DNA from: Alistipes montrealensis
Lineage (GTDB): Bacteria > Bacteroidota > Bacteroidia > Bacteroidales > Rikenellaceae
Direction of reading: 5' to 3'
DNA length: 64,000 bases
Assembly (NCBI RefSeq): GCF_018362775.1
Contig: NZ_JAGYXY010000004.1
Span: 1 to 64,000 of the forward strand
Shown: positions 1 through 64,000 of the stretch, in pieces
Position numbering within the stretch: the stretch's first letter is position 1
How the letters are laid out: each line of letters opens with the position of its first letter
Translations under genes and position numbers: made by a program
The notes under the pieces: generated by a model
Told to the model about the DNA's origin: nothing
What the model saw: the letters and a program-made list of their open reading frames with translations, nothing else
The model's database searches: none

Positions 1-218
1 TGTCGAACAAGGAGAACACGCTGCCCACGTCGCACGACAGGATACGTATCGCCAAGGTGCGGGAATATGACTATGAGGAAGCGTGCCGCGTCGCCGAAGA
101 ACTGGAGACGCTCTCCCGCTCGGTCGACATCCCGCAGATGGTGAGGCTGATGAAACAGACAGTGCCCGAGTTCATTTCCAAAAACTCCAGGTTTGAGCAG
201 TACGACAAAAAAATATGA
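1..218 (+). CDS. CapD/WbpM-like nucleotide-sugar dehydratase, C-terminal end only
   Basis: Frame 3 is open from the window edge to a TGA at 216-218, giving 71 residues of a protein whose start lies upstream. The tail contains PTSHDRIRIAKVREYDY and ends with VPEFISKNSRFEQYD, which resembles the C-terminus of membrane-anchored CapD/WbpM-type UDP-GlcNAc 4,6-dehydratases in Bacteroidetes glycan operons. The stop overlaps the next start (ATGA), so it is translationally coupled to the cytidylyltransferase gene. The catalytic SDR domain is not in the window, so the assignment rests on tail similarity and context. Confidence 0.7.
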   Translation, partial: SNKENTLPTSHDRIRIAKVREYDYEEACRVAEELETLSRSVDIPQMVRLMKQTVPEFISKNSRFEQYDKKI

Positions 219-631
219 AAAAAATCTTTACAGTCGGGGTGTATGACTTATTGCATGCGGGTCATGTCCTGTTATTTAAACGTGCAAAGCAGTTGGGCGA
301 TGAGTTGATTGTCGCAGTTCAGGATTCGGATTTTATACTGAAATACAAACCCGGGACAAAAATTATCAATTCGACGGAAGAGCGGATGTTTATGGTCGAT
401 TCTGTTCGGTATGTAGACCGGGTCGTCAGCTATCAGGACGTGGATTCCATTATCACCGCGATTGATTTCGACGTTTTTGTAAAAGGTCCTGACCAGACGC
501 ATCAGGGGTTTCAAAAAGCGACTCAATGGTGTTTGGATCATCATAAGGCTGTTGTAGTTCTCCCCAGGACGGATGGCGTTTCATCGACAATCCTGCGTGG
601 ATTCATAGGTGAGGGTAAATCGAACGGATAA
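215..631 (+). CDS. TagD-like cytidylyltransferase (glycerol-3-phosphate type)
   Basis: A complete 138-residue nucleotidyltransferase-fold protein, the usual size for TagD/GCT enzymes. It has the HxGH signature (HAGH, residues 14-17) after GVYDLLHAGH and the C-terminal RTDGVSST motif (118-125), the counterpart of RTEGIS(T/S)T that binds CTP in this family. Such enzymes make CDP-glycerol or a similar CDP-activated alcohol from CTP and a phosphorylated precursor in the cytosol. The start overlaps the upstream stop, and a LicD-type transferase follows 24 bases later, so the likely job is to supply a CDP-linked group for decorating the surface glycan. The acceptor (glycerol-P, ethanolamine-P, choline-P or other) cannot be read from sequence. 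Confidence 0.85.
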   Translation: MKKIFTVGVYDLLHAGHVLLFKRAKQLGDELIVAVQDSDFILKYKPGTKIINSTEERMFMVDSVRYVDRVVSYQDVDSIITAIDFDVFVKGPDQTHQGFQKATQWCLDHHKAVVVLPRTDGVSSTILRGFIGEGKSNG

Positions 632-655
632 TTACCTTTCAGAGGGAGAAGATCG

Positions 656-1459
656 ATGAAAAAAATAGATACGGACGAGTTAAAGATGTTGCAGACCGAT
701 GTGTTGGAAGCGATACACGGATTTTGCGAAAAACAGGGTATAAAATATACGATGGGTTGCGGAACACTGTTGGGCGCAGTCCGTCACAAAGGTTATATTC
801 CCTGGGACGACGATATTGATATCTATTTGTTGCGTGAGGATTATGAACGGCTGATGAAATCGTTCCCTTCGCTTTACGATGGAAAATACAAACTTGTTTC
901 TTTGGAGCGGGATGCTTCTTGGGAGCGTCCCTATGCAAAGGCTTACGACAACCGAACTGTGTTTCGGGAGAACGCTGCTTATAAGTATGTGATAGGTGTA
1001 GGGATAGATGTTTATCCCATTGACAATGTTCCCGACAACGAAAGCGAATGGGTGGCTTATAATCGGAAACGCTTGTTTTTTCAGCGGTTGTTCCAAATGA
1101 AATTCATCCGGCTGAATAAATCCCGGAGTCTTTGGAAGAATATGCTGTTGGTGATTGTGAAAGGGGTATTGCTACCTGTTTCCCCGAGCCGTTTCGCCCG
1201 TTTCCTTGACCGGTATGCCCGAAAATACAACAATGCGTCGACCCGGTTTGTCTTCGAGAATGTCCAAGGGGTATGTGTACGTCGCCGTTTTCGGAAAGAT
1301 GTCTTTCTCGATATCGAGGATATGTCCTTTGAAGACCGCTATTTCAACGGATTGAAGGATTACGATGAATATCTGCGTAATGCCTATGGAGACTATATGC
1401 AATTGCCTCCCGAGGAAAAGCGGGTTCCTCACCATGATTTTATAGCAGGCTGGAAGTAG
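656..1459 (+). CDS. LicD family phosphotransferase
   Basis: 267 residues with the LicD signature: GCGTLLGAVRHKG near residues 34-46, then the acidic WDDDID motif at 50-55, which is the metal-binding part of this nucleotidyltransferase-like fold. LicD proteins move phosphocholine, phosphoribitol or related groups from a CDP donor onto a sugar of a surface polymer. An SD-like AGGGAGAAG stands just before the ATG. It lies between the CDP-alcohol-forming enzyme and the flippase, so the two are probably a donor-maker and transferase pair that adds a phospho-substituent to the repeat unit before export. Acceptor and transferred group are unknown. Confidence 0.88.
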   Translation: MKKIDTDELKMLQTDVLEAIHGFCEKQGIKYTMGCGTLLGAVRHKGYIPWDDDIDIYLLREDYERLMKSFPSLYDGKYKLVSLERDASWERPYAKAYDNRTVFRENAAYKYVIGVGIDVYPIDNVPDNESEWVAYNRKRLFFQRLFQMKFIRLNKSRSLWKNMLLVIVKGVLLPVSPSRFARFLDRYARKYNNASTRFVFENVQGVCVRRRFRKDVFLDIEDMSFEDRYFNGLKDYDEYLRNAYGDYMQLPPEEKRVPHHDFIAGWK

Positions 1460-1464
1460 AGATT

Positions 1465-2862
1465 ATGATAAGGCCGTTTCTGAAGAATCTTTCGTTCGTA
1501 TTTGGGGCGCAATTCCTAATCCTGTTTATCAGCGTTGCACGGGCTCTGATTTTGCCGAAATTCTTTTCTGTGGAGGCTTTCGGTTATTGGGAAGTGTATT
1601 GGTTTTACACTTGTTATGTCGGTTTGTTTTGTTTGGGATATAATGACGGCATTTATCTGAAGTATGGCGAGTACGACATCGATCGGCTACCTATAAAACA
1701 GATACGTTCGGCGACAAGGCTTTTCTCCGGGATGCTTTTGCTCTTTGTGGCGGTCGCTATCGGCGGAATCAATTTGTCCGGATTTTCATCCGAAGTGCGT
1801 TTTGCACTGGTTTTCGCCGCATTGAATATCTTTGTATTGGGGGTGATGGGTGTATATATCTATATTTTTCAGATCACTAACCAGTTTAAAAAATACAGTT
1901 TTTTTTCAGTTGTAGATAAAGTTCTGGTGCTCTTTGCTATCGGATTGATGGTCCTGATTAACGAAAATAATTTCCGGATTATCGTCGTTGCCGATTTTGT
2001 CTCCAAATTGATTGTCCTTGCCGTGATTGTGTGGAAGACGAAGGAGTTGCTTTTTGGCCCCGTAACCGCATTTAGGGAGTCTTTGAAATTTATGGGACAG
2101 AATATGCAGGTAGGCATCAAACTGATGGTGGCTAACCTGATGTCCATGCTTCTTATAGGTGCGGGGAAATTTATCGTCCAGATTTTCGGCAATATCCGGG
2201 ATTTTGCCATCTATTCGTTCGGTATATCCATTACGGGCTTGGTGCTGACCGCCGTGACGGCTTTCAGTCTCGTGCTTTATCCTACGATAAAACGAATCCC
2301 GGCGGAACGTTATGCAGAGATATTCGATAAGGTGAACAGTTTTACACGCCTATTCGGCTTGAGTTCGATATTGTGTTATTTCCCGGCATATCTGTTTATT
2401 GCTTATTTCTATCCGAAGTATGCTTCCGTGTTGCCCTATCTGAACATTCTGTTCCTAATCGTATTCCTTCAGTGCAAGATCAGCCTGTTGGACAACACTT
2501 TCTATAAGGTGCTTCGCAAGGAGACAGGCATGCTCTGGGCCAATATATCGTGTGTCGCGCTTTTCGTGGTAATGGCACTGGTGGGTTTCAGTTTGAATCA
2601 GGATATGTGGGTGATTGCATTTTGTACTTTTCTGGCGATGCTTTACCGCTGTTACATGTCGGAATTCACCTTATGCCGGGCTGTTTCGATGCCGCCTGAC
2701 GGACGGATTGTCTTCGAACTCGTGTTTATGCTGCTGTTTCTGCTCAGTAGTTCCTACTGTTCGCTGACCTGGAGCGCAGCATTCACGGCCGGAATTTATT
2801 GTCTGTGGATCGTCGCGGACCGCCGTAAAAACAAATCTATTTTAGCCCTGTTGAAGCAATGA
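1465..2862 (+). CDS. Wzx-type O-unit flippase (MOP superfamily)
   Basis: 465 residues, very hydrophobic along the whole length with about 12 to 14 predicted membrane segments, the expected size for Wzx/RfbX flippases. The N-terminus (MIRPFLKNLSFVFGAQ) matches the family pattern of a short cytosolic stretch before helix 1, and FSVEAFGYWEVYW resembles the segment after it. It should flip undecaprenyl-PP-linked repeat units to the periplasmic face of the inner membrane. It starts 5 bases after licD and its stop overlaps the next gene's ATG (ATGA), consistent with one operon. Wzx proteins diverge strongly, so substrate cannot be inferred. Confidence 0.85.
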   Translation: MIRPFLKNLSFVFGAQFLILFISVARALILPKFFSVEAFGYWEVYWFYTCYVGLFCLGYNDGIYLKYGEYDIDRLPIKQIRSATRLFSGMLLLFVAVAIGGINLSGFSSEVRFALVFAALNIFVLGVMGVYIYIFQITNQFKKYSFFSVVDKVLVLFAIGLMVLINENNFRIIVVADFVSKLIVLAVIVWKTKELLFGPVTAFRESLKFMGQNMQVGIKLMVANLMSMLLIGAGKFIVQIFGNIRDFAIYSFGISITGLVLTAVTAFSLVLYPTIKRIPAERYAEIFDKVNSFTRLFGLSSILCYFPAYLFIAYFYPKYASVLPYLNILFLIVFLQCKISLLDNTFYKVLRKETGMLWANISCVALFVVMALVGFSLNQDMWVIAFCTFLAMLYRCYMSEFTLCRAVSMPPDGRIVFELVFMLLFLLSSSYCSLTWSAAFTAGIYCLWIVADRRKNKSILALLKQ

Positions 2863-4109
2863 ATATCGTCGTGCTCGTAGGTAGTTATTATCCGAACTAT
2901 TCTGCAGTTGGTATCTGCGCCAGGAATATCGTTGATATACTGAAATCAAAGCATAAAGTTACCGTTGTTGCCAATAAAAAGACAATGATGGATACTGATT
3001 TTCGGATAGATGGAGTGGATCTAAAATATATAAGTTCACGAATTATCGATTACCAGATACGCCTCGATGAAAAGATGAAACAAGACCTATCCTCATTTCG
3101 ATATATTTATAAATTAGGTAGGGTCTGTCTTAAATTGCTGAGATTTGTCAATATTTTGATTTCTCCTGTCAGTGTTAGGCGTAAATTCGTATCAGCTTAT
3201 TATAAAGCCCTTATTAGTATAGGAGAACGCGAATCGATCGATTTGATTTTACCTTTCGTATTTCCAGTAGAATCATTAGTTGCAGGATATGAATACCATA
3301 ATGCCTTTCGGCAGGCAAAAATTATTCCTGTGATATTTGACAATTTCGTTGAGAACCCCTCTTTGCACAGGGTCGGGATTAATCGGTTGTTGAAAAAGAA
3401 GAGGCATGTAAAACTGCTGGATACTATATTCGGAGTATGTGAAAAAATACTCGTAATGCATACTCAGAAATCATATTTTACGAAAAATCACGATTCTGTT
3501 TTAGATAAAACTCATTTTATCGAACATCCTCTTCTTATTCCGCCCCAATATGAAAATACGAAAAAACAGGGCGTATCTTTCTTATATACGGGATCTTTTC
3601 TGAAAGGCTATGTAGAGGCGGGCGGATTGATATCCGCTTTAACGGAAATTCTGGAAAAGTATGATTATAAAGTAGACTTTTTTGTTATGGGAAATGCACT
3701 GTCGCCTATAACTGAATTTGTTGCTGCGTTTCCTTTACAAGTCTTCAATCATGGCTGTGTGGCGATGGAAACAGCGCTTTTTGAAATGAGCAAAGCGGAC
3801 TTCTTTTTATGTGTTGCAGAATTTTCTGGGATACAAATGTCTAGCAAGATATTCACTTATATGTCGTATGGGAAGCCGATTATCCTAATATATTACGCAG
3901 AAGAGGATATTAATGTTCGGATACTGAAAAAATATTCTCTGTTCTTTCCTTTGAAATCCGATAAAAAGGGGCGTATTGATAGGAAAGATATCGATTCTCT
4001 TATCAGGTTTGTTGAGCGAACTAAATCGAAGATCATTTCTTTCGAGGATGTAGCTATGACTTATAATGATGCGCTACCTTCTACTACTTGTGACCTAATC
4101 CTTTCATAA
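2859..4109 (+). CDS. Glycosyltransferase, GT-B fold (GT4-like)
   Basis: 416 residues. The N-terminus (MNIVVLVGSYYPNYSAVG) has the beta-strand then 'YPN' layout of GT4 enzymes that bind the acceptor. The C-terminal half has the donor-side features FLYTGSFLKGYVEAGG and SSKIFTYMSYGKPII, the place where GT4 proteins carry the E-x7-E donor site; the first glutamate is not obvious. The role would be addition of one sugar to the lipid-linked repeat unit on the cytosolic face. The gene is clearly AT-richer than those downstream, as is the next one, which is typical of strain-variable glycan genes. Donor and linkage are unknown. Confidence 0.8.
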   Translation: MNIVVLVGSYYPNYSAVGICARNIVDILKSKHKVTVVANKKTMMDTDFRIDGVDLKYISSRIIDYQIRLDEKMKQDLSSFRYIYKLGRVCLKLLRFVNILISPVSVRRKFVSAYYKALISIGERESIDLILPFVFPVESLVAGYEYHNAFRQAKIIPVIFDNFVENPSLHRVGINRLLKKKRHVKLLDTIFGVCEKILVMHTQKSYFTKNHDSVLDKTHFIEHPLLIPPQYENTKKQGVSFLYTGSFLKGYVEAGGLISALTEILEKYDYKVDFFVMGNALSPITEFVAAFPLQVFNHGCVAMETALFEMSKADFFLCVAEFSGIQMSSKIFTYMSYGKPIILIYYAEEDINVRILKKYSLFFPLKSDKKGRIDRKDIDSLIRFVERTKSKIISFEDVAMTYNDALPSTTCDLILS

Positions 4110-4209
4110 TGACTTGTGTTGATAGTAATTCTTTGTGTCTTATTGGTATATGATTCGGAAAATATGAAATCTTCCATGGAAAATTCAATCGTCAAGAACT
4201 AAAAATTGC

Positions 4210-5586
4210 ATGAAGGGCATTTTGTATACAGTAATTCTGTTGTCATATTTATTCGCTCCGGCTGAATATTCATGGAGTTTCTGCGTCTGTATGTTGGCAA
4301 TATTTTGTTTCATTTTTTTGAAAATCATAGTCAAAACCCGAAACTATAAGATATTCAGCTACGCCACTCTGTTCTTTGCAACGCTTTTTTTTGTGAATTT
4401 TGCCTATCCGGTATTCATATATCCCACGGACCCTACGTTTATCCTGCAATTCAGATACTCGTTTTCTCCGGAATATATTAACCGAGGTACAGTCTTATGT
4501 GTAGTGGCGTTCGCTGCATTTGCGGAGGGCTTTTCCCGGGACCGTAAAATAATTCATGGGAGGGAATATTCGATTAACATCAATGCGTATAATTTTTTCC
4601 TTGCACTGGCCTGTTTGGTTTTCCTTTATAATGTTTATATAATTTATCCGCAGATTGGAGCCGTGATCTACGGAGATGCCAGAGTCCCGTTTCAAGGAGG
4701 TTCTTTGCTTAGTATGTTGTCATGTGTCCTTCTGATGATTAATTCATATCGGAATAGGAGAAAGATATATGATCGTCCGTTTCTGTTTTTAAAGATTAAC
4801 TGGCTTATTCTCTCGATTATCGGATTATATGTTGCTATAACCTTAATGTTAGGAAGCCGCGAATATGCGTTGACATTGTTTTTATTGGTCGCTTTCGTTT
4901 TCTCGAATTTCGTTCGACCGATAAGGTTGAAGACTTTGTTGCCATTGCTGTTGATCGGAGTGATTTCCATGTACTATGTTTCCCAAATCAGAAATGCAAG
5001 CGGCGAAACGTACGCTTCCTCCGGATTGCTTAAAAACAGGGATTACCAGGATAGCAGGGTAAGCGGATATTGGAATATGTTTACCGATCTGATGGTGAAC
5101 AATAGAAACCTCTATGTCGGCATGCAGTATGTCGATGATGACAATCGGGGTTATACCTATGGGTATCATTATATACCTACGCTGTTCGCCCCAGTCCCAT
5201 TTTTACCCGATTTCGTTTCAAGGTCCTTTTTGGGGGAGCCTGCTGTGAAATTTACATCCCAGGAAATGCTGACTGATTATACCAGAACCGATCTCGGACA
5301 TAGTGATTTGGATTACGAACTCGGAAGTAATTGCGTTGTTGACGTATATATGGCTTTTGGTGTGATCGGTGTGATCGTTTTGTTCGGGCTTTTAGGATAC
5401 GGGATTCGTTTTTTGGAGCAGAACAGCCCGGGGAATATAAAGTATGCCTGCCTTTATATTATCCTTTTTACATCCGTAGTTTTCTTTTGCCGGGGATCGT
5501 TTTTCGGATTCTACCGGAATCTAATTTGGGCTTACCTGATATGTTCGGTAATCTTGAGGGTGAACCGACGCTCCGTTTCCATCTGA
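4210..5586 (+). CDS. Wzy-like oligosaccharide repeat-unit polymerase
   Basis: 458 residues with about 10 to 12 hydrophobic segments and one longer hydrophilic loop around residues 260-380 (IRNASGETYASSG to the GHSDLDYELGSN region), the layout of O-antigen polymerases with a large periplasmic loop. It would join flipped repeat units in the periplasm in a Wzx/Wzy system, and it sits two genes after the Wzx-like gene. Sequence is AT-rich and shows no short conserved motif, normal for Wzy. A 100-base gap (4110-4209) separates it from the glycosyltransferase before it; I see no gene or clear hairpin there. An O-acetylase or other polytopic protein is less likely given size and loop position. Confidence 0.75.
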   Translation: MKGILYTVILLSYLFAPAEYSWSFCVCMLAIFCFIFLKIIVKTRNYKIFSYATLFFATLFFVNFAYPVFIYPTDPTFILQFRYSFSPEYINRGTVLCVVAFAAFAEGFSRDRKIIHGREYSININAYNFFLALACLVFLYNVYIIYPQIGAVIYGDARVPFQGGSLLSMLSCVLLMINSYRNRRKIYDRPFLFLKINWLILSIIGLYVAITLMLGSREYALTLFLLVAFVFSNFVRPIRLKTLLPLLLIGVISMYYVSQIRNASGETYASSGLLKNRDYQDSRVSGYWNMFTDLMVNNRNLYVGMQYVDDDNRGYTYGYHYIPTLFAPVPFLPDFVSRSFLGEPAVKFTSQEMLTDYTRTDLGHSDLDYELGSNCVVDVYMAFGVIGVIVLFGLLGYGIRFLEQNSPGNIKYACLYIILFTSVVFFCRGSFFGFYRNLIWAYLICSVILRVNRRSVSI

Positions 5587-5590
5587 TACG

Positions 5591-6694
5591 ATGAAAAATA
5601 TCGTTGTTTCGGCTGCCGCTCTGCGCTCGAGCGGCGCATTGACTATATACCGGCAATTTATCGAGCGGTTGCGGAAGCATATCGGTGATAATCGTTATTT
5701 CGTGTTTGTCGACCCGGAAATGCCTCAGCCGGCTATCGACGGGGTGGAGTATATTCATATCGACATAAGGGGTAATGTCAGAAGAGTACGTTTCGATTGG
5801 TTCGGATTTGCAGCCGCATTGAAACGTCGGTCTATCCGCCCCGACTTGATCGTATCCTTGCAGAATACCGGCGTCCGATATCCGGAGCGTATTCCACAGG
5901 TCATTTACTATCATCAGTCGATTCCGTTCTATCCGCACCGCTGGAATCCGTTGAAAAAAGCGGAGCGGACACTCTTTTTTTACAGTCGGGTCTATCCGTT
6001 TTTTGTGAAGGCCTCACTTACGCCCCGGACGCATGTCGTCGTACAGATACCTTTTATTAAACGAAACTTTATCAGCTATTTCGGTGTGTCGGAAGATCGG
6101 GTCCACGTCTTGTTTCCCGAGGTAGAAGCGGTTGATGTGGCACGGATAGACGGCTATCCTTTCGAGCCGGGTCTGCAACATTTCCTTTACCCGGCGACGG
6201 GAGTATCCTACAAGGAACACAGGACACTTGTCGGAGCGCTGAAAGTACTTCGCGAAACCGACCTCGGGGAGTTTCGAAAAATCCGGCTGCACTTTACACT
6301 CGCGCCGGGCGAGGCGCCTGAACTGGAGGCCGAAATCCAGCGGGCCGGCTTGGAACAGCATGTCGTGTTTGAAGGCTGCGTTCCGCATGCCCAATTGCTT
6401 GCTATGTATAAATCGGCATGTGGCCTGCTCTTTCCGAGCACTATTGAAACCCTGGGACTTCCTCTTTTAGAAGCGGCGGCTTTCGGTCTGCCCGTTTTGG
6501 CTTCGGACCTCGATTATGCCCATGAGGTGATGGGGGAGTATACCGGGACGGAATTCATTCCTGTGCGTGATTGCCAGCAATGGGCGCAATCTATTTTGAA
6601 CGTCTGCCGCGAAAGGCAAAAGTACCCGCCTCTGAAATCTGCCGACAGTAATTCGTGGCTGGAATTTTTCGCACTAATCGGTCGCCTGGCCTGA
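5591..6694 (+). CDS. Glycosyltransferase family 4 protein
   Basis: 367 residues, GT-B fold. The donor-binding half shows the steps expected of GT4: YPATGVSYKEHRTLVGAL, then VVFEGCVPHAQLLAMY, then PSTIETLGLPLLEAAAFG, where the two glutamates spaced by seven residues (ETLGLPLLE) form the E-x7-E nucleotide-sugar site. It starts 4 bases after the polymerase stop, so it belongs to the same transcript. It should add a sugar to the growing lipid-linked unit; donor not known. It returns toward the higher GC of the rest of the window. Confidence 0.88.
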   Translation: MKNIVVSAAALRSSGALTIYRQFIERLRKHIGDNRYFVFVDPEMPQPAIDGVEYIHIDIRGNVRRVRFDWFGFAAALKRRSIRPDLIVSLQNTGVRYPERIPQVIYYHQSIPFYPHRWNPLKKAERTLFFYSRVYPFFVKASLTPRTHVVVQIPFIKRNFISYFGVSEDRVHVLFPEVEAVDVARIDGYPFEPGLQHFLYPATGVSYKEHRTLVGALKVLRETDLGEFRKIRLHFTLAPGEAPELEAEIQRAGLEQHVVFEGCVPHAQLLAMYKSACGLLFPSTIETLGLPLLEAAAFGLPVLASDLDYAHEVMGEYTGTEFIPVRDCQQWAQSILNVCRERQKYPPLKSADSNSWLEFFALIGRLA

Positions 6695-6758
6695 ACGTGC
6701 GGAACATTCCGGGGCGGCAAGCATTGTTGTACCAACATAATTCAAATCATAAAATACT

Positions 6759-7832
6759 ATGTCCGTATTCAAAGACAAAGTCCTGTTGATTACAGGAGGA
6801 ACGGGTTCGTTCGGGAATGCCGTTCTTCGGCGGTTTCTGGATTCAGATGTGCGGGAAATCCGCATTTTTTCCCGGGACGAAAAGAAACAGGACGACATGC
6901 GCCATGCCCTGCAAAATCCGAAGGTGAAATTTTACATAGGAAATGTCCGTAACCGGCAGTCGGTGGATGTCGCCATGCGTGGGGTTGATTATGTATTTAG
7001 TGCAGCGGCACTGAAACAGGTCCCGAGTTGTGAATTCTTTCCCATGGAGGCTGTACATACGAATATTGCCGGAACGGAAAACGTGTTGCTTTCAGCTATT
7101 GAACACGGTGTGAAAAATGTTGTTGTCCTTTCTACGGACAAAGCGGCGTATCCGATCAATGCAATGGGTATGAGTAAGGCCCTTATGGAAAAAGTGGCCG
7201 TAGCCAAAGGCCGCGAACTTGGAGAAGATGCCGGAACCACGATCTGTTGTACGCGCTATGGCAATGTTATGGCCAGCCGCGGTTCGGTGATTCCTCTCTG
7301 GGTGGAGCAGATGGAGGCCGGCCGGCCTATTACCATTACCGACCCGGATATGACACGCTTTATGATGACGCTTGACGATGCCGTGGACCTTGTGATTTAT
7401 GCCTTTACGCATGGTCGCAATGGCGATCTTTTCGTACAAAAGGCTCCGGCAGCCACGCTTGCGACACTTGCTCAGGCGCTTAAAGAGACTTATGCAAAGA
7501 TTTCCCCGAAATACCTGCAGACTGAGGTCCGGGTTATCGGTACGCGTCACGGCGAGAAGCTTTATGAGACGCTGGTAACCCGAGAAGAGATGGTGCGCGC
7601 CGAAGATATGGGTGGATATTATCGTATTCCCTGCGATACGCGCGATCTGAATTACGACAAGTTTTTCACGAAAGGCAACGAGGAGGTATCGAAGATCGAG
7701 GATTACCACAGCCACAACACGCGCCGTCTGGACGTGGCTGGGATGAAGGAACTCCTGCTCAAACTCCGCTTTATCCGTGAGGATCTGGGACTGGAGCCGA
7801 AAGCTAAATCCCGCGAAATAAGAAGTGAATGA
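6759..7832 (+). CDS. UDP-GlcNAc 4,6-dehydratase/5-epimerase (CapE/WbjB/FnlA type)
   Basis: 357 residues, extended SDR fold. The NAD site GGTGSFGN lies at residues 13-20. The active-site region reads STDKAAYPINAMGMSK: TDK is kept, and the usual YxxxK is MxxxK, which as I recall is typical of the CapE branch. The family converts UDP-GlcNAc to UDP-2-acetamido-2,6-dideoxy-4-keto sugars with inversion at C5 (and C3), the first step to UDP-L-FucNAc, L-RhaNAc or L-QuiNAc. The next two genes are the other two pathway members. A 64-base gap precedes the start; no clear promoter box was found in it. Confidence 0.9.
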   Translation: MSVFKDKVLLITGGTGSFGNAVLRRFLDSDVREIRIFSRDEKKQDDMRHALQNPKVKFYIGNVRNRQSVDVAMRGVDYVFSAAALKQVPSCEFFPMEAVHTNIAGTENVLLSAIEHGVKNVVVLSTDKAAYPINAMGMSKALMEKVAVAKGRELGEDAGTTICCTRYGNVMASRGSVIPLWVEQMEAGRPITITDPDMTRFMMTLDDAVDLVIYAFTHGRNGDLFVQKAPAATLATLAQALKETYAKISPKYLQTEVRVIGTRHGEKLYETLVTREEMVRAEDMGGYYRIPCDTRDLNYDKFFTKGNEEVSKIEDYHSHNTRRLDVAGMKELLLKLRFIREDLGLEPKAKSREIRSE

Positions 7833-7883
7833 TACCCCCGATAGGCGGACCTGTTTAATAAACTATCTGAGAAAAATATTGCC

Positions 7884-9017
7884 ATGTTGAAAGTAATGAC
7901 CATCGTCGGAACGCGACCCGAAATTATTAAATTGAGTCGTGTGATGGCTGAACTGGATAAGTATACCGATCACGTTATAGTTCATACGGGACAGAATTTC
8001 GATTATGAACTGAATGAGATATTCTTCAACGAATTACATATTCGCAGACCGGATTATTTCCTGGATGCGGCCGGCAGGAATGCTGCGGAGACGATTGCCA
8101 ACGTTATTCTGAAGTCAGACGAACTGATGGAGCGGATTCGTCCCGATGCGCTTCTGCTTTATGGGGATACCAACAGTTGTATTTCGGTGATTTCAGCCAA
8201 ACGAAAGAAAATTCCGATCTTCCACATGGAGGCCGGCAACCGTTGCTTCGATCAGCGTGTCCCCGAAGAGATCAACCGTAAGATCGTCGATCATCTAAGT
8301 GATATCAACATGCCGTTGTCCGAGCATGCCCGTCGTTATCTGCTTGCGGAAGGGCTTCGTCCCGAGACTGTGATTAAGACGGGATCACCCATGACCGAAG
8401 TGCTGAAATATCACCTTCCTGAAGTGGAGAAGAACGATGTCCTGGAGAAAGAAGGACTGAAGAAAGGTGAATACTTTATCGTGAGTACACACCGTGAGGA
8501 GAATGTGGATTCGGAGAAGAATTTTACGGACCTTTTGGCGTCTTTAAATGCAATTACAGCCAAATACGGAAAGAAAGTTATTGTTTCGACCCATCCGCGT
8601 ACCCGCAAGAAATTGGAAGAGATCGGTTTTACAAACACTAATCCGATGATCGAATTTATGAAGCCATTCGGATTTATGGAGTATATAAAACTCCAGATGA
8701 ACGCTTTCTGCGTGATCTCGGATAGCGGAACGATTACCGAAGAGTCTTCTATTCTGCATTTTCCCGCAATCACGATCCGTCAAGCCCATGAGCGTCCGGA
8801 AGGAATGGATGAGGGTACGCTGATTATGACAGGCCTGAACAGCAAGCGTATTCTGGACTCCATTGATGTTGTAACCTCTCAACATGCGGAGGGGACAGAT
8901 GCTATCCATTCCATTCCTGATTATGCGGCGGACAATGTGTCGAAAAAAGTCGTGCGCATCATCCTTTCCTATACGGATTATGTGAATCGTACGGTTTGGC
9001 ATAACGAGAGCGAATGA
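7884..9017 (+). CDS. Non-hydrolysing UDP-N-acetylhexosamine 2-epimerase (WecB/WbjD/WbvD family)
   Basis: 377 residues, the normal length for the WecB family. Signatures are GTRPEIIKLSRVM at residues 9-21, YGDTNSCIS, HMEAGNRCFDQRVPEEINR (catalytic acid/His region) and STHREEN. In this setting, between the CapE-like dehydratase and an RmlD-like reductase, it should invert C2 of a UDP-6-deoxy-L-hexosamine rather than make UDP-ManNAc. It starts 51 bases after the dehydratase stop and ends 3 bases before the reductase. A simple WecB role cannot be excluded from sequence, but a separate UDP-ManNAc dehydrogenase is absent from the window. Confidence 0.9.
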   Translation: MLKVMTIVGTRPEIIKLSRVMAELDKYTDHVIVHTGQNFDYELNEIFFNELHIRRPDYFLDAAGRNAAETIANVILKSDELMERIRPDALLLYGDTNSCISVISAKRKKIPIFHMEAGNRCFDQRVPEEINRKIVDHLSDINMPLSEHARRYLLAEGLRPETVIKTGSPMTEVLKYHLPEVEKNDVLEKEGLKKGEYFIVSTHREENVDSEKNFTDLLASLNAITAKYGKKVIVSTHPRTRKKLEEIGFTNTNPMIEFMKPFGFMEYIKLQMNAFCVISDSGTITEESSILHFPAITIRQAHERPEGMDEGTLIMTGLNSKRILDSIDVVTSQHAEGTDAIHSIPDYAADNVSKKVVRIILSYTDYVNRTVWHNESE

Positions 9018-9020
9018 CCT

Positions 9021-9884
9021 ATGAATAAAAAGAAAATTTTGCTCTTCGGTGCAACAGGCATGGCCGGGCATATGGCTTATTATTATTTGCAAGGGACGGG
9101 ACATTACGAGTTGACAAATGTTGTTTTCCGGACTCCGTTGACGGACGCCAGCATCGTAGTCGATGTGACGGATCGGAGGGCTGTTGCGGATGTGGTTCAT
9201 ACTGTTCGGCCCGATATTATCCTGAATTGTGTGGGCGTATTGATTCGGGGGTCCAAGGAACATCCTGACAATGCGATTTATATCAATGCCTATTTCCCGC
9301 ATCAGTTGAAAGCTCTGGCAGATGAAGTTGGGGCAAAACTCGTCCATATCAGTACGGACTGCGTGTTCTCAGGTCGAAAAGGGAATTATTCGGAGACGGA
9401 TTTCCGCGATGCTGACGATACTTATGGGCGCAGCAAAGCGATGGGTGAGGTTATTAACGACAAGGACTTGACGCTCCGTACGTCGATCATCGGGCCGGAA
9501 CTGAAGGTAAATGGTGAGGGGCTTTTCCATTGGTTTATGCATCAAACAGGCTCTGTAAATGGGTTTAAAACGGCAATCTGGGGCGGTGTTACCACATTGG
9601 AATTGGCCAAGGCGATTGATTATGCCATCCAGACCGAGTGCACGGGTTTGATTCAGTTGAGTAACGGGGAAGGTATCAGTAAATACGACCTGCTTTGTCT
9701 GTTTCGGGAAATTTGGCAGCGAGATATCGAGATCCTTCCGGTGGATGCCAATGGCGTGGATAAAAGTATTGCCCGTTCTACCCGGTTGGACTATACAATT
9801 CCGGGGTATCGTCGGATGCTGGAGGAGCAGAAGGAGTGGATGGACAGTCATGGTTACTTGTATGATTCGAATTACCGGCTATGA
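9021..9884 (+). CDS. RmlD-like SDR reductase (WbvR type), third enzyme of the L-HexNAc pathway
   Basis: 287 residues, similar in size to dTDP-4-dehydrorhamnose reductase RmlD. It has the NADP site LLFGATGMAGHMA near residues 6-18, STDCVFSG around residue 113, and the catalytic YGRSKAMGE (YxxxK). It should reduce the C4 keto group of the product of the dehydratase/epimerase. FucNAc-forming CapF/WbjC enzymes are about 370 residues with a C-terminal cupin, which is absent here; the size and RmlD-like sequence fit WbvR-type enzymes of the L-RhaNAc/L-QuiNAc route. The stop overlaps the ATG of the next glycosyltransferase. Confidence 0.85.
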   Translation: MNKKKILLFGATGMAGHMAYYYLQGTGHYELTNVVFRTPLTDASIVVDVTDRRAVADVVHTVRPDIILNCVGVLIRGSKEHPDNAIYINAYFPHQLKALADEVGAKLVHISTDCVFSGRKGNYSETDFRDADDTYGRSKAMGEVINDKDLTLRTSIIGPELKVNGEGLFHWFMHQTGSVNGFKTAIWGGVTTLELAKAIDYAIQTECTGLIQLSNGEGISKYDLLCLFREIWQRDIEILPVDANGVDKSIARSTRLDYTIPGYRRMLEEQKEWMDSHGYLYDSNYRL

Positions 9885-11083
9885 GAATCCTGTTGGTAAG
9901 TCAATATTTCTATCCGGAAGAGTTTAAAGTAAATGATCTCGCAGCCAGTTTGGTCGAACGCGGACATTCCGTTACAGTGCTTACCGGGAAACCGAACTAT
10001 CCGAAGGGAGCGTATTTCGAAGGGTACGGTTTCTGGGGAATTAAGAAAGAGAATTACAAAGGAGCCGAGATTATTAGGATTCCGGTGGTCCGCCGGGGAC
10101 AGGGCACGGCTATCCGCCTGGCTGCCAATTATCTGTCATTTGCTTTTTTCGGAAGCCTTTATGCATTGTTTCATAAAATAGAATATGATTATGTGCTGTG
10201 CTTTCAGTTGTCTCCGATAACGCAGGCATATCCGGCCCTTATGCTGAAGAAAAAGTATAAATGCAAGGTCGGCCTTTGGGTGCAGGATCTATGGCCGGAA
10301 AGTGTTTCTGCCGCTGGAGACGTAAACAATCGGTTCGTGCACAGATACCTCGAAAGCATGGTAAGGCGGATTTATGCGAAGTGCGACACGCTCTTTGTCC
10401 AGTCGGAAGCATTTCATCGTTCCATCTGCGCAAAAGGTCCTTTTGAGGATAAGATAGTCTATACACCGAATTGGGCGGAGGATTTGTTTTGTGCTCGGGG
10501 AAATATCGACAGCTGTAAGTACCAACATTTAATGCCCGACGGTTTTCGGGTGATGTTTGCCGGGAATGTGGGCGCTGCACAGGACTTCGATTCGATCCTC
10601 CGGGCCGCTTCTTTGACAAAGGATATTCCTGAGATCAAATGGGTAATTGTCGGAGATGGCCGTAAGCGCGCTGAGGCTGAACGGATCGTGCAAAATGAGG
10701 GGCTGGATCGTACGGTCTTATTCTTGGGCCGGTATCCGGTGACGGAAATGCCTGCCTTCTTCATCCATGCGGATGCTATGTTGGTTACCCTTCGTAATGA
10801 ATATATCTTTTCACTTACGATTCCTTCTAAATTGCAGGCGTACATGGCTTCCGGTAAGCCGGTCCTTTCGATGATCGACGGTGTTGGCAACGATGTTATT
10901 CATGCGGCCGGATGCGGCCTTACGGCAGATGCCGGCGATGCGGAAACCTTGTCGAGAAACGTACGCCGTCTTTATGAAATGGATAAACAGGAGTTGGCCG
11001 ATATGGGAAAACGGGGATTCACTTATTATAAAAAGAATTTTTCAAAGGATGAAATTCTGGATAAGATCGTATCCTATATGTAA
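9881..11083 (+). CDS. Glycosyltransferase family 4, WbuB-like
   Basis: 400 residues. The N-terminus MRILLVSQYFYPEEFKVND and the KPNYPKGAYFEGYG stretch are characteristic of the WbuB-like GT4 group, often found next to UDP-L-FucNAc/L-QuiNAc synthesis genes and a WecA-like transferase. LWVQDLWPES and the C-terminal IPSKLQAYMASGKPVL are further family marks. It overlaps the reductase stop by ATGA. The most likely role is transfer of the L-hexosamine made by the three upstream enzymes onto the first, lipid-linked sugar. Donor identity is inferred from context. Confidence 0.88.
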   Translation: MRILLVSQYFYPEEFKVNDLAASLVERGHSVTVLTGKPNYPKGAYFEGYGFWGIKKENYKGAEIIRIPVVRRGQGTAIRLAANYLSFAFFGSLYALFHKIEYDYVLCFQLSPITQAYPALMLKKKYKCKVGLWVQDLWPESVSAAGDVNNRFVHRYLESMVRRIYAKCDTLFVQSEAFHRSICAKGPFEDKIVYTPNWAEDLFCARGNIDSCKYQHLMPDGFRVMFAGNVGAAQDFDSILRAASLTKDIPEIKWVIVGDGRKRAEAERIVQNEGLDRTVLFLGRYPVTEMPAFFIHADAMLVTLRNEYIFSLTIPSKLQAYMASGKPVLSMIDGVGNDVIHAAGCGLTADAGDAETLSRNVRRLYEMDKQELADMGKRGFTYYKKNFSKDEILDKIVSYM

Positions 11084-11173
11084 TATGCCTCTTGGTACGA
11101 TTCGAACTCAGCCGGAATGCGCTCCGCGTGCGGAAGAGGGACTGGCGAAAACCCTGAAAAGTTTTCATGCGAA

Positions 11174-12139
11174 ATGAAATTATTTATTGTTGGAGTTTTG
11201 CTCGTTTTTGCCGAGCTGCTTTATTTTCGGATCGCCGACCGTTTCAATATTATCGACAAGCCCAATGAGCGGAGTTCGCACAACCGGATTACGCTTCGCG
11301 GCGGCGGAGTTATATTCCTTTTCGGGATGTGGCTTTATGCGGCGTTCTACGGGTTTCAGTATCCGTGGTTCCTGGCGGGGCTCACGCTGATAGCTGCGAT
11401 CAGTTTTGCCGACGATGTGCATTCGGTTCCCAATAGAATCCGGATTGCGGTGCATTTTGCAGCGATGTTGCTGATGTTCTATCAACTGGGTCTTTTTTCG
11501 GCTGGGCAGTGGTGGTATCTTCTTTCGGCGTGGATCGTCTGCACGGGTATCATCAACGCCTATAATTTCATGGATGGGATCAACGGCATTACGGGCGGGT
11601 ATTCGCTTTCGGTATTGCTGCCGTTGGTTGTCGTCAATGCCCGGGAGGCGTTTATCGATCCGCAGTTGATTTGGGTAGCGGTTCTGAGCGTATTGGTTTT
11701 CTGCTGGTTCAATTTCCGTCCGAAGGCCCGGTGTTTTGCGGGTGATGTAGGGGCGGTTTCCATAGCTTTTATCCTGCTGTTTATGCTGGGCGCGTTGATT
11801 CTTCGGACCGGGAATCTCTGGTATCTGGTTTTCCTCGTGGTCTATGGGGTGGATTCTGTGCTGACGATCTGTCACCGGTTGTTGCTGCGGGAAAATATCT
11901 TCGAAGCGCACCGGAAACATGTATACCAGTTGATGGCCAATGAACTGAAGATTCCGCATGTGGTAGTTTCTGCGATCTATGCACTTTTGCAGGTTGTAAT
12001 CTCGTTCGGGGCCATCTGTCTGCCGGTCAACGGATGGGTTTATTTCGGCGCTGTCATCGTATTGCTTTCCGCTGTCTACGTGTTGTTTAAAATGAAATAT
12101 TACTGCCTCCACGAAGCGTATCTTCAAACGAAAAGGTAA
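11174..12139 (+). CDS. WecA/WbpL-family undecaprenyl-phosphate glycosyl-1-phosphate transferase
   Basis: 321 residues with about 9 to 11 membrane segments. All polyprenyl-phosphate HexNAc-1-P transferase motifs are visible: ERSSHNRITLRGGG near the N-terminus, FADDVHSVPNR (Asp pair), NAYNFMDGINGITGG, FAGDVGAV, and the cytosolic AHRKHVYQL loop. It links the first sugar phosphate to undecaprenyl phosphate and so starts the repeat unit. The ATG at 11174 is chosen over an in-frame start 19 codons upstream because homologues begin with the hydrophobic MKLFIVGVLL. It is the last gene of the operon and is followed by two strong hairpins. Confidence 0.9.
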   Translation: MKLFIVGVLLVFAELLYFRIADRFNIIDKPNERSSHNRITLRGGGVIFLFGMWLYAAFYGFQYPWFLAGLTLIAAISFADDVHSVPNRIRIAVHFAAMLLMFYQLGLFSAGQWWYLLSAWIVCTGIINAYNFMDGINGITGGYSLSVLLPLVVVNAREAFIDPQLIWVAVLSVLVFCWFNFRPKARCFAGDVGAVSIAFILLFMLGALILRTGNLWYLVFLVVYGVDSVLTICHRLLLRENIFEAHRKHVYQLMANELKIPHVVVSAIYALLQVVISFGAICLPVNGWVYFGAVIVLLSAVYVLFKMKYYCLHEAYLQTKR

Positions 12140-12160
12140 AAGCCGTAACGGTGTATTTGG

Positions 12161-12197
12161 CAGGTCCCGGAGTTTATGCTCCGGGACTTGTTTGTTA
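12161..12197 (+). terminator. Hairpin terminator of the polysaccharide operon
   Basis: A near-perfect 12-bp stem (CAGGTCCCGGAG pairs with CTCCGGGACTTG, one G-U) around a 6-base loop begins 22 bases after the WecA-like stop. It is followed by TTTGTTAT. Confidence 0.75.
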
Positions 12198-12206
12198 TAT
12201 GTAAAC

Positions 12207-12242
12207 GCAAGAGCCGCAACCTTTCCGGGTTGCGGCTCTTGC
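12207..12242. terminator. Bidirectional hairpin between converging operons
   Basis: A perfect 14-bp stem (12208-12221 with 12228-12241, core AGAGCCGCAACC) with loop TTTCCG lies between the end of the polysaccharide operon and the convergent beta-galactosidase stop at 12258. Either strand could use it. Confidence 0.75.
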
Positions 12243-12257
12243 ATTGGGGTTATCGGG

Positions 12258-15506
<3,249 letters not shown>

Positions 15507-15660
15507 TTACGGAATTTTGGTTAAAAGCGGAGGAATTTGCAGGGCGGGCCTTGAAAATCTTAAAAATTTTTACTATATTATCGCCCCGAATATAATTCGA
15601 GGGCCGGAGCGTTCCGAAATTTGCCGGCCTGTTTTGAATGGTTACAACTCTTATACGATT

Positions 15661-17766
15661 ATGCTTATGAAACAAAAGAAAATGCTTGCACTGACCCTTT
15701 CCCAGCTCGGACAGCTCTATCGCCAGGAGCTTCCCGGCCTTGCGGCTCTCGCCGACGCCAGCAGCGACGGCGGGCAGTTTCGCACGCGGCTCCGGGAGTT
15801 TCTTGAAGGACATCGGGCGGCGGATGGCGAAGCGGCGGAGCAGATTCGACTGTTGATCGATTACGATGGACGTGAGGTCCACGAATTATCCACCGACCGG
15901 CAGATGGAAGTGCAAACGCTTACGCTGTTGTGGCAGTTCCTTGCAGGGAAACTCGAAGATCCCGAGATGCCCACTGATCTGTTCGTCGACCTGTATCACC
16001 TTTTCCGCCTGCTGGAAACTCCCGGGATTCCGCTCCCTTCGCCGCAGCGCGTGCGCAGCCGCACCGAACGCTGGCCCTCGGGACAGGACGAAGCGGTGCA
16101 GGCTATCCGCGCCGACAACCGCGAGCGGATGCTCCACCTGCTGATCCAGAAGATCGAGAACCGCAAGTCGAAAACTCCGTCGCGCTTCCTGTTTGCCGGC
16201 GGCATGACCTACGAAGAGAAATACCGGCAGGTTGCCGACTGGTGGGGCGATTTTCGCTTCCAACTGGCCATGGCCGTGAAAAGCCCCTCGGAGCTGAACC
16301 GCTTCCTGGGCAATTCGCTCTCGTCGGAGACGATGTACCTGCTCTCGAAAGCCCGCAAGAAGGGAATGCCCTTCTTTGCCACACCCTACTACCTTTCGCT
16401 GCTCGATGTGACGGGCGACGGCTACGACGATGCCGCCATCCGCAGTTACATCCTCTATTCGCCGCAGTTGGTCGAGACCTACGGACAGATCCGCGCCTGG
16501 GAACGCGAGGATGTCGTCGAGGCCGGAAAACCCAATGCCGCCGGGTGGCTGCTGCCCGACGGGCACAATATCCACCGCCGGTATCCGGAGGTGGCGATCC
16601 TGATTCCCGACACGATGGGCCGCGCCTGCGGCGGACTGTGCGCTTCGTGTCAGCGGATGTACGATTTCCAGAGCGAGCGCCTCAATTTCGAATTCGAGGC
16701 CCTGCGCCCGAAGGAGAGTTGGGACCACAAACTGCGCCGCCTGATGAACTATTTCGAGGAGGACACCCAGCTGCGCGACATCCTCATCACGGGAGGCGAC
16801 GCCCTGATGAGCCAGAACAAAACGCTTCGCAACATCCTCGAAGCGGTTTACCGCATGGCCTGCCGCAAGCGCCGGGCCAACGCCGAACGTCCCGACGGCG
16901 AGAAATATGCCGAGTTGCAGCGCGTGAGACTCGGTTCGCGCCTGCCGGCTTACCTGCCGATGCGCGTGAACGACGAACTGGTCGAAATCCTGCGCGAGTT
17001 CCGCGAAAAGGCTTCGGCGGTCGGGGTGCAGCAGTTTATCATCCAGACCCATTTCCAGACGCCGCTCGAGGTGACCCCCGAAGCGGAGGAGGCCATCCGG
17101 AAAATCCTTTCGGCGGGGTGGCTTATCACCAATCAGTTGGTTTACACCGTGGCTGCGTCGCGCCGCGGGCACACTACGCGCCTGAGGCAGGTGCTCAATT
17201 CGCTCGGCGTTGTTTGTTATTATACCTTTTCGGTCAAGGGCTTTCAGGAGAATTACGCCGTCTTCACCCCCAACAGCCGTTCGATGCAGGAGCAGGTTGA
17301 GGAGAAAATTTACGGGCGGCTTACCCCGGAGCAGGCGGCTGAACTCGACGATCTGCTTGCCGACGGACAGGATACGGCCGGGAAAATCCGCCGCTTCATG
17401 CGCAAGCACCACCTTCCGTTCCTCGCCACGGACCGCAGCGTGCTGAACCTTCCGGCCATCGGCAAGAGCATGTCGTTCCGGCTGGTGGGCATTACGGCCG
17501 GGGGCAGGCGACTGCTGCGTTTCGACCACGACCGGACGCGTCACCACAGCCCGATCATCGACAGTATGGGCGAGATATTCATCGTCGAGAACAAATCGCT
17601 GGCCGCCTACCTGCGCCAGTTGGACCGCATGGGCGAGGACCCGGAGGATTACGCCTCGATCTGGGCCTATACGCACGGTGAAACTGAGCCGCGTTTCGGG
17701 CTTTATGTCTACCCCGATTTCGGGTTTGCGACGACCGACCGCGTGAGCAACCTGGAGTTGGCATAG
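15661..17766 (+). CDS. KamA-family radical SAM protein (lysine 2,3-aminomutase-like)
   Basis: About 701 residues from the ATG at 15661 (MLMKQKKMLA; ATG at 15667 is equally possible). The radical SAM CxxxCxxC cluster site is RACGGLCASC near residue 322, followed by ILITGGDALMSQN, the counterpart of the KamA GGDPL region. Aminomutases of this family use SAM, a 4Fe-4S cluster and PLP. This protein is much longer than KamA (about 420), with roughly 300 residues before the cluster that I do not recognise. The reaction is unknown; lysine aminomutation is not shown. The in-frame region upstream of 15661 looks non-coding. Confidence 0.8.
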   Translation: MLMKQKKMLALTLSQLGQLYRQELPGLAALADASSDGGQFRTRLREFLEGHRAADGEAAEQIRLLIDYDGREVHELSTDRQMEVQTLTLLWQFLAGKLEDPEMPTDLFVDLYHLFRLLETPGIPLPSPQRVRSRTERWPSGQDEAVQAIRADNRERMLHLLIQKIENRKSKTPSRFLFAGGMTYEEKYRQVADWWGDFRFQLAMAVKSPSELNRFLGNSLSSETMYLLSKARKKGMPFFATPYYLSLLDVTGDGYDDAAIRSYILYSPQLVETYGQIRAWEREDVVEAGKPNAAGWLLPDGHNIHRRYPEVAILIPDTMGRACGGLCASCQRMYDFQSERLNFEFEALRPKESWDHKLRRLMNYFEEDTQLRDILITGGDALMSQNKTLRNILEAVYRMACRKRRANAERPDGEKYAELQRVRLGSRLPAYLPMRVNDELVEILREFREKASAVGVQQFIIQTHFQTPLEVTPEAEEAIRKILSAGWLITNQLVYTVAASRRGHTTRLRQVLNSLGVVCYYTFSVKGFQENYAVFTPNSRSMQEQVEEKIYGRLTPEQAAELDDLLADGQDTAGKIRRFMRKHHLPFLATDRSVLNLPAIGKSMSFRLVGITAGGRRLLRFDHDRTRHHSPIIDSMGEIFIVENKSLAAYLRQLDRMGEDPEDYASIWAYTHGETEPRFGLYVYPDFGFATTDRVSNLELA

Positions 17767-17825
17767 ACACAATATCGGCACTGATTTTGCGTTTATTATA
17801 TAGTGATTATTAAATAAATGCAATT

Positions 17826-18539
17826 ATGAAAAAGACGATTCACAGAGCCGCGACCCGCGGGTACGCCGATCACGGCTGGCTCCGGACACACCATACCTTC
17901 AGCTTCGCCGGATATTACGATCCCGAGCGGATTCACTTCGGGGCCCTCAGGGTGCTCAACGACGATACGGTGGCCCCGGGCGAGGGCTTCGGGACGCATC
18001 CCCACGACAATATGGAGATCGTTTCGCTCGTTCTTTCGGGAGCCCTGAAGCACGGCGACAGCATGGGCAATATGCAGGTGCTCAAGCCGGGTGAGCTGCA
18101 GGTGATGAGCGCCGGTACGGGCATTACCCACAGCGAGATGAACGCCAGCCGCGAAGAACCGGTGAAGTTCCTGCAGATTTGGGTTATCACCGATGCCGAG
18201 GGCCACACGCCCCGCTACAACCAGATCGAACTCGCGCCCGCAAAGCGTAACCAGTTCCGGCTGATCGTCGCTCCGGAAGGCTGCGGCGGCGAAAACGTGG
18301 GCTGGATTCACCAGACGGCGTGGTTCCATACGCTCGACCTCGACGCCGGGCGGGAGGTACAGTACCGCATGAACCTTCACGGAAACGGGGCTTATGTCTT
18401 CGTGATCGAAGGCTCGGCCGAGGTTGCCGGGGAGAAGCTCGGTCCCCGCGACGGAATGGGCGTATCGGATGCCGACGAGTTCCTGATCCGGGCCTCCGAG
18501 GACGCAAAGTTGCTGGTTATCGAAGTCCCGATGATCTGA
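17826..18539 (+). CDS. Pirin family protein (bicupin)
   Basis: 237 residues, the normal length of bacterial pirins such as YhhW. The N-terminal cupin keeps the metal ligands: two histidines in GTHPHDNMEI (residues 58 and 60 region) and His/Glu in GTGITHSEMN. TFSFAGYYDPERIHFG is the standard pirin opening. Bacterial pirins bind Fe or Zn; some have quercetin 2,3-dioxygenase activity, others act as regulators, so the role here is open. It starts 59 bases after the radical SAM stop and ends in a strong shared hairpin. Confidence 0.92.
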   Translation: MKKTIHRAATRGYADHGWLRTHHTFSFAGYYDPERIHFGALRVLNDDTVAPGEGFGTHPHDNMEIVSLVLSGALKHGDSMGNMQVLKPGELQVMSAGTGITHSEMNASREEPVKFLQIWVITDAEGHTPRYNQIELAPAKRNQFRLIVAPEGCGGENVGWIHQTAWFHTLDLDAGREVQYRMNLHGNGAYVFVIEGSAEVAGEKLGPRDGMGVSDADEFLIRASEDAKLLVIEVPMI

Positions 18540-18558
18540 GGCGTAACGGCCTGATACG

Positions 18559-18593
18559 AAAACCGCCGGAGTGCAGACTCCGGCGGTTTTTTT
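18559..18593. terminator. Bidirectional hairpin between pirin and prfC
   Basis: A long stem (AAAACCGCCGGAGT with ACTCCGGCGGTTTT, loop GCAG) followed by a T run on the plus strand and preceded by an A run, so it can end both pirin (plus) and prfC (minus). Confidence 0.9.
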
Positions 18594-18608
18594 GTGTTCT
18601 GGCGTGTG

Positions 18609-20192
18609 CTAAAACTCCGAGGTGAAGTGGAACCGAATCTCCTTGAAGTTGTCTTGTGCGAGGGCGAGGCCATAGCTCGTGTCGGCAAGGAAAACGTCGC
18701 GGCCGTGCTTGTCGACGGCCATATTGGTGTGTTTGCGGCGTTTGAAGTCGGCCAGTTGCGCCGCGTTGTCGCTTTCGATCCAGCAGGCTTTGTAGATCGA
18801 GATCGGTTCCCAACGGCACGCGGCGTTGTACTCGTGCTCCAGGCGGTACTGGATGACCTCGAACTGGAGCGCGCCCACCGTGCCGATGATCTTGCGGCCG
18901 TTGAGCGAGCTTGTGAACAACTGCGCCACGCCTTCGTCCATCAACTGGTCGACGCCTTTGGCCAGTTGCTTGAATTTCAGAGGGTCGGCGTTTTCGATGT
19001 AGCGGAACTGCTCGGGAGCGAAGGAGGGAATTCCGGTGAAACGGAGTTTCTCACCTTCGGTGAAGGTGTCGCCGATCTTGAAGTTGCCCGTGTCGTGCAG
19101 GCCCACGATGTCGCCCGGGTAGGCGAAGTCGATGACCGATTTCTTCTCGGCCATGAAAGCCGTCGGCGACGAGAATTTCAACTGCTTGCCGCTGCGCACA
19201 TGCAGGTAGTTCTTGTTGCGTTCGAACGTGCCGGAGCAGATTTTCAGGAACGCGATGCGGTCGCGGTGGTTGGGGTCCATGTTGGCGTGTATCTTGAAGA
19301 TGAAGCCGGACATTTTCGGTTCCGCAGCCTCCACGAGCCGGGTTTCGGTCGGGGCCGGGCGCGGCGAAGGGGCGATGCGCACGAAGCAATCCAAAAGTTC
19401 GCGCACGCCGAAATTGTTCACCGCCGAGCCGAAGAAGACCGGGGCCAGTTCGCCGTTAAGGTAAGCCTCGCGGTCGAATTCGTCGTAGACGCCCTCGACC
19501 AGTTCGACATCGGAGCGCAGTTGTTCGGCGAATTTTGCACCGATGTAGCCTTCGAGATCCTGCGATGCAAGGTCCGAAATTTCGGCCGTCGACGCGTCGG
19601 CGGTCAGTTTTTCGTCCGACGTGAAGAGCGAGAGGTTTTTCTCGTAAAGGTTGTAGACGCCCTTGAACGTGGGGCCGTTCGAGATGGGGAAAGCCAGCGG
19701 CCGCACACGGATTCGGAGCTCCTTCTCCACTTCGTCCAGCAGGTCGAACGGCTCCTTCGAGGGGCGGTCCAGCTTGTTGATGAAGACGATCACCGGGGTT
19801 TTGCGCATGCGGCAGACCTCCATCAGTTTGCGCGTCTGGGCCTCGACGCCTTTGGCGCCGTCGATGACGATGATCACCGAATCGACGGCTGTCAGCGTCC
19901 GGTAGGTGTCCTCGGCGAAATCCTCGTGGCCCGGGGTGTCGAGGATGTTGATCTTGCAGCCCTGGTATTCGAATCCCATCACGGCGGTGGCGACCGAAAT
20001 GCCTCGCTGGCGTTCGATCTCCATGAAGTCGGACGTGGCGCCTTTCTTGATCTTGTTGCTCTTGACGGCTCCGGCCACATGGATGGCGCCGCCGAACAGC
20101 AACAGTTTTTCCGTAAGGGTGGTTTTACCCGCGTCGGGGTGGGCGATGACCGCAAATGTGCGGCGGCGTGTTATCTCTTCCTGTAATGTCAT
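18609..20192 (-). CDS. prfC: Peptide chain release factor 3
   Basis: 527 residues, full length for RF3. GTPase motifs are G1 [13 protein letters not shown] (about residue 17), G3 DTPGHEDF and G4 NKLD. RF3 is the GTPase that ejects RF1/RF2 from the ribosome after termination. TFGGA-like RF3 sequence ([13 protein letters not shown]) rather than EF-G or TypA motifs supports the assignment. It starts 3 bases after nadB ends, so the two form one transcript. Confidence 0.95.
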
Positions 20193-20195
20193 GTG

Positions 20196-21752
20196 TTATT
20201 CTTTCGGGTAATCGGCGTTATAGTGGCAGCCCACGGACTCTTTGATCTCTCGCCCCTGTTTGATCACCAGGTAGGCGATGGCGATCATGTTCCTCAGTTC
20301 GCACAGTTCGCGGTTGGGCTTGGTTTTGTTGTAAAGCTCCTCGGTCTCCTGCCAGAGTATCTCCAGGCGGTGCATGGCGCGCTTGAGCGAGAGGTTCGAG
20401 CGGACGATGCCCACGTAGTTGGACATGATCGTCTGCATCTCGCGTTTCGACTGGATGATCATCAGCATCTCCTCGGTGTGCTGCGTGCCTTCGAAGTCCC
20501 AGTCGGGAATGCCTTCCTGGAAATCGGCCTTCGCCAGCAGCGACGCCGTGTGGCGTGCGGCCTGGTCGGCGTAGACCACCGCTTCGATCAGCGAGTTCGA
20601 GGCCAGCCGGTTGGCGCCGTGCAGGCCCGTGCAGGCGGTTTCGCCCAGGGCGTAGAGCCGCTTCACGGAGGTCTCGCCGTTGGTGTCGACCTTCACGCCG
20701 CCGCAGCAGTAGTGCGCCGCAGGGGTGACGGGAATCCAGTCCTTCGTGATGTCGATGCCGATCGAGAGGCACTTTTCGTAGATGTTCGGGAAATGGCTCT
20801 TCACGGCCTCGGGGTCCTTGTGCGTCACATCGAGGTAGACGAAGTCGGAACCCCGTTTGGTCATTTCGCGGTAGATGGCGCGGGCCACTACGTCGCGCGG
20901 GGCGAGCGACTTCATCGGATGGTATTTGTCCATGAATTCCTGGCCGTCGGGCAGCCGCAGGATGGCCCCGAAGCCGCGCATGGCCTCGGTTATCAGGAAA
21001 TTGGGTTTCTCGCCGGGGTTGTAGAGCGTCGTGGGGTGGAACTGGATGAACTCCATGTTTTCGGTGATCGCCTTGGCGCGGTGGCACATGGCGATACCGT
21101 CGCCCGTGGCGACGTTGGGATTCGAAGTCGTGGAATAGACGTTGCCGCAGCCGCCTGTGGCAACGACAGTGAATTTCGAGAGCATGGTCTCGATTTCGTT
21201 GGTGTCGAGGTTCAGGACGTAGGCCCCGAAGCAGGCCAGTCCGCGTGTGTGGCGGGTGACGAATTCGCCCAGATGGTGCTGCGTCAGCAGGTCGATGGCG
21301 AAGTGGTGTTCCCGTACGGTGATGTTCGGATGGCTCTTTACCGACTGTACGAGCGCCCGCTCGATTTCGGCTCCGGTAAGGTCTTCGTGATGGAGGATGC
21401 GGTGTTCCGAGTGCCCGCCTTCGCGGTTGAGTTCGAACCGCCCGTCGGGAGTCTTGTCGAAGCGCGTCCCCCAGGCGATCAGGTCGGCGATGAGTTTCGG
21501 GGCCTGCCGGACGACCAGTTCCACGGCTTTCTCGTCACATTTGCCTGCGCCGCAGACCAACGTGTCGTGGATGTGTTTTTCGAACGTGTCGGGAGCATAC
21601 GTTACCGAGCAGATGCCGCCTTGTGCGTAATTGGTGTTGCACTCCTCGATCTCGCCTTTGGTCACGATCGTCACGTGGCCGTGGGCTGCGGCTTTCAGCG
21701 CGAACGAAAGGCCCGCAGCGCCGGAACCGATAACCAGAAAGTCGGTTTTCAT
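20196..21752 (-). CDS. nadB: L-aspartate oxidase
   Basis: 518 residues from the ATG at 21752 (MKTDFLVIGSGAAGL); an in-frame start 15 codons upstream lies in the structured leader and is rejected. The FAD site is GSGAAGLSFALKAA at the N-terminus; NYAQGGICSV and HHTRGLACFG-type regions and the EACTGLHGANRLASNS FAD-contact motif (present as ETACTGLHGANRLASNS) mark NadB rather than SdhA. It oxidises aspartate to iminoaspartate for NAD synthesis. nadA and nadC are not in the window. Transcription likely starts at the box at 21931. Confidence 0.94.
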   Translation of the reverse strand: MKTDFLVIGSGAAGLSFALKAAAHGHVTIVTKGEIEECNTNYAQGGICSVTYAPDTFEKHIHDTLVCGAGKCDEKAVELVVRQAPKLIADLIAWGTRFDKTPDGRFELNREGGHSEHRILHHEDLTGAEIERALVQSVKSHPNITVREHHFAIDLLTQHHLGEFVTRHTRGLACFGAYVLNLDTNEIETMLSKFTVVATGGCGNVYSTTSNPNVATGDGIAMCHRAKAITENMEFIQFHPTTLYNPGEKPNFLITEAMRGFGAILRLPDGQEFMDKYHPMKSLAPRDVVARAIYREMTKRGSDFVYLDVTHKDPEAVKSHFPNIYEKCLSIGIDITKDWIPVTPAAHYCCGGVKVDTNGETSVKRLYALGETACTGLHGANRLASNSLIEAVVYADQAARHTASLLAKADFQEGIPDWDFEGTQHTEEMLMIIQSKREMQTIMSNYVGIVRSNLSLKRAMHRLEILWQETEELYNKTKPNRELCELRNMIAIAYLVIKQGREIKESVGCHYNADYPKE

Positions 21753-21930
21753 AGTTTTAACAAGGGCAGAGACGGCTTTCACGGCTTTGTGGGCCAATGG
21801 TGTTCCCGATGTGAAACCCGTCTCTGCTTTCGTTAAAAGGGGCCGTGCCCCCGGTTTCGTGTCGGGAATCCCGCTGAATCTCCCCGTTTAAAAGGGGAGA
21901 TTTTGCTTTTCTTTGCAGGAAGAAGCGCCG
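21753..21930 (-). promoter_or_regulatory. Structured leader upstream of nadB
   Basis: Roughly 180 bases between the nadB ATG and its -7 box contain nested inverted repeats. The largest pairs 21755-21783 with 21811-21838 (core GCAGAGACGG and CCGTCTCTGC). Smaller hairpins are GGGGCCGTGCCCC (21839-21851) and a 9-bp stem AATCTCCCC / GGGGAGATT (21877-21902). This is unusual for this window and could be an RNA regulator of nadB or a small mobile-repeat remnant. Function is not known. Confidence 0.5.
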
Positions 21931-21938
21931 CAAAGTTA
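21931..21938 (-). promoter_or_regulatory. TAnnTTTG -7 box for nadB-prfC
   Basis: Minus strand TAACTTTG. It forms a perfect 9-bp inverted repeat with the queA box (CAAAGTTAC ... GTAACTTTG, 8-base spacer). Confidence 0.65.
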
Positions 21939-21948
21939 CAAAAAATAG

Positions 21949-21956
21949 TAACTTTG
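21949..21956 (+). promoter_or_regulatory. TAnnTTTG -7 box for queA
   Basis: Plus strand TAACTTTG, 21 bases before the queA ATG. It faces the nadB box in a palindrome, so RNA polymerase binding at one probably interferes with the other. Confidence 0.65.
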
Positions 21957-21977
21957 CCGCATAATTTCGGGCAAAAT

Positions 21978-23189
21978 ATGGAACGACATATCGACATCAA
22001 CCGCTTCGATTACGACCTTCCCGACGAGCGGATCGCCAAATTCCCGCTTGCGGAGCGCAGCGCCTCGAAACTGCTCGTCTGGCGGGGCGGTGAAATAGGG
22101 GAAAAGCAGTTCGCCGACATCGGCGACGTGTTGCCGGCGGGCGAACTGCTGGTTTTCAATAACACGAAGGTGATCCGGGCCCGGATCATCATGCACAAAC
22201 CCTCCGGGGCGCGTATCGAGGTGTTCTGCCTCGAACCGCACGACCCGGCCGATTATGAGCGGGCGTTCGCTGTCACGGGGCAGTGCGCATGGTCGTGCAT
22301 CGTGGGCAACCGCAAGAAGTGGAAGGAAGGGCACGTCGAGATCAATTTCGACTGCGAAGGCCGCGCCGAATCGCTCCGCGCGTGGCTCGTCGAGGACCAC
22401 GGACGCGAGTGCGTCGTGCGTTTCGAGTGGACGGCCCCGATGACTTTCGGGCAGTTGCTGGAATATCTCGGGCGCATTCCGATTCCGCCCTACCTGAACC
22501 GCGAGAGCGAAGAGATCGATAACACGCGCTACCAGACCGTCTATTCGAAGTTCGAAGGTTCGGTGGCGGCGCCGACCGCCGGGCTGCATTTCACCCCGGA
22601 GCTGATCGAAGGGATGGAAGCCCGCGGATTCGGGTTCGAGGAGGTGACGCTCCATGTCGGAGCGGGAACGTTCCTGCCCGTGAAGGACGAGGACGCCGCG
22701 AAACACCCGATGCACACCGAGCATTTCGAGGTGCGCCGCGCGACGGCGGCCCGTCTGCTGGAACGGTGGGGACACATCACGGCCGTGGGCACGACTTCGG
22801 TACGTACGCTCGAATCGCTTGCGGCCCTTGCGTGGCGCATCCGCACGGCCGGGACGCCCGACGCCGGGCGGGTCGTGGGGCAGTGGGAACTGTACGACAT
22901 TCCCGCGGAGTTTTCGGGCCGCGAGGCGTTGGAGGTGTTGCTGCGGTATATGGATGAGCAGGGCCTCGACCGCCTGAAAGCCTCGACGCAGATCATGATC
23001 ACGCCGCTGGGCTACGAGTTTCGCATCGTGCGCAATATCGTTACCAATTTCCACCAGCCCAAATCGACGCTCCTGTTGCTGGTTTCGGCTTTCGTGGGCG
23101 ACGACTGGCAGCGGATTTACGACTATGCCCTCGGGCACGGTTTCCGTTTCCTGAGCTACGGCGATTCGTCGGTGCTGCTGCGTGAATAA
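21978..23189 (+). CDS. queA: S-adenosylmethionine:tRNA ribosyltransferase-isomerase
   Basis: 403 residues from the ATG at 21978. Recognised by FDYDLPDERIAKFPLAERSAS at the N-terminus (DLPxxxIA), LVFNNTKVIRARI, GRIPIPPYLNR, TAGLHFTPEL and FHQPKSTLLLLVSAF. QueA moves the ribosyl group of SAM to preQ1 in tRNA to make epoxyqueuosine. It is about 50 residues longer than E. coli QueA, as in other Bacteroidetes. It has its own promoter box and ends in a strong hairpin; no other queuosine gene is adjacent. Confidence 0.95.
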   Translation: MERHIDINRFDYDLPDERIAKFPLAERSASKLLVWRGGEIGEKQFADIGDVLPAGELLVFNNTKVIRARIIMHKPSGARIEVFCLEPHDPADYERAFAVTGQCAWSCIVGNRKKWKEGHVEINFDCEGRAESLRAWLVEDHGRECVVRFEWTAPMTFGQLLEYLGRIPIPPYLNRESEEIDNTRYQTVYSKFEGSVAAPTAGLHFTPELIEGMEARGFGFEEVTLHVGAGTFLPVKDEDAAKHPMHTEHFEVRRATAARLLERWGHITAVGTTSVRTLESLAALAWRIRTAGTPDAGRVVGQWELYDIPAEFSGREALEVLLRYMDEQGLDRLKASTQIMITPLGYEFRIVRNIVTNFHQPKSTLLLLVSAFVGDDWQRIYDYALGHGFRFLSYGDSSVLLRE

Positions 23190-23206
23190 CCGTTTATGCG
23201 GAACGG

Positions 23207-23237
23207 AAAAGGGACGCCTCACGGGCGTCCCTTTTTT
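23207..23237 (+). terminator. Terminator of queA
   Basis: An 11-bp stem (AAAGGGACGCC with GGCGTCCCTTT) and 5-base loop followed by a run of T, 18 bases after the queA stop. It can also serve the converging barrel gene. Confidence 0.88.
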
Positions 23238-23254
23238 ATTGGCGCAGGGCCGGA

Positions 23255-23857
23255 TTAGAAATTGTATCCGACGCTGATCGTGAAGCAGTTGTTGCGCAGC
23301 GTGCCCTCGCCGTCGCTCTCCTTGACCAGATTCAGACAGCCGATGTCGTAACCCAGCCCGAAGTAGATGCGGTTCCAGACGACGCCTGCGCCCAGACGCA
23401 CCCCCAGGTCGGAACGTTTCAGCCCGCCTTCGTCGCCGAAGATGTCAGCCTTCTCGCCGCCTGCTTTCATCTTGCCGCCGATGCCGAACCCGTAGTAAAG
23501 ACCTGCGAACGGCTGGATCGTAACGATGTCCTTGATGTTGAAGTGATAGTTTACCAGCACGGGGATTTGCAGGTAGGAGGGACGGAAGCTCACGCCGTCG
23601 ACCTTGCCGCCGCGGCTCGAGAAGGCGAGCCCGGTTTCGAGGTAGAAGGGCAGTTTGTTGCAGAGCAGGATCTGATCAGTCACGGCAACATGGAACGAGG
23701 CCCGCGAGTCGGTGCTGATGGACGCACCTCCGGCCGAAATCGAGTAGCTCGACAGGTTGAGGCCGGCGCGGACGCCGAGGATGTTTTTTTCGTAATTTTG
23801 CGCCGAGACCGCGCTCGCCAGCAGAACTGCCGTCAGAAGAAGGAGTGTTTTTTTCAT
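23255..23857 (-). CDS. PorT-family outer-membrane beta-barrel protein
   Basis: 200 residues from the ATG at 23857, starting with a signal peptide (MKKTLLLLTAVLLASAVSA). The mature part begins QNYEKNILGVRAGLNLSSY and ends with FTISVGYNF; alternating polar/aromatic strands and a C-terminal aromatic are the marks of the 8-strand outer-membrane barrels of the PorT/OmpW-like group. It is a close paralogue of the gene at 24069, which shares YEKNILG.RAG.N. Function is unknown. It probably has its own promoter at about 23913. Confidence 0.88.
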   Translation of the reverse strand: MKKTLLLLTAVLLASAVSAQNYEKNILGVRAGLNLSSYSISAGGASISTDSRASFHVAVTDQILLCNKLPFYLETGLAFSSRGGKVDGVSFRPSYLQIPVLVNYHFNIKDIVTIQPFAGLYYGFGIGGKMKAGGEKADIFGDEGGLKRSDLGVRLGAGVVWNRIYFGLGYDIGCLNLVKESDGEGTLRNNCFTISVGYNF

Positions 23858-23912
23858 ACGTTTATAAAAAAGTGAGGTTAATTTTAGCCGTTTCTTGTCC
23901 AAAACGGTACGC

Positions 23913-23920
23913 TAAAGATA
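23913..23920 (-). promoter_or_regulatory. Probable -7 box for the 23255-23857 barrel gene
   Basis: Minus strand TATCTTTA, one base off TAnnTTTG, 56 bases before the ATG. Confidence 0.35.
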
Positions 23921-24017
23921 AAAAAAGTTTTTTGAATATACGTCCGAACCGAGCGGGTTTTCAACGAAATGTGCTATTTGTGAAACGAATCCGGCGGAAT
24001 ACATCGCCGAAACGAGA

Positions 24018-24046
24018 CGGGACGCAACCCCGAAGGGTGCGTCCCG
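24018..24046 (-). terminator. Hairpin after the antiporter-barrel operon
   Basis: CGGGACGCAACCC and GGGTGCGTCCCG pair around a short loop, 23 bases past the stop of the 24069 gene on the minus strand. The T tract is weak. Confidence 0.65.
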
Positions 24047-24068
24047 CTGTGTGGTGGCAACTTGCCGG

Positions 24069-24719
24069 TCAGAAATTGTAACCGATGCTTACCGTGAGGC
24101 TGTTGTTGCGGATTTCGGCGCTTTCGGGCCGGAGCGTGTAGTAGAAGAAATCCCCGCCCCGGAACTGGTCCCGGCAGCCGATGTCGTAGTTTATTCCCAG
24201 GTAGATGCGCCTTACGACGAATCCGACGCCTGCACGCACGCCGAAATCCATCCGGGAGAGAATCCCCCGGTCGCCGAACAAATCCTCGCTCCCGTATTGG
24301 GTTTTCATCATGCCCCGCACGCCCACGCCGCCGTAAACGCCTGCGAAGGGCTGGATCGTGACGAGGCCCCCGATGAGGAAATGGTAGTTGACGAGCAGGG
24401 GAACCTGGAGGTAGAACGGCCGCATGGTCATGGTCTCGATCTGGTCGTATATCGGGGCTGCGGCCCGGCTGCCGAGGCTCGAAAAACCGACGCCCGTTTC
24501 GATGTAGAGCGGCAGGCTGCGGTGGAGCAGGACCTGGTCCGTTACGGCGAAGTTGAATCCCGCGCGCGAACCGGTGCTGATCTGCATGTCTTCGGCCGAG
24601 ATGTCGTATTTCGACACGTTGACGCCGGCGCGGATACCCAGGATATTTTTTTCGTATTTCTGCGCCCGGACGGCTCCTGCCAGCAGGACGGTGATTAGGA
24701 TCAGTGCGTATTTTTTCAT
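24069..24719 (-). CDS. PorT-family outer-membrane beta-barrel protein, paralogue
   Basis: 216 residues with a signal peptide (MKKYALILITVLLAGAVRA) and mature start QKYEKNILGIRAGVNVSKY, clearly paralogous to the product of 23255-23857 (same N-terminus, same LLVNYHF and IVTIQPFAG-type strands, same C-terminal VSIGYNF). It starts 12 bases after the antiporter gene ends on the same strand, so it is probably co-transcribed with it. Function is unknown; an outer-membrane barrel is confident. Confidence 0.88.
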   Translation of the reverse strand: MKKYALILITVLLAGAVRAQKYEKNILGIRAGVNVSKYDISAEDMQISTGSRAGFNFAVTDQVLLHRSLPLYIETGVGFSSLGSRAAAPIYDQIETMTMRPFYLQVPLLVNYHFLIGGLVTIQPFAGVYGGVGVRGMMKTQYGSEDLFGDRGILSRMDFGVRAGVGFVVRRIYLGINYDIGCRDQFRGGDFFYYTLRPESAEIRNNSLTVSIGYNF

Positions 24720-24731
24720 GGAGGCAAAAGG

Positions 24732-25916
24732 TTATTCTTCGGGGGTATAGCTTCTCAGGGTCAGTTTTTTGACCCAGACGACGAATCCGCCCGTCAGGAT
24801 CAGGTTCAATACGAGCGTCAGTACCGAGATGATCAGCGCCGGGCCTCCGAGGTTGTAGCCCAGAGCGATGAAGATTACGCCTGCACCCACTTCGCCGCGG
24901 GTGAACATGCCGATCGAGAGAGCGAGCCGCTCGCTCAGTTTCCGGTCGCGGTAGAAGAAGACCGGGACCAGTTTACCCAGGTTGGAGAGTATCGAAACGG
25001 CCACGACGTGCAGGATCAGCACGCCCCACGGCATCATCGGCTGCGATGCGGTGACCGAAGCGGCTGCCTGAGCGGCGTCGGCTGCCGAGTCGCCCGTTAC
25101 GAGGGGCATGCTCAGCCCTACCAGCAGCATGAACAGGAATGAAATGCCCGTTGCCGTACGGCGTTCGGTCGGGGTGTCTATGTCCTTGTGCTTCATCAGC
25201 ATGCCGATCACGAACGCCGGGAGCAGGACTTCGATATGGATGCTGTTTTCGGGACCGTACCAGCGGGCGGTGACGATGTAGAGCAGTTGCGTCAGGCCGC
25301 AGACCACTACCGAAAGCCCCAGGATACGTTTCCAGTCCTGCCGGACGTTCCACGTCGCCTGCCACCGCCAGCCCACGACGAGTAACACGACGACTACGCC
25401 TACGATGGCGAACATCTGCCACTTGAGGCCGATCATCAGGATTTGCAGCGGAATCATCAGCAGGATGGTATCCAGGTCGTCGAAGATCGCCAGCACCTGT
25501 ATTTTGCGGTAAATCCAGCTTTTTTTAAGGCTCAGCGCCGCGAGCATCGTAAAGAGGATACCTGCCGAAGTAGGGGCGGCAAAGCGGCTCAGCAGCAGGT
25601 TCTCCTTCCAGGCCTCGGAGTCGGTCCAGAGATCGGAGGGCAGCAGCACGAAAATGTAGTAGAGGACGATCAGCAGCCACGGCAGCGCGGCCGTAGCCAT
25701 GGCGATGAAGTAATCGGCGGTGTAGGAGCGCCAGCGCGATTTGTCGATCTCGAACTCCCGTCCGACGTTGATCATGATGAATCCCAGGCAGACGTAGAGC
25801 AGGGTATCGGTCGTTGCCTTGAAGCCCGGAAACGCCGTGCCGAGGGCGCCGGGAAGCAATTGCGAGGCAACGAGGCCCAGCATCAGAAAGAGCGAGAACG
25901 AAAGGACTTTTCGCAT
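24732..25916 (-). CDS. Cation/proton antiporter (CPA, Na+/H+ exchanger family)
   Basis: 394 residues with about 11 to 12 hydrophobic segments. Features fitting CPA-type exchangers are FDDLDTILLMIPLQ (acidic pair in a membrane helix, as in the ND/DD ion site) and FTRGEVGAGVIFIALGYN near the C-terminus, comparable to the conserved RGEV/TRAE segment. No KTN nucleotide-binding domain is attached. It should exchange Na+ or K+ for H+ across the inner membrane. A TATCTTTG box lies 43 bases upstream, and an outer-membrane barrel gene follows in the same operon. Confidence 0.82.
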   Translation of the reverse strand: MRKVLSFSLFLMLGLVASQLLPGALGTAFPGFKATTDTLLYVCLGFIMINVGREFEIDKSRWRSYTADYFIAMATAALPWLLIVLYYIFVLLPSDLWTDSEAWKENLLLSRFAAPTSAGILFTMLAALSLKKSWIYRKIQVLAIFDDLDTILLMIPLQILMIGLKWQMFAIVGVVVVLLVVGWRWQATWNVRQDWKRILGLSVVVCGLTQLLYIVTARWYGPENSIHIEVLLPAFVIGMLMKHKDIDTPTERRTATGISFLFMLLVGLSMPLVTGDSAADAAQAAASVTASQPMMPWGVLILHVVAVSILSNLGKLVPVFFYRDRKLSERLALSIGMFTRGEVGAGVIFIALGYNLGGPALIISVLTLVLNLILTGGFVVWVKKLTLRSYTPEE

Positions 25917-25958
25917 TGATAGAATGTCGTTTACAGATTATGCGCCAGTGCCGCGGCA

Positions 25959-25966
25959 CAAAGATA
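25959..25966 (-). promoter_or_regulatory. TAnnTTTG -7 box for the antiporter operon
   Basis: Minus strand TATCTTTG, exact consensus match, 43 bases before the ATG at 25916. Confidence 0.55.
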
Positions 25967-26024
25967 GCACATTTCTTGCAGAATCAGAAAAACACGTGCC
26001 GGAGCCGTGAAAAAATAACAATAA

Positions 26025-27416
<1,392 letters not shown>

Positions 27417-27431
27417 TTTGCAGCAGGACAA

Positions 27432-27468
27432 GAAAAAACCGGATGCCGCAAGGCGTCCGGTTTTTTGT
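27432..27468 (+). terminator. Terminator of enolase
   Basis: GAAAAAACCGGATGCC pairs with GGCGTCCGGTTTTTT around GCAA, followed by the T run; 15 bases after the stop. Confidence 0.9.
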
Positions 27469-27476
27469 CTGATATA

Positions 27477-27503
27477 GCCCCGGGAACCGTCGGTTCCCGG
27501 GGC
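27477..27503 (-). terminator. Hairpin after the Fe-S protein gene
   Basis: A perfect 12-bp stem (GCCCCGGGAACC with GGTTCCCGGGGC, loop GTC) 20 bases past the minus-strand stop at 27523. No strong T run on the minus strand. Confidence 0.6.
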
Positions 27504-27522
27504 TATTGCGTTGTCCGTCCGG

Positions 27523-27750
27523 TTACTTTTCAGCCATGCGGTAGGACAGCGCTCCCGAAGGGCATTTTTCGATTTGTGCAATGAGCTGGGCCGTCGTCGC
27601 GTTTTCCGGCTTTACCCAAGGCCTCTCTTTGGGGTTGTAAACCTTGGGCAGCATCTTTACGCAGACGCCTGCGTGGACGCAGAGTTTCGGCTGCCAGATT
27701 ATCACGATCTCACCGTTTGTGTACTCTTTGCGATTGTCTTCTGGTTTCAT
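27523..27750 (-). CDS. YjdI-like (4Fe-4S)-binding protein
   Basis: 75 residues from the ATG at 27750 (MKPEDNRKEYTNGEI); the ATG at 27762 adds four residues and cannot be excluded. Cysteines in KLCVHAGVCVKMLPKVYNP and a downstream EKCPSGALSY match the small mono-cluster proteins of the YjdI/Fer4_19 family, where only part of the usual CxxCxxCxxxC pattern is present. Role is unknown; probably electron transfer or a stress-related Fe-S protein. A TATATTTG box lies upstream. Confidence 0.8.
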   Translation of the reverse strand: MKPEDNRKEYTNGEIVIIWQPKLCVHAGVCVKMLPKVYNPKERPWVKPENATTAQLIAQIEKCPSGALSYRMAEK

Positions 27751-27804
27751 GGCAATGGACAAGTTTGTATTGATTGGTAAAAAGGTTTGTCGGATAGTTA
27801 TTTA

Positions 27805-27812
27805 CAAATATA
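27805..27812 (-). promoter_or_regulatory. TAnnTTTG -7 box for the YjdI-like gene
   Basis: Minus strand TATATTTG, 55 bases before the ATG at 27750. Confidence 0.55.
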
Positions 27813-27849
27813 GGAATAGATTCGTTACGTTGCCGCCCGACGTGTCAAC

Positions 27850-27877
27850 AAAAAAGGTCTCGGAAGAAATCAGACCA
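27850..27877 (-). terminator. Terminator overlapping the end of the MFS gene
   Basis: On the minus strand GGTCT and AGACC pair around an 11-base loop and are followed by six T. The hairpin overlaps the last codons of the efflux MFS gene (stop at 27870-27872). Confidence 0.5.
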
Positions 27878-29474
27878 TGTCTTCGCCTGTTTTGACGATG
27901 GCTACCTTCAGGGTTTTGTGGAACGGAATGAAGCATGCAACGACGGCCATGACGATTGCGACGAACAGCACATAGCCCACGATCTCCTTCACGCTTACCA
28001 GCAGACTTTGTACCTGAAGCGTTGAGTAAAGGCCGTTTACGGCCAGTTGCCCCGCCTCAGCGGCTCCGTTTCCGTGTGCTGCGGCCTGTTGCAGGGCGGA
28101 GGCGTATTGCTGTGCTGCGAGCGGATCCTGGAGGGTCAGGTGTTCTGCCAGGCGGTTCATGTTGCCGAGCTGGGTCCGGTAGAGCAGGTTGTTGAAAAAA
28201 GCCGATCCGAAGGCCGGGCCCAGTACCGAACGGCAGGTAATCAGGAAAAATGCGTTGTAGATCATCAGTTTCGGGTCGAGTTCCTCGACGACGTATACGC
28301 CGAAGGCTATGAAGAGAATCATCATGCCCATGCCGCGCAGCGCCATCGGCAGGAACAGCATCTCGTAGCGTCCCGATGCCGAGACCCCGAAATAGATAAT
28401 GGCCAGGCTGAGCGCGAAACAGGACAGTCCCCATGCGATCAGGTAGCGAAACCGCCATCGCTGCCACCGCAGCCACCAGAAACAGACGAAGGCCCCGCAT
28501 GCGAATCCCGGCAGCATCCACAGGTAGATCGAGTTGGCGTGTACGCTGTCGACGCGCAGCACCGATGTCAGATAGGGTGTCACCAGTGAACTGGTCGCCG
28601 AAAGGAACATGACGAAGATCATGAATGTATAGCCGATCAGCGCTTTGGCGCTGTTGAGCAGTTCCAGGTGCAGGTAGGGGTTTTTGCGGAAAGTCTGCCT
28701 GCGGAGAAAGAGCCAGAGCAGGACGGGGGCCGTAAAGGCCGCGACCGCGATCTGCGGCGACGCGAATCCGTCGAGCGTCTTGAAATAGGTGGCTGCATAA
28801 AGCGTCATCAGCAGCGCCGCCGCGATCAGCAGCATGCTCCTGCCGTCGATCTCGCGGAACGGAATTACGATCTTTTTCTGGCCGTAGCGAAACAGCGCGA
28901 GGATAAACAGGATGGCGATCAGCAGCAGCAGGATGACGAAGTAATACATATATTGCCACTGATAACGGTAAGCCAGTTCGGCTGTCAGGTACATCGAAAT
29001 CTGTCCGGCGGAAAAGACGATCGGGTAGAAATAGGCGTAAAATTCGCTTCGGACATTGGCCGGGCTGAAAAAGGGGCGGATCATGAGGATGATCTCCAGC
29101 ATCGCAAAGGCTTTGAGGAATCCGATCAGGAAACTGCATATGACGACGACTTCCATCTGTCCCGTGCGGGCACAGACGAAACTCAGAAACACCTGCATCA
29201 GAAGGTCGACCAGCAGGATCGTCTTGGTGGTGACGACCGACCGGATTTTCGGTACGAGCGGATAGGCCGCCGCCATGCCGACTGTCGTGGCGTAATAGGC
29301 CATGCTGATGTCCTCGCTCAGCACCCCGAGCGTATTGGAGACCTCGGTGATACACCCCGTATAGGCTCCGTTGATAAAGATGATCGGCAGCATGACGACA
29401 AAGGCCGCCGTGACGGCCAGCCACCGGGGAACCCAGGGCCGTACGGGGACGCTCAGAGGTTGCTGTACGGCCAT
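27870..29474 (-). CDS. MFS drug efflux transporter, DHA2 (EmrB) family
   Basis: 534 residues with about 14 membrane segments, the size of DHA2/EmrB transporters. It opens with VRPWVPRWLAVTAAFVVMLPIIF and has the family's long C-terminal region with a loop between the last helices. It pumps drugs or other amphipathic compounds with proton antiport. The gene begins 4 bases after the HlyD-type gene, so the inner-membrane pump, adaptor and TolC-like channel are encoded together and form a tripartite system. Substrate is unknown. Confidence 0.88.
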   Translation of the reverse strand: MAVQQPLSVPVRPWVPRWLAVTAAFVVMLPIIFINGAYTGCITEVSNTLGVLSEDISMAYYATTVGMAAAYPLVPKIRSVVTTKTILLVDLLMQVFLSFVCARTGQMEVVVICSFLIGFLKAFAMLEIILMIRPFFSPANVRSEFYAYFYPIVFSAGQISMYLTAELAYRYQWQYMYYFVILLLLIAILFILALFRYGQKKIVIPFREIDGRSMLLIAAALLMTLYAATYFKTLDGFASPQIAVAAFTAPVLLWLFLRRQTFRKNPYLHLELLNSAKALIGYTFMIFVMFLSATSSLVTPYLTSVLRVDSVHANSIYLWMLPGFACGAFVCFWWLRWQRWRFRYLIAWGLSCFALSLAIIYFGVSASGRYEMLFLPMALRGMGMMILFIAFGVYVVEELDPKLMIYNAFFLITCRSVLGPAFGSAFFNNLLYRTQLGNMNRLAEHLTLQDPLAAQQYASALQQAAAHGNGAAEAGQLAVNGLYSTLQVQSLLVSVKEIVGYVLFVAIVMAVVACFIPFHKTLKVAIVKTGEDMV

Positions 29475-29478
29475 CGGA

Positions 29479-30546
29479 TTACTCTTTTTCCGCTTCGGTT
29501 ACGACCATCATGCCCGCCCGGAGCCGCTCCATATCCTCCGCAGAGGCGTCGTCGAAGTCGATCCGCACGGGGATGCGCTGCTGGATTTTCACGAAATTGC
29601 CGGCTGCATTGTCCGTCGGGACAAGCGCATATTTCGATCCCGTCGCCTCGGAAATGGCCGATACGGTCCCGTGGAAAATCCGCTCCCGGAAGGCGTCGAC
29701 ACGGATGCGGACTTTCTGGCCGATGAAGATGCCGGCGATCTGCGTCTCCTTGTAGTTGGCCGTGATCCATTTGTCCCTCCCGCGCACGAGGTAGGAGATT
29801 GTCTGGCCTCCCTGTACGAGTTGCCCGGGTTCGAGCGTACGGCGGCCCATGTAGCCGTCGTAAGGGGCCGTGATCACCGTATAGGAGAGATTGAGCCGCG
29901 CCATCTCGACTTCCGCCTCGCGCCTGCGGATCGCCGCATCGGCGCTGGCGCCTTTGTGTGCGGTCTCCGTATAGTGCGACTCAGCGACGCTTTTCTGGTG
30001 CAGCAGGGCGGAGTAACGGGCCTGCATCGCCTCGTAGTCGGCCTTCGCCTGTTCATACTGCTGGCGGGAGACCGACTCTTCTTCGACCAGGTTGGCATAG
30101 CGGCGGTATTGCTGTTCGAGTTGCCATAGCCGGGCTTTGGTCTCGGCAATGTTGGCCTCCTGTACGGAGACGCTGACCTGCGAGGCTTCGATGCCCGAGC
30201 CGAGCGACTCTTTGGCGGCATGTGCATCCATCAGCGCCGCTTCGGCGTCCATCAGCCGGATGCGGTACTCGCGGTCGTCGAGCAAGAGCAGCGTGTCGCC
30301 CGCCCGCACCTGCTGGTGTTCGGAAAAACGCACTTCTCGGATATAGCCAGGCACGCGAACGCTGACCGGGGAGATGTATTGGTCCACGACGGCGTCGTTG
30401 GTGGTTACGTAGTTGGCGTAGCGCCAGAAGAAGTCGCCCACCCAGGCGATTCCGGCCGTCACCAGCAGGATGCACACCGTGTTAATGACGATACTCCTTA
30501 TTTTCAGTTTTTTCAGCCGCTTGCGGCGAATGGAATGTGTTGTCAT
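29479..30546 (-). CDS. HlyD/EmrA-family membrane-fusion protein
   Basis: 355 residues from the ATG at 30546 (MTTHSIRRKRLKKLK); an ATG 10 codons upstream would overlap the end of the TolC gene. One N-terminal membrane helix (IVINTVCILLVTAGIAWVGD), then the split lipoyl domain (VSVRVPGYIREVRFSEHQQV and the returning GYMGRRTLEPGQLV), a coiled-coil hairpin between them, and a beta-barrel domain. This is the periplasmic adaptor linking the MFS pump to the outer-membrane channel. Second-to-last gene of the efflux operon. Confidence 0.92.
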   Translation of the reverse strand: MTTHSIRRKRLKKLKIRSIVINTVCILLVTAGIAWVGDFFWRYANYVTTNDAVVDQYISPVSVRVPGYIREVRFSEHQQVRAGDTLLLLDDREYRIRLMDAEAALMDAHAAKESLGSGIEASQVSVSVQEANIAETKARLWQLEQQYRRYANLVEEESVSRQQYEQAKADYEAMQARYSALLHQKSVAESHYTETAHKGASADAAIRRREAEVEMARLNLSYTVITAPYDGYMGRRTLEPGQLVQGGQTISYLVRGRDKWITANYKETQIAGIFIGQKVRIRVDAFRERIFHGTVSAISEATGSKYALVPTDNAAGNFVKIQQRIPVRIDFDDASAEDMERLRAGMMVVTEAEKE

Positions 30547-30560
30547 CTCGGATGTTCGGA

Positions 30561-31859
30561 TTACAGGTTGCCGCATGCGCGCAGCAGTTCATAATAAGTA
30601 TAGACCGTTTCGGCCCGGGCGGCGGTGAGTTGCAGTTCGGTCTGCAGGCGGATGCCGTTGGCGTCGAGCAGGTCCGTCAGGATCGAAAGCTGGTTCAGGT
30701 ATCGGTTGCGGACGATGCGGTAATTCTCTTCGGCCTGCTGCTCCGCCAGCCTCAGCGACTCCACGCGCTCCAATGCCTCCCGATGCCGGATATAGGCGCT
30801 CCGCACGCGGATGCGCAGCTCTTGCAGGACCTGCTGTTCGCGGTTTTCGGAAAGTGCGGCCTGATAGCGCGCCTCCTGTACTTTGTGGCGGTTGCGGTAG
30901 AGCGACGAGAGGTTGAACGACAGTGAAAGCTGGATGTTCCAGTTGTTGGCGAAAAGGTCCTGCATCGTCGTTGTAAGCGGGCGGGCCAGCGTATTGGCTC
31001 CCTGGAGCGACAGCGAGGGCAGATAGGCCGAACGGGCGATCCTTACGTCGGTCCGTGCCAGGTCGATATTCCGCCGCGCGATATTCAGCCCCGGATAGTT
31101 GTCGCAGGCCTCTTCGACATAGTCGGCATATGCGCCGAGGGGACTCACGGCGGCCAGCGCCACCGTGTCGGGTTTCAGCAGCAGCGATTCGTCAAGCCCC
31201 AACAGAAGGTCGAGTTGCTGGGATACGATGGCGATGTTGTCGTCGGTCTCGCGGCTGCTCAGCCGGAAGTTAGTCAGTTCGAGTTCGCTGCGTATCTCGT
31301 CGTTGCGCGTAACGAGGCCTTCGTTCCGCATGCGGCGGATGTCGCCCAGACGCCGCTCGGCCTCTTCGATATTCCGGGCGAAAAGCTCCCGCTGTTTGTA
31401 CAGGCTGAACAGGTCGAGGTAGTGGCGCAGCAGGAGCATCCGCACCTCTGCTTCGTCGTCGGTAACCGTCAGTGCGGCAATCCGCCGTTGGAGCGCTGCA
31501 CGCTGGATGCCGCTCCGGATTCGCCCGCCTTCGTAGAGGGGTTGCACGACGCTTATGTTGTAGTTGTAGAGCCAGTCGGGGCTTTCGGGCTGTGACGGCC
31601 GGGTCAGGCCCTGCCTGAAAACCACGGGTTGGCCCAGGTAACCGGTCGTTGCCCCGATACGAATGTCGGGCAACCGTCCTGTGCGTGCATCCAGTTCCTG
31701 CTCGCCGGCAAGGCTTTCGCCGATGCGGGAGGCGGCCAGGCGGAGGCTGTTTCCGGTCCCGAGCCGGAACAGTTCGTCGAGCGACAGGCTGCGGACCGGC
31801 TGTGCCGTCGAGGCACACGGCATGAGGAGGAGCAATGCGAAGAGGAGTTTAGATTTCAT
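30561..31859 (-). CDS. TolC-family outer-membrane efflux protein
   Basis: 432 residues with a signal peptide (MKSKLLFALLLLMPCASTA). Repeated helix-rich halves (LRLAASRIGESLAGEQELDA and LNIARRNIDLARTDVRIA) and the AYLPSLSLQG strand region are typical of TolC. It forms the trimeric outer-membrane duct of the efflux system. Its ATG lies inside the end of the MarR gene (11-base overlap), so translation is coupled to the regulator. The HlyD gene follows 14 bases later. Confidence 0.93.
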   Translation of the reverse strand: MKSKLLFALLLLMPCASTAQPVRSLSLDELFRLGTGNSLRLAASRIGESLAGEQELDARTGRLPDIRIGATTGYLGQPVVFRQGLTRPSQPESPDWLYNYNISVVQPLYEGGRIRSGIQRAALQRRIAALTVTDDEAEVRMLLLRHYLDLFSLYKQRELFARNIEEAERRLGDIRRMRNEGLVTRNDEIRSELELTNFRLSSRETDDNIAIVSQQLDLLLGLDESLLLKPDTVALAAVSPLGAYADYVEEACDNYPGLNIARRNIDLARTDVRIARSAYLPSLSLQGANTLARPLTTTMQDLFANNWNIQLSLSFNLSSLYRNRHKVQEARYQAALSENREQQVLQELRIRVRSAYIRHREALERVESLRLAEQQAEENYRIVRNRYLNQLSILTDLLDANGIRLQTELQLTAARAETVYTYYELLRACGNL

Positions 31860-32289
31860 CGAGTATCCCGTTCAGTTTTCCCAGGCATGCCGTTGCGAGG
31901 ATCATTTCCCCGGCGTCCATGTGTTCTCCGGCCCGCTCGTAAATTCCCTTTAGGATGGGTTTGACGATTCCGGCCAGTGCCCGGCCTGTTGCCGTGAGGA
32001 AAATCAGGCGACTGCGCCGGTCGGCGGCATTCTCGCGGCGGGCGACCCACCCTTTGCGCACGAGGTTGTTGATCAGGTTGGTGAGCGAAGCCTTGTCCTT
32101 CGAGGTGAGTTGCGCGAGTTGCTGCTGGCTGATGCCCTGCTGTTCCCAGAGGCGGTACATGACCTGGAGCATCTCGAAGGTCATCTCCACGTTGTGCGAC
32201 CGCAGCATCCGCTGTACCGTCTGCCGGAATGCCCGGCGGGTACGGATTATCTGCAGCATAAGTTCATGCGCCTGTTCGCTGTTTGTCAT
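31849..32289 (-). CDS. MarR-family transcriptional regulator
   Basis: 146 residues from the ATG at 32289 (MTNSEQAHELMLQ); a longer start at 32313 would sit in the promoter box. The winged helix is visible: GISQQQLAQLTSKDKASLTNLINNL (recognition helix) and a wing with DRRSRLIFLTATGRAL. First gene of an operon with tolC, hlyD and an MFS pump, so it most likely represses this operon and is released by a pump substrate. No clear palindromic operator could be picked out around the box at 32311. Confidence 0.93.
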   Translation of the reverse strand: MTNSEQAHELMLQIIRTRRAFRQTVQRMLRSHNVEMTFEMLQVMYRLWEQQGISQQQLAQLTSKDKASLTNLINNLVRKGWVARRENAADRRSRLIFLTATGRALAGIVKPILKGIYERAGEHMDAGEMILATACLGKLNGILDEI

Positions 32290-32310
32290 GACGGGTGGAT
32301 TTTTCGGGCA

Positions 32311-32318
32311 CAAAGATA
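32311..32318 (-). promoter_or_regulatory. TAnnTTTG -7 box for the marR-efflux operon
   Basis: Minus strand TATCTTTG, exact match, 22 bases before the chosen marR ATG; autoregulation by MarR would act here. Confidence 0.6.
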
Positions 32319-32573
32319 ATATACTTTCCGGAAAATAGTTCGATATTAAACTATTTTAATGCATTGGTCGATTCCCATATATGCGATGTTTCTGTTGAGA
32401 TTTATTTATAAAGTACCTTTTATCATCCAGACATTGTTTTCTAAATTAACTTGTATCGCAGACTATATTAATATTTATTTTTTATAACTTAGACAAAAAT
32501 TTGAAGTCTGCAAAAAAGCAATCCATATAAACATATATTCAATAACAGAAGTCAAATCTTGTTTTTTAGAATT
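32319..32573. other. AT-rich intergenic stretch before the helicase gene
   Basis: About 255 bases, much richer in A/T than the flanking efflux operon. It holds no gene I can support. It includes TTTATTTATAAAGTACC and long A/T runs and probably contains the helicase promoter, but no exact TAnnTTTG box was found. Confidence 0.5.
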
Positions 32574-35297
32574 ATGGTTAAAGAGCAAATCGAAGATATC
32601 GCCAATAGAATCAAAATCCATCGCGAGAATGAGATAAATAGCCAATCCTCTAATAATGCTATCGGAAGGCTTCTTGTCGATTATGATAAACAGGAAAAGG
32701 TAATTTGGCTGACCCTCAGGCCGAAAGTGGAAATGAGTTACCGGAGTGATATACTCGGTAATATCGATCCGAATTCGGCGAAAAAAACACATCATACATA
32801 TGATGGTGACGGCACCAATATTCAGCGGGATTCCAAACTCGGGGCTTTATTCATTCAGCATTATGAAGGAATTCACAAACATACTACGCCCAGAGGCGAG
32901 ATTGAGATCGAGATATTTAATAGGGCGGTTTACACTCCATGCATGACTTCTTTCAGCGAGGATGAATGTGCTATAGACATTTCGATCAATCTTTCCGGCG
33001 ATAGCAAAACTCATTATTTTGAGAATCTTTCCGAAATACTGGCCCTGCAACTGGAGATAGAACAGGAGAAAAAAAAATTGCTCAAGGCAACTGAAGAACA
33101 GACGCATGAATTGATAACCCGTATCAATCGCAAAGAAGAGGAGAAGAAGCGGTTGTTATCCAAGACACAGAGTTTTATAAGAAAATCTGCTTCATTGAGA
33201 TTTCAGCCCATACTTGATCCCATCCAGGAATCCATAAAGCGTTCAAGATTGTTCGATGGTTGTCTTGTGATTAACGGGGGGCCGGGTACGGGGAAAACCA
33301 CTTCCCTTATACAACGGATAAAGTACCTTATTTCGGACACAATAGAAGAGGTAAAAGAGGATTTGACTCCCAAGCAGAAAGCTATTCTGTACGATGAGAA
33401 ATCGAGTTGGATTTTCTATTCACCCAATGAACTGCTGGCGTTGTTTCTCCAGAATAGTATGCGCATGGAGGGGCTTACAGCCGATCCGAAAAGGGTAAAA
33501 GTGTGGTTCGCTCACAGGAACGAACTCGTGAAAAGTTATAAATTGGTCGATACGCAGACCATGCGGCCTTTCATGATGTACCGGAATACAGCTGATAAAT
33601 GCCTTATCACCAATAGGCCTGAAAATATTGTTTCTATAACCAAAAATCTGGGAAAGTACTATTTTAATTATCAGAAGGAGAAAATAGCAAATCTACTCGA
33701 TATTGATGTAACTGCTATGACCTGGAGAAACACAGGGATGTCGATTCAAAAATTTCTTTCAGGAAAAAAAGATTTATCTACCTGGGATGCATTGATACGT
33801 CTTTTCATTAATCTGAGCGAGACCTACAAAAGCGAATCGGATGCGATATCGGAAGGTTACAATAAGTCGATAGAAACAGTTGCCGCAAGAGTGCAGTTAC
33901 TCGTTTCTCAGGATGACGACAGGCTTTCTAAGATAAAACGACTTTTAACTTCGTGGAAGACCTCCGGGCAGGAAAACGAAGAAGAAACCGACGAAATAGA
34001 GATCGAACAGGAGGATTTCGACGAAAAAGAAGATACCTCGATTTTGGATCAAGAAAAAGAGCTTTTTATCAAACTGAAATCCCTGTGCCGAAAGCAAGCA
34101 CTCAGCCGGTTCGATAAAAATACAAAGATCTCGGGCAAAGAAAAAGAACTTCTGGAATTGATCCCGGAAGCCGTGGATCAGCCCGAGTATAAAAATATCG
34201 GGAATACGGCTTTTTTTAAAAAGTATTTTGAAAGCGTGACTCGAGGTATCGTTTCGAACGTTTTGCGAGAAATTCCGTTGATTTACAAACGGTTTAGAAA
34301 AGAACAGTTGATCTCTAAGTCGGTGGATTACGATCTTTTCGTGCTTGAGAGACTGGTAAAAACTGATAAAAACACAAGGATTCATTCCGATGAACAGGAC
34401 TTATTACTTTACTTTATAAATACAATTTGCCGGATATTGGCAAAAAACTTTAATAATCAATACAATCGCATTTCCCATCCATACCTTACTGCATATAAGG
34501 CCAACTGCAAACCCGTTATCGCTGTCGATGAGGCCACCGACTTCTCATTGATCGATTTGTTGGCAATTTCCAGTTTCGAACACCCGGACATCTCATCTGT
34601 CACTTTTTGCGGGGATGTTATGCAGGCTATGACCGAATGCGGATTAAGATCATGGGACGATCTGTCAGCGGTTCTTCCCAATACCCATATAAGTAATCTC
34701 AAAGTGTCATATCGTCAGAGTGCTACTTTGCTTTCTCTTGCCGGATCGATCTATAAACAAGTTACGGGAAACAAGGCTAGTTACCATTCTTTCATTAAAA
34801 AGCATCGCGAGGAGCCAAAACCGTTAGTGATGGTCTCGGAAGACGAAGAGGAAAAAATGAACTGGATAGCCGATCGAATAATCGAGATTTATAAAGCTTA
34901 TGATGATAAAATCCCATCCATTGCCATATTCCTTCCTCAGGAGGAGCAGATTCAACACTTCGCGTCACTGTTGGGCAATATAGATACTCTCGCGGATGTC
35001 GGGATCAACGTCAAAGCCTGCAGAGACGGCGAAGTTTTGGGGGATGAAAATTTTGTAAGGGTTTTTTCTATAGATAAAATAAAGGGACTCGAATTCGAAG
35101 CTGTTTTCTTCTATGATTTGGATAGGTTGCAGGAACTGCATTTTCCTGAAGAATTACTGTTGAAATATCTGTATGTCGGATTATCGAGGGCTACTTTTTA
35201 TTTGGGGTTGACCCTCAGTAAAGAATTCAGCGATAATTTGTCCTTTTTAAAGGAGAACTTCGATACCACATCGCGTAAATGGCTTATAGGCAGTTAA
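32574..35297 (+). CDS. Large SF1 (UvrD/HelD-like) helicase-type ATPase
   Basis: 907 residues from the ATG at 32574. Helicase motifs in order: Walker A NGGPGTGKTT (Lys 241), motif II VDEATDF (Asp652-Glu653; Thr where UvrD has Gln), motif III FCGDVMQAM, motif IV SYRQSATLL, motif V DKIKGLEFEAV and motif VI VGLSRAT (Arg872). Before the ATPase lie about 150 unrecognised residues and a lysine/glutamate-rich coiled coil (about 160-205), as in HelD proteins. An acidic stretch (ENEEETDEIEIEQED) lies near residue 470. No nuclease or Cys cluster is visible. It is a lone, AT-rich gene. RNA polymerase recycling, repair or phage defence are all possible. Confidence 0.8.
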   Translation: MVKEQIEDIANRIKIHRENEINSQSSNNAIGRLLVDYDKQEKVIWLTLRPKVEMSYRSDILGNIDPNSAKKTHHTYDGDGTNIQRDSKLGALFIQHYEGIHKHTTPRGEIEIEIFNRAVYTPCMTSFSEDECAIDISINLSGDSKTHYFENLSEILALQLEIEQEKKKLLKATEEQTHELITRINRKEEEKKRLLSKTQSFIRKSASLRFQPILDPIQESIKRSRLFDGCLVINGGPGTGKTTSLIQRIKYLISDTIEEVKEDLTPKQKAILYDEKSSWIFYSPNELLALFLQNSMRMEGLTADPKRVKVWFAHRNELVKSYKLVDTQTMRPFMMYRNTADKCLITNRPENIVSITKNLGKYYFNYQKEKIANLLDIDVTAMTWRNTGMSIQKFLSGKKDLSTWDALIRLFINLSETYKSESDAISEGYNKSIETVAARVQLLVSQDDDRLSKIKRLLTSWKTSGQENEEETDEIEIEQEDFDEKEDTSILDQEKELFIKLKSLCRKQALSRFDKNTKISGKEKELLELIPEAVDQPEYKNIGNTAFFKKYFESVTRGIVSNVLREIPLIYKRFRKEQLISKSVDYDLFVLERLVKTDKNTRIHSDEQDLLLYFINTICRILAKNFNNQYNRISHPYLTAYKANCKPVIAVDEATDFSLIDLLAISSFEHPDISSVTFCGDVMQAMTECGLRSWDDLSAVLPNTHISNLKVSYRQSATLLSLAGSIYKQVTGNKASYHSFIKKHREEPKPLVMVSEDEEEKMNWIADRIIEIYKAYDDKIPSIAIFLPQEEQIQHFASLLGNIDTLADVGINVKACRDGEVLGDENFVRVFSIDKIKGLEFEAVFFYDLDRLQELHFPEELLLKYLYVGLSRATFYLGLTLSKEFSDNLSFLKENFDTTSRKWLIGS

Positions 35298-35330
35298 AAT
35301 AGATAGTCCGACTTTTTAATGTATTAAAAT

Positions 35331-35366
35331 AATTAGGCAGTTACACACTTTGTAACTGCCTTTTTT
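35331..35366 (+). terminator. Terminator of the SF1 helicase gene
   Basis: A 10-bp stem (AGGCAGTTAC with GTAACTGCCT) and 7-base loop followed by TTTTTT, 34 bases after the stop. Confidence 0.85.
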
Positions 35367-35801
35367 GCAAACACAAGCGAAATGATGATTAGACGCATAA
35401 GGGAATAGGTTACTGTCATTCTCACGAGTTTTGTATTTGAAAATACTGGTGTAGACATATATTGAAAACGGGAGAGATACTCCGCCTGTTAACTCAATGT
35501 CAAGATTATGTAATTCTATAAAATAACTCTTGATGAGTTTTTTGCTTCACTAAATTATCCACCGAAAAAAAGTAAATAACTGCCGCAATAAGCAAACCGG
35601 GCATTAGAGCTATCAATGGCTCTATGTCCGGTTTATTTTGACTTTTTCGCAAATTAGTTTGCAACTCGTATCCATGTACCACGATTAAGCACTTTAGTGA
35701 CCTGCTTTCGTGTGCTTGCCTTTGCTATGGTCTGAAACGGAATAATCCCGCATATCGTTGATATACAAGATTATTTGCGCTGATTTGCGGCTGTCTGCCA
35801 A
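35367..35801. other. Gene-poor AT-rich region between the helicase and tRNA-His
   Basis: About 435 bases without a supportable gene. It holds one imperfect 17-bp inverted repeat (35594-35634, arms AAACCGGGCATTAGAGC and GCTCTATGTCCGGTTT) followed by a T-rich stretch, which looks like a terminator, although no gene precedes it. Composition matches the helicase rather than the core genes. It could be a leftover of a mobile element or hold an unrecognised small RNA. Confidence 0.45.
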
Positions 35802-35826
35802 CAAAAAAGGTCTTCTTACGAAGACC
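35802..35826 (-). terminator. Terminator of tRNA-His
   Basis: On the minus strand GGTCTTCGTAAGAAGACC folds into a hairpin directly followed by TTTTTTG, a few bases after the tRNA 3' end. Confidence 0.85.
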
Positions 35827-35832
35827 ATTTTG

Positions 35833-35907
35833 GGTGGAAGATGGGGCTCGAACCCACGACCTTCGGAACCACAATCCGACGCTCTAACCGACTGAGCTAC
35901 ATCCACC
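35833..35907 (-). tRNA. tRNA-His (anticodon GTG)
   Basis: The minus strand folds as a cloverleaf: acceptor GTGGATG with CTTCCAC (one U-U mismatch), D arm GCTCAGTCGGTTAGAGC, anticodon loop with GTG in GGATTGTGGTTCC, and T arm GTGGGTTCGAGCCCCAT. An extra encoded G at -1 opposite C73 is the tRNA-His hallmark. No CCA is encoded. A consensus promoter lies just upstream and a terminator just downstream. Confidence 0.95.
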
Positions 35908-35937
35908 ATTTCGATACATGGTTATCGTATCGGGATG

Positions 35938-35969
35938 CAAATGTAATACACTTTTTCGGTCCGTGCAAA
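35938..35969 (-). promoter_or_regulatory. Full -33/-7 promoter of tRNA-His
   Basis: On the minus strand TTTG (35966-35969), a 20-base spacer, then TACATTTG (35938-35945), an ideal Bacteroidetes promoter 31 bases before the tRNA. Confidence 0.8.
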
Positions 35970-36061
35970 AAAAACGACTGAAAAATCGTCCGGAAATGCC
36001 GGAAATGACAAAATGGCAGTCCGCACTGCTCGTTTGTCACGCCAAATCTGCCAAAAACCGG

Positions 36062-36079
36062 TTGGCACACCTATTGTTG
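36062..36079 (+). promoter_or_regulatory. Possible promoter element upstream of groES
   Basis: TTGGCACACCTATTGTTG lies 75 bases before groES. It resembles a sigma-54 site (TGGCAC, then TTG at the right spacing, but T for the final C), and TATTGTTG within it is one base off the -7 consensus. Which, if either, is used cannot be told. Confidence 0.3.
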
Positions 36080-36153
36080 GAAAAATGGTTGCAAAAGCTA
36101 AAAAGCTAATAAAACTATTATACAGTAAAACAAAACTAAAAAAACACAAAGCT

Positions 36154-36423
36154 ATGAATGTAAAACCATTATCGGATCGCGTGCTGGTTCTCCCGAACCC
36201 CGCGGAAGAGAAGACGGCCGGTGGATTGATTATTCCCGACACGGCAAAGGAAAAACCCCTGGCAGGTAAAGTCGTTGCGGTAGGCCCCGGTACGTCGGAG
36301 GTCAAAATGGAGGTCAAGGCGGGCGACCAGGTGCTCTACGGCAAGTATGCCGGCCAGGAGATCCAGGTCGACGGCGTGGATTACCTCATTATGAAGCAGA
36401 ACGATATTTTGGCAATCATCTAA
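36154..36423 (+). CDS. groES: Co-chaperonin GroES
   Basis: 89 residues from the ATG at 36154 ([14 protein letters not shown]); the longer in-frame reading upstream is not conserved. Mobile loop [18 protein letters not shown] and the VGPGT strand are diagnostic. It forms the heptameric lid of GroEL. groEL follows 14 bases later. No CIRCE (HrcA) element is visible upstream; a TTGGCAC-type site is described at 36062. Confidence 0.97.
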
Positions 36424-36431
36424 TTCGATAA

Positions 36432-38069
<1,638 letters not shown>

Positions 38070-38085
38070 CCGACCGATCAATCGT

Positions 38086-38126
38086 AAATTCGGATGTCCT
38101 CATGGGAGGGCATCCGAATTTTTTTG
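38086..38126 (+). terminator. Terminator of groES-groEL
   Basis: AAATTCGGATG pairs with CATCCGAATTT around a 14-base loop, followed by TTTTT, 17 bases after the stop. Confidence 0.85.
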
Positions 38127-38137
38127 CCGTTTTTTGT

Positions 38138-38145
38138 TACCTTTG
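38138..38145 (+). promoter_or_regulatory. TAnnTTTG -7 box for the EamA transporter
   Basis: TACCTTTG directly after the groEL terminator and 18 bases before the ATG at 38164. Confidence 0.6.
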
Positions 38146-38163
38146 CGGCGGAAAACAGACATT

Positions 38164-39078
38164 ATGAAAAAAGGTATTCTCTATGCTGTGCTGGCTTCGG
38201 TGCTGTGGGCGATTGTCAATCCGTTCATCAAGCAGGGGCTGAGTTACGACTTCTCGCCGATGAATTTCGCAGGCCTGCGCTTTACGATCGTCGGAATCAT
38301 TCTTTTTGCCTACACCTGGCATCGCGGGATGTGGCGCGAGATCGTGCAGCACCGCAGGCTCTTCGGTAACCTGATCCTGATCAATATGTTCATGGGCTAT
38401 ACGGCCTTTTATTTCGGTGTCGATTTCGTCAGCGGGGCTATCAGTTCGATCGTCATGGGCCTCACGCCGCTGATCAACGTCCTGCTGGCCCACCTCGTGG
38501 CCAGCAACGATCGCCTGAATCGCTACAAGGCCGTGAGTCTTTTGGTCAGCCTTGCGGGGCTGCTGCTGATCGTCGGTACGGGCAGTGACGGTGAGCCGCT
38601 CGACTGGCGCGGCGTCGGGGGCATCGTCCTGCTGCTGGCCTGCATTCTGTTTCAGGGTTATTCCGCAATTTCGGTTTCGGAGGACAAAGGCAAGGTCGAT
38701 CCGGTTTTCCTGAATGCCGTACAAATGTTTTTCGGCGGCCTGCTGATTTACGGCGTGGGTATTGCCGCGGAGGGCTTCCATCTTTTCTGGGACAAACCCG
38801 CCGGGTTCTACGGAAGCCTCGGCGTGCTGATTTTCATTTCGGTCTTCGCCTTCAGTTTCTGGTTCATGGCCTTGCGCACGGAAGGTACGAAGGTCAGCGA
38901 TATCAATATGTGCCGCCTGATCAACCCCGTCCTGGGGGCGGTATTGAGTTGGATCATGCTGCCCGGCGAACATCCCCATTTCAGTACCGTGGCGGGCATG
39001 GCGATCATTGTCAGTTCGCTGGTCATCTATTTCAAGGGCGAGACGATCGTCCGGCGATGGCAATTGCGCCGGCATTGA
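38164..39078 (+). CDS. EamA/DMT-family transporter
   Basis: 304 residues from the ATG at 38164 (MKKGILYAVLASVLWA) with 10 membrane segments in two EamA repeats; the first repeat opens with ASVLWAIVNPFIKQG and the second near ILFQGYSAISVSEDK. DMT proteins export or import small metabolites across the inner membrane; substrate is unknown. It has its own promoter box and a terminator shared with the convergent aquaporin gene. Confidence 0.9.
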   Translation: MKKGILYAVLASVLWAIVNPFIKQGLSYDFSPMNFAGLRFTIVGIILFAYTWHRGMWREIVQHRRLFGNLILINMFMGYTAFYFGVDFVSGAISSIVMGLTPLINVLLAHLVASNDRLNRYKAVSLLVSLAGLLLIVGTGSDGEPLDWRGVGGIVLLLACILFQGYSAISVSEDKGKVDPVFLNAVQMFFGGLLIYGVGIAAEGFHLFWDKPAGFYGSLGVLIFISVFAFSFWFMALRTEGTKVSDINMCRLINPVLGAVLSWIMLPGEHPHFSTVAGMAIIVSSLVIYFKGETIVRRWQLRRH

Positions 39079-39081
39079 TGC

Positions 39082-39120
39082 AAAGCGGACCGCCCCTTTT
39101 TGGAACGGTCCGTTTTTTTG
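39082..39120. terminator. Bidirectional hairpin between EamA transporter and aquaporin
   Basis: A 7-bp core stem CGGACCG / CGGTCCG flanked by A and T runs, so it works for both converging genes. Confidence 0.75.
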
Positions 39121-39132
39121 TATACCGGAGGG

Positions 39133-39810
39133 TTATTTCCCTTTGCAGCAGGTGCAGTTCAGCGCTTTCCAGACGCCGGCCGACAGGGCCGCACCGACGA
39201 ACGGTGCGACGATGAACAGCCACAGTTGGCTGAGGGCTGTGCCGCCGGCGAAAATCGCCGGACCGAAACTGCGGGCCGGATTCACGGAGGTTCCCGTGAT
39301 CGGGATGCAGACGATGTGTACGAGCACCAGCGTCAGGCCGATGGCCAGTCCGGCGAAGTTGCCCGCGCCCTTTTCACTGTCGGTCGCACCGAGCACTACG
39401 AGTACGAAAATGAAGGTGAAGACCACCTCGGCGATCAGTGCCTGCCACATTTGGCCGTCGGCGAAACCGTTGGCGCCCGTTGCCGTGGTTGCGCCGTAGT
39501 TGCCTGTCGAGGTGAGCAGCCAGATGATTGCCGAACCGATCAGCGCGCCGACGAACTGTCCGGCCATGTAACCTGCGGCATCCTTGCCGCTCATGCGCTT
39601 CGAGAGCCATACGCCGAGCGTGATGGCCGGATTGATGTGGCAGCCCGAAATGCCGCCGATGCAGTAGGCCATCGCCACGACCGAGAGGCCGAATGCGAAA
39701 GCTACCGCCAGGATCTCGGCCGGTGCGTCGCAGCCTAAGAATACGGCACTTCCGCAGCCCATCAGGACGAGAACCATGGTTCCCACCATTTCTGCAAAAT
39801 ATTTCTTCAT
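39133..39810 (-). CDS. aqpZ: Aquaporin (AqpZ-like MIP family channel)
   Basis: 225 residues from the ATG at 39810 (an ATG two codons upstream is possible), six membrane helices and both NPA boxes: GCHINPAIT and GTSVNPARS. The narrow filter His (VHIVCIP) and Arg of NPAR point to a water channel rather than a glycerol facilitator; the AqpZ Phe of the filter appears as Tyr (MAYCIGG). The C-terminus is cysteine-rich (CTCCKGK). It lets water cross the inner membrane. Monocistronic with its own box. Confidence 0.92.
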   Translation of the reverse strand: MKKYFAEMVGTMVLVLMGCGSAVFLGCDAPAEILAVAFAFGLSVVAMAYCIGGISGCHINPAITLGVWLSKRMSGKDAAGYMAGQFVGALIGSAIIWLLTSTGNYGATTATGANGFADGQMWQALIAEVVFTFIFVLVVLGATDSEKGAGNFAGLAIGLTLVLVHIVCIPITGTSVNPARSFGPAIFAGGTALSQLWLFIVAPFVGAALSAGVWKALNCTCCKGK

Positions 39811-39850
39811 AATCACTTGAGTTTAGGGGACCGAAGTCCTGTTTTCAGAA

Positions 39851-39858
39851 CAAATATA
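39851..39858 (-). promoter_or_regulatory. TAnnTTTG -7 box for aquaporin
   Basis: Minus strand TATATTTG, 41 bases before the ATG at 39810. Confidence 0.6.
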
Positions 39859-39933
39859 GCAAAAATGAAATAAAAGGGCCGCATTGTGCGGATAAAAGAC
39901 ACTGTGGCGCAGGGTTGTGTTGTTTTTCAGTGT

Positions 39934-40521
39934 TTATGGCATCCACTCCAGAATGCCGGTCACGGGGTTGGCTGCCCGCCATGCCTCGAATTCGGCGTAG
40001 GTGCGGACTCCGTCGCGGAGTACCGCCTGGTAGTATTCGATACCCATGATCTTCACCGTTTCCGGCGTGTCGTACTTGATTTGCAGGATGGCACGCCGCG
40101 TATCGTCGGTCAGTACGGCGGCGATGCGGTCGGCGACGCGTTCGAAATAACCGTCGTAAGCCGATCCCTTGGGCATGTGGACCATGTCGATCTGCCAGAG
40201 TTCATCGTCTTTGTCGGCATACCAGGCATGCCATTCGAGACACTGGTCCTGCGCATCGAGCAGGTTGCCGTATTCGATGCGGCGGATGCGGGGATTCTCC
40301 GCGAGCCGGGCCATCGCCGCAAAGCTGTCGGCTACCCGCAGGGGCGAGGAGTAGATGTGGAAGTCGATGTCGCGGTGCGTCATCAGCAGGCCCGTGCGGA
40401 GCGATCCGACGAGGTTGGGTTCGGCCCCGACCGAGCGCCAGATGGCCTCCAGGTCAGTGTCGCGGATGATATTGCGGGCGCGCTGCTGATTGGCGGCCGC
40501 AATTTCGAGGATGTCGTTCAT
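39934..40521 (-). CDS. Nucleotidyltransferase-like protein of unknown function
   Basis: 195 residues. The segment VGSLRTGLLMTHRDIDFHIYS has the NTase-fold pattern GS-x(n)-DxD, with Asp-Ile-Asp as the likely metal-binding pair, and a later DMVHMPKGSAYDGYF gives a possible third acidic residue. Similar proteins are often listed as uncharacterised or, wrongly in my view, phosphoglycerate mutase-like. Substrate is unknown. It has no clear operon partner; recN ends 79 bases away on the same strand (recN is upstream). Confidence 0.65.
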   Translation of the reverse strand: MNDILEIAAANQQRARNIIRDTDLEAIWRSVGAEPNLVGSLRTGLLMTHRDIDFHIYSSPLRVADSFAAMARLAENPRIRRIEYGNLLDAQDQCLEWHAWYADKDDELWQIDMVHMPKGSAYDGYFERVADRIAAVLTDDTRRAILQIKYDTPETVKIMGIEYYQAVLRDGVRTYAEFEAWRAANPVTGILEWMP

Positions 40522-40600
40522 GTTGCGTTTTTTTTAGGGGTTATCGTAGCGGGCGGAGCGATCGAGGCGTTCCGTCTTGTGGTAAAGCATCTTATGGCGA

Positions 40601-42244
40601 TTATTTGCCCAGCAGGATGCGGGCCTGTGCCACGGCGGCGTCGGTGATCTCCGAACCGGAGAGCATTTTTGCGATCTCGGTCACGCGCTCCTCGTCGCCG
40701 AGGCGGGTGATGTCGGTGCGTCCGTCGCGCTTGTAGACTACGAAATGCGCTGCGCCCTTCGAGGCGACCTGCGGCAGGTGGGTGATGTCCACCACCTGCA
40801 TCGAGGCCGCGAGCGACTCGATAATCTCGCCCATGGCGTCGGCGATACGGCCTGAAACGCCGGTGTCGATCTCGTCGAAAATGATCGTCGGCAGTTGCAT
40901 CCGTTCGGCCAGCAGGGCTTTCAGGGCCAGCATCACGCGCGAAAGTTCACCGCCCGACGCGATTCGCTCGACAGGCTGCGGGCTCATCCGCGGATTGGCC
41001 GTGAAAAGGAACTGCACGCTGTCGCGGCCCGTGCGGCACAACTCTGCGAGCGGCGTCAGGGCAATGCGGAAGACGGTTTCGGCCATGCCCAGCTTGGTGA
41101 GGATGGCGAGGATGTGTTTTTCGAATCCCGCTGCGGCCTTTTCGCGGGTCTTGTGCAGGCGGTCGGCCAGTGCCGCGGCCTTTTCAGCAGCCTCCGAGAG
41201 GGCCGCTTCCGCCTGGGCGATCTCTTCGTCGCTGTGGACGATGGCGGAGAGTTGCGCCGCGCAGCGGTCGCGCACGGCGATCAGTTCGGCTTCGTCTGCC
41301 GCACGGTGTTTCTGTTGCAGGGCGATCAGCATATCGAGCCGCGCCGAAAGTTTCGCCAGCCGCTCGGGGTCGGCGTCCAGCCGTTCGCAGGCCGCGGCGG
41401 CCGAGCCGTTGATGTCCTTCAATTCTTCCAATACGGAGCGCAGCCGCGCGGCATACTCCCCGGCGGCGGGGTAGTGCCCGCGGATATGGTTGAGTTCGTT
41501 TTCCGAATTTTTGAGCTGTGCCAGCACCCCGGTCTCGTCGTCGTCGAGGGCGTTGCGCAGGGCGGTCAGCACTTCGCCGATGCGGTCGGCATTTTCGAGC
41601 ACTGCCAACTCTTCCTCCAGTTCGGCCTGTTCGCCCGGGCGCAGGTTGGCGGCCGTGAGCTCTTCGGTCTGGAAACGAAGCCACTCCTCGTCGCGGCGGC
41701 CGCTTGCGGCGGCTTCGCGCAGGGCTGTGAGACGGCGGCGCAGTTCGGTCAGCCGGGCATACTGCGCGGTGTATTGTGCCAGCAGTTCCCCGTTCGCAGC
41801 TACGGTGTCGAGTGCCGAAGTCCGGAACTCCTCCGACGAGAGGATCAGGTTCTGGTGTTGCGAGTGGATGTCCAGCAGGCGCGTGCCCAGGTCGCGCAGT
41901 TGTGCCAACTGCACGGGTATGTCGTTGATGAATGCACGGCTCTTGCCCGCCGGGGTGATCATGCGCGTCAGCGTCGTCTCGGGGGCGTAGTCGAGGTCGT
42001 TTTCGTCGAAAAACGCTTCGAGGTTGCTTCCCGTGAGGTCGAAGATTCCTTCCACCGTGCAGTTCCGGGCCGCATCCTTCATTGCCGAACCGTCGTTTTT
42101 GGCTCCGAGCAGCAGGCCCAGGGCTCCGAGCAGGATGGATTTCCCGGCTCCCGTTTCACCTGTGATGATGTTCAGGTGCGGGTCCAGTTCCATTTCGAGC
42201 TTGTCGATAAGCGCGTAGTTTTCGACCGACAGACGGCGTAGCAT
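40601..42244 (-). CDS. recN: DNA repair protein RecN
   Basis: 547 residues, full length. Walker A GETGAGKSIL is near residue 30, long coiled coils fill the middle, and the C-terminal ATPase half has RIASGGELSRVMLALK (ABC signature) and IIFDEIDTGVSG (Walker B with catalytic Glu). RecN is an SMC-like ATPase acting in double-strand break repair. It follows coaBC on the same strand, as in the Bacteroidetes bamD-rpoZ-coaBC-recN string. Confidence 0.96.
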   Translation of the reverse strand: MLRRLSVENYALIDKLEMELDPHLNIITGETGAGKSILLGALGLLLGAKNDGSAMKDAARNCTVEGIFDLTGSNLEAFFDENDLDYAPETTLTRMITPAGKSRAFINDIPVQLAQLRDLGTRLLDIHSQHQNLILSSEEFRTSALDTVAANGELLAQYTAQYARLTELRRRLTALREAAASGRRDEEWLRFQTEELTAANLRPGEQAELEEELAVLENADRIGEVLTALRNALDDDETGVLAQLKNSENELNHIRGHYPAAGEYAARLRSVLEELKDINGSAAAACERLDADPERLAKLSARLDMLIALQQKHRAADEAELIAVRDRCAAQLSAIVHSDEEIAQAEAALSEAAEKAAALADRLHKTREKAAAGFEKHILAILTKLGMAETVFRIALTPLAELCRTGRDSVQFLFTANPRMSPQPVERIASGGELSRVMLALKALLAERMQLPTIIFDEIDTGVSGRIADAMGEIIESLAASMQVVDITHLPQVASKGAAHFVVYKRDGRTDITRLGDEERVTEIAKMLSGSEITDAAVAQARILLGK

Positions 42245-42251
42245 GCGAAAT

Positions 42252-42287
42252 CAGGAATTAGAAATTCAAAATTAAGAATTAAAAATG
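42252..42287. repeat. AT-rich linker between coaBC and recN
   Basis: A 36-base run made only of short A/T-rich words (AGGAATTAGAAATTCAAAAT then AAGAATTAAAAATG), very unlike the GC-rich genes on both sides. Similar 'aattaagaatt' linkers are common between Bacteroidetes genes; origin and function are unknown. Confidence 0.4.
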
Positions 42288-42319
42288 AGAAAACCGAGAA
42301 TCGGGAGCGAGACCGCGGA

Positions 42320-43540
42320 CTATCCGGCGAAAAACTTTTCGATCCGTTCGGCAATCCGTTCGGCGACCCGGGGTTTCGACAGCAGGGGGAGTTCCTCGCG
42401 GCCCGCACGGTCGATGAAGGTCACCTTGTTCGTGTCGCCGCGGAATCCGGCCCCGGCGTCGCGGAGCGAGTTGAGCACGATGAAGTCGAAATTCTTCTTC
42501 GCGAGTTTGGCTTCGGCGTGCATCTGCTCGTCGTGGGTTTCCAAGGCGAAGCCCACCAGCAGGCGGCCGCCTTTGTGAGCGCCCAGTTCGGCGGCTATGT
42601 CCTGCGTACGGCGCAGGGTGATGCACATGTCGCCGTCGCATTTCTTGATCTTGGTTTCCGATACCCGGTCGGGAGTGTAATCGGCTACGGCGGCGCACAT
42701 CACGGCGCCGTCCGCCCCGTCGAAGGCCCGGATCGTCGCATCGTACATCTCGGCGGCCGAAAGTACGTCTATCCGCTCGACTCCCGGAGGTGTCGGCAGT
42801 GACGTGCGGCCCGTTACGAGCGTCACCTGCGCACCCCTGTGGGCCAGTTCTCCGGCAATGGCATAGCCCATCTTGCCCGAGGAGTGGTTCGAGATGAACC
42901 GCACGGGGTCGATGGCTTCGATCGTGGCTCCAGCCGTGACGATCAGCCGCTTACCTTGCAGGCTCTTTTTTTTTTCGCGGAGGAGGCCGCCGACGAATGC
43001 GGCGATGGTTTCGGGTTCGGCCATGCGGCCTTTGCCCGTCAGTCCGCTGGCCAGTTCGCCTTCGCCCGGTTCTACGACGTGTACGCCGCGCCGGACGAGT
43101 GTCTGGAGATTCTGCTGCGTGGCCTCGTGGGCATACATGTCCAGGTCCATGGCGGGAGCCACGGCTACCGGGCAGCGGGCCGAAAGATAGGTCGTCAGCA
43201 GCAGGTTGTCGGCGATGCCGGAGGCCATTTTGGCCAGCGTGTTGGCCGTGGCGGGGGCGATCAGGTAGCAGTCGGCCCACTCGCCGAGCGACACATGGGA
43301 GTTCCACGCGCCGTTTTCGGGGTCGAAGAACTCCACCAGGATGGGATTCTTCGAGAGCGTGGCCATCGTCAGCGGCGTGATGAACTGCTTCGCCAGGGGG
43401 GTCATCACCACGCGTACGTCGGCGCCTGCCGTCTTCAATAAACGACAAAGCACGGCAGCCTTGTAGGCTGCTATGCTACCTGTGATGCCCAATAGTATGT
43501 GGCGCCCCGCCAGCGGGGAACACGCGCTTTCGGATGCCAT
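42320..43540 (-). CDS. coaBC: Bifunctional phosphopantothenoylcysteine decarboxylase/ligase
   Basis: 406 residues. The N-terminal flavoprotein decarboxylase half has LLGITGSIAAYKAA and APAMDLDMYAHEA; the C-terminal ligase half has TAGATIEAIDPVRFISNHSS and the KIKKCDGDMC region. It makes phosphopantetheine from phosphopantothenate and cysteine for CoA synthesis. It starts 12 bases after rpoZ ends, and the AT-rich linker separates it from recN. Confidence 0.96.
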   Translation of the reverse strand: MASESACSPLAGRHILLGITGSIAAYKAAVLCRLLKTAGADVRVVMTPLAKQFITPLTMATLSKNPILVEFFDPENGAWNSHVSLGEWADCYLIAPATANTLAKMASGIADNLLLTTYLSARCPVAVAPAMDLDMYAHEATQQNLQTLVRRGVHVVEPGEGELASGLTGKGRMAEPETIAAFVGGLLREKKKSLQGKRLIVTAGATIEAIDPVRFISNHSSGKMGYAIAGELAHRGAQVTLVTGRTSLPTPPGVERIDVLSAAEMYDATIRAFDGADGAVMCAAVADYTPDRVSETKIKKCDGDMCITLRRTQDIAAELGAHKGGRLLVGFALETHDEQMHAEAKLAKKNFDFIVLNSLRDAGAGFRGDTNKVTFIDRAGREELPLLSKPRVAERIAERIEKFFAG

Positions 43541-43552
43541 TGCGTGCGGATT

Positions 43553-43885
43553 TTAGATCTCCTTCATCACGCCGTCCTTGCCCTCCTTGAAGACCAGTTC
43601 GTGGTCGAGGAACTCCTCGGTGGCGATGATCACCGGTTTGGGCAGGCGCTCGTAGTAACGCGAAATCTCGATCTGCTCGCGGTTCTCGAAGGTCTCCTCC
43701 ATGGTGTCGGTGGGCGACGAGAAATCGGCGAGCTTGCGGTTGAGTTCCGTTTTGAGTTCGGTCGAGATCTGGTTGGCGCGGCGGGCGATGATGTTGATGC
43801 TTTCGTAGACGTTGCCCGTCTCCTGGTCCAGATCCACCAGCTTGCGCGTGATGGTGTTGTTGGGAATGTTCTTCTTGATTTCCAT
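43553..43885 (-). CDS. rpoZ: RNA polymerase omega-type subunit
   Basis: 110 residues matching the Bacteroidetes omega form: TITRKLVDLDQETGNVYESI followed by IIARRANQISTELKTEL, the conserved helix that clamps the beta-prime tail. It is placed between bamD (1 base away) and coaBC, the usual Bacteroidetes order. Sequence is unlike E. coli RpoZ outside the core, which is normal for this phylum. Confidence 0.88.
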   Translation of the reverse strand: MEIKKNIPNNTITRKLVDLDQETGNVYESINIIARRANQISTELKTELNRKLADFSSPTDTMEETFENREQIEISRYYERLPKPVIIATEEFLDHELVFKEGKDGVMKEI

Positions 43886-43886
43886 C

Positions 43887-44705
43887 TTATATGTTGTTGT
43901 CTTTGTTATTGCGGTCGAGGTAGTCGCGGGCGTGCTGGGCCATGCGGTCGAGGGCCTTGACGTGCGTCGATTCGGGATACTCCTCCTTGAACGAAAGGTA
44001 GGAGTCGAGCATCGACAGGTAGCGGTCGGTCTGTTTTTCGAAGATCGAGTTGCTGGCCAGTTTGTAGCCGGAGTCGACGATCAGGTACATGATCTCTTCG
44101 CGGCGCTTGCTCTCGGGGTATTGTTTCAGTGCGTTCTTGAACGCCACGATCGCCGATTTGTACTTGCCGGTTTTATAATAGGTGTAGGCGTTCAGGTAGG
44201 CCTTCTCGTGCAGGCGTTCCGTCAGCTCGGTGTTGATCTTCTTGAAATCCTCGCCGCGGTCGCTGTGCGGATAGCGCGACATGAATTCGTTGATGGCGAT
44301 CAGCGCATGCCCGGTCATCGTCTGGTCGCGCGAGGGGCCCGGCGAGAGGTAGTAGAAGCAGAGTGCGTACATGCCTTCGGCGTCCTCGATGAAGGCGCTG
44401 CGGCCGAATTTGCGGCGGAAGTCGTCGAGCAGGGTCGAGGCCGTGTCGAAATCACGGTTCTTGTACTTGCAGCGGGCGTTGAAGAACGAGACGCTGTCTT
44501 CGCGCGACGTGCCCGTGTAGTAGTGCTGCACGCCCTCGAAAAGGGTCGAGGCGCGCTGCCATTTCTCTTTCTGGTAGTACTCCAGCGCCTTGCTGTAAAT
44601 CAGTTCGGGCTGCCCGCTTTTCAGAAGGGCGTTCATTCCGGAGCATCCTCCGAGGATGATCGCAACCGCCACTCCGCAAAGGGCGTATAAAAAAGTCTGC
44701 TTCAT
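43887..44705 (-). CDS. bamD: Outer-membrane assembly lipoprotein BamD
   Basis: 272 residues with a lipobox (IILGGC, acylated Cys 21). Tetratricopeptide-type repeats follow: YSKALEYYQKEKWQRASTLF, then TASTLLDDFRRKFG and AYTYYKTGKYKSAIVAFKNA. BamD is the essential lipoprotein partner of BamA in outer-membrane protein insertion. First gene of the bamD-rpoZ-coaBC-recN operon, driven by a consensus promoter at 44735. Confidence 0.93.
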   Translation of the reverse strand: MKQTFLYALCGVAVAIILGGCSGMNALLKSGQPELIYSKALEYYQKEKWQRASTLFEGVQHYYTGTSREDSVSFFNARCKYKNRDFDTASTLLDDFRRKFGRSAFIEDAEGMYALCFYYLSPGPSRDQTMTGHALIAINEFMSRYPHSDRGEDFKKINTELTERLHEKAYLNAYTYYKTGKYKSAIVAFKNALKQYPESKRREEIMYLIVDSGYKLASNSIFEKQTDRYLSMLDSYLSFKEEYPESTHVKALDRMAQHARDYLDRNNKDNNI

Positions 44706-44734
44706 TTATGAATCTTTTACGGCGCTTTATCGCG

Positions 44735-44765
44735 CAAAGTTACGCATAAATTAACGATTTGCAAA
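44735..44765 (-). promoter_or_regulatory. Full -33/-7 promoter of the bamD operon
   Basis: Minus strand TTTG (44762-44765), a 19-base spacer, then TAACTTTG (44735-44742); 29 bases before the bamD ATG. Confidence 0.8.
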
Positions 44766-44828
44766 AAAAATTATTGCACGCCGGAGGCTCGAAGATGCGA
44801 TGCGGGATGTTTTTTCCGGCCACAAGTG

Positions 44829-44854
44829 AAAATGCCTCCGCCGGGGCGGAGGTT
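44829..44854 (-). terminator. Hairpin after the barrel gene at 44953
   Basis: An 8-bp stem CCTCCGCC / GGCGGAGG separated by GGG; on the minus strand it is followed by CATTTTC. It lies about 100 bases after the stop. Confidence 0.45.
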
Positions 44855-44952
44855 CGGGGGTGAGGTCCGGTCGTTGCCATGGCGACTTTTTCATGCGGTA
44901 ACGGGTTGATTTGCAGCCTGTCGTGGCGGATAGGGTTTTCTGCTCCGCATTG

Positions 44953-45567
44953 TCAGAAGAAAAATCCCAGGGAACCGCCGTAAACGATGTCGCGGGGAAC
45001 TTTGACGCGTTGGGTCACTCCGTCGGAGGTGAAATTGTGCCAGACGCGCGAGCGCGGGTAGCCTGAAATGCGGAAGTCGATGAAGAATTTGCGGACGTTG
45101 AAGCCCAAACCGCCCATGACGCCTACGTCGCCGTTGTTGAACCGGACCTTGAGCACCTGCGGGACACTGCTTCGTTCGGAGCCTGTGACGCGGAACTGTG
45201 CGCCGCCGAACAGGCGCAGCACACCGAACTGGAAGCCCAGTTGGACGGGAATTTCGAACCGTTCGGTGCGCAGCGTGATGCGGCGGCTTCCGCTGTTTTC
45301 GGCCAGCACGTTGTAGTTTACGAAGGCGTAGTTGAGTTCCGACTGCAGGTGGAGGTGTTTCGACAGGTTGAGCCGCAGGACGAAGCCCACGTTGTAACCG
45401 GCCCGGACGGAACCGGGGGAAAAGCGGGTGTCGCCGATGCGGGTCGGGACGAACGAGTAGTCGGCGAAGCTGACGCCGCCGCGCACGCCGACCATCAGGC
45501 GCTGGGCGGAGGCCGCACCCGAGAGGACGAGGGCGAGGAGGAGGAAGAACAAGTGTTTCATAGACAT
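44953..45567 (-). CDS. PorT-family outer-membrane beta-barrel protein
   Basis: 204 residues with a signal peptide (MSMKHLFFLLLALVLSGAASA; a start two codons later is possible). The mature part begins QRLMVGVRGGVSFADY and has strands such as AGYNVGFVLRLNL and VRKFFIDFRISGY with a C-terminal LGFFF. It is a third barrel of the same broad group as those at 23255 and 24069, but more distant. It begins 17 bases after the cardiolipin synthase stop, so it is probably in that operon. Function is unknown. Confidence 0.82.
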   Translation of the reverse strand: MSMKHLFFLLLALVLSGAASAQRLMVGVRGGVSFADYSFVPTRIGDTRFSPGSVRAGYNVGFVLRLNLSKHLHLQSELNYAFVNYNVLAENSGSRRITLRTERFEIPVQLGFQFGVLRLFGGAQFRVTGSERSSVPQVLKVRFNNGDVGVMGGLGFNVRKFFIDFRISGYPRSRVWHNFTSDGVTQRVKVPRDIVYGGSLGFFF

Positions 45568-45584
45568 TGATGTTTAGGACGGGA

Positions 45585-46949
45585 TCACATCAGGGGTGAC
45601 ACGAGCCGGAGCACGTCGCCCAGCGTCCGCCGCCACAGCGGCGGACGCCACTCCGCGCGCGTGATGCGCCGGCACGAGGCGAGGTCGTCGTCGAAGGTTG
45701 CCGCCAACTGCCGGACAACCTCCCGGCCGCGGATGAAAGCCGTGACTTCGAGGTTGTCCGCCAGACTGCGGTAGTCCATGTTCGCGGTTCCGACCGACGC
45801 CAGCGTGTCGTCGACGATCACCAGTTTGGCGTGCAGGAATCCGTTGTCGTAGCGGTAGAGTTCGACCCCGGCGTCGAGCAGGTCCCCGACATAGGAGTCG
45901 GACACGAGGTCCGAGAACGGCGAGTCGCTGCACGTCGGGATCATCACCTCGACCCGAATCCCGCCCCGTGCCGCCAGCCGCAGCGCGTCGAGGATCAGCG
46001 TCGGGGGCAGGAAGTAGGGCGAGCAGATGCGCACCCGCTCCCGGGCCCGGACGATGGCCGCTGCAAAGGCTTCGGCGATAGTCAGCCGCGAAGGGCCCTC
46101 TTCGGACCAGGCCAGCTGGATCGGCAGCCGCTGCCGGATACCGTGCGGGGCGACGTAACGGCGCGGGTCGAGACATTCGTCCGTGACACGCGCCCAGTCG
46201 GCGATGAAGAGCCGCTGCAAGTCCTTCACGGCGTCGCCCTCAATGCGAAGGTGCTCGTCGCGCCACTTGCCCATGTAATCTCCGTCGAGATAGTATTTGG
46301 CAATATTTATGCCACCCAGAAAGGCGACGCGGCCGTCTGTAACGACTATTTTGCGGTGGTTGCGGCGTGAGACGCGCGTTGTGAACCACGGGAAGCGTAC
46401 CGGTTCGAAAGCGGCTGTGCACACCCCGGCTTCGTGCATGCGGCGAAGCGTCGTGCGGCTGAGCCGCCACGAGCCTACGGCGTCGTAGATGACCCGTACT
46501 TCGAGCCCCGCGCGGGCCTTGCGGATCAGGATTTCGGCGATGGTGCGGCCGATGCGGTCGTCGCGGATGATGTAATACTCCATGTGGATCGAACGGACGG
46601 CGTGTTGCAGGGCTGCGATCAGCGCTGTGAAAGCGTTGTTGCCGTTGTGCAGCAGTTCGACGCTGTTGCGGGGCGCGGGGCGCGTCCCGCAGCCGCGGGC
46701 GACGATCTGTTCCACGGCGTCGCCCCGGTAGTCGCCCGGCTCGGGCGGCGGGGTTGCACGGCGGTATCCGGCCAGCACGTAAAGCAGCGTGCCGGCGACG
46801 GGCAGCAGGAAGACAAGTGCCAGCCATACGGCGGCTGAAGCGGGGATTCGCTGCTGGCGCGTGATGACGAGGGCTGCGCCGAGCGTCCACAGCAGATGAA
46901 GCGTAAGGGCGATGTACATAACCCCTGCGCCGGGCATGATTCGTGCCAT
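45585..46949 (-). CDS. cls: Cardiolipin synthase (phospholipase D family)
   Basis: 454 residues, two N-terminal membrane helices (MYIALTLHLLWTLGAALVI and the VWLALVFLLPVAGTLLYVL region), then two PLD HKD motifs: HRKIVVTDGRVAFLGG and HAKLVIVDDTLASVG. Cardiolipin synthases join two phosphatidylglycerols on the inner membrane. The ATG at 46949 is kept, but ATG codons at 46937 and 46919 are also possible. Its upstream region is shared with the divergent greA promoter. Confidence 0.92.
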   Translation of the reverse strand: MARIMPGAGVMYIALTLHLLWTLGAALVITRQQRIPASAAVWLALVFLLPVAGTLLYVLAGYRRATPPPEPGDYRGDAVEQIVARGCGTRPAPRNSVELLHNGNNAFTALIAALQHAVRSIHMEYYIIRDDRIGRTIAEILIRKARAGLEVRVIYDAVGSWRLSRTTLRRMHEAGVCTAAFEPVRFPWFTTRVSRRNHRKIVVTDGRVAFLGGINIAKYYLDGDYMGKWRDEHLRIEGDAVKDLQRLFIADWARVTDECLDPRRYVAPHGIRQRLPIQLAWSEEGPSRLTIAEAFAAAIVRARERVRICSPYFLPPTLILDALRLAARGGIRVEVMIPTCSDSPFSDLVSDSYVGDLLDAGVELYRYDNGFLHAKLVIVDDTLASVGTANMDYRSLADNLEVTAFIRGREVVRQLAATFDDDLASCRRITRAEWRPPLWRRTLGDVLRLVSPLM

Positions 46950-46965
46950 GCGGAATGAAAAAAGA

Positions 46966-46997
46966 TTTGGAAATATGGATTTTACTTCCTATCTTTG
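46966..46997 (+). promoter_or_regulatory. Full -33/-7 promoter of greA
   Basis: TTTG (46966-46969), a 20-base spacer and TATCTTTG (46990-46997). The ATG is at 47111, so the leader is about 105 bases. Confidence 0.8.
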
Positions 46998-47016
46998 TCT
47001 ATGCAATAGCAACAGG

Positions 47017-47053
47017 GTTCTGGCCTTTACGGGCCAGGATTCTTATTTTTACG
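47017..47053 (+). promoter_or_regulatory. Hairpin in the greA leader (possible attenuator)
   Basis: The leader folds into CTGGCC / GGCCAG with extra weak pairs and a 6-base loop, followed by TCTTATTTTTACG. A terminator-like shape within an untranslated leader suggests attenuation, but this is inferred from one hairpin only. Confidence 0.4.
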
Positions 47054-47110
47054 ATTTAAGTTTTTGGGGATTTTCTGCTTTTGACGGGAGATCCCGGAAA
47101 GTTATTGATT

Positions 47111-47587
47111 ATGGCACAAGAGATTATTTACCTGACAGCGGAGGGCTACAAGAAAATCAAGGACGAACTCGACCACATGCGTTCCGTCGAACGTCCGGCG
47201 ATTTCGGCGGCGATCGCCGAGGCGCGTGACAAGGGCGACCTTTCGGAGAACGCAGAGTATGACGCTGCCCGCGAGGCGCAGGGCCTGCTGGAAATGCGTA
47301 TCGCCAAGCTGGAGGATACGATGGCCAATGCGCGCGTGATCGACGAGTCGAAGATCGACAAGAGCAAGGTGCAGATCCTGAGCAAGGTGACGCTCCTGAA
47401 CCACAACAACCAGAAGCAGATGACCTACACGATCGTCGCCGAGCACGAGGCGAACCTGCGCGAGGGCAAGCTGGCGATCGGTACGCCTATCGCAAAGGCG
47501 CTGCTGGGCCGCAAGAAAGGCGACCGTGTGGACGTGGAGGTTCCGGCCGGTACGATCCATTTCGAGATTCTCGACATCAGCATCTGA
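47111..47587 (+). CDS. greA: Transcription elongation factor GreA
   Basis: 158 residues from the ATG at 47111. An N-terminal coiled coil (AEGYKKIKDELDHMRS ... GDLSENAEYDAAREAQ) carries the acidic tip DLSENAEYD near residue 40, and the C-terminal FKBP-like domain has IAKALLGRKKGDRVDVEVP. GreA restarts backtracked RNA polymerase by transcript cleavage in the active site. Own promoter, long leader, strong terminator. Confidence 0.96.
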   Translation: MAQEIIYLTAEGYKKIKDELDHMRSVERPAISAAIAEARDKGDLSENAEYDAAREAQGLLEMRIAKLEDTMANARVIDESKIDKSKVQILSKVTLLNHNNQKQMTYTIVAEHEANLREGKLAIGTPIAKALLGRKKGDRVDVEVPAGTIHFEILDISI

Positions 47588-47663
47588 GCCGCCCGGTTTT
47601 CCGGGGGCGTCCGCTTTCCCCGGGGATTGCCGGACAGGACATACATCCTCATTAATAGGTATT

Positions 47664-47697
47664 TTTGCAGGGACCGCTTGTCGCGGTCCCTTTTTTT
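47664..47697 (+). terminator. Terminator of greA
   Basis: GGGACCGC / GCGGTCCC, loop TTGTC, followed by TTTTTTT. The next gene's box begins right after it. Confidence 0.88.
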
Positions 47698-47699
47698 CG

Positions 47700-47707
47700 T
47701 ATCTTCG
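47700..47707 (+). promoter_or_regulatory. Probable -7 box for the small protein gene
   Basis: TATCTTCG, one base off TAnnTTTG, placed 14 bases before the ATG at 47722 and just past the greA terminator. Confidence 0.4.
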
Positions 47708-47721
47708 CCGCTGTGAAGAAG

Positions 47722-48051
47722 ATGCAACAGTTCCTCAAACAATGTTATGCGGCATTTCTGCTGGCTGTCCTGCTCGCGGCCTACGCGGGCCAGAAGGTGC
47801 ATATCTACCTGGAGGACCACGCTCACTTCGCGGCTTTCAGCGGCGATCTCGTCCCCGATAACGGCGCTGTCGAGCAGGTCGTCGAATTCTGTATCGTCGA
47901 CGATTTCTATTTCTTCCCCTACCTGGCCGAAGTCCGGCCTCCGCATGAATTCTATTCCGAGATACTGGCCGTGCTGCTGCCCGAAGCCACGCGCTGCAAA
48001 TGTGCGGACGAGGTTTTGTGTTTCTCCCTGCGGGCTCCTCCTGCGGCGTAA
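47722..48051 (+). CDS. Small membrane/exported protein upstream of a TonB receptor
   Basis: 109 residues from the ATG at 47722 (MQQFLKQCYAAFLLAVLLAA); a GTG at 47713 is an alternative start. The N-terminus is a signal peptide or anchor, followed by QKVHIYLEDHAHFAAF with three histidines, an acidic middle (VEFCIVDDFYFFPYL) and a Cys-x-Cys near the end (RCKCADEV). I do not recognise the family. Clustered His and Cys suggest a metal or haem ligand. It lies 146 bases before the TonB receptor gene on the same strand and is probably linked to it. Confidence 0.6.
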   Translation: MQQFLKQCYAAFLLAVLLAAYAGQKVHIYLEDHAHFAAFSGDLVPDNGAVEQVVEFCIVDDFYFFPYLAEVRPPHEFYSEILAVLLPEATRCKCADEVLCFSLRAPPAA

Positions 48052-48110
48052 TCTTGCTTTTTCGGTGATCCGCCTGTTTGTGTAAGTCTCTATCCGGAAG
48101 TGGCTTATGG

Positions 48111-48150
48111 CTGGGTCGAATTTGTAAACGCGGCTGAAGGCCGCGGCTAT
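48111..48150 (+). repeat. Intergenic repeat, copy A (partial)
   Basis: Core GGGTCGAATTTGTAAACGCG (48113-48132) followed by the hairpin CGCGGC/GCCGCG. It is shared with the copies at 51619 and 58321; see findings. This copy lacks a clear CCCCTCC hairpin. It lies in the 146-base gap before the TonB receptor. Confidence 0.6.
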
Positions 48151-48197
48151 CCGCATGCCGGAGCGGGATTACTTACCTCATTATTCGATATTTTCAT

Positions 48198-50507
48198 ATG
48201 AAACGACATATCCTGTCGGGGCTCCTTGCGGTGTGCCTGACTGTCTCCGGCGTGATGGGCGCCGATGCGCCGCGCAAGGGCACGGACGCGAATCTTTTCG
48301 GCCACGTTGTGGACCGTGAAACCCATGAACACATTCCCTATGCCTCGGTAGCTGTCGTCGGTACGGCTTTCGGCACGACGACCGATGCTTCGGGGCACTA
48401 TTTCCTGAAAAACCTTCCTGTCGGCGAACTGACGCTCGAAGTCCGTGCGTTGGGCTATGCCGCGGCGCAGATGGCCGTCACGCTGAAACAGGGCCAGACG
48501 CTGGAACTCAATTTCGAGGTGGCGCAGAGCGGCATTTCGATGGACGAAGTGGTCGTCTCGGCCAGCCGTTCGGCGACGCTGCGGCGCGAAGCTCCTGCGC
48601 TGGTAAGCGTGCTGGACGCGGGGTTGTTCGAACGGGCCAATGCCTCGTGCCTGGCGCAGGGGCTCGCCTTCCAGCCTGGTGTGCGCGTCGAGGACGACTG
48701 TCAGAACTGTGGCTTTACACAGGTTCGCATCAACGGTCTCGACGGCCATTATTCCCAGATCCTGGTCGACTCGCACCCGGTCTTTTCGGCCCTGACGGGC
48801 GTTTACGGGCTGGAACAGATTCCGGCCAACATGATCGAGCGGGTCGAGGTGCTGCGCGGCGGCGGATCGGCGCTCTACGGTTCGTCGGCCATCGGCGGGA
48901 CGATCAACATTATCACGAAGGAACCGACGCGCAGTTCGGCCCAGTTGTCGCATACGCTGACTTCGCTCGGGGGCAGCAACTCCTACGACAACAACACGAT
49001 GCTCAACGCCTCGATCGTCTCCGAAAGCGGCCGTGCCGGCATCAGCGTCTTCGGCCAGAGCCGCCACCGGTCGGGCTACGACCACGACGGCGACGGATTC
49101 ACCGAACTGCCTGTCATCAACAGCCAGTCGGTCGGCATGCGTTCGTTTTTCCGTACGGGGGCCTATTCGCGCATCACGGCCCAGTTTCACCACATCGACG
49201 AGTACCGCCGGGGCGGCGACCTGCTGAAGCAACCTCCCCACGAAGCCTTTGTCGCCGAGCAGACCGACCATGCGATCGATGGCGGAAGCCTCTCGTTCGA
49301 CATCTCGTCGGCCGATCGCAGCAACCGCTTCAACGCCTACGCTTCGTTCCAGAATACGGCCCGCAAGAGCTACTACGGTAGTAATCAGGATCTCGACGCC
49401 TACGGCACGACGCACGATTTGACCGTCGCCGCGGGCATGCAGTATATTCACGCTTTCCGGAAACTGCTGTTCATGCCTTCGGAGCTGACGCTCGGCACGG
49501 AGTACAGCTACGACGACCTTTCGGACCGTTCGATCGGTTACGATATCCATACCGACCAGACGGTGCACATCGTCGGGGCCTATCTCCAGAACGAATGGAA
49601 GACCAAAAAGTGGTCGCTGCTCATCGGCGGCCGTCTCGACAAGCACAACCTCGTGGACCATGCGATCTTCAGCCCCCGCGCCAATATCCGCTTCAACCCT
49701 TCGGAATCGGTGAACCTGCGCGTGAGTTACGCCGGGGGCTACCGCGCCCCGCAGGCCTTCGACGAGGATATGCACATCGCCATCGTGGGCGGCGAGCGGG
49801 TCCGCATCCGGCTGGCCGACGACCTGAAGGAGGAGCGTTCGCACAGTGTGAGCCTTTCGGCCGACCTCTACCATTCGTTCGGCAGCGTACAGACCAACCT
49901 GCTCGTCGAGGGATTTTATACGAAACTCGACGACGTGTTTGCCCTGCGCGACATCGAGGATACGGCCGACGGCGGCAAGGTCAAAGAGCGTTACAACGGC
50001 TCGGGCGCTACGGTGCGGGGGCTGAATGCCGAAGGCCGGGCGATTTTCACCCGCTGGTTCGAGTTGCAGGCCGGCGTGACGTGGCAGCGGAGCCGCTATG
50101 CCGAACCCGAATACTGGAGTGAGGACAAGACGGTCCCGCCCGTGCGCCGGATGTTCCGCACGCCCGACCTTTACGGTTATTTCACCGCATCGTTCAAGCC
50201 CCTGCGCAACTTTACGGCCGACGTGACCGGAACCTGCACGGGCGAGATGCTCGTGCAGCACATGACCGGTTCGGGTGTGGAGCAGGACGTGGCCGTTACG
50301 ACGCCCTCGTTCTGCGACGTGAACCTGCGCCTTGCATACGACCTGCGGATTTATAAAGAGATCACCCTCCAACTTTACGGCGGGGTGCAGAACCTGTTCA
50401 ACGCCTACCAGAAGGATTTCGACAAGGGCGTGGACCGCGACTCGGGTTATATCTACGGTCCTTCGCTTCCGCGCAGTTGGTTTATCGGCGCCAAGGTCAG
50501 TTTCTGA
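48198..50507 (+). CDS. TonB-dependent outer-membrane receptor
   Basis: 769 residues: signal peptide (MKRHILSGLLAVCLTVSG), a carboxypeptidase-regulatory-like domain (ANLFGHVVDRETHEHIPYAS), a plug (about 120-260) with VRINGLDGHYSQILVDSHP and GGGSALYGSSAIGGTINI, and a beta barrel to the end (SFIGAKVSF). A Cys pair (CQNC, residues 168 and 171) in the plug is unusual and recalls haem or metal receptors. It imports a large or metal-containing ligand powered by TonB; the ligand is unknown. The preceding small His/Cys protein may be a partner. Confidence 0.93.
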   Translation: MKRHILSGLLAVCLTVSGVMGADAPRKGTDANLFGHVVDRETHEHIPYASVAVVGTAFGTTTDASGHYFLKNLPVGELTLEVRALGYAAAQMAVTLKQGQTLELNFEVAQSGISMDEVVVSASRSATLRREAPALVSVLDAGLFERANASCLAQGLAFQPGVRVEDDCQNCGFTQVRINGLDGHYSQILVDSHPVFSALTGVYGLEQIPANMIERVEVLRGGGSALYGSSAIGGTINIITKEPTRSSAQLSHTLTSLGGSNSYDNNTMLNASIVSESGRAGISVFGQSRHRSGYDHDGDGFTELPVINSQSVGMRSFFRTGAYSRITAQFHHIDEYRRGGDLLKQPPHEAFVAEQTDHAIDGGSLSFDISSADRSNRFNAYASFQNTARKSYYGSNQDLDAYGTTHDLTVAAGMQYIHAFRKLLFMPSELTLGTEYSYDDLSDRSIGYDIHTDQTVHIVGAYLQNEWKTKKWSLLIGGRLDKHNLVDHAIFSPRANIRFNPSESVNLRVSYAGGYRAPQAFDEDMHIAIVGGERVRIRLADDLKEERSHSVSLSADLYHSFGSVQTNLLVEGFYTKLDDVFALRDIEDTADGGKVKERYNGSGATVRGLNAEGRAIFTRWFELQAGVTWQRSRYAEPEYWSEDKTVPPVRRMFRTPDLYGYFTASFKPLRNFTADVTGTCTGEMLVQHMTGSGVEQDVAVTTPSFCDVNLRLAYDLRIYKEITLQLYGGVQNLFNAYQKDFDKGVDRDSGYIYGPSLPRSWFIGAKVSF

Positions 50508-50526
50508 TACCGCGCTTCCGGGTACG

Positions 50527-50560
50527 AAAAAGCCGCTCCGACAATTCGGAGCGGCTTTTT
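50527..50560. terminator. Bidirectional hairpin between the TonB receptor and mdh
   Basis: AAAAGCCGCTCCGA pairs with TTCGGAGCGGCTTTT around a 3-base loop; A and T runs on both sides let it end both converging genes. Confidence 0.9.
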
Positions 50561-50611
50561 GGATATATCGGGTTTCGGCGCGGCGAATGCCTTGCCCTTC
50601 CCGGCTGTGAA

Positions 50612-51553
50612 TTAGAGCGCCTTGATCTCGTGCAGGACGTTGTTGGTCTTGCGAACGGCGTCAGCCGAAGCGGCGAACTTCTCGGCCTCTTCCTTCGTGA
50701 GGTCGATCTTCACGATCTTCTCGATGCCCTTGCGGCCGATGATCGCGGGAACGCCGATGCAGATGTCCTTCTGGCCGTATTCGCCGTCGAGGTAGCAGCA
50801 GCAGGGAACCATCTTCTTCTGGTCGTTGAGGATAGCCTCTACCATCATTGCTGCGCCGGCTCCGGGAGCATACCAGGCCGAAGTGCCGATGAGTTTGGTC
50901 AGCGTAGCGCCGCCTACCATCGTGTTGGCAACGACCTCCTCGAGTTTCTTCTTCGAAGCGAACTGCGAAACGGGAACACCGTTTACGGTAGCCTTCGATA
51001 CGAGCGGAATCATCGTCGTGTCGCCGTGGCCGCCGATGACCATGCCGTCGACGTTGTTGATGTTAGCGCCCGTAGCCTTGGCCAGGTAGCACTTGAAACG
51101 AGCCGAGTCCAGTGCGCCGCCCATGCCGATGATACGGTTCTTCGGGAGTCCCGAAGCCTTCAGGGCCAGGTAGGTCAGCGTGTCCATCGGGTTGGCGACC
51201 ACGATGATGATGGCGCGGGGCGAGTATTTGATGACGTTCTCGATAACGCCCTTCATGATGCCGGCGTTCGTGCCGATCAGTTCCTCGCGGGTCATGCCCG
51301 GCTTGCGGGGAATGCCCGAGGTGATGACTACAACGTCCGAATTGGCCGTCATCTTGTAATCGTTGGTTGCGCCGACGAGCTTCGTGTCGAAGTCCATCAG
51401 TGTCGAGCACTGGTACATGTCCAGCATCTTGCCTTCCGAGAGGCCTTCTTTGATGTCGATGAGGACAACTTCGCTCGCCACTTCGCGGCAAGCCATTACG
51501 TTTGCACAGGTTGCACCTACGGCGCCTGCACCTACGACAGTAACTTTTGACAT
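50612..51553 (-). CDS. mdh: Malate dehydrogenase
   Basis: 313 residues from the ATG at 51553 (MSKVTVVGAGAVGATCAN), the LDH-like MDH group. NAD site GAGAVGATCAN, DIKEGLSEGKMLDM with the NAD-selecting Asp, substrate Arg in GIPRKPGMTREELIGTN, and catalytic His in GGHGDTTM. It interconverts malate and oxaloacetate. A repeat element lies 60 to 120 bases upstream; no exact -7 box was found. Confidence 0.96.
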   Translation of the reverse strand: MSKVTVVGAGAVGATCANVMACREVASEVVLIDIKEGLSEGKMLDMYQCSTLMDFDTKLVGATNDYKMTANSDVVVITSGIPRKPGMTREELIGTNAGIMKGVIENVIKYSPRAIIIVVANPMDTLTYLALKASGLPKNRIIGMGGALDSARFKCYLAKATGANINNVDGMVIGGHGDTTMIPLVSKATVNGVPVSQFASKKKLEEVVANTMVGGATLTKLIGTSAWYAPGAGAAMMVEAILNDQKKMVPCCCYLDGEYGQKDICIGVPAIIGRKGIEKIVKIDLTKEEAEKFAASADAVRKTNNVLHEIKAL

Positions 51554-51618
51554 AACAGTAAGTATTTGTGTTAATTGTTCGTTTCGTTTCTTCCGGGCCT
51601 GCCCGTTCGCGATTTTCG

Positions 51619-51672
51619 GCCGCGTTTGCAAATCTGACCCTCCCCTGAATCCCCTCCTCGGAGGGGACTTTA
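51619..51672 (-). repeat. Intergenic repeat, copy B
   Basis: On the minus strand this reads a CCCCTCC/GGAGGGG hairpin, then AGGGTCAGATTTGCAAACGC and CGGC. It aligns along its length with copy C (58321) and shares the core with copy A (48111). It sits between mdh and gcvH. Confidence 0.65.
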
Positions 51673-51749
51673 TCCGACGTTTTACAGGGTAACTCGTTGC
51701 AACGCGAAACTCCCGAATGTATAATTCGGTTTCGCCTGTCGCCCCTAAA

Positions 51750-51768
51750 GACCGCTTCTTAAGCGGAC
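51750..51768 (-). terminator. Weak hairpin at the end of gcvH
   Basis: CCGCTT/AAGCGG with a 3-base loop overlaps the gcvH stop; on the minus strand it is followed by TCTTTA. Low support. Confidence 0.3.
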
Positions 51769-52145
51769 TATCCGATCAGTTTCTCGTAGTCGGCGGCGCT
51801 CAGCAGGGCGTCGTACTCGCTCTTGTCGGCGATTTTGACCTTGATGAGCCAGCCTTCGCCGTATGCGTCCTTGTTGACGACGGCGGGATCGGCGTCTACG
51901 GCTTCGTTGAACTCCAGGATTTCACCGCCCACGGGCAGGAATGCGTCGCTTACGGTTTTCACGGCTTCGATCGAGCCGAAAACTTCGCCTGCCGAGAGCG
52001 TCTCGCCGACGGTCGGAACGTCTACGAAGACGATGTCGCCCAACTGGCTCTGTGCAAAGTCGGTGATGCCGATAACGGCTACGTCGCCCTCGATGCGACA
52101 CCACTCGTGGTCGCTGGAGTATTTCAGATTTGCAGGTACGTTCAT
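51768..52145 (-). CDS. gcvH: Glycine cleavage system H protein
   Basis: 125 residues from the ATG at 52145. The lipoylated lysine is in GSIEAVKTVSD, and SSDHEWCRIEGDVAVIGIT plus GDIVFVDVPTVGETL match GcvH. It shuttles the aminomethyl group between P, T and L proteins. No gcvT or gcvP lies in the window, so it is a stand-alone gene with its own promoter. Confidence 0.95.
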   Translation of the reverse strand: MNVPANLKYSSDHEWCRIEGDVAVIGITDFAQSQLGDIVFVDVPTVGETLSAGEVFGSIEAVKTVSDAFLPVGGEILEFNEAVDADPAVVNKDAYGEGWLIKVKIADKSEYDALLSAADYEKLIG

Positions 52146-52187
52146 ATTATCCTTAATATTTGATTTAAAATTAGCGGTTTTACGATG

Positions 52188-52218
52188 CAAATATAACTGT
52201 TATTTCTGTAACAGCAAA
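52188..52218 (-). promoter_or_regulatory. Full -33/-7 promoter of gcvH
   Basis: Minus strand TTTG (52215-52218), 19-base spacer, TATATTTG (52188-52195); 42 bases before the ATG. Confidence 0.75.
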
Positions 52219-52336
52219 AGACTTTTACACTATTTTAGCATATATTTTTTCTGCGATATATTTTGGTTTATTGCCGGAAATTGACTAATTTTAAAATAGA
52301 TATGTTCCTTGGTTTAAAATCGTCATTTGCTTGCTT

Positions 52337-53794
52337 ATGAAGAGGAGTTTTTTACTCAATGCATCCTTGCTGACCTTGGTCGTTCTGTCCGCCTTGTTTT
52401 CCTGTTCGAAAAGTCCGCAGGTTTCTGAAAAAATCCTGCCGGACAGTCCGTCGGGGTTCTCTCTTGCCGAGATAAAGCGATCGTTCGAATCGGATTATGC
52501 GGCTGTACCGCAGACTCGGGCGGATGGAGAATTCGATGAATCCGAAATCCTGTCGCCAGGCTGGATAACTCCCTTATGGGATTCCGTTTCGGTTTATTAC
52601 GACGAACATCTTTTTCAGGCTGGTGTTGTGTTCGAAGCCCGGTATGGATACCGTTTGCTGCGCCGGGACGATACTGGTCTGCCGGAACTTTTTCCGATGC
52701 CGAGCCGTTTGATTGTGCTGAAAGATTCCGATACCGATGAAACGGCATCTTATCTGCGCTTCTTTATTCCGGATGCCGGTTGCGGCGAGTCGGATGCCGG
52801 GAACGGCTTTTCAGGACTGGTTCTCTATACGATGCTTTCGGGTTGTCCGGTCAGTGTCGGTAAATTCAGCGGCGGAGTTCTGTCCGAGTCGGCATCGCTT
52901 TGGGACGATTCGCGGACTATAGAGGAAAATGTCGATAAAATAATCGGACTCCTTCCGGATATATGTGTTGCAAGAGTGCGGCCGAGGTCGGTTACGCGGG
53001 GGATTGACGGCAACAATCTGATAGAAGACGTGGTAATTGTAGGCCATGCGCCGATCAATGTCTTCGACGACTTGATATCAATGGGTCCGGCGATTCCGCC
53101 GATTGAGCCTCCTTTTGGTGGTATTGACTTCGGGGGCAACAGCGGGGGCGGAGGTGGAAATTCCGATTCGGGAGGATCATCCGGTGCTTCTTATCCGAAG
53201 AATCCCAAGATAACGATGGATAAGCCGACCGTTAGAGCGGTGCTCGATTCCTTATACAACGATTGTATGGGGCAGTTGTTGATCAATGCCATCGGGAAAT
53301 CGGTTACGATAACGTCCGGATATTTTGGCGGGTCTAGTGTAAGGCCGGTCGTCTATGATCTTCCTACCGGGCCGTTGATTACCGGTTATAACGTAGAGAT
53401 AGGCTTCAGATGCGATCCCCTGTCGGTTATGGAAGAACTGATGCATGTTTATCAATACCAGCGGCTGGGCATCGTTGACTTCCAGGACGCAAAGATGAAC
53501 AACGAGGTCGAAGCCAAACTTGCGTGGTATATGTATAGGGAGAGAACCGGCAGTAAAATAAGTATTGGAAATGCACTTGGCGGAAATAAGGGGATATTCT
53601 ACTTTGATCGTATGAATGATTTTGTACTCAATAACGATCTGGAGAATCCTGCGTTCGCTGAAATCTACGAAAATGTCGTCGGGGTGTTGCGGACTGTCGG
53701 AGCGTATAGGAATGAAGACCGTTATCCATTCGATCCGGGTAAAATGAATGTGGAAAACTTATTGGAATTGTTGAAAGATTGTATAAATAAATAG
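52337..53794 (+). CDS. Secreted lipoprotein with an EExxH motif, unknown function
   Basis: 485 residues from the ATG at 52337. A lipoprotein signal ends in LSALFSC (acylated Cys near residue 23). The middle has a glycine/serine-rich linker (NSGGGGGNSDSGGSSGAS). The C-terminal part has MEELMHVYQYQRLG and, about 20 residues on, NNEVEAKLAWYMY, an E-E-x-x-H ... E-x-E-A arrangement like a zincin whose first His is Glu. It is exported and probably surface or periplasmic. Activity is unproven. The next gene starts 1 base later, so the two form a pair. Confidence 0.75.
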   Translation: MKRSFLLNASLLTLVVLSALFSCSKSPQVSEKILPDSPSGFSLAEIKRSFESDYAAVPQTRADGEFDESEILSPGWITPLWDSVSVYYDEHLFQAGVVFEARYGYRLLRRDDTGLPELFPMPSRLIVLKDSDTDETASYLRFFIPDAGCGESDAGNGFSGLVLYTMLSGCPVSVGKFSGGVLSESASLWDDSRTIEENVDKIIGLLPDICVARVRPRSVTRGIDGNNLIEDVVIVGHAPINVFDDLISMGPAIPPIEPPFGGIDFGGNSGGGGGNSDSGGSSGASYPKNPKITMDKPTVRAVLDSLYNDCMGQLLINAIGKSVTITSGYFGGSSVRPVVYDLPTGPLITGYNVEIGFRCDPLSVMEELMHVYQYQRLGIVDFQDAKMNNEVEAKLAWYMYRERTGSKISIGNALGGNKGIFYFDRMNDFVLNNDLENPAFAEIYENVVGVLRTVGAYRNEDRYPFDPGKMNVENLLELLKDCINK

Positions 53795-53795
53795 G

Positions 53796-54434
53796 ATGAT
53801 GAAAAATTATATCTTGTTGTTGGCATTGACCTTTGCGACCGGAGCTTATTGCCAAAACCCGTATCAGGGCGTTACGGTAGTCTCTGCGGATGGAATTACC
53901 TTTGAGGTTGACTTTCGTTGGAATGGTTTTCTTCTGTCAAATACGGCCAATATTTATGCAGGTGAAGCAAACTGGCGCTATAAAGATGGTCGAGAACTGG
54001 AGACGGAAGACGAATATGCGGTTATAGACGGTAGCATGAAGCCTGGCGTTGAAAACCTGGCGCTCCGTAAGTCTCTTCCGGATTCGGTTATTCTCTCGCT
54101 ACGTTCCTATAAATATAGCCCTATGACAATTTTTTACGTAATTGGTCCGGATGGCGATACGTTGGAGGTTTCATTTATCATGAATGCTGTTCCGGAGTTG
54201 CTGTCCCTGCCTCCGGAAACCTTTGCGCTGTTGGAGCATAATCTGAAAAAATATGTGAAATGGGAGGTTAACAAGTACGGTCAACAACTTGAATTTATGC
54301 AAACCTCAAGTTTTGTACATTTTCAAAAAGTTCCGCTCAACAGTGAGGTTCCCCCGAGAAATCCGAATATTGGCGGGGGCCTTGACAGTAACTTTGATAC
54401 GGATCTTGGCGGGGATTATGAGGGCGTGAGGTGA
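53796..54434 (+). CDS. Secreted protein of unknown function, partner of the EExxH lipoprotein
   Basis: 212 residues (ATG at 53796; a second ATG at 53799) with a signal peptide (MMKNYILLLALTFATGAYC). The mature protein has beta-rich segments (GVTVVSADGITFEVDFRWNG), a helix-like VKWEVNKYGQQLEFMQ and a glycine/asparagine-rich tail. I do not recognise a family. It starts 1 base after the lipoprotein stop and is closed by a strong hairpin, so both are cotranscribed and likely act together outside the inner membrane. Confidence 0.7.
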   Translation: MMKNYILLLALTFATGAYCQNPYQGVTVVSADGITFEVDFRWNGFLLSNTANIYAGEANWRYKDGRELETEDEYAVIDGSMKPGVENLALRKSLPDSVILSLRSYKYSPMTIFYVIGPDGDTLEVSFIMNAVPELLSLPPETFALLEHNLKKYVKWEVNKYGQQLEFMQTSSFVHFQKVPLNSEVPPRNPNIGGGLDSNFDTDLGGDYEGVR

Positions 54435-54464
54435 TTGTATCCCAAGAAACGACTCTGTTTGAGA

Positions 54465-54500
54465 AAACAGAACCGGAATCTGTCAGATTCCGGTTCTTTG
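54465..54500. terminator. Bidirectional hairpin between the secreted pair and birA
   Basis: A 13-bp stem AGAACCGGAATCT / AGATTCCGGTTCT with loop GTC, followed by T, between converging stops at 54434 and 54502. Confidence 0.85.
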
Positions 54501-54501
54501 C

Positions 54502-55230
54502 CTATTGCGTTTTTTCGATCACGAACTCGATCTCCTTGAACAGGTATTCGCGGAGCGAGCCGTCGGCGTGCCGCAAGAGGAGTTCGCCCGTGGGGCGTAC
54601 CCCTTCGATGGCAGCCTCGGTCGGCGTGCCGTCGGGGTAGCGGTAGGTGTGGCGTTCGCCCAGCCGGTACATCCGTTCGCGGTAGTCGCGCTGGAGGGTT
54701 TCCCGCTCGCCCCGCTCGAGTTGCGCATAGCGGGTTCCGATGTGTTTCCCGAAGGCTTCGAGCACCTCGCTGCGGTCGAACGTGCGGCCTGCAGCCACGG
54801 CCATCGAAACGGGGTTGGGAAGCGCCGGGTCGAACTCCGTCTGGTTGACGTTGATGCCGATGCCGACGATCGTACGCATGAGCATCGAGCCGGAATAGCT
54901 GTGTTCGATCAGGATGCCGACGAGTTTCCGATCCCCGGCGTAGATGTCGTTGGTCCACTTGATGCGCGTCGCGATGCCGAATTGGGCGAACGTGTCCGTC
55001 AGGGCGAGGGCCACGGCTTCATTGAGCAGGAACTGCTCGCCGGCGGGCATGAACGTCGGTTCGAGCACCAGCGAGAAGGTGAGGTTCAGTCCCTCGGCGC
55101 TCAGCCACGCATGGCCCCGCTGGCCGCGTCCGGCGGTCTGCCGCTCGGCCCAGATGATGTCGCCGTGGCGGTATTTCGGCCCGCGCGCGTCGTCGTTGGT
55201 CGAAGTTGTTTCCGAAATGCGGTAAAGCAT
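54502..55230 (-). CDS. birA: Biotin-[acetyl-CoA-carboxylase] ligase
   Basis: 242 residues, catalytic domain only; there is no N-terminal helix-turn-helix, so it should not repress biotin genes. Biotin-binding GRGQRGHAWLSAEGLNLTFS, IKWTNDIYAGDRKLVGILIE and a short C-terminal cap are visible. It biotinylates carboxylase subunits. It begins 3 bases after dapD ends and shares its promoter. Confidence 0.94.
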   Translation of the reverse strand: MLYRISETTSTNDDARGPKYRHGDIIWAERQTAGRGQRGHAWLSAEGLNLTFSLVLEPTFMPAGEQFLLNEAVALALTDTFAQFGIATRIKWTNDIYAGDRKLVGILIEHSYSGSMLMRTIVGIGINVNQTEFDPALPNPVSMAVAAGRTFDRSEVLEAFGKHIGTRYAQLERGERETLQRDYRERMYRLGERHTYRYPDGTPTEAAIEGVRPTGELLLRHADGSLREYLFKEIEFVIEKTQ

Positions 55231-55233
55231 GGC

Positions 55234-56061
55234 TTATACCGATACGCCGAAATCGCGCAGGGCGTCGTTCAGCGAGGTTTTCTTGTCGGTGGACTCCTTG
55301 CGCTGGCCGATGATCAGGGCGCACGTGACGCTGTATTCGCCGGCCGGGAACTGTTTGCGGTAGCTGCCCGGGACGACCACCGAACGCGGCGGCACATACC
55401 CTTTGTAGGTGACGGGTTCGGGGCCTGTTACGTCGATGATGTGCGTCGAACCGGTGATTACGGTGTTCGAGCCGAGCACCGCCTCGCGGCAGATATGTGC
55501 GCCTTCGACCACGATGCAGCGTGAGCCGATAAAACAACTGTCTTCGATAATTACGGGTGCGGCCTGCACGGGTTCCAGTACGCCGCCGATGCCTACGCCG
55601 CCCGAGAGGTGGACGTGCTTGCCGATCTGGGCGCACGAACCTACCGTGGCCCATGTGTCGACCATCGTGCCGGTGTCGACATAGGCGCCTATGTTCACGT
55701 ACGAAGGCATCAGGATGGCTCCCGGGGCGATATAAGCGCCGTAGCGCGCCACGGCGTGGGGCACGACGCGCACGCCCAGTTGTTCGTAGCCGTGCTTGAG
55801 TTCCATCTTGTCGTACCACTCCAGTTCGCCCGCCTCCATCTTGCGCATGGGCTGGATCGGGAAGTAGAGGATCACGGCTTTCTTGACCCACTCGTTGACT
55901 TTCCATTCGCTTTTGGCGAGGTCTACGGGTTCTGCGGTGCGGAGTTCGCCTTTGTCCACCAGTTCGACGACCTGCCGCACGGCCTGCTGCGTGGCGGGGT
56001 CCTGGAGCAGCGCGCGGTTGTCCCACGCCTGCTCGATTATCGTTTTGAGTTCGTTATTCAT
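55234..56061 (-). CDS. dapD: Tetrahydrodipicolinate N-succinyltransferase
   Basis: 275 residues. Left-handed beta-helix hexapeptide repeats run through the middle (ILMPSYVNIGAYVDTGTMV, GVGIGGVLEPVQAAPVIIED), typical of DapD, with AGEYSVTCALIIGQRKEST near the end. It succinylates tetrahydrodipicolinate in lysine/meso-diaminopimelate synthesis, feeding peptidoglycan. Divergent from the prolyl oligopeptidase gene. Bacteroidetes more often use the aminotransferase route, so the succinylase branch is notable but not rare. Confidence 0.94.
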   Translation of the reverse strand: MNNELKTIIEQAWDNRALLQDPATQQAVRQVVELVDKGELRTAEPVDLAKSEWKVNEWVKKAVILYFPIQPMRKMEAGELEWYDKMELKHGYEQLGVRVVPHAVARYGAYIAPGAILMPSYVNIGAYVDTGTMVDTWATVGSCAQIGKHVHLSGGVGIGGVLEPVQAAPVIIEDSCFIGSRCIVVEGAHICREAVLGSNTVITGSTHIIDVTGPEPVTYKGYVPPRSVVVPGSYRKQFPAGEYSVTCALIIGQRKESTDKKTSLNDALRDFGVSV

Positions 56062-56084
56062 GGTCTGTTGTTGTTTTCGAAAGC

Positions 56085-56092
56085 CAAAGTTA
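56085..56092 (-). promoter_or_regulatory. TAnnTTTG -7 box for dapD-birA
   Basis: Minus strand TAACTTTG, 23 bases before the dapD ATG. It forms an imperfect inverted repeat with the box at 56114. Confidence 0.6.
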
Positions 56093-56113
56093 CTGAAAAT
56101 ATCGAATTTTTCA

Positions 56114-56121
56114 TAACTTTG
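56114..56121 (+). promoter_or_regulatory. TAnnTTTG -7 box for the S9 peptidase
   Basis: TAACTTTG, 29 bases before the ATG, facing the dapD box. Confidence 0.6.
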
Positions 56122-56150
56122 CCCCGATCATCACCCAAACGGTTCAATAT

Positions 56151-58286
56151 ATGAAGTATTTATCCATCAAAACCGCCCTCCTGCTCGGTGCGGCGGCGAT
56201 AGCGGCGAGTTGCGGCAATATGAAACAGATAAAACACCAGCCTTACCCCGTGGCGGAACGCGGCGAGGTGGCGGACAACTATTTCGGTACGGAGGTTCCC
56301 GACCCTTATCGTTGGCTCGAAGACGACAATTCCGAGGCCACGACCGCATGGGTTGCCGCCGAGAATGCCGTGACGCAGGACTATCTTTCGCAAATCCCCT
56401 TCCGCGGGGCTATCCGCGAGCGGCTGACCCAATTGTGGAACTATGCCAAGGAGAGCGCTCCGCGCAAGCACGGCGACTGGTATTATTATACGTATAACGA
56501 CGGTTTGCAGAACCAGGCGGTGATCTGCCGTACGAAGGAGCCGGGTGCGCCGGGCGAGGTATTCCTCGATCCCAATACGCTCTCCGACGACGGTACGGTG
56601 GCCCTGGCCGCCACGTCGTTTTCGAAAGACGGACGCTATTTCGCCTATTCGGCGGCCGCCTCGGGCTCGGACTGGGTCGTAATCCGCGTGATCGACACCG
56701 AAACCGGATCGCTCGCCGCCGACCGGATCGAGTGGGTGAAGTTCTCGGGCGCACAGTGGGCTCCCGATTCGAAGGGATTTTATTACAGCGCCTACGACGC
56801 TCCCAAATCGGGTGTCTATTCGTCGCAGAACCAGTTCCAGAAGGTTTATTACCACAAACTGGGGACGCCCCAGTCGGCCGATGTGCTCGTTTACGAGGAT
56901 CGGGAGCATCCGCTGCGTTACTTCTCGGCATGGCCCTCGGAGGACGGCAAATGGCTTTTCGTCGTGGGTTCGGAGGGCACGTCGGGAACCGAAGTGCTTT
57001 ACAGGAAATTGTCGGAACCGAAATTCCGCACCCTGCTGCCGGGCTTCGATGCCGATTACATGCCTGTCGACTGCAAGGACGACCAGCTTTACTACGTGAC
57101 CAACCGCAATGCGTCGAACTATGCGCTGATGAAGGTCGACCTGAACCGTCCGGCGGAGATCGTGACGGTGATTCCCGAAAGCGAGACGAACCTGCTCGAA
57201 GGCGTCGGAACGGCGGGCGGTTACCTGTTTGCCAGCTACCTGCAGGATGCGCAGAGCAAGGTTTGCCAGTATGACTACTCCGGCAAGCTGGTCCGCGAAG
57301 TGGCGCTTCCGGCCATCGGTTCGGTCGGCGGTTTCGACGGGAAAGAGAAAGATACGGAACTTTACTATACGCTGGTCAATTATACGGCGCCCGCGACGAT
57401 CTACAAATACGACATCGCTTCGGGCGAAACGTCGCTTTACAAGGCTCCGGAGGTGAATTTCGACCCTGCGCTGTTCGTAACCGAGCAGGTATTCTACACC
57501 TCGAAGGACGGTACGAAGGTCCCGATGTTCGTTACTCATCGCAAGGACATGAAGCGCAACGGCAAGAATCCCTGCCTGCTCTATGCCTACGGCGGTTTCC
57601 AGATCAACCAGACCCCGACGTTCAAACCCTCGGAGCTGATGTTCGTCGAGCAGGGCGGCATCTACTGTGTGGCCAACCTGCGCGGTGGTTCGGAGTACGG
57701 CGAAGCGTGGCACAAGGCCGGCATGCTCGAAAACAAACAGAATGTCTTCGACGATTTCATCGCTGCCGCCGAGTACCTCGTGGCTGAAAAATACACGTCG
57801 TCGTCGAAACTGGCTATCCATGGCGGTTCGAACGGCGGCCTGCTGGTCGGTGCCTGCGAGGTGCAGCGCCCGGACCTCTACGCCGTCTGCTTCCCGGCGG
57901 TAGGTGTGCTGGATATGCTCCGCTACCACAAGTTCACCATCGGCTGGGGCTGGGCTGTGGAGTACGGCTCGTCGGACAACGAAGAGCAGTTTGCCTATAT
58001 TTACAAGTATTCGCCCCTGCATAATATCAGGGAGGGTGTGAGCTATCCCGCGACGCTGGTGATGACTGCCGACCACGACGACCGCGTCGTTCCGGCCCAC
58101 TCGTTCAAGTTCGCAGCCACGATGCAGCATGCCCAGGCGGGCGACGCTCCGGTGCTTATCCGCATCGACTCGAAAGCGGGGCACGGTGCAGGCAAACCCA
58201 CTTCGAAACGCATCGACGAGGCGGCCGACATGTACGCATTCCTGTTCCAGAACATCGGTGTGCCGTACAAAGAGGTGAAAAAGTAG
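56151..58286 (+). CDS. Prolyl oligopeptidase (S9A) lipoprotein
   Basis: 711 residues with a lipoprotein-like signal (ALLLGAAAIAASC). An N-terminal beta-propeller spans about 80-430 and the alpha/beta hydrolase domain has Ser560 in HGGSNGGLL, the Asp region TADHDDRVVPAHS (about 640-651) and His678 in KAGHGAGKP. It cleaves short peptides after proline in the periplasm or at the cell surface. The full catalytic triad is present. Own promoter box; no clear terminator before the repeat that follows. Confidence 0.94.
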   Translation: MKYLSIKTALLLGAAAIAASCGNMKQIKHQPYPVAERGEVADNYFGTEVPDPYRWLEDDNSEATTAWVAAENAVTQDYLSQIPFRGAIRERLTQLWNYAKESAPRKHGDWYYYTYNDGLQNQAVICRTKEPGAPGEVFLDPNTLSDDGTVALAATSFSKDGRYFAYSAAASGSDWVVIRVIDTETGSLAADRIEWVKFSGAQWAPDSKGFYYSAYDAPKSGVYSSQNQFQKVYYHKLGTPQSADVLVYEDREHPLRYFSAWPSEDGKWLFVVGSEGTSGTEVLYRKLSEPKFRTLLPGFDADYMPVDCKDDQLYYVTNRNASNYALMKVDLNRPAEIVTVIPESETNLLEGVGTAGGYLFASYLQDAQSKVCQYDYSGKLVREVALPAIGSVGGFDGKEKDTELYYTLVNYTAPATIYKYDIASGETSLYKAPEVNFDPALFVTEQVFYTSKDGTKVPMFVTHRKDMKRNGKNPCLLYAYGGFQINQTPTFKPSELMFVEQGGIYCVANLRGGSEYGEAWHKAGMLENKQNVFDDFIAAAEYLVAEKYTSSSKLAIHGGSNGGLLVGACEVQRPDLYAVCFPAVGVLDMLRYHKFTIGWGWAVEYGSSDNEEQFAYIYKYSPLHNIREGVSYPATLVMTADHDDRVVPAHSFKFAATMQHAQAGDAPVLIRIDSKAGHGAGKPTSKRIDEAADMYAFLFQNIGVPYKEVKK

Positions 58287-58449
58287 AACTATTCCGGGCG
58301 AAGTCCCGGTCGCGCTGCGACAAGCCCCTCCCGAGGGAAGGGCTTGGGGTGGGGTAGATTTGTAAACGCGGCGTTCCGCCGCGGGAGTCCGGCGGTCGGT
58401 TGCCCCTGGACGGGTAAAGAAGCTACGTTAGGTTAAAAAGAGAGATAAC
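58287..58449 (+). repeat. Intergenic repeat, copy C, between the S9 peptidase and aspartate kinase
   Basis: The full form of the repeat: a hairpin AAGCCC...TCCC/GGGA...GGGCTT (58322-58345), core GGGGTAGATTTGTAAACGCG (58351-58370) and hairpin CGCGGCG/CGCCGCG (58367-58383). The rest of the gap carries no gene. Confidence 0.65.
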
Positions 58450-59706
58450 ATGAAAGTTTACAAATTCGGAGGCGCGTCGGTGCGGAATGCCGACGGCGTA
58501 AGGAATCTGCGCAAGATCATCGACGACGAGCAGAATCTGTTCATCATCGTTTCGGCGATGGGCAAGACGACCAATGCCCTGGAAAAGGTGTTCGAAGGGC
58601 TTCAGAAAGGCGATAAACAGCTCTCCATGGAGCACGTCGAATCCCTGCGCAAGTACCATGCGGAGATCGTCGACGATTTGTGGCACGAGCCCAAACGGCT
58701 GCCGACGGTCGACACACTGTTCGACGAACTGGAGACGGTCGCGACTCAGACCGTCTACAAATCCGCCGATGCGGAGTTGTGGTACGATACGATCGTAGCC
58801 TTCGGAGAGTTGGTGTCGACGACGATCATCTCCGAATACCTGAACTACGCCGGGGTGTCGAACCACTGGATCGACATGCGCCGCTGTTTCCTCACCGAGC
58901 AGCGCCACAAGGATGCGGGCGTCGACATCGAAGCCTCGACGGCGCTGCTGAAAAATGCGCTGGGCAGCTGTGTCGAAAATATCTTCATCGGACAGGGATT
59001 CATCGGCGGTGCGCCCGACGGCACGACCACGACCCTCGGCCGCGAAGGATCGGACTACTCGGCGGCCGTGGTGGCCAACATCCTCGATGCGGAGTCGATG
59101 TCCGTGTGGAAGGATGTGGACGGCGTGATGAACGCCGACCCGAAGGCGTTTCCCGACGCCGTGCAGATCGCCGAACTGAACTACCTCGATACCATCGAAC
59201 TGGCTTACAGCGGTGCGCAGATCATCCACCCCAAGACGATCAAACCGCTCCAGAACAAGAATATCCCGCTCTACGTGCGTCCCTTCGGCGACAAGCGCAA
59301 GCCCGGTACGGTGATCCGCGGCATGTCGGCCCCGGTCGACGTACCCATCCTGATCCTCAAGAAAGACCAGGTGCTGCTGACGATCCGTTCGCGTGACTTC
59401 TCGTTCGTACTGGAGGAGAAATTCGCCACGATCTTCTCGCTGCTGGAGCGTTTCCGCATCAAGGCCAACCTGATCCACAATTCGGCCGTGAACCTGAGCC
59501 TGTGCGTCGATAATTCGTGGCATATCGACGAGGCGATCGAGGCGTTGCGCGAAGCGGGCTTCGACGTGATGAAGGCCGAGAACATGGAACTGCTCACGGT
59601 GCGCGGCTATACCGACGAACTGTGGCGCAAATACGCCCGCGGTCCGCAGGTTTTTGTCCGGCAGGCTACGCAGTCGACCGTACGTGTGGTGCGCAAGCGC
59701 GAGTAA
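58450..59706 (+). CDS. Aspartate kinase (monofunctional)
   Basis: 418 residues. ATP site KFGGASVRNADGV at the N-terminus, TLGREGSDYSAAVVA and VMNADPKAFPDA in the catalytic domain, and two ACT domains in the last 130 residues (VLLTIRSRDFSFVLEEKF and HNSAVNLSLCVDNSWHIDE), where lysine or threonine would bind for feedback. It phosphorylates aspartate for lysine, threonine and methionine. No homoserine dehydrogenase is fused. No exact -7 box was found. Confidence 0.94.
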   Translation: MKVYKFGGASVRNADGVRNLRKIIDDEQNLFIIVSAMGKTTNALEKVFEGLQKGDKQLSMEHVESLRKYHAEIVDDLWHEPKRLPTVDTLFDELETVATQTVYKSADAELWYDTIVAFGELVSTTIISEYLNYAGVSNHWIDMRRCFLTEQRHKDAGVDIEASTALLKNALGSCVENIFIGQGFIGGAPDGTTTTLGREGSDYSAAVVANILDAESMSVWKDVDGVMNADPKAFPDAVQIAELNYLDTIELAYSGAQIIHPKTIKPLQNKNIPLYVRPFGDKRKPGTVIRGMSAPVDVPILILKKDQVLLTIRSRDFSFVLEEKFATIFSLLERFRIKANLIHNSAVNLSLCVDNSWHIDEAIEALREAGFDVMKAENMELLTVRGYTDELWRKYARGPQVFVRQATQSTVRVVRKRE

Positions 59707-59724
59707 ACGCTCTGCCGGAAACCG

Positions 59725-59762
59725 AAAACGGCGGCCTCCTGCAAGGAGACTGCCGTTTTTCG
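59725..59762. terminator. Hairpin between aspartate kinase and the DUF4435 gene
   Basis: AAAACGGC / GCCGTTTT with an inner CTCCT/AGGAG pair and loop GCA, followed by T; lies between converging genes. Confidence 0.7.
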
Positions 59763-59778
59763 TACCCGGACGCGGCGG

Positions 59779-60876
59779 TTACTGTTGTCCCGAGCGCAGC
59801 TTGTGGAGAATGCCGATCATCGATGTGTCCTTGATTTCGCCGCTGCGTTTCATGTTCCAGATCGTGCGGGCGATGTAACGCTCGATGTCGCGCTGCAGGC
59901 GTTTGTAAAGCGGGCATCTGGTATAGTTCTCGTTGTCGAGCAGCACGTCGCGGATCGAGCGCAGCGAGTTGGTGTAGTTCGACATTTCGTTCTTGAGCGC
60001 TACGCCCTGTTTCTTCGAGGCGGTGATCTTGGCGATCGACATGGCCCGCAGTTTTTCGCACACGGTGTTGAGCATGATCAGCACCACGTTGTCCATCAGC
60101 GTATGGCCGTGCATGAACAGGTAGGCGTTTTCGGGTGTCAGTCCGCGTTCTTTGAGTTGCTCTTCGAACTCCTTCATCGGTTCGGTCATCCGCGGATTGC
60201 GCTGGCGGAGCAGGTTTTCGCGTTTCGAGACGTTGCGCCTGAGCCACTCGATCGTCTTGGCCCCGTTGTCTTCGATGTCGAGGTAGCCGATGCGCACCGA
60301 CTGCTTGAAGTCGATCAGCGGAAAGACGTTCTCCGAGGCCAGTTGCGCCGAGTAGGCGTACCAGAGGAACAGCGGATAAATCGTGCACGAATATGCGTGC
60401 ATGAACTTCACGAAATCGAAGATGCGCGTGTCGTTCTTGGTGGCCTTGACGCAGACGTTGTGCAGCGAAGGGGCGTAGCAGAGGTAGTTTTCGGTGGCGT
60501 AGGCGTAGGTGTGGAACATGAAGCGGGCCCCTGCGACCTCCTTCGACTGGGGCGTGCGTCCGGCGAAGAGGTAGTCGAAGTCCGAGTCGACGCAGAGGAT
60601 CATCTCCTCCGACGAACGGGGGATCATTCCCATGAGCACCTTCTTGCCTTTGGGCAGGTCGCCGCGGTCGGGAACCGAGATTTCGAAATGCAGGTAGGGA
60701 TTCTGGAAGTGGTCGAAGATACCGCGCCAGAAGGCTACGTCTTCGTAACCTTCGACATAGACCTTCACCAGGCGCTGGTCGGGGTTTGCCGGCAGCGGTT
60801 TGGGCAGCTCGTCGAGCGTCATCGGACGCGTGAAGGGGTTGAGCTTGCGCAGTTTTTCGCGGAACTTCTTAGCCAT
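59779..60876 (-). CDS. DUF4435 / TOPRIM-like protein
   Basis: 365 residues. VYVEGYEDVAFWRGIF (about 37-52) and MILCVDSDFDYLF (about 91-103) match the Glu and DxD parts of a TOPRIM fold, as in DUF4435 and OLD-type proteins. The rest is helical (YATENYLCYAP, then ENAYLFMHGHTLMDN). No ATPase partner is fused or adjacent. Function is unknown; nucleic-acid cleavage or a structural role are possible. Divergent from the SUI1 gene. Confidence 0.75.
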   Translation of the reverse strand: MAKKFREKLRKLNPFTRPMTLDELPKPLPANPDQRLVKVYVEGYEDVAFWRGIFDHFQNPYLHFEISVPDRGDLPKGKKVLMGMIPRSSEEMILCVDSDFDYLFAGRTPQSKEVAGARFMFHTYAYATENYLCYAPSLHNVCVKATKNDTRIFDFVKFMHAYSCTIYPLFLWYAYSAQLASENVFPLIDFKQSVRIGYLDIEDNGAKTIEWLRRNVSKRENLLRQRNPRMTEPMKEFEEQLKERGLTPENAYLFMHGHTLMDNVVLIMLNTVCEKLRAMSIAKITASKKQGVALKNEMSNYTNSLRSIRDVLLDNENYTRCPLYKRLQRDIERYIARTIWNMKRSGEIKDTSMIGILHKLRSGQQ

Positions 60877-60883
60877 GCGTCAA

Positions 60884-60891
60884 CAAAGATA
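60884..60891 (-). promoter_or_regulatory. TAnnTTTG -7 box for the DUF4435 gene
   Basis: Minus strand TATCTTTG, 7 bases before the ATG, implying a very short leader. Confidence 0.55.
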
Positions 60892-60901
60892 AATATTTTA
60901 C

Positions 60902-60909
60902 TAATTTTG
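60902..60909 (+). promoter_or_regulatory. TAnnTTTG -7 box for the SUI1 gene
   Basis: TAATTTTG, 51 bases before the ATG, close to the divergent box at 60884. Confidence 0.5.
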
Positions 60910-60960
60910 CGCAATATATTACGCCGCTTTCAGCGTTTAATTTCAACCATTCGAACAACT

Positions 60961-61308
60961 ATGGCCGACAACGATTGGAAATCGCGGCTCGGGATGGTCT
61001 ACTCGACCGATCCGGGCTTCAACTACGAAACGGACGAAGAATCCGAAGCCGAAACCCTGCCGCCCGGGCGGCAGGACCTGCGTGTGTGGCTCGACCGCAA
61101 GCAGCGGGCGGGCAAGGTTGTGACCCTCGTCAAGGGTTTCGTGGGCCGCGATGCCGACCTTCAGGAACTGGCGCGCCTGCTGAAATCCAAATGCGGTGTC
61201 GGCGGCTCCGCCAAGGAGGGCGAAATCATCATTCAGGGCGACCACCGCGACCGCGTGGTCGAACTGCTCACCCGCAGCGGCTACCGCTGCAAAAAAGCCG
61301 GATCGTAA
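60961..61308 (+). CDS. SUI1/YciH-type translation factor
   Basis: 115 residues from the ATG at 60961. The C-terminal SUI1 (eIF1-like) fold shows VTLVKGFVGRDADLQELARL, LKSKCGVGGSAKEGEIIIQG and the basic end SGYRCKKAGS. Bacterial YciH proteins bind the ribosome, with unclear physiological roles. The next gene starts with GTG one base after its stop. Confidence 0.9.
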   Translation: MADNDWKSRLGMVYSTDPGFNYETDEESEAETLPPGRQDLRVWLDRKQRAGKVVTLVKGFVGRDADLQELARLLKSKCGVGGSAKEGEIIIQGDHRDRVVELLTRSGYRCKKAGS

Positions 61309-61309
61309 C

Positions 61310-64000
61310 GTGCGCCGGCTGCTGTTCCTCTTCGCACTTCTGTGCGCGGTGTGCGGCACGGAGCGCGCCGCCGCCCAGTATTACACCTGGGGTTCCGATC
61401 CTCCGCTGAAATGGTCGACGATCCGTACGCCCGACGTGCGGATGATCTATCCCGATACGGTCTCCGACATTGCCCGCCGCACGCTGTTCTACATCCGCAC
61501 CGTGAGGCCCGACATCGGTTACGGCTTCCGCCACGGTCCGATGCGCATTCCCTTCGTCATGCACCCCGAGAATTTCCAGTCGAACGGGCTGGTGATGTAT
61601 CTTCCCAAACGTGTGGAGTTCCTCACCTCGCCTGCCGTCGACAGCTATTCGATGCCGTGGTACAAACAACTCGTGGCCCACGAATACCGCCATGCCGTGC
61701 AGTACAACAACCTCGACCGGGGCGTTATCCGCGCCCTGAGCTATGTGCTCGGGCAGCAGGGTTCGACCATCGGCCTGCTGTGCATGCCGATCTGGGCCAT
61801 GGAGGGCGACGCCGTGATGTCCGAGACGATGATGTCGTCGTTCGGCCGCGGCCTGCAACCTTCCTTCTCGCTGGCTTACCGCGCCATAGGGAGCGTCGGC
61901 CGCGACCGCCGCAACATCGACCGCTGGTTCTGCGGGTCCTACCGCGACTACATTCCCGACCACTACGAACTGGGTTACCAGATTTGCTCTTATGCCTACG
62001 AACGTTACGGCGAGAACGTCTGGGACAAGGTCGCATGGTACGGCTCGCGCAATCCTTATGTGCTGGCCACGACGCGTGTCGCGTTGGGCAAGTTCTATAA
62101 AACCAACGTCATGAAACTCTTCCGCGAGACCTTCGACGAACTGGAACACTACTGGGATTCGCTGCCGAAGGTCGAAGACAGCGCGAAGACGCTCACCCCG
62201 CTTCCGGAGAAGAACTACACGACTTACCAGTGGCCCCTGCCGCTGGGCGATACGGCTGTGCTGGTGCTGAAAACCGACCTCGACCGCGTGTCGCGGTTCG
62301 TCGAGGTCGACCGTCGCACGGGCGGGGAACGCACGATCTGCCGTACGGGGCAGGTTTCGACGCGTCCGTCGATGTCGGGCGGCCGCGTCTGGTGGACCGA
62401 GTACCGCCGCTCGGCGCTTTTCGAACAGCGCGTCAACTCGCAACTGTGCTACATGGACCTTGCCGACGGTGTGCCCCGTTCGGTTGCCCGGCAGCGAAGG
62501 GTGCTCTATCCCACGGCTTCGGGGGAGGAGTTCGGATGGGTGGAATACAATCCTGATGGCCGCTATACGGTTTTCGTGCGTCACGGCGATGCTGCCCAGC
62601 GGCAGTTCGAGACGCCCGAACGCTCCGAGATTCACGGACTGGCGTGGGACGACCTGACGGTGGCGTGGTATGTACTGGTCACGGACGACAGCGGCATGTG
62701 GATCGGCCGTATCGACTCCGACGGCATGCACCCGATCACCGAGGGGGCCTATATCACCCTCTCGAACCTCCGGGCCGGAGACGGCAAACTCTACTACGGT
62801 TCGATCGCTTCGGGTAAGGACGAAGCCCATTGCTACGACCTGATGGCCCGCCGCGAATACCGCATCACCACTTCGGCTTACGGCTCCTTCGCACCCGTCC
62901 CGACGGAGGGCGGGGTGCTGCTGACGACCTACGACCGCCTCGGTTACCGGGTGACGGAGCAGGCGGCGGACCCTTCGGACAGTCTGCTGATTCCCGTTAC
63001 GCCCTCGCAACTGCCCGTCAACCTCGTGAATCCGCCCCGCAAGCGCTGGGATGTGGTGAACCTCGATACGGTGAACTATACGCGTCTCGATTCCGTCGAA
63101 CAGTGCGGCACGTTCCGCGCGAAGCGTTACCGCAAGGTTCCCAACCTGGTGAACGTCCATAGCTGGATGCCCGTGGCGTTCAATCCCTTCGCCGCGGTCG
63201 ACGAACATGTAATCGACCTCAATGTGGGCCTCACGCTGATGTCGCAGAACCTGCTGTCGAACACCGAGGCGTACGCCTCCTACGGCTGGAACCGCCACGA
63301 AGGGTCGCTCGTGAACCTCGGCGTGCGCTATTTCGGGCTGGGGATGCGTTTCGACCTGGACGCCTCCTACGGCGGCAACCAGCTCTTCTACTCGCTGGCC
63401 GGGCGTGACGAGGAGGGCAATCCGGTCTACCAGACCCGCCCCGCACCCGACAAATACTACTCCGTGGGGTTGTCGACGACCCTCCCGCTCTATTTCCAGC
63501 GGGGTTACCATACGCGCCAGTTATCCGTTTCGGCGGGCTGGAACTATTCGAACGGCATGGTCGCCGACCTCGACAAGATCGAGTGGAGCAACGGCGGTAT
63601 CCACAACATCCAGCGTATCGGCTTCAACAAGGGTTTGCACAAGGTTTCGTTCGGCGTCGGATTTTCCGACCAGGTGCGCATGGCCCACCGTGACATCGCA
63701 CCCCGCTGGGGCTATACCCTCAGCACGAATTACACGTTCAATCCGGCAAACGCCCATTTCAGCGACCTGATGTCGTTCTACGGGCAGGCTTACCTGCCGG
63801 GATTCGCACCCCACAACTCGGTGCTCGTCGCCGCGACTTACCAGACTTCGGTCGGCGGTTACAAGTTCCCGGCGGGCTATGCGCCGCTGAGTTACAAATC
63901 CTCGCGGCTGATTCCCCGTGGCTTTACCTCGGCGGACATCGTTTCGAACAACTACACCGCCGCTGCGGTCAACTACCAGTTGCCGGTGTGGTATCCCGAA
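61310..64000 (+). CDS. Secreted HExxH metallopeptidase-like protein with propeller and barrel, 3' end missing
   Basis: Open from a GTG at 61310 to the window end, at least 897 residues. A signal peptide (MRRLLFLFALLCAV, ending AAAQ) is followed by a zincin core: AHEYRHAVQ (HExxH, residues 124-128) and WAMEGDAV (Glu165), plausible zinc ligands. Then come beta-propeller-like stretches (VLKTDLDRVSRFVEVD, SGGRVWWTEYR) and a C-terminal part rich in outer-membrane strands (VNLGVRYFGLGMRFDLDAS, SVGLSTTLPLYFQ). It looks like an exported peptidase tethered to an outer-membrane barrel. GTG is chosen since the signal peptide begins there. Confidence 0.8.
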   Translation, partial: MRRLLFLFALLCAVCGTERAAAQYYTWGSDPPLKWSTIRTPDVRMIYPDTVSDIARRTLFYIRTVRPDIGYGFRHGPMRIPFVMHPENFQSNGLVMYLPKRVEFLTSPAVDSYSMPWYKQLVAHEYRHAVQYNNLDRGVIRALSYVLGQQGSTIGLLCMPIWAMEGDAVMSETMMSSFGRGLQPSFSLAYRAIGSVGRDRRNIDRWFCGSYRDYIPDHYELGYQICSYAYERYGENVWDKVAWYGSRNPYVLATTRVALGKFYKTNVMKLFRETFDELEHYWDSLPKVEDSAKTLTPLPEKNYTTYQWPLPLGDTAVLVLKTDLDRVSRFVEVDRRTGGERTICRTGQVSTRPSMSGGRVWWTEYRRSALFEQRVNSQLCYMDLADGVPRSVARQRRVLYPTASGEEFGWVEYNPDGRYTVFVRHGDAAQRQFETPERSEIHGLAWDDLTVAWYVLVTDDSGMWIGRIDSDGMHPITEGAYITLSNLRAGDGKLYYGSIASGKDEAHCYDLMARREYRITTSAYGSFAPVPTEGGVLLTTYDRLGYRVTEQAADPSDSLLIPVTPSQLPVNLVNPPRKRWDVVNLDTVNYTRLDSVEQCGTFRAKRYRKVPNLVNVHSWMPVAFNPFAAVDEHVIDLNVGLTLMSQNLLSNTEAYASYGWNRHEGSLVNLGVRYFGLGMRFDLDASYGGNQLFYSLAGRDEEGNPVYQTRPAPDKYYSVGLSTTLPLYFQRGYHTRQLSVSAGWNYSNGMVADLDKIEWSNGGIHNIQRIGFNKGLHKVSFGVGFSDQVRMAHRDIAPRWGYTLSTNYTFNPANAHFSDLMSFYGQAYLPGFAPHNSVLVAATYQTSVGGYKFPAGYAPLSYKSSRLIPRGFTSADIVSNNYTAAAVNYQLPVWYPE

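What the first reader, a model, noticed from the sequence alone, without database searches (positions are those of the whole stretch)
32574..35297. Lone, AT-rich SF1 helicase with a HelD-like coiled coil and a VDEAT motif
All SF1 motifs are present, motif II reads VDEATD instead of the usual DEQ/DEAQ pattern, a coiled coil precedes the ATPase, and about 150 N-terminal residues match nothing I know. The gene has foreign composition and no housekeeping partner. A stand-alone defence or RNA polymerase-displacing factor is plausible.
Basis: partly seen in the sequence, partly recalled or inferred. Interest (0 to 1): 0.55.

Follow-up and report, generated by a model that had tools for sequence, protein, structure and literature searches.

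The report
HelD-like motor riding with DNA-modification defences
The lone foreign gene encodes an ATP-driven motor whose core resembles HelD and whose front end resembles Gre transcription factors; its relatives often sit inside bacterial immune systems that mark their own DNA, so it may link transcription to phage defence, although this has not been tested here.

Summary
The ORF at 32574-35297 is real: 907 aa, all SF1 motifs, GC3 46% against 74-83% for clear host genes, alone in an AT-rich insert beside tRNA-His. It is absent from 60 of 60 relatives searched.

It belongs to a family annotated only as "ATP-binding domain-containing protein". VDEATD is that family's signature (DEATD in 21 of 22 members), not an oddity. 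The ATPase core is closest to HelD. The N-terminal part that "matched nothing" is a GreA/GreB-type domain: structurally in a proteobacterial relative (Gfh1 Z 8.8), by weaker profile evidence in the window branch. HelD's DWR motif is absent (0 of 22), so I do not file it as HelD.

Relatives occur in BREX operons (between BrxC and PglX), type III and type I R-M, Ssp, Dpd-like, MADS and MmeI-like loci. An 86% identical pair serves BREX and type III R-M, and an E. coli type III operon has lost most of the gene. Best reading: a mobile, optional, RNA-polymerase-directed motor attached to modification-based immunity, here stand-alone. Polymerase binding and phage protection are inferred, not shown.

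The parts
32314..35831 (.). AT-rich insert carrying the single gene, between a marR-like gene and the 3' end of tRNA-His
   Evidence: GC 0.25-0.41 inside against 0.53-0.62 in the 1-kb blocks on either side; tRNA-His/groES conserved in four close relatives but the sequence held on the insert's side shares no gene with the window; no direct repeat of the tRNA end found
32574..35297 (+). 907-aa HelD/UvrD-like SF1 motor (VDEATD family)
32646..33023 (+). N-terminal GreA/GreB C-terminal-like domain (residues ~25-150; the Gre-like motif at residues 77-116)
   Evidence: profile alignment to GreA above all 200 shuffles though with low hhalign probability; collinear profile match to the proteobacterial N-terminal domain, E 2.4e-4, whose model matches Gfh1/GreA at Z 8.8-7.8
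33012..33185 (+). helix pair / coiled coil, residues 147-204
   Evidence: AF2 secondary structure, low to middling confidence
33276..33302 (+). Walker A (motif I) GGPGTGKTT, residues 235-243
33960..34034 (+). acidic loop, residues 463-487, inside the long helical insertion between motifs Ia and II
   Evidence: 14 of 25 residues D/E; the most acidic 25-residue stretch lies 181-196 residues before motif II in 20 of the 21 members with DEATD
34524..34541 (+). motif II VDEATD, residues 651-656
   Evidence: DEATD in 21 of 22 members
34611..34625 (+). motif III GDVMQ, residues 680-684
   Evidence: G, D, Q invariant in 9 sequences
35079..35099 (+). motif V IKGLEFE, residues 836-842
35172..35192 (+). 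motif VI YVGLSRA, residues 867-873
35335..35366 (+). intrinsic-terminator-like hairpin plus T run
   Evidence: 11-pair stem
35832..35906 (-). tRNA-His (GTG) bordering the insert

Best explanation
The gene encodes a member of an unnamed family of HelD-like SF1 motors with a Gre-type N-terminal domain. Family members are optional add-ons of bacterial defences, mostly ones that mark self DNA. Proposed mechanism: the Gre-like domain docks at RNA polymerase (secondary-channel rim, as Gre factors and HelD do). The ATPase core, which appears to lack the UvrD 2B insertion, and the helical insertion with its acidic loop then pry nucleic acid from the polymerase or push it off DNA. In a modification system this would strip or stall transcription on unmarked invading DNA, or clear polymerase out of the way of the restriction/exclusion complex. 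In this genome the gene arrived horizontally as a single gene and would act alone or with the host's chromosomal modification systems. Shown here: family, motifs, gene contexts, patchy distribution; fold of the N-terminal domain in a relative. Inferred: the same fold in the window protein, polymerase binding, displacement, defence.
For: Core: profile best to B. subtilis HelD, E 1.2e-15, in one stretch (650-883 against 541-757), PcrA and most UvrD rows in two; Foldseek top four are HelD chains, best E 1.6e-11. N-terminus: the 12 highest VIA-align rows are Gfh1/GreA/GreB (10) and HelD (2), first Z 8.8, 66 residues, 2.2 A, first unrelated row 5.3; Foldseek's first nine rows are HelD, GreA/GreB or the RNA-polymerase-interacting 3bmb; Pfam GreA_GreB in 2 of 10 members, best E 0.0011; hhalign to GreA 32.2 and 22.9 against shuffle maxima 23.5 and 20.0, 0 of 200 each. 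Context: BrxA-BrxB-BrxC-[gene]-PglX-...-PglZ; SNF2-DUF4391-[gene]-Mod-Res (Res); MADS mad7/mad8; SspB/SspC, DpdB; type I R-M. Of 9 complete plasmid copies, 6 have modification-type genes and a 7th Tiamat within 8 kb; six 50-kb control stretches of these plasmids hold one R-M cluster. A BREX and a type III copy are 86% identical and lie in one clade.
Against: No experiment links any member to RNA polymerase or to phage. Both AF2 models are poor overall (mean pLDDT 59 and 50), though the best blocks of the Gre-like domain reach 82-83. Foldseek matches of the whole model have TM-scores of only about 0.2, VIA-align ties HelD with UvrD and other helicases, and no Foldseek match of the N-terminal model reaches E 0.001. 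hhalign's probabilities to GreA are low, 35% and 4%. For the window protein itself Pfam finds no GreA_GreB match, and the N-terminal profile found no PDB sequence at E 10. HelD's DWR motif is absent in 22 of 22. The window copy has no defence gene in the insert; L017, L029 and L041 also lack a recognised system nearby. The context control is small, and by product names alone 5 rather than 7 of 9 plasmid copies would count.
Confidence: 0.5

Rival explanations
1. A DNA translocase of modification-based defence that never touches RNA polymerase. The Gre/FKBP-like domain is only a protein-protein interface with BrxC/PglX, Mod/Res or nucleases; the motor moves along or remodels invading DNA, as UvrD-like defence helicases are thought to (recalled).
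For: Operons place it beside DNA-acting enzymes: HNH with a 4-base overlap, PLD nuclease 18 bases downstream, SF2 helicase 12 bases upstream, BrxC and PglX. UvrD and PcrA profiles also match and tie with HelD in VIA-align; weak GajB profile match.
Against: Closest core by profile and Foldseek is HelD, not UvrD. The best structural matches of a relative's N-terminus are RNA-polymerase-binding proteins.
Confidence: 0.3
2. A HelD-analogue that recycles the host's own stalled RNA polymerase, carried by mobile DNA; its position beside defence genes reflects shared islands, not shared function.
For: HelD genes of Bacteroides were also acquired horizontally (PMC8655204, passages). Copies without a recognised system nearby exist: the window, L017, L029, L041. 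One control stretch (Raoultella) holds other possible defence genes not far from the operon, as islands do.
Against: Copies lie inside operons between core genes: BrxC|gene|PglX with gaps of 2 and 7 bases in L035, DUF4391|gene|Mod with a 4-base overlap and a 74-75-base gap. The gene is absent from 60 of 60 relatives, unlike a housekeeping factor.
Confidence: 0.15
3. The window copy is a functionless remnant of a decayed island at tRNA-His.
For: No integrase or attachment repeat in the insert. A related copy in G188 has an in-frame stop, G526 carries a copy in two frames, and 17 of the 20 E. coli rows listed keep only 18% of the gene.
Against: Intact 907-codon ORF with all motifs, 59-60% identical to an intact copy in another class of the phylum, and its own terminator-like hairpin.
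Confidence: 0.05

Closest known systems
HelD (RNA polymerase recycling motor, classes I-III)
   Same: SF1 core closest by profile and by Foldseek; motifs II-VI in one stretch of similar length; an N-terminal domain that aligns with the relative's Gre-like model (6wvk residues 97-189, Z 6.9, 76 residues, 5.4 A); long insertion in domain 1A
   Different: No DWR motif (0 of 22); mostly about 900 aa against 660-772 aa in the passages of PMC8655204 that I saw; VDEATD motif II; the window branch has its helix pair after, not before, the globular domain; found in defence operons and on plasmids
GreA/GreB/Gfh1 (Pfam PF01272 C-terminal domain)
   Same: N-terminal domain fold; in a proteobacterial member a predicted helical hairpin (5-35, 41-75; low confidence) precedes it as in Gre factors
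   Different: Fused to an SF1 motor; identity to Gfh1/GreA/GreB only 15-27% in the structural alignments
GajB (Gabija helicase)
   Same: UvrD-like defence helicase; partial profile match, 38 bits
   Different: No second gene in the insert; match confined to short stretches; different N-terminal half
BREX helicases BrxHI/BrxHII
   Same: Helicase encoded in a BREX operon
   Different: Those belong to another helicase group (recalled as SF2); this gene sits between BrxC and PglX of a type-1-like operon. The 2026 BREX survey PMC12839542 holds the word SF1 only in its references and UvrD or HelD not at all (outline, section 35 part 1 and passages seen)

Membership tests
HelD | SF1 ATPase core more similar to HelD than to UvrD/PcrA | tested here: met
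   profile E 1.2e-15 (B. subtilis HelD) and 8.9e-14 (M. smegmatis) against 2.3e-11 PcrA; Foldseek top four rows HelD; VIA-align does not separate them
HelD | absolutely conserved DWR motif in the N-terminal domain (PMC8655204, passages) | tested here: not met
   0 of 22 members have DWR in the first 300 residues
HelD | N-terminal antiparallel coiled coil (secondary channel arm) ahead of the globular domain | tested here: inconclusive
   window protein has a helix pair after the domain; a proteobacterial relative has a predicted hairpin before it, at low confidence
HelD | domain 1A split by a clamp-arm insertion | tested here: inconclusive
   about 300 mostly helical residues between motif Ia and motif II with an acidic loop; its 3D shape is not reliable in the model
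HelD | binds core RNA polymerase | not testable with these tools
   needs purified proteins
GreA/GreB C-terminal domain (PF01272) | FKBP-like beta fold with Gre sequence profile, in proteobacterial relatives | tested here: met
   Gfh1/GreA Z 8.8-7.8 for the model of L035, Pfam hit in 2 of 10 members, hhalign E 4e-4 with probability 35%
GreA/GreB C-terminal domain (PF01272) | same domain in the window protein itself | tested here: inconclusive
   no Pfam hit; hhalign E 0.0095, probability 4%, 0 of 200 shuffles as high; collinear match to the proteobacterial domain E 2.4e-4 over 118 columns
Gabija (GajB) | UvrD-like helicase paired with GajA | tested here: not met
   only weak partial profile hits; no second gene in the insert
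BREX / type III R-M accessory gene | encoded inside the operon between core genes | tested here: not met
   seen for relatives L035, L037 (BREX) and L011, L012, L048 (type III); not met for the window copy, which stands alone

The most novel reading that the evidence does not exclude
Modification-based immunity has an unrecognised transcription-directed arm. A mobile Gre-HelD-type motor, exchangeable between BREX, R-M, Ssp, Dpd and MADS operons and also carried alone, engages RNA polymerase on incoming DNA and evicts it, so that phage genes are silenced or the restriction complex gets a clear track.
Probability: 0.3. Interest if true: 0.85.

Novelty: new variant of a known kind. Interest (0 to 1): 0.6.

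Why it matters
If the reading holds, one optional motor recurs in many kinds of defence that mark self DNA, and its fold points to RNA polymerase rather than to DNA alone. That would tie phage exclusion by systems such as BREX to transcription, and would give a single gene to delete for the test. It would also turn proteins now named only 'ATP-binding domain-containing protein' into a defined family.

Tried and rejected
Rejected: (1) 'VDEAT is unusual': it is the family signature. (2) GajB/Gabija: weak partial hits only. (3) Ordinary HelD of Bacteroides: those are listed as 671-693 aa, cluster with class I, and DWR is said to be conserved in all HelD (PMC8655204, passages); the mycobacterial HelD model found nothing at 1e-15 in 40 class genomes, own genome included, which says little about class I. 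(4) Mobile element with recognisable ends: no repeat of the tRNA-His end or integrase seen in the insert. (5) Phage origin: at E 1e-5 one of 50,697 phage records holds a weak partial match to the whole protein and none a match to the N-terminal part of L035. None of the listings showed a paper on this family; I read only parts of three papers, and the library is open-access only. Rows left out: L031/G526 (copy in two frames) from alignments and tree; L019, L039 and L084 (partial) and L020, L021 (weak, distant) from the 22-member set; L036, L038 and L080-L083, L085 repeat or nearly repeat L024, L033, L035, L037. L018 (no annotation; ORFs listed but not scanned), L032 and L034 (contig ends) were not assessed for context. 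L017 was counted as 'no system' although a gene annotated 'restriction endonuclease' lies about 5 kb away. Control stretches: one each from six of the nine plasmids, picked by me and judged by product names; the Raoultella stretch also holds two lone methylase genes, an Abi gene, a TrlF-type ATPase and a UvrD-helicase/ATP-binding pair that I did not count as R-M clusters, whereas contexts near the motor were partly judged with PADLOC models; by product names alone they would be 5 of 9 (L010, L011, L012, L013, L015).
Full report
WHAT IS THERE. The ORF at 32574-35297 on the + strand is intact and encodes 907 residues. It lies in an AT-rich stretch of about 3.5 kb between a marR-like gene (ends 32313; name by eye) and tRNA-His (35832-35906, minus strand), followed by groES- and groEL-like genes (names by eye). 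Gene GC is 0.41 and GC3 0.456; clear host genes in the window have GC3 0.74-0.83, leaving aside long antisense or merged ORFs in the same list. A terminator-like hairpin starts 37 bases behind the stop codon. No second gene, integrase or attachment repeat was seen in the insert. In four close relatives tRNA-His and groES are conserved, while no other gene of window 27.8-36.6 kb matched the sequence held on the far side of the tRNA, which was about 0.2, 1.9, 4.2 and 11.5 kb.

DISTRIBUTION. The gene is single-copy in its genome and absent from 60 of 60 other genomes of its genus (36) and order (24). At E 1e-20, 3 of 392 other genomes of the order and 1 of 394 others of the phylum have a relative; in a class sample 8 of 395 others matched at E 1e-3, of which one over the full length. 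These samples overlap. The closest, 59-60% identical, is in a genome of the same phylum but outside the class (G818), and a 50% identical one in a Paludibacter MAG. In the tree the window copy groups with these two (100/99 support). This is a patchy, horizontally moving gene.

FAMILY. Relatives of about 900 aa occur on 10 of 72,556 plasmid records at E 1e-20, 9 of them over 80% of the query, in 52 of 5426 E. coli genomes (8 with at least 80% of the query) and on viral-collection contigs. Where the records are annotated, most are called 'ATP-binding domain-containing protein'. In 22 members collected here DEATD is found in 21 (the other has DEAAD), motif VI reads YVG..RA in the 20 members that reach it, and the most acidic 25-residue stretch lies 181-196 residues before motif II in 20 of the 21 with DEATD. 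VDEAT is therefore the family's signature.

CORE. A profile of eight members finds B. subtilis HelD first among solved structures (E 1.2e-15), then M. smegmatis HelD (8.9e-14), PcrA (2.3e-11) and UvrD. The B. subtilis match runs in one stretch from motif II to motif VI (650-883 against 541-757); PcrA and most UvrD rows match in two stretches, as would be expected if the 2B insertion is missing here, though M. smegmatis HelD also matches in two. The AF2 model of the whole protein is weak (mean pLDDT 59, pTM 0.49); its four best Foldseek matches are HelD chains (E 1.6e-11 to 1.1e-6) but with TM-scores of about 0.2. VIA-align gives HelD 12.5, tied with UvrD and others, so the fold comparison alone does not separate them.

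N-TERMINAL DOMAIN. Ten proteobacterial N-termini gave Pfam GreA_GreB in 2 of 10, best E 0.0011. Aligned to a profile of 30 GreA sequences from this phylum, the proteobacterial profile scores 32.2 (E 4e-4, probability 35%; 200 shuffles: mean 12.6, maximum 23.5; reversed 17.8) and the window-branch profile 22.9 (E 0.0095, probability 4%; shuffle maximum 20.0; reversed 15.5), both at the same Gre motif. The two branches' own profiles align over 118 columns (E 2.4e-4, probability 44%; 60 shuffles, maximum 19.8 against 33.1). A model of a proteobacterial N-terminus (L035 residues 1-219; mean pLDDT 50, best blocks of the beta domain 82-83) shows a helical hairpin followed by a Gre-like beta domain. 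Foldseek's first nine rows are HelD, GreA, GreB or the RNA-polymerase-interacting protein 3bmb, at E 0.0018-0.021. VIA-align's first 12 rows are ten Gfh1/GreA/GreB and two HelD chains: Gfh1 Z 8.8 (66 residues, 2.2 A), GreA 7.8, HelD residues 97-189 at 6.9; the first unrelated row is 5.3. Against this: a search of PDB sequences with the N-terminal profile found nothing at E 10, Pfam does not detect the domain in the window protein, and the evidence for the window branch is by profile only.

CONTEXT. Two viral-collection contigs (L035, L037) hold BrxC-[gene]-PglX and, further on, PglZ; BrxA and BrxB were tested and matched in L035. Gaps are 2 and 7 bases in L035. Type III R-M operons of the form SNF2-DUF4391-[gene]-Mod-Res are annotated in Raoultella, Aeromonas (with two more genes before Res) and E. 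coli, where Mod is split by an insertion sequence; the viral contigs L024 and L038 carry the gene before a similar pair, with Res confirmed in L038. Other settings: type I R-M (L010 about 3 kb away, L033), N6-methylase with DISARM/type IIG similarity plus HNH (L013), SspB/SspC (L015), DpdB and DpdE/ZorD-like genes on the opposite strand (L014), Tiamat (L016), MADS mad7/mad8 (L023), MmeI-like methylase with DEAD and GIY-YIG proteins (L022), an SF2 helicase (L030 and, by similarity of its start, the broken L031). No recognised system: the window, L017, L029, L041. Of the nine complete plasmid copies, six have modification-type genes and a seventh Tiamat within 8 kb; L017 has none counted and L018 is unannotated. 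By product names alone the count is five. In one 50-kb control stretch from each of six of these plasmids (300 kb, by product names) I counted one R-M cluster, a second type III-like cluster of the Aeromonas plasmid, which lacks the gene; the Raoultella stretch also has lone methylases and other possible defence genes that I did not count. The control is small but points to enrichment. The BREX copy in L035 and the type III copy in L024 are 86% identical (where L024's contig appears as L081) and lie in one clade: the module has moved between systems. In E. coli, 17 of the 20 rows listed cover only 18% of the gene in two pieces that lie within about 480 bases, that is, internal deletions; in the one I opened, the neighbouring SNF2, DUF4391, Mod and Res genes are annotated without a pseudogene flag. 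The gene is thus optional.

MECHANISM. Fold and context together suggest an RNA-polymerase-directed motor attached to modification-based defence. Steps shown: motor core, Gre-type fold (in one branch by model and profile, in the other by profile only), conserved acidic loop, operon membership of relatives, exchange between systems, optionality. Steps inferred: docking at polymerase, displacement of polymerase or nucleic acid, effect on phage, and that the stand-alone window copy does the same. Two matches to N6-methylase elsewhere in the genome show that modification systems may be present; they were not examined further.

LITERATURE. PMC8655204 (passages only) supplies the HelD criteria: the DWR motif, the secondary-channel arm, the clamp arm. 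DWR is missing in 22 of 22, so the family is HelD-like, not HelD. PMC12839542 (outline, section 35 part 1 and passages) surveys BREX genes without the words UvrD or HelD, and with SF1 only in its references. PMC9009780 (passages) describes other accessory genes, between pglX and pglZ. The listings showed no paper on this family in the open-access library; most subscription papers are not covered.

VERDICT. Observation confirmed with corrections; interpretation partly supported. A new variant of a known kind (HelD-like motors), with a recurrent link to DNA-modification defences that I did not find described.

Noticed in passing
L049 (E. coli UPEC 26-1) 9980-10567; rows: 17 of 20 listed E. coli copies are internal deletions of this gene; in the one opened, the SNF2, DUF4391, Mod and Res genes of the type III operon remain annotated without a pseudogene flag.
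   Followed up: partly
L089 6165-17751 (Aeromonas plasmid pE31A): A second WYL-SNF2-AAA-DUF4276-methyltransferase-DEAD cluster on the same plasmid lacks the motor gene: a natural with/without pair.
   Followed up: no
L033 8941-9957 and 12841-13404; L023 12593-13060; L029 5433-6104: In L033 the motor follows an uncharacterised 339-aa protein (weak PDC-S57 match) and overlaps a 188-aa protein of no known family; in L023 a 156-aa protein of no known family starts 3 bases behind it. L029 has a 223-aa protein that looks similar by eye to the 339-aa one, some 2.8 kb downstream.
   Followed up: partly
L030 11473-14148 and L031 5892-8561: A ~890-aa SF2 (ResIII/DEAD) helicase with an unassigned N-terminal part lies 12 bases upstream of the motor in two genomes; a possible two-helicase system.
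   Followed up: partly
L002/L032 (G188): The 39% identical relative in G188 carries an in-frame TAA and lies near a contig end.
   Followed up: no
L022 10632-12021: The 50% identical Paludibacter copy is cut off after motif II, beside ORFs that look by eye like an insertion sequence.
   Followed up: no
window 1-11100: A second low-GC stretch (0.36-0.52) whose ORFs look by eye like surface-polysaccharide genes; no family search was run on them.
   Followed up: no
window 47081-47587: The host's own greA gene lies in the window; it was used as the reference row of the GreA profile.
   Followed up: yes
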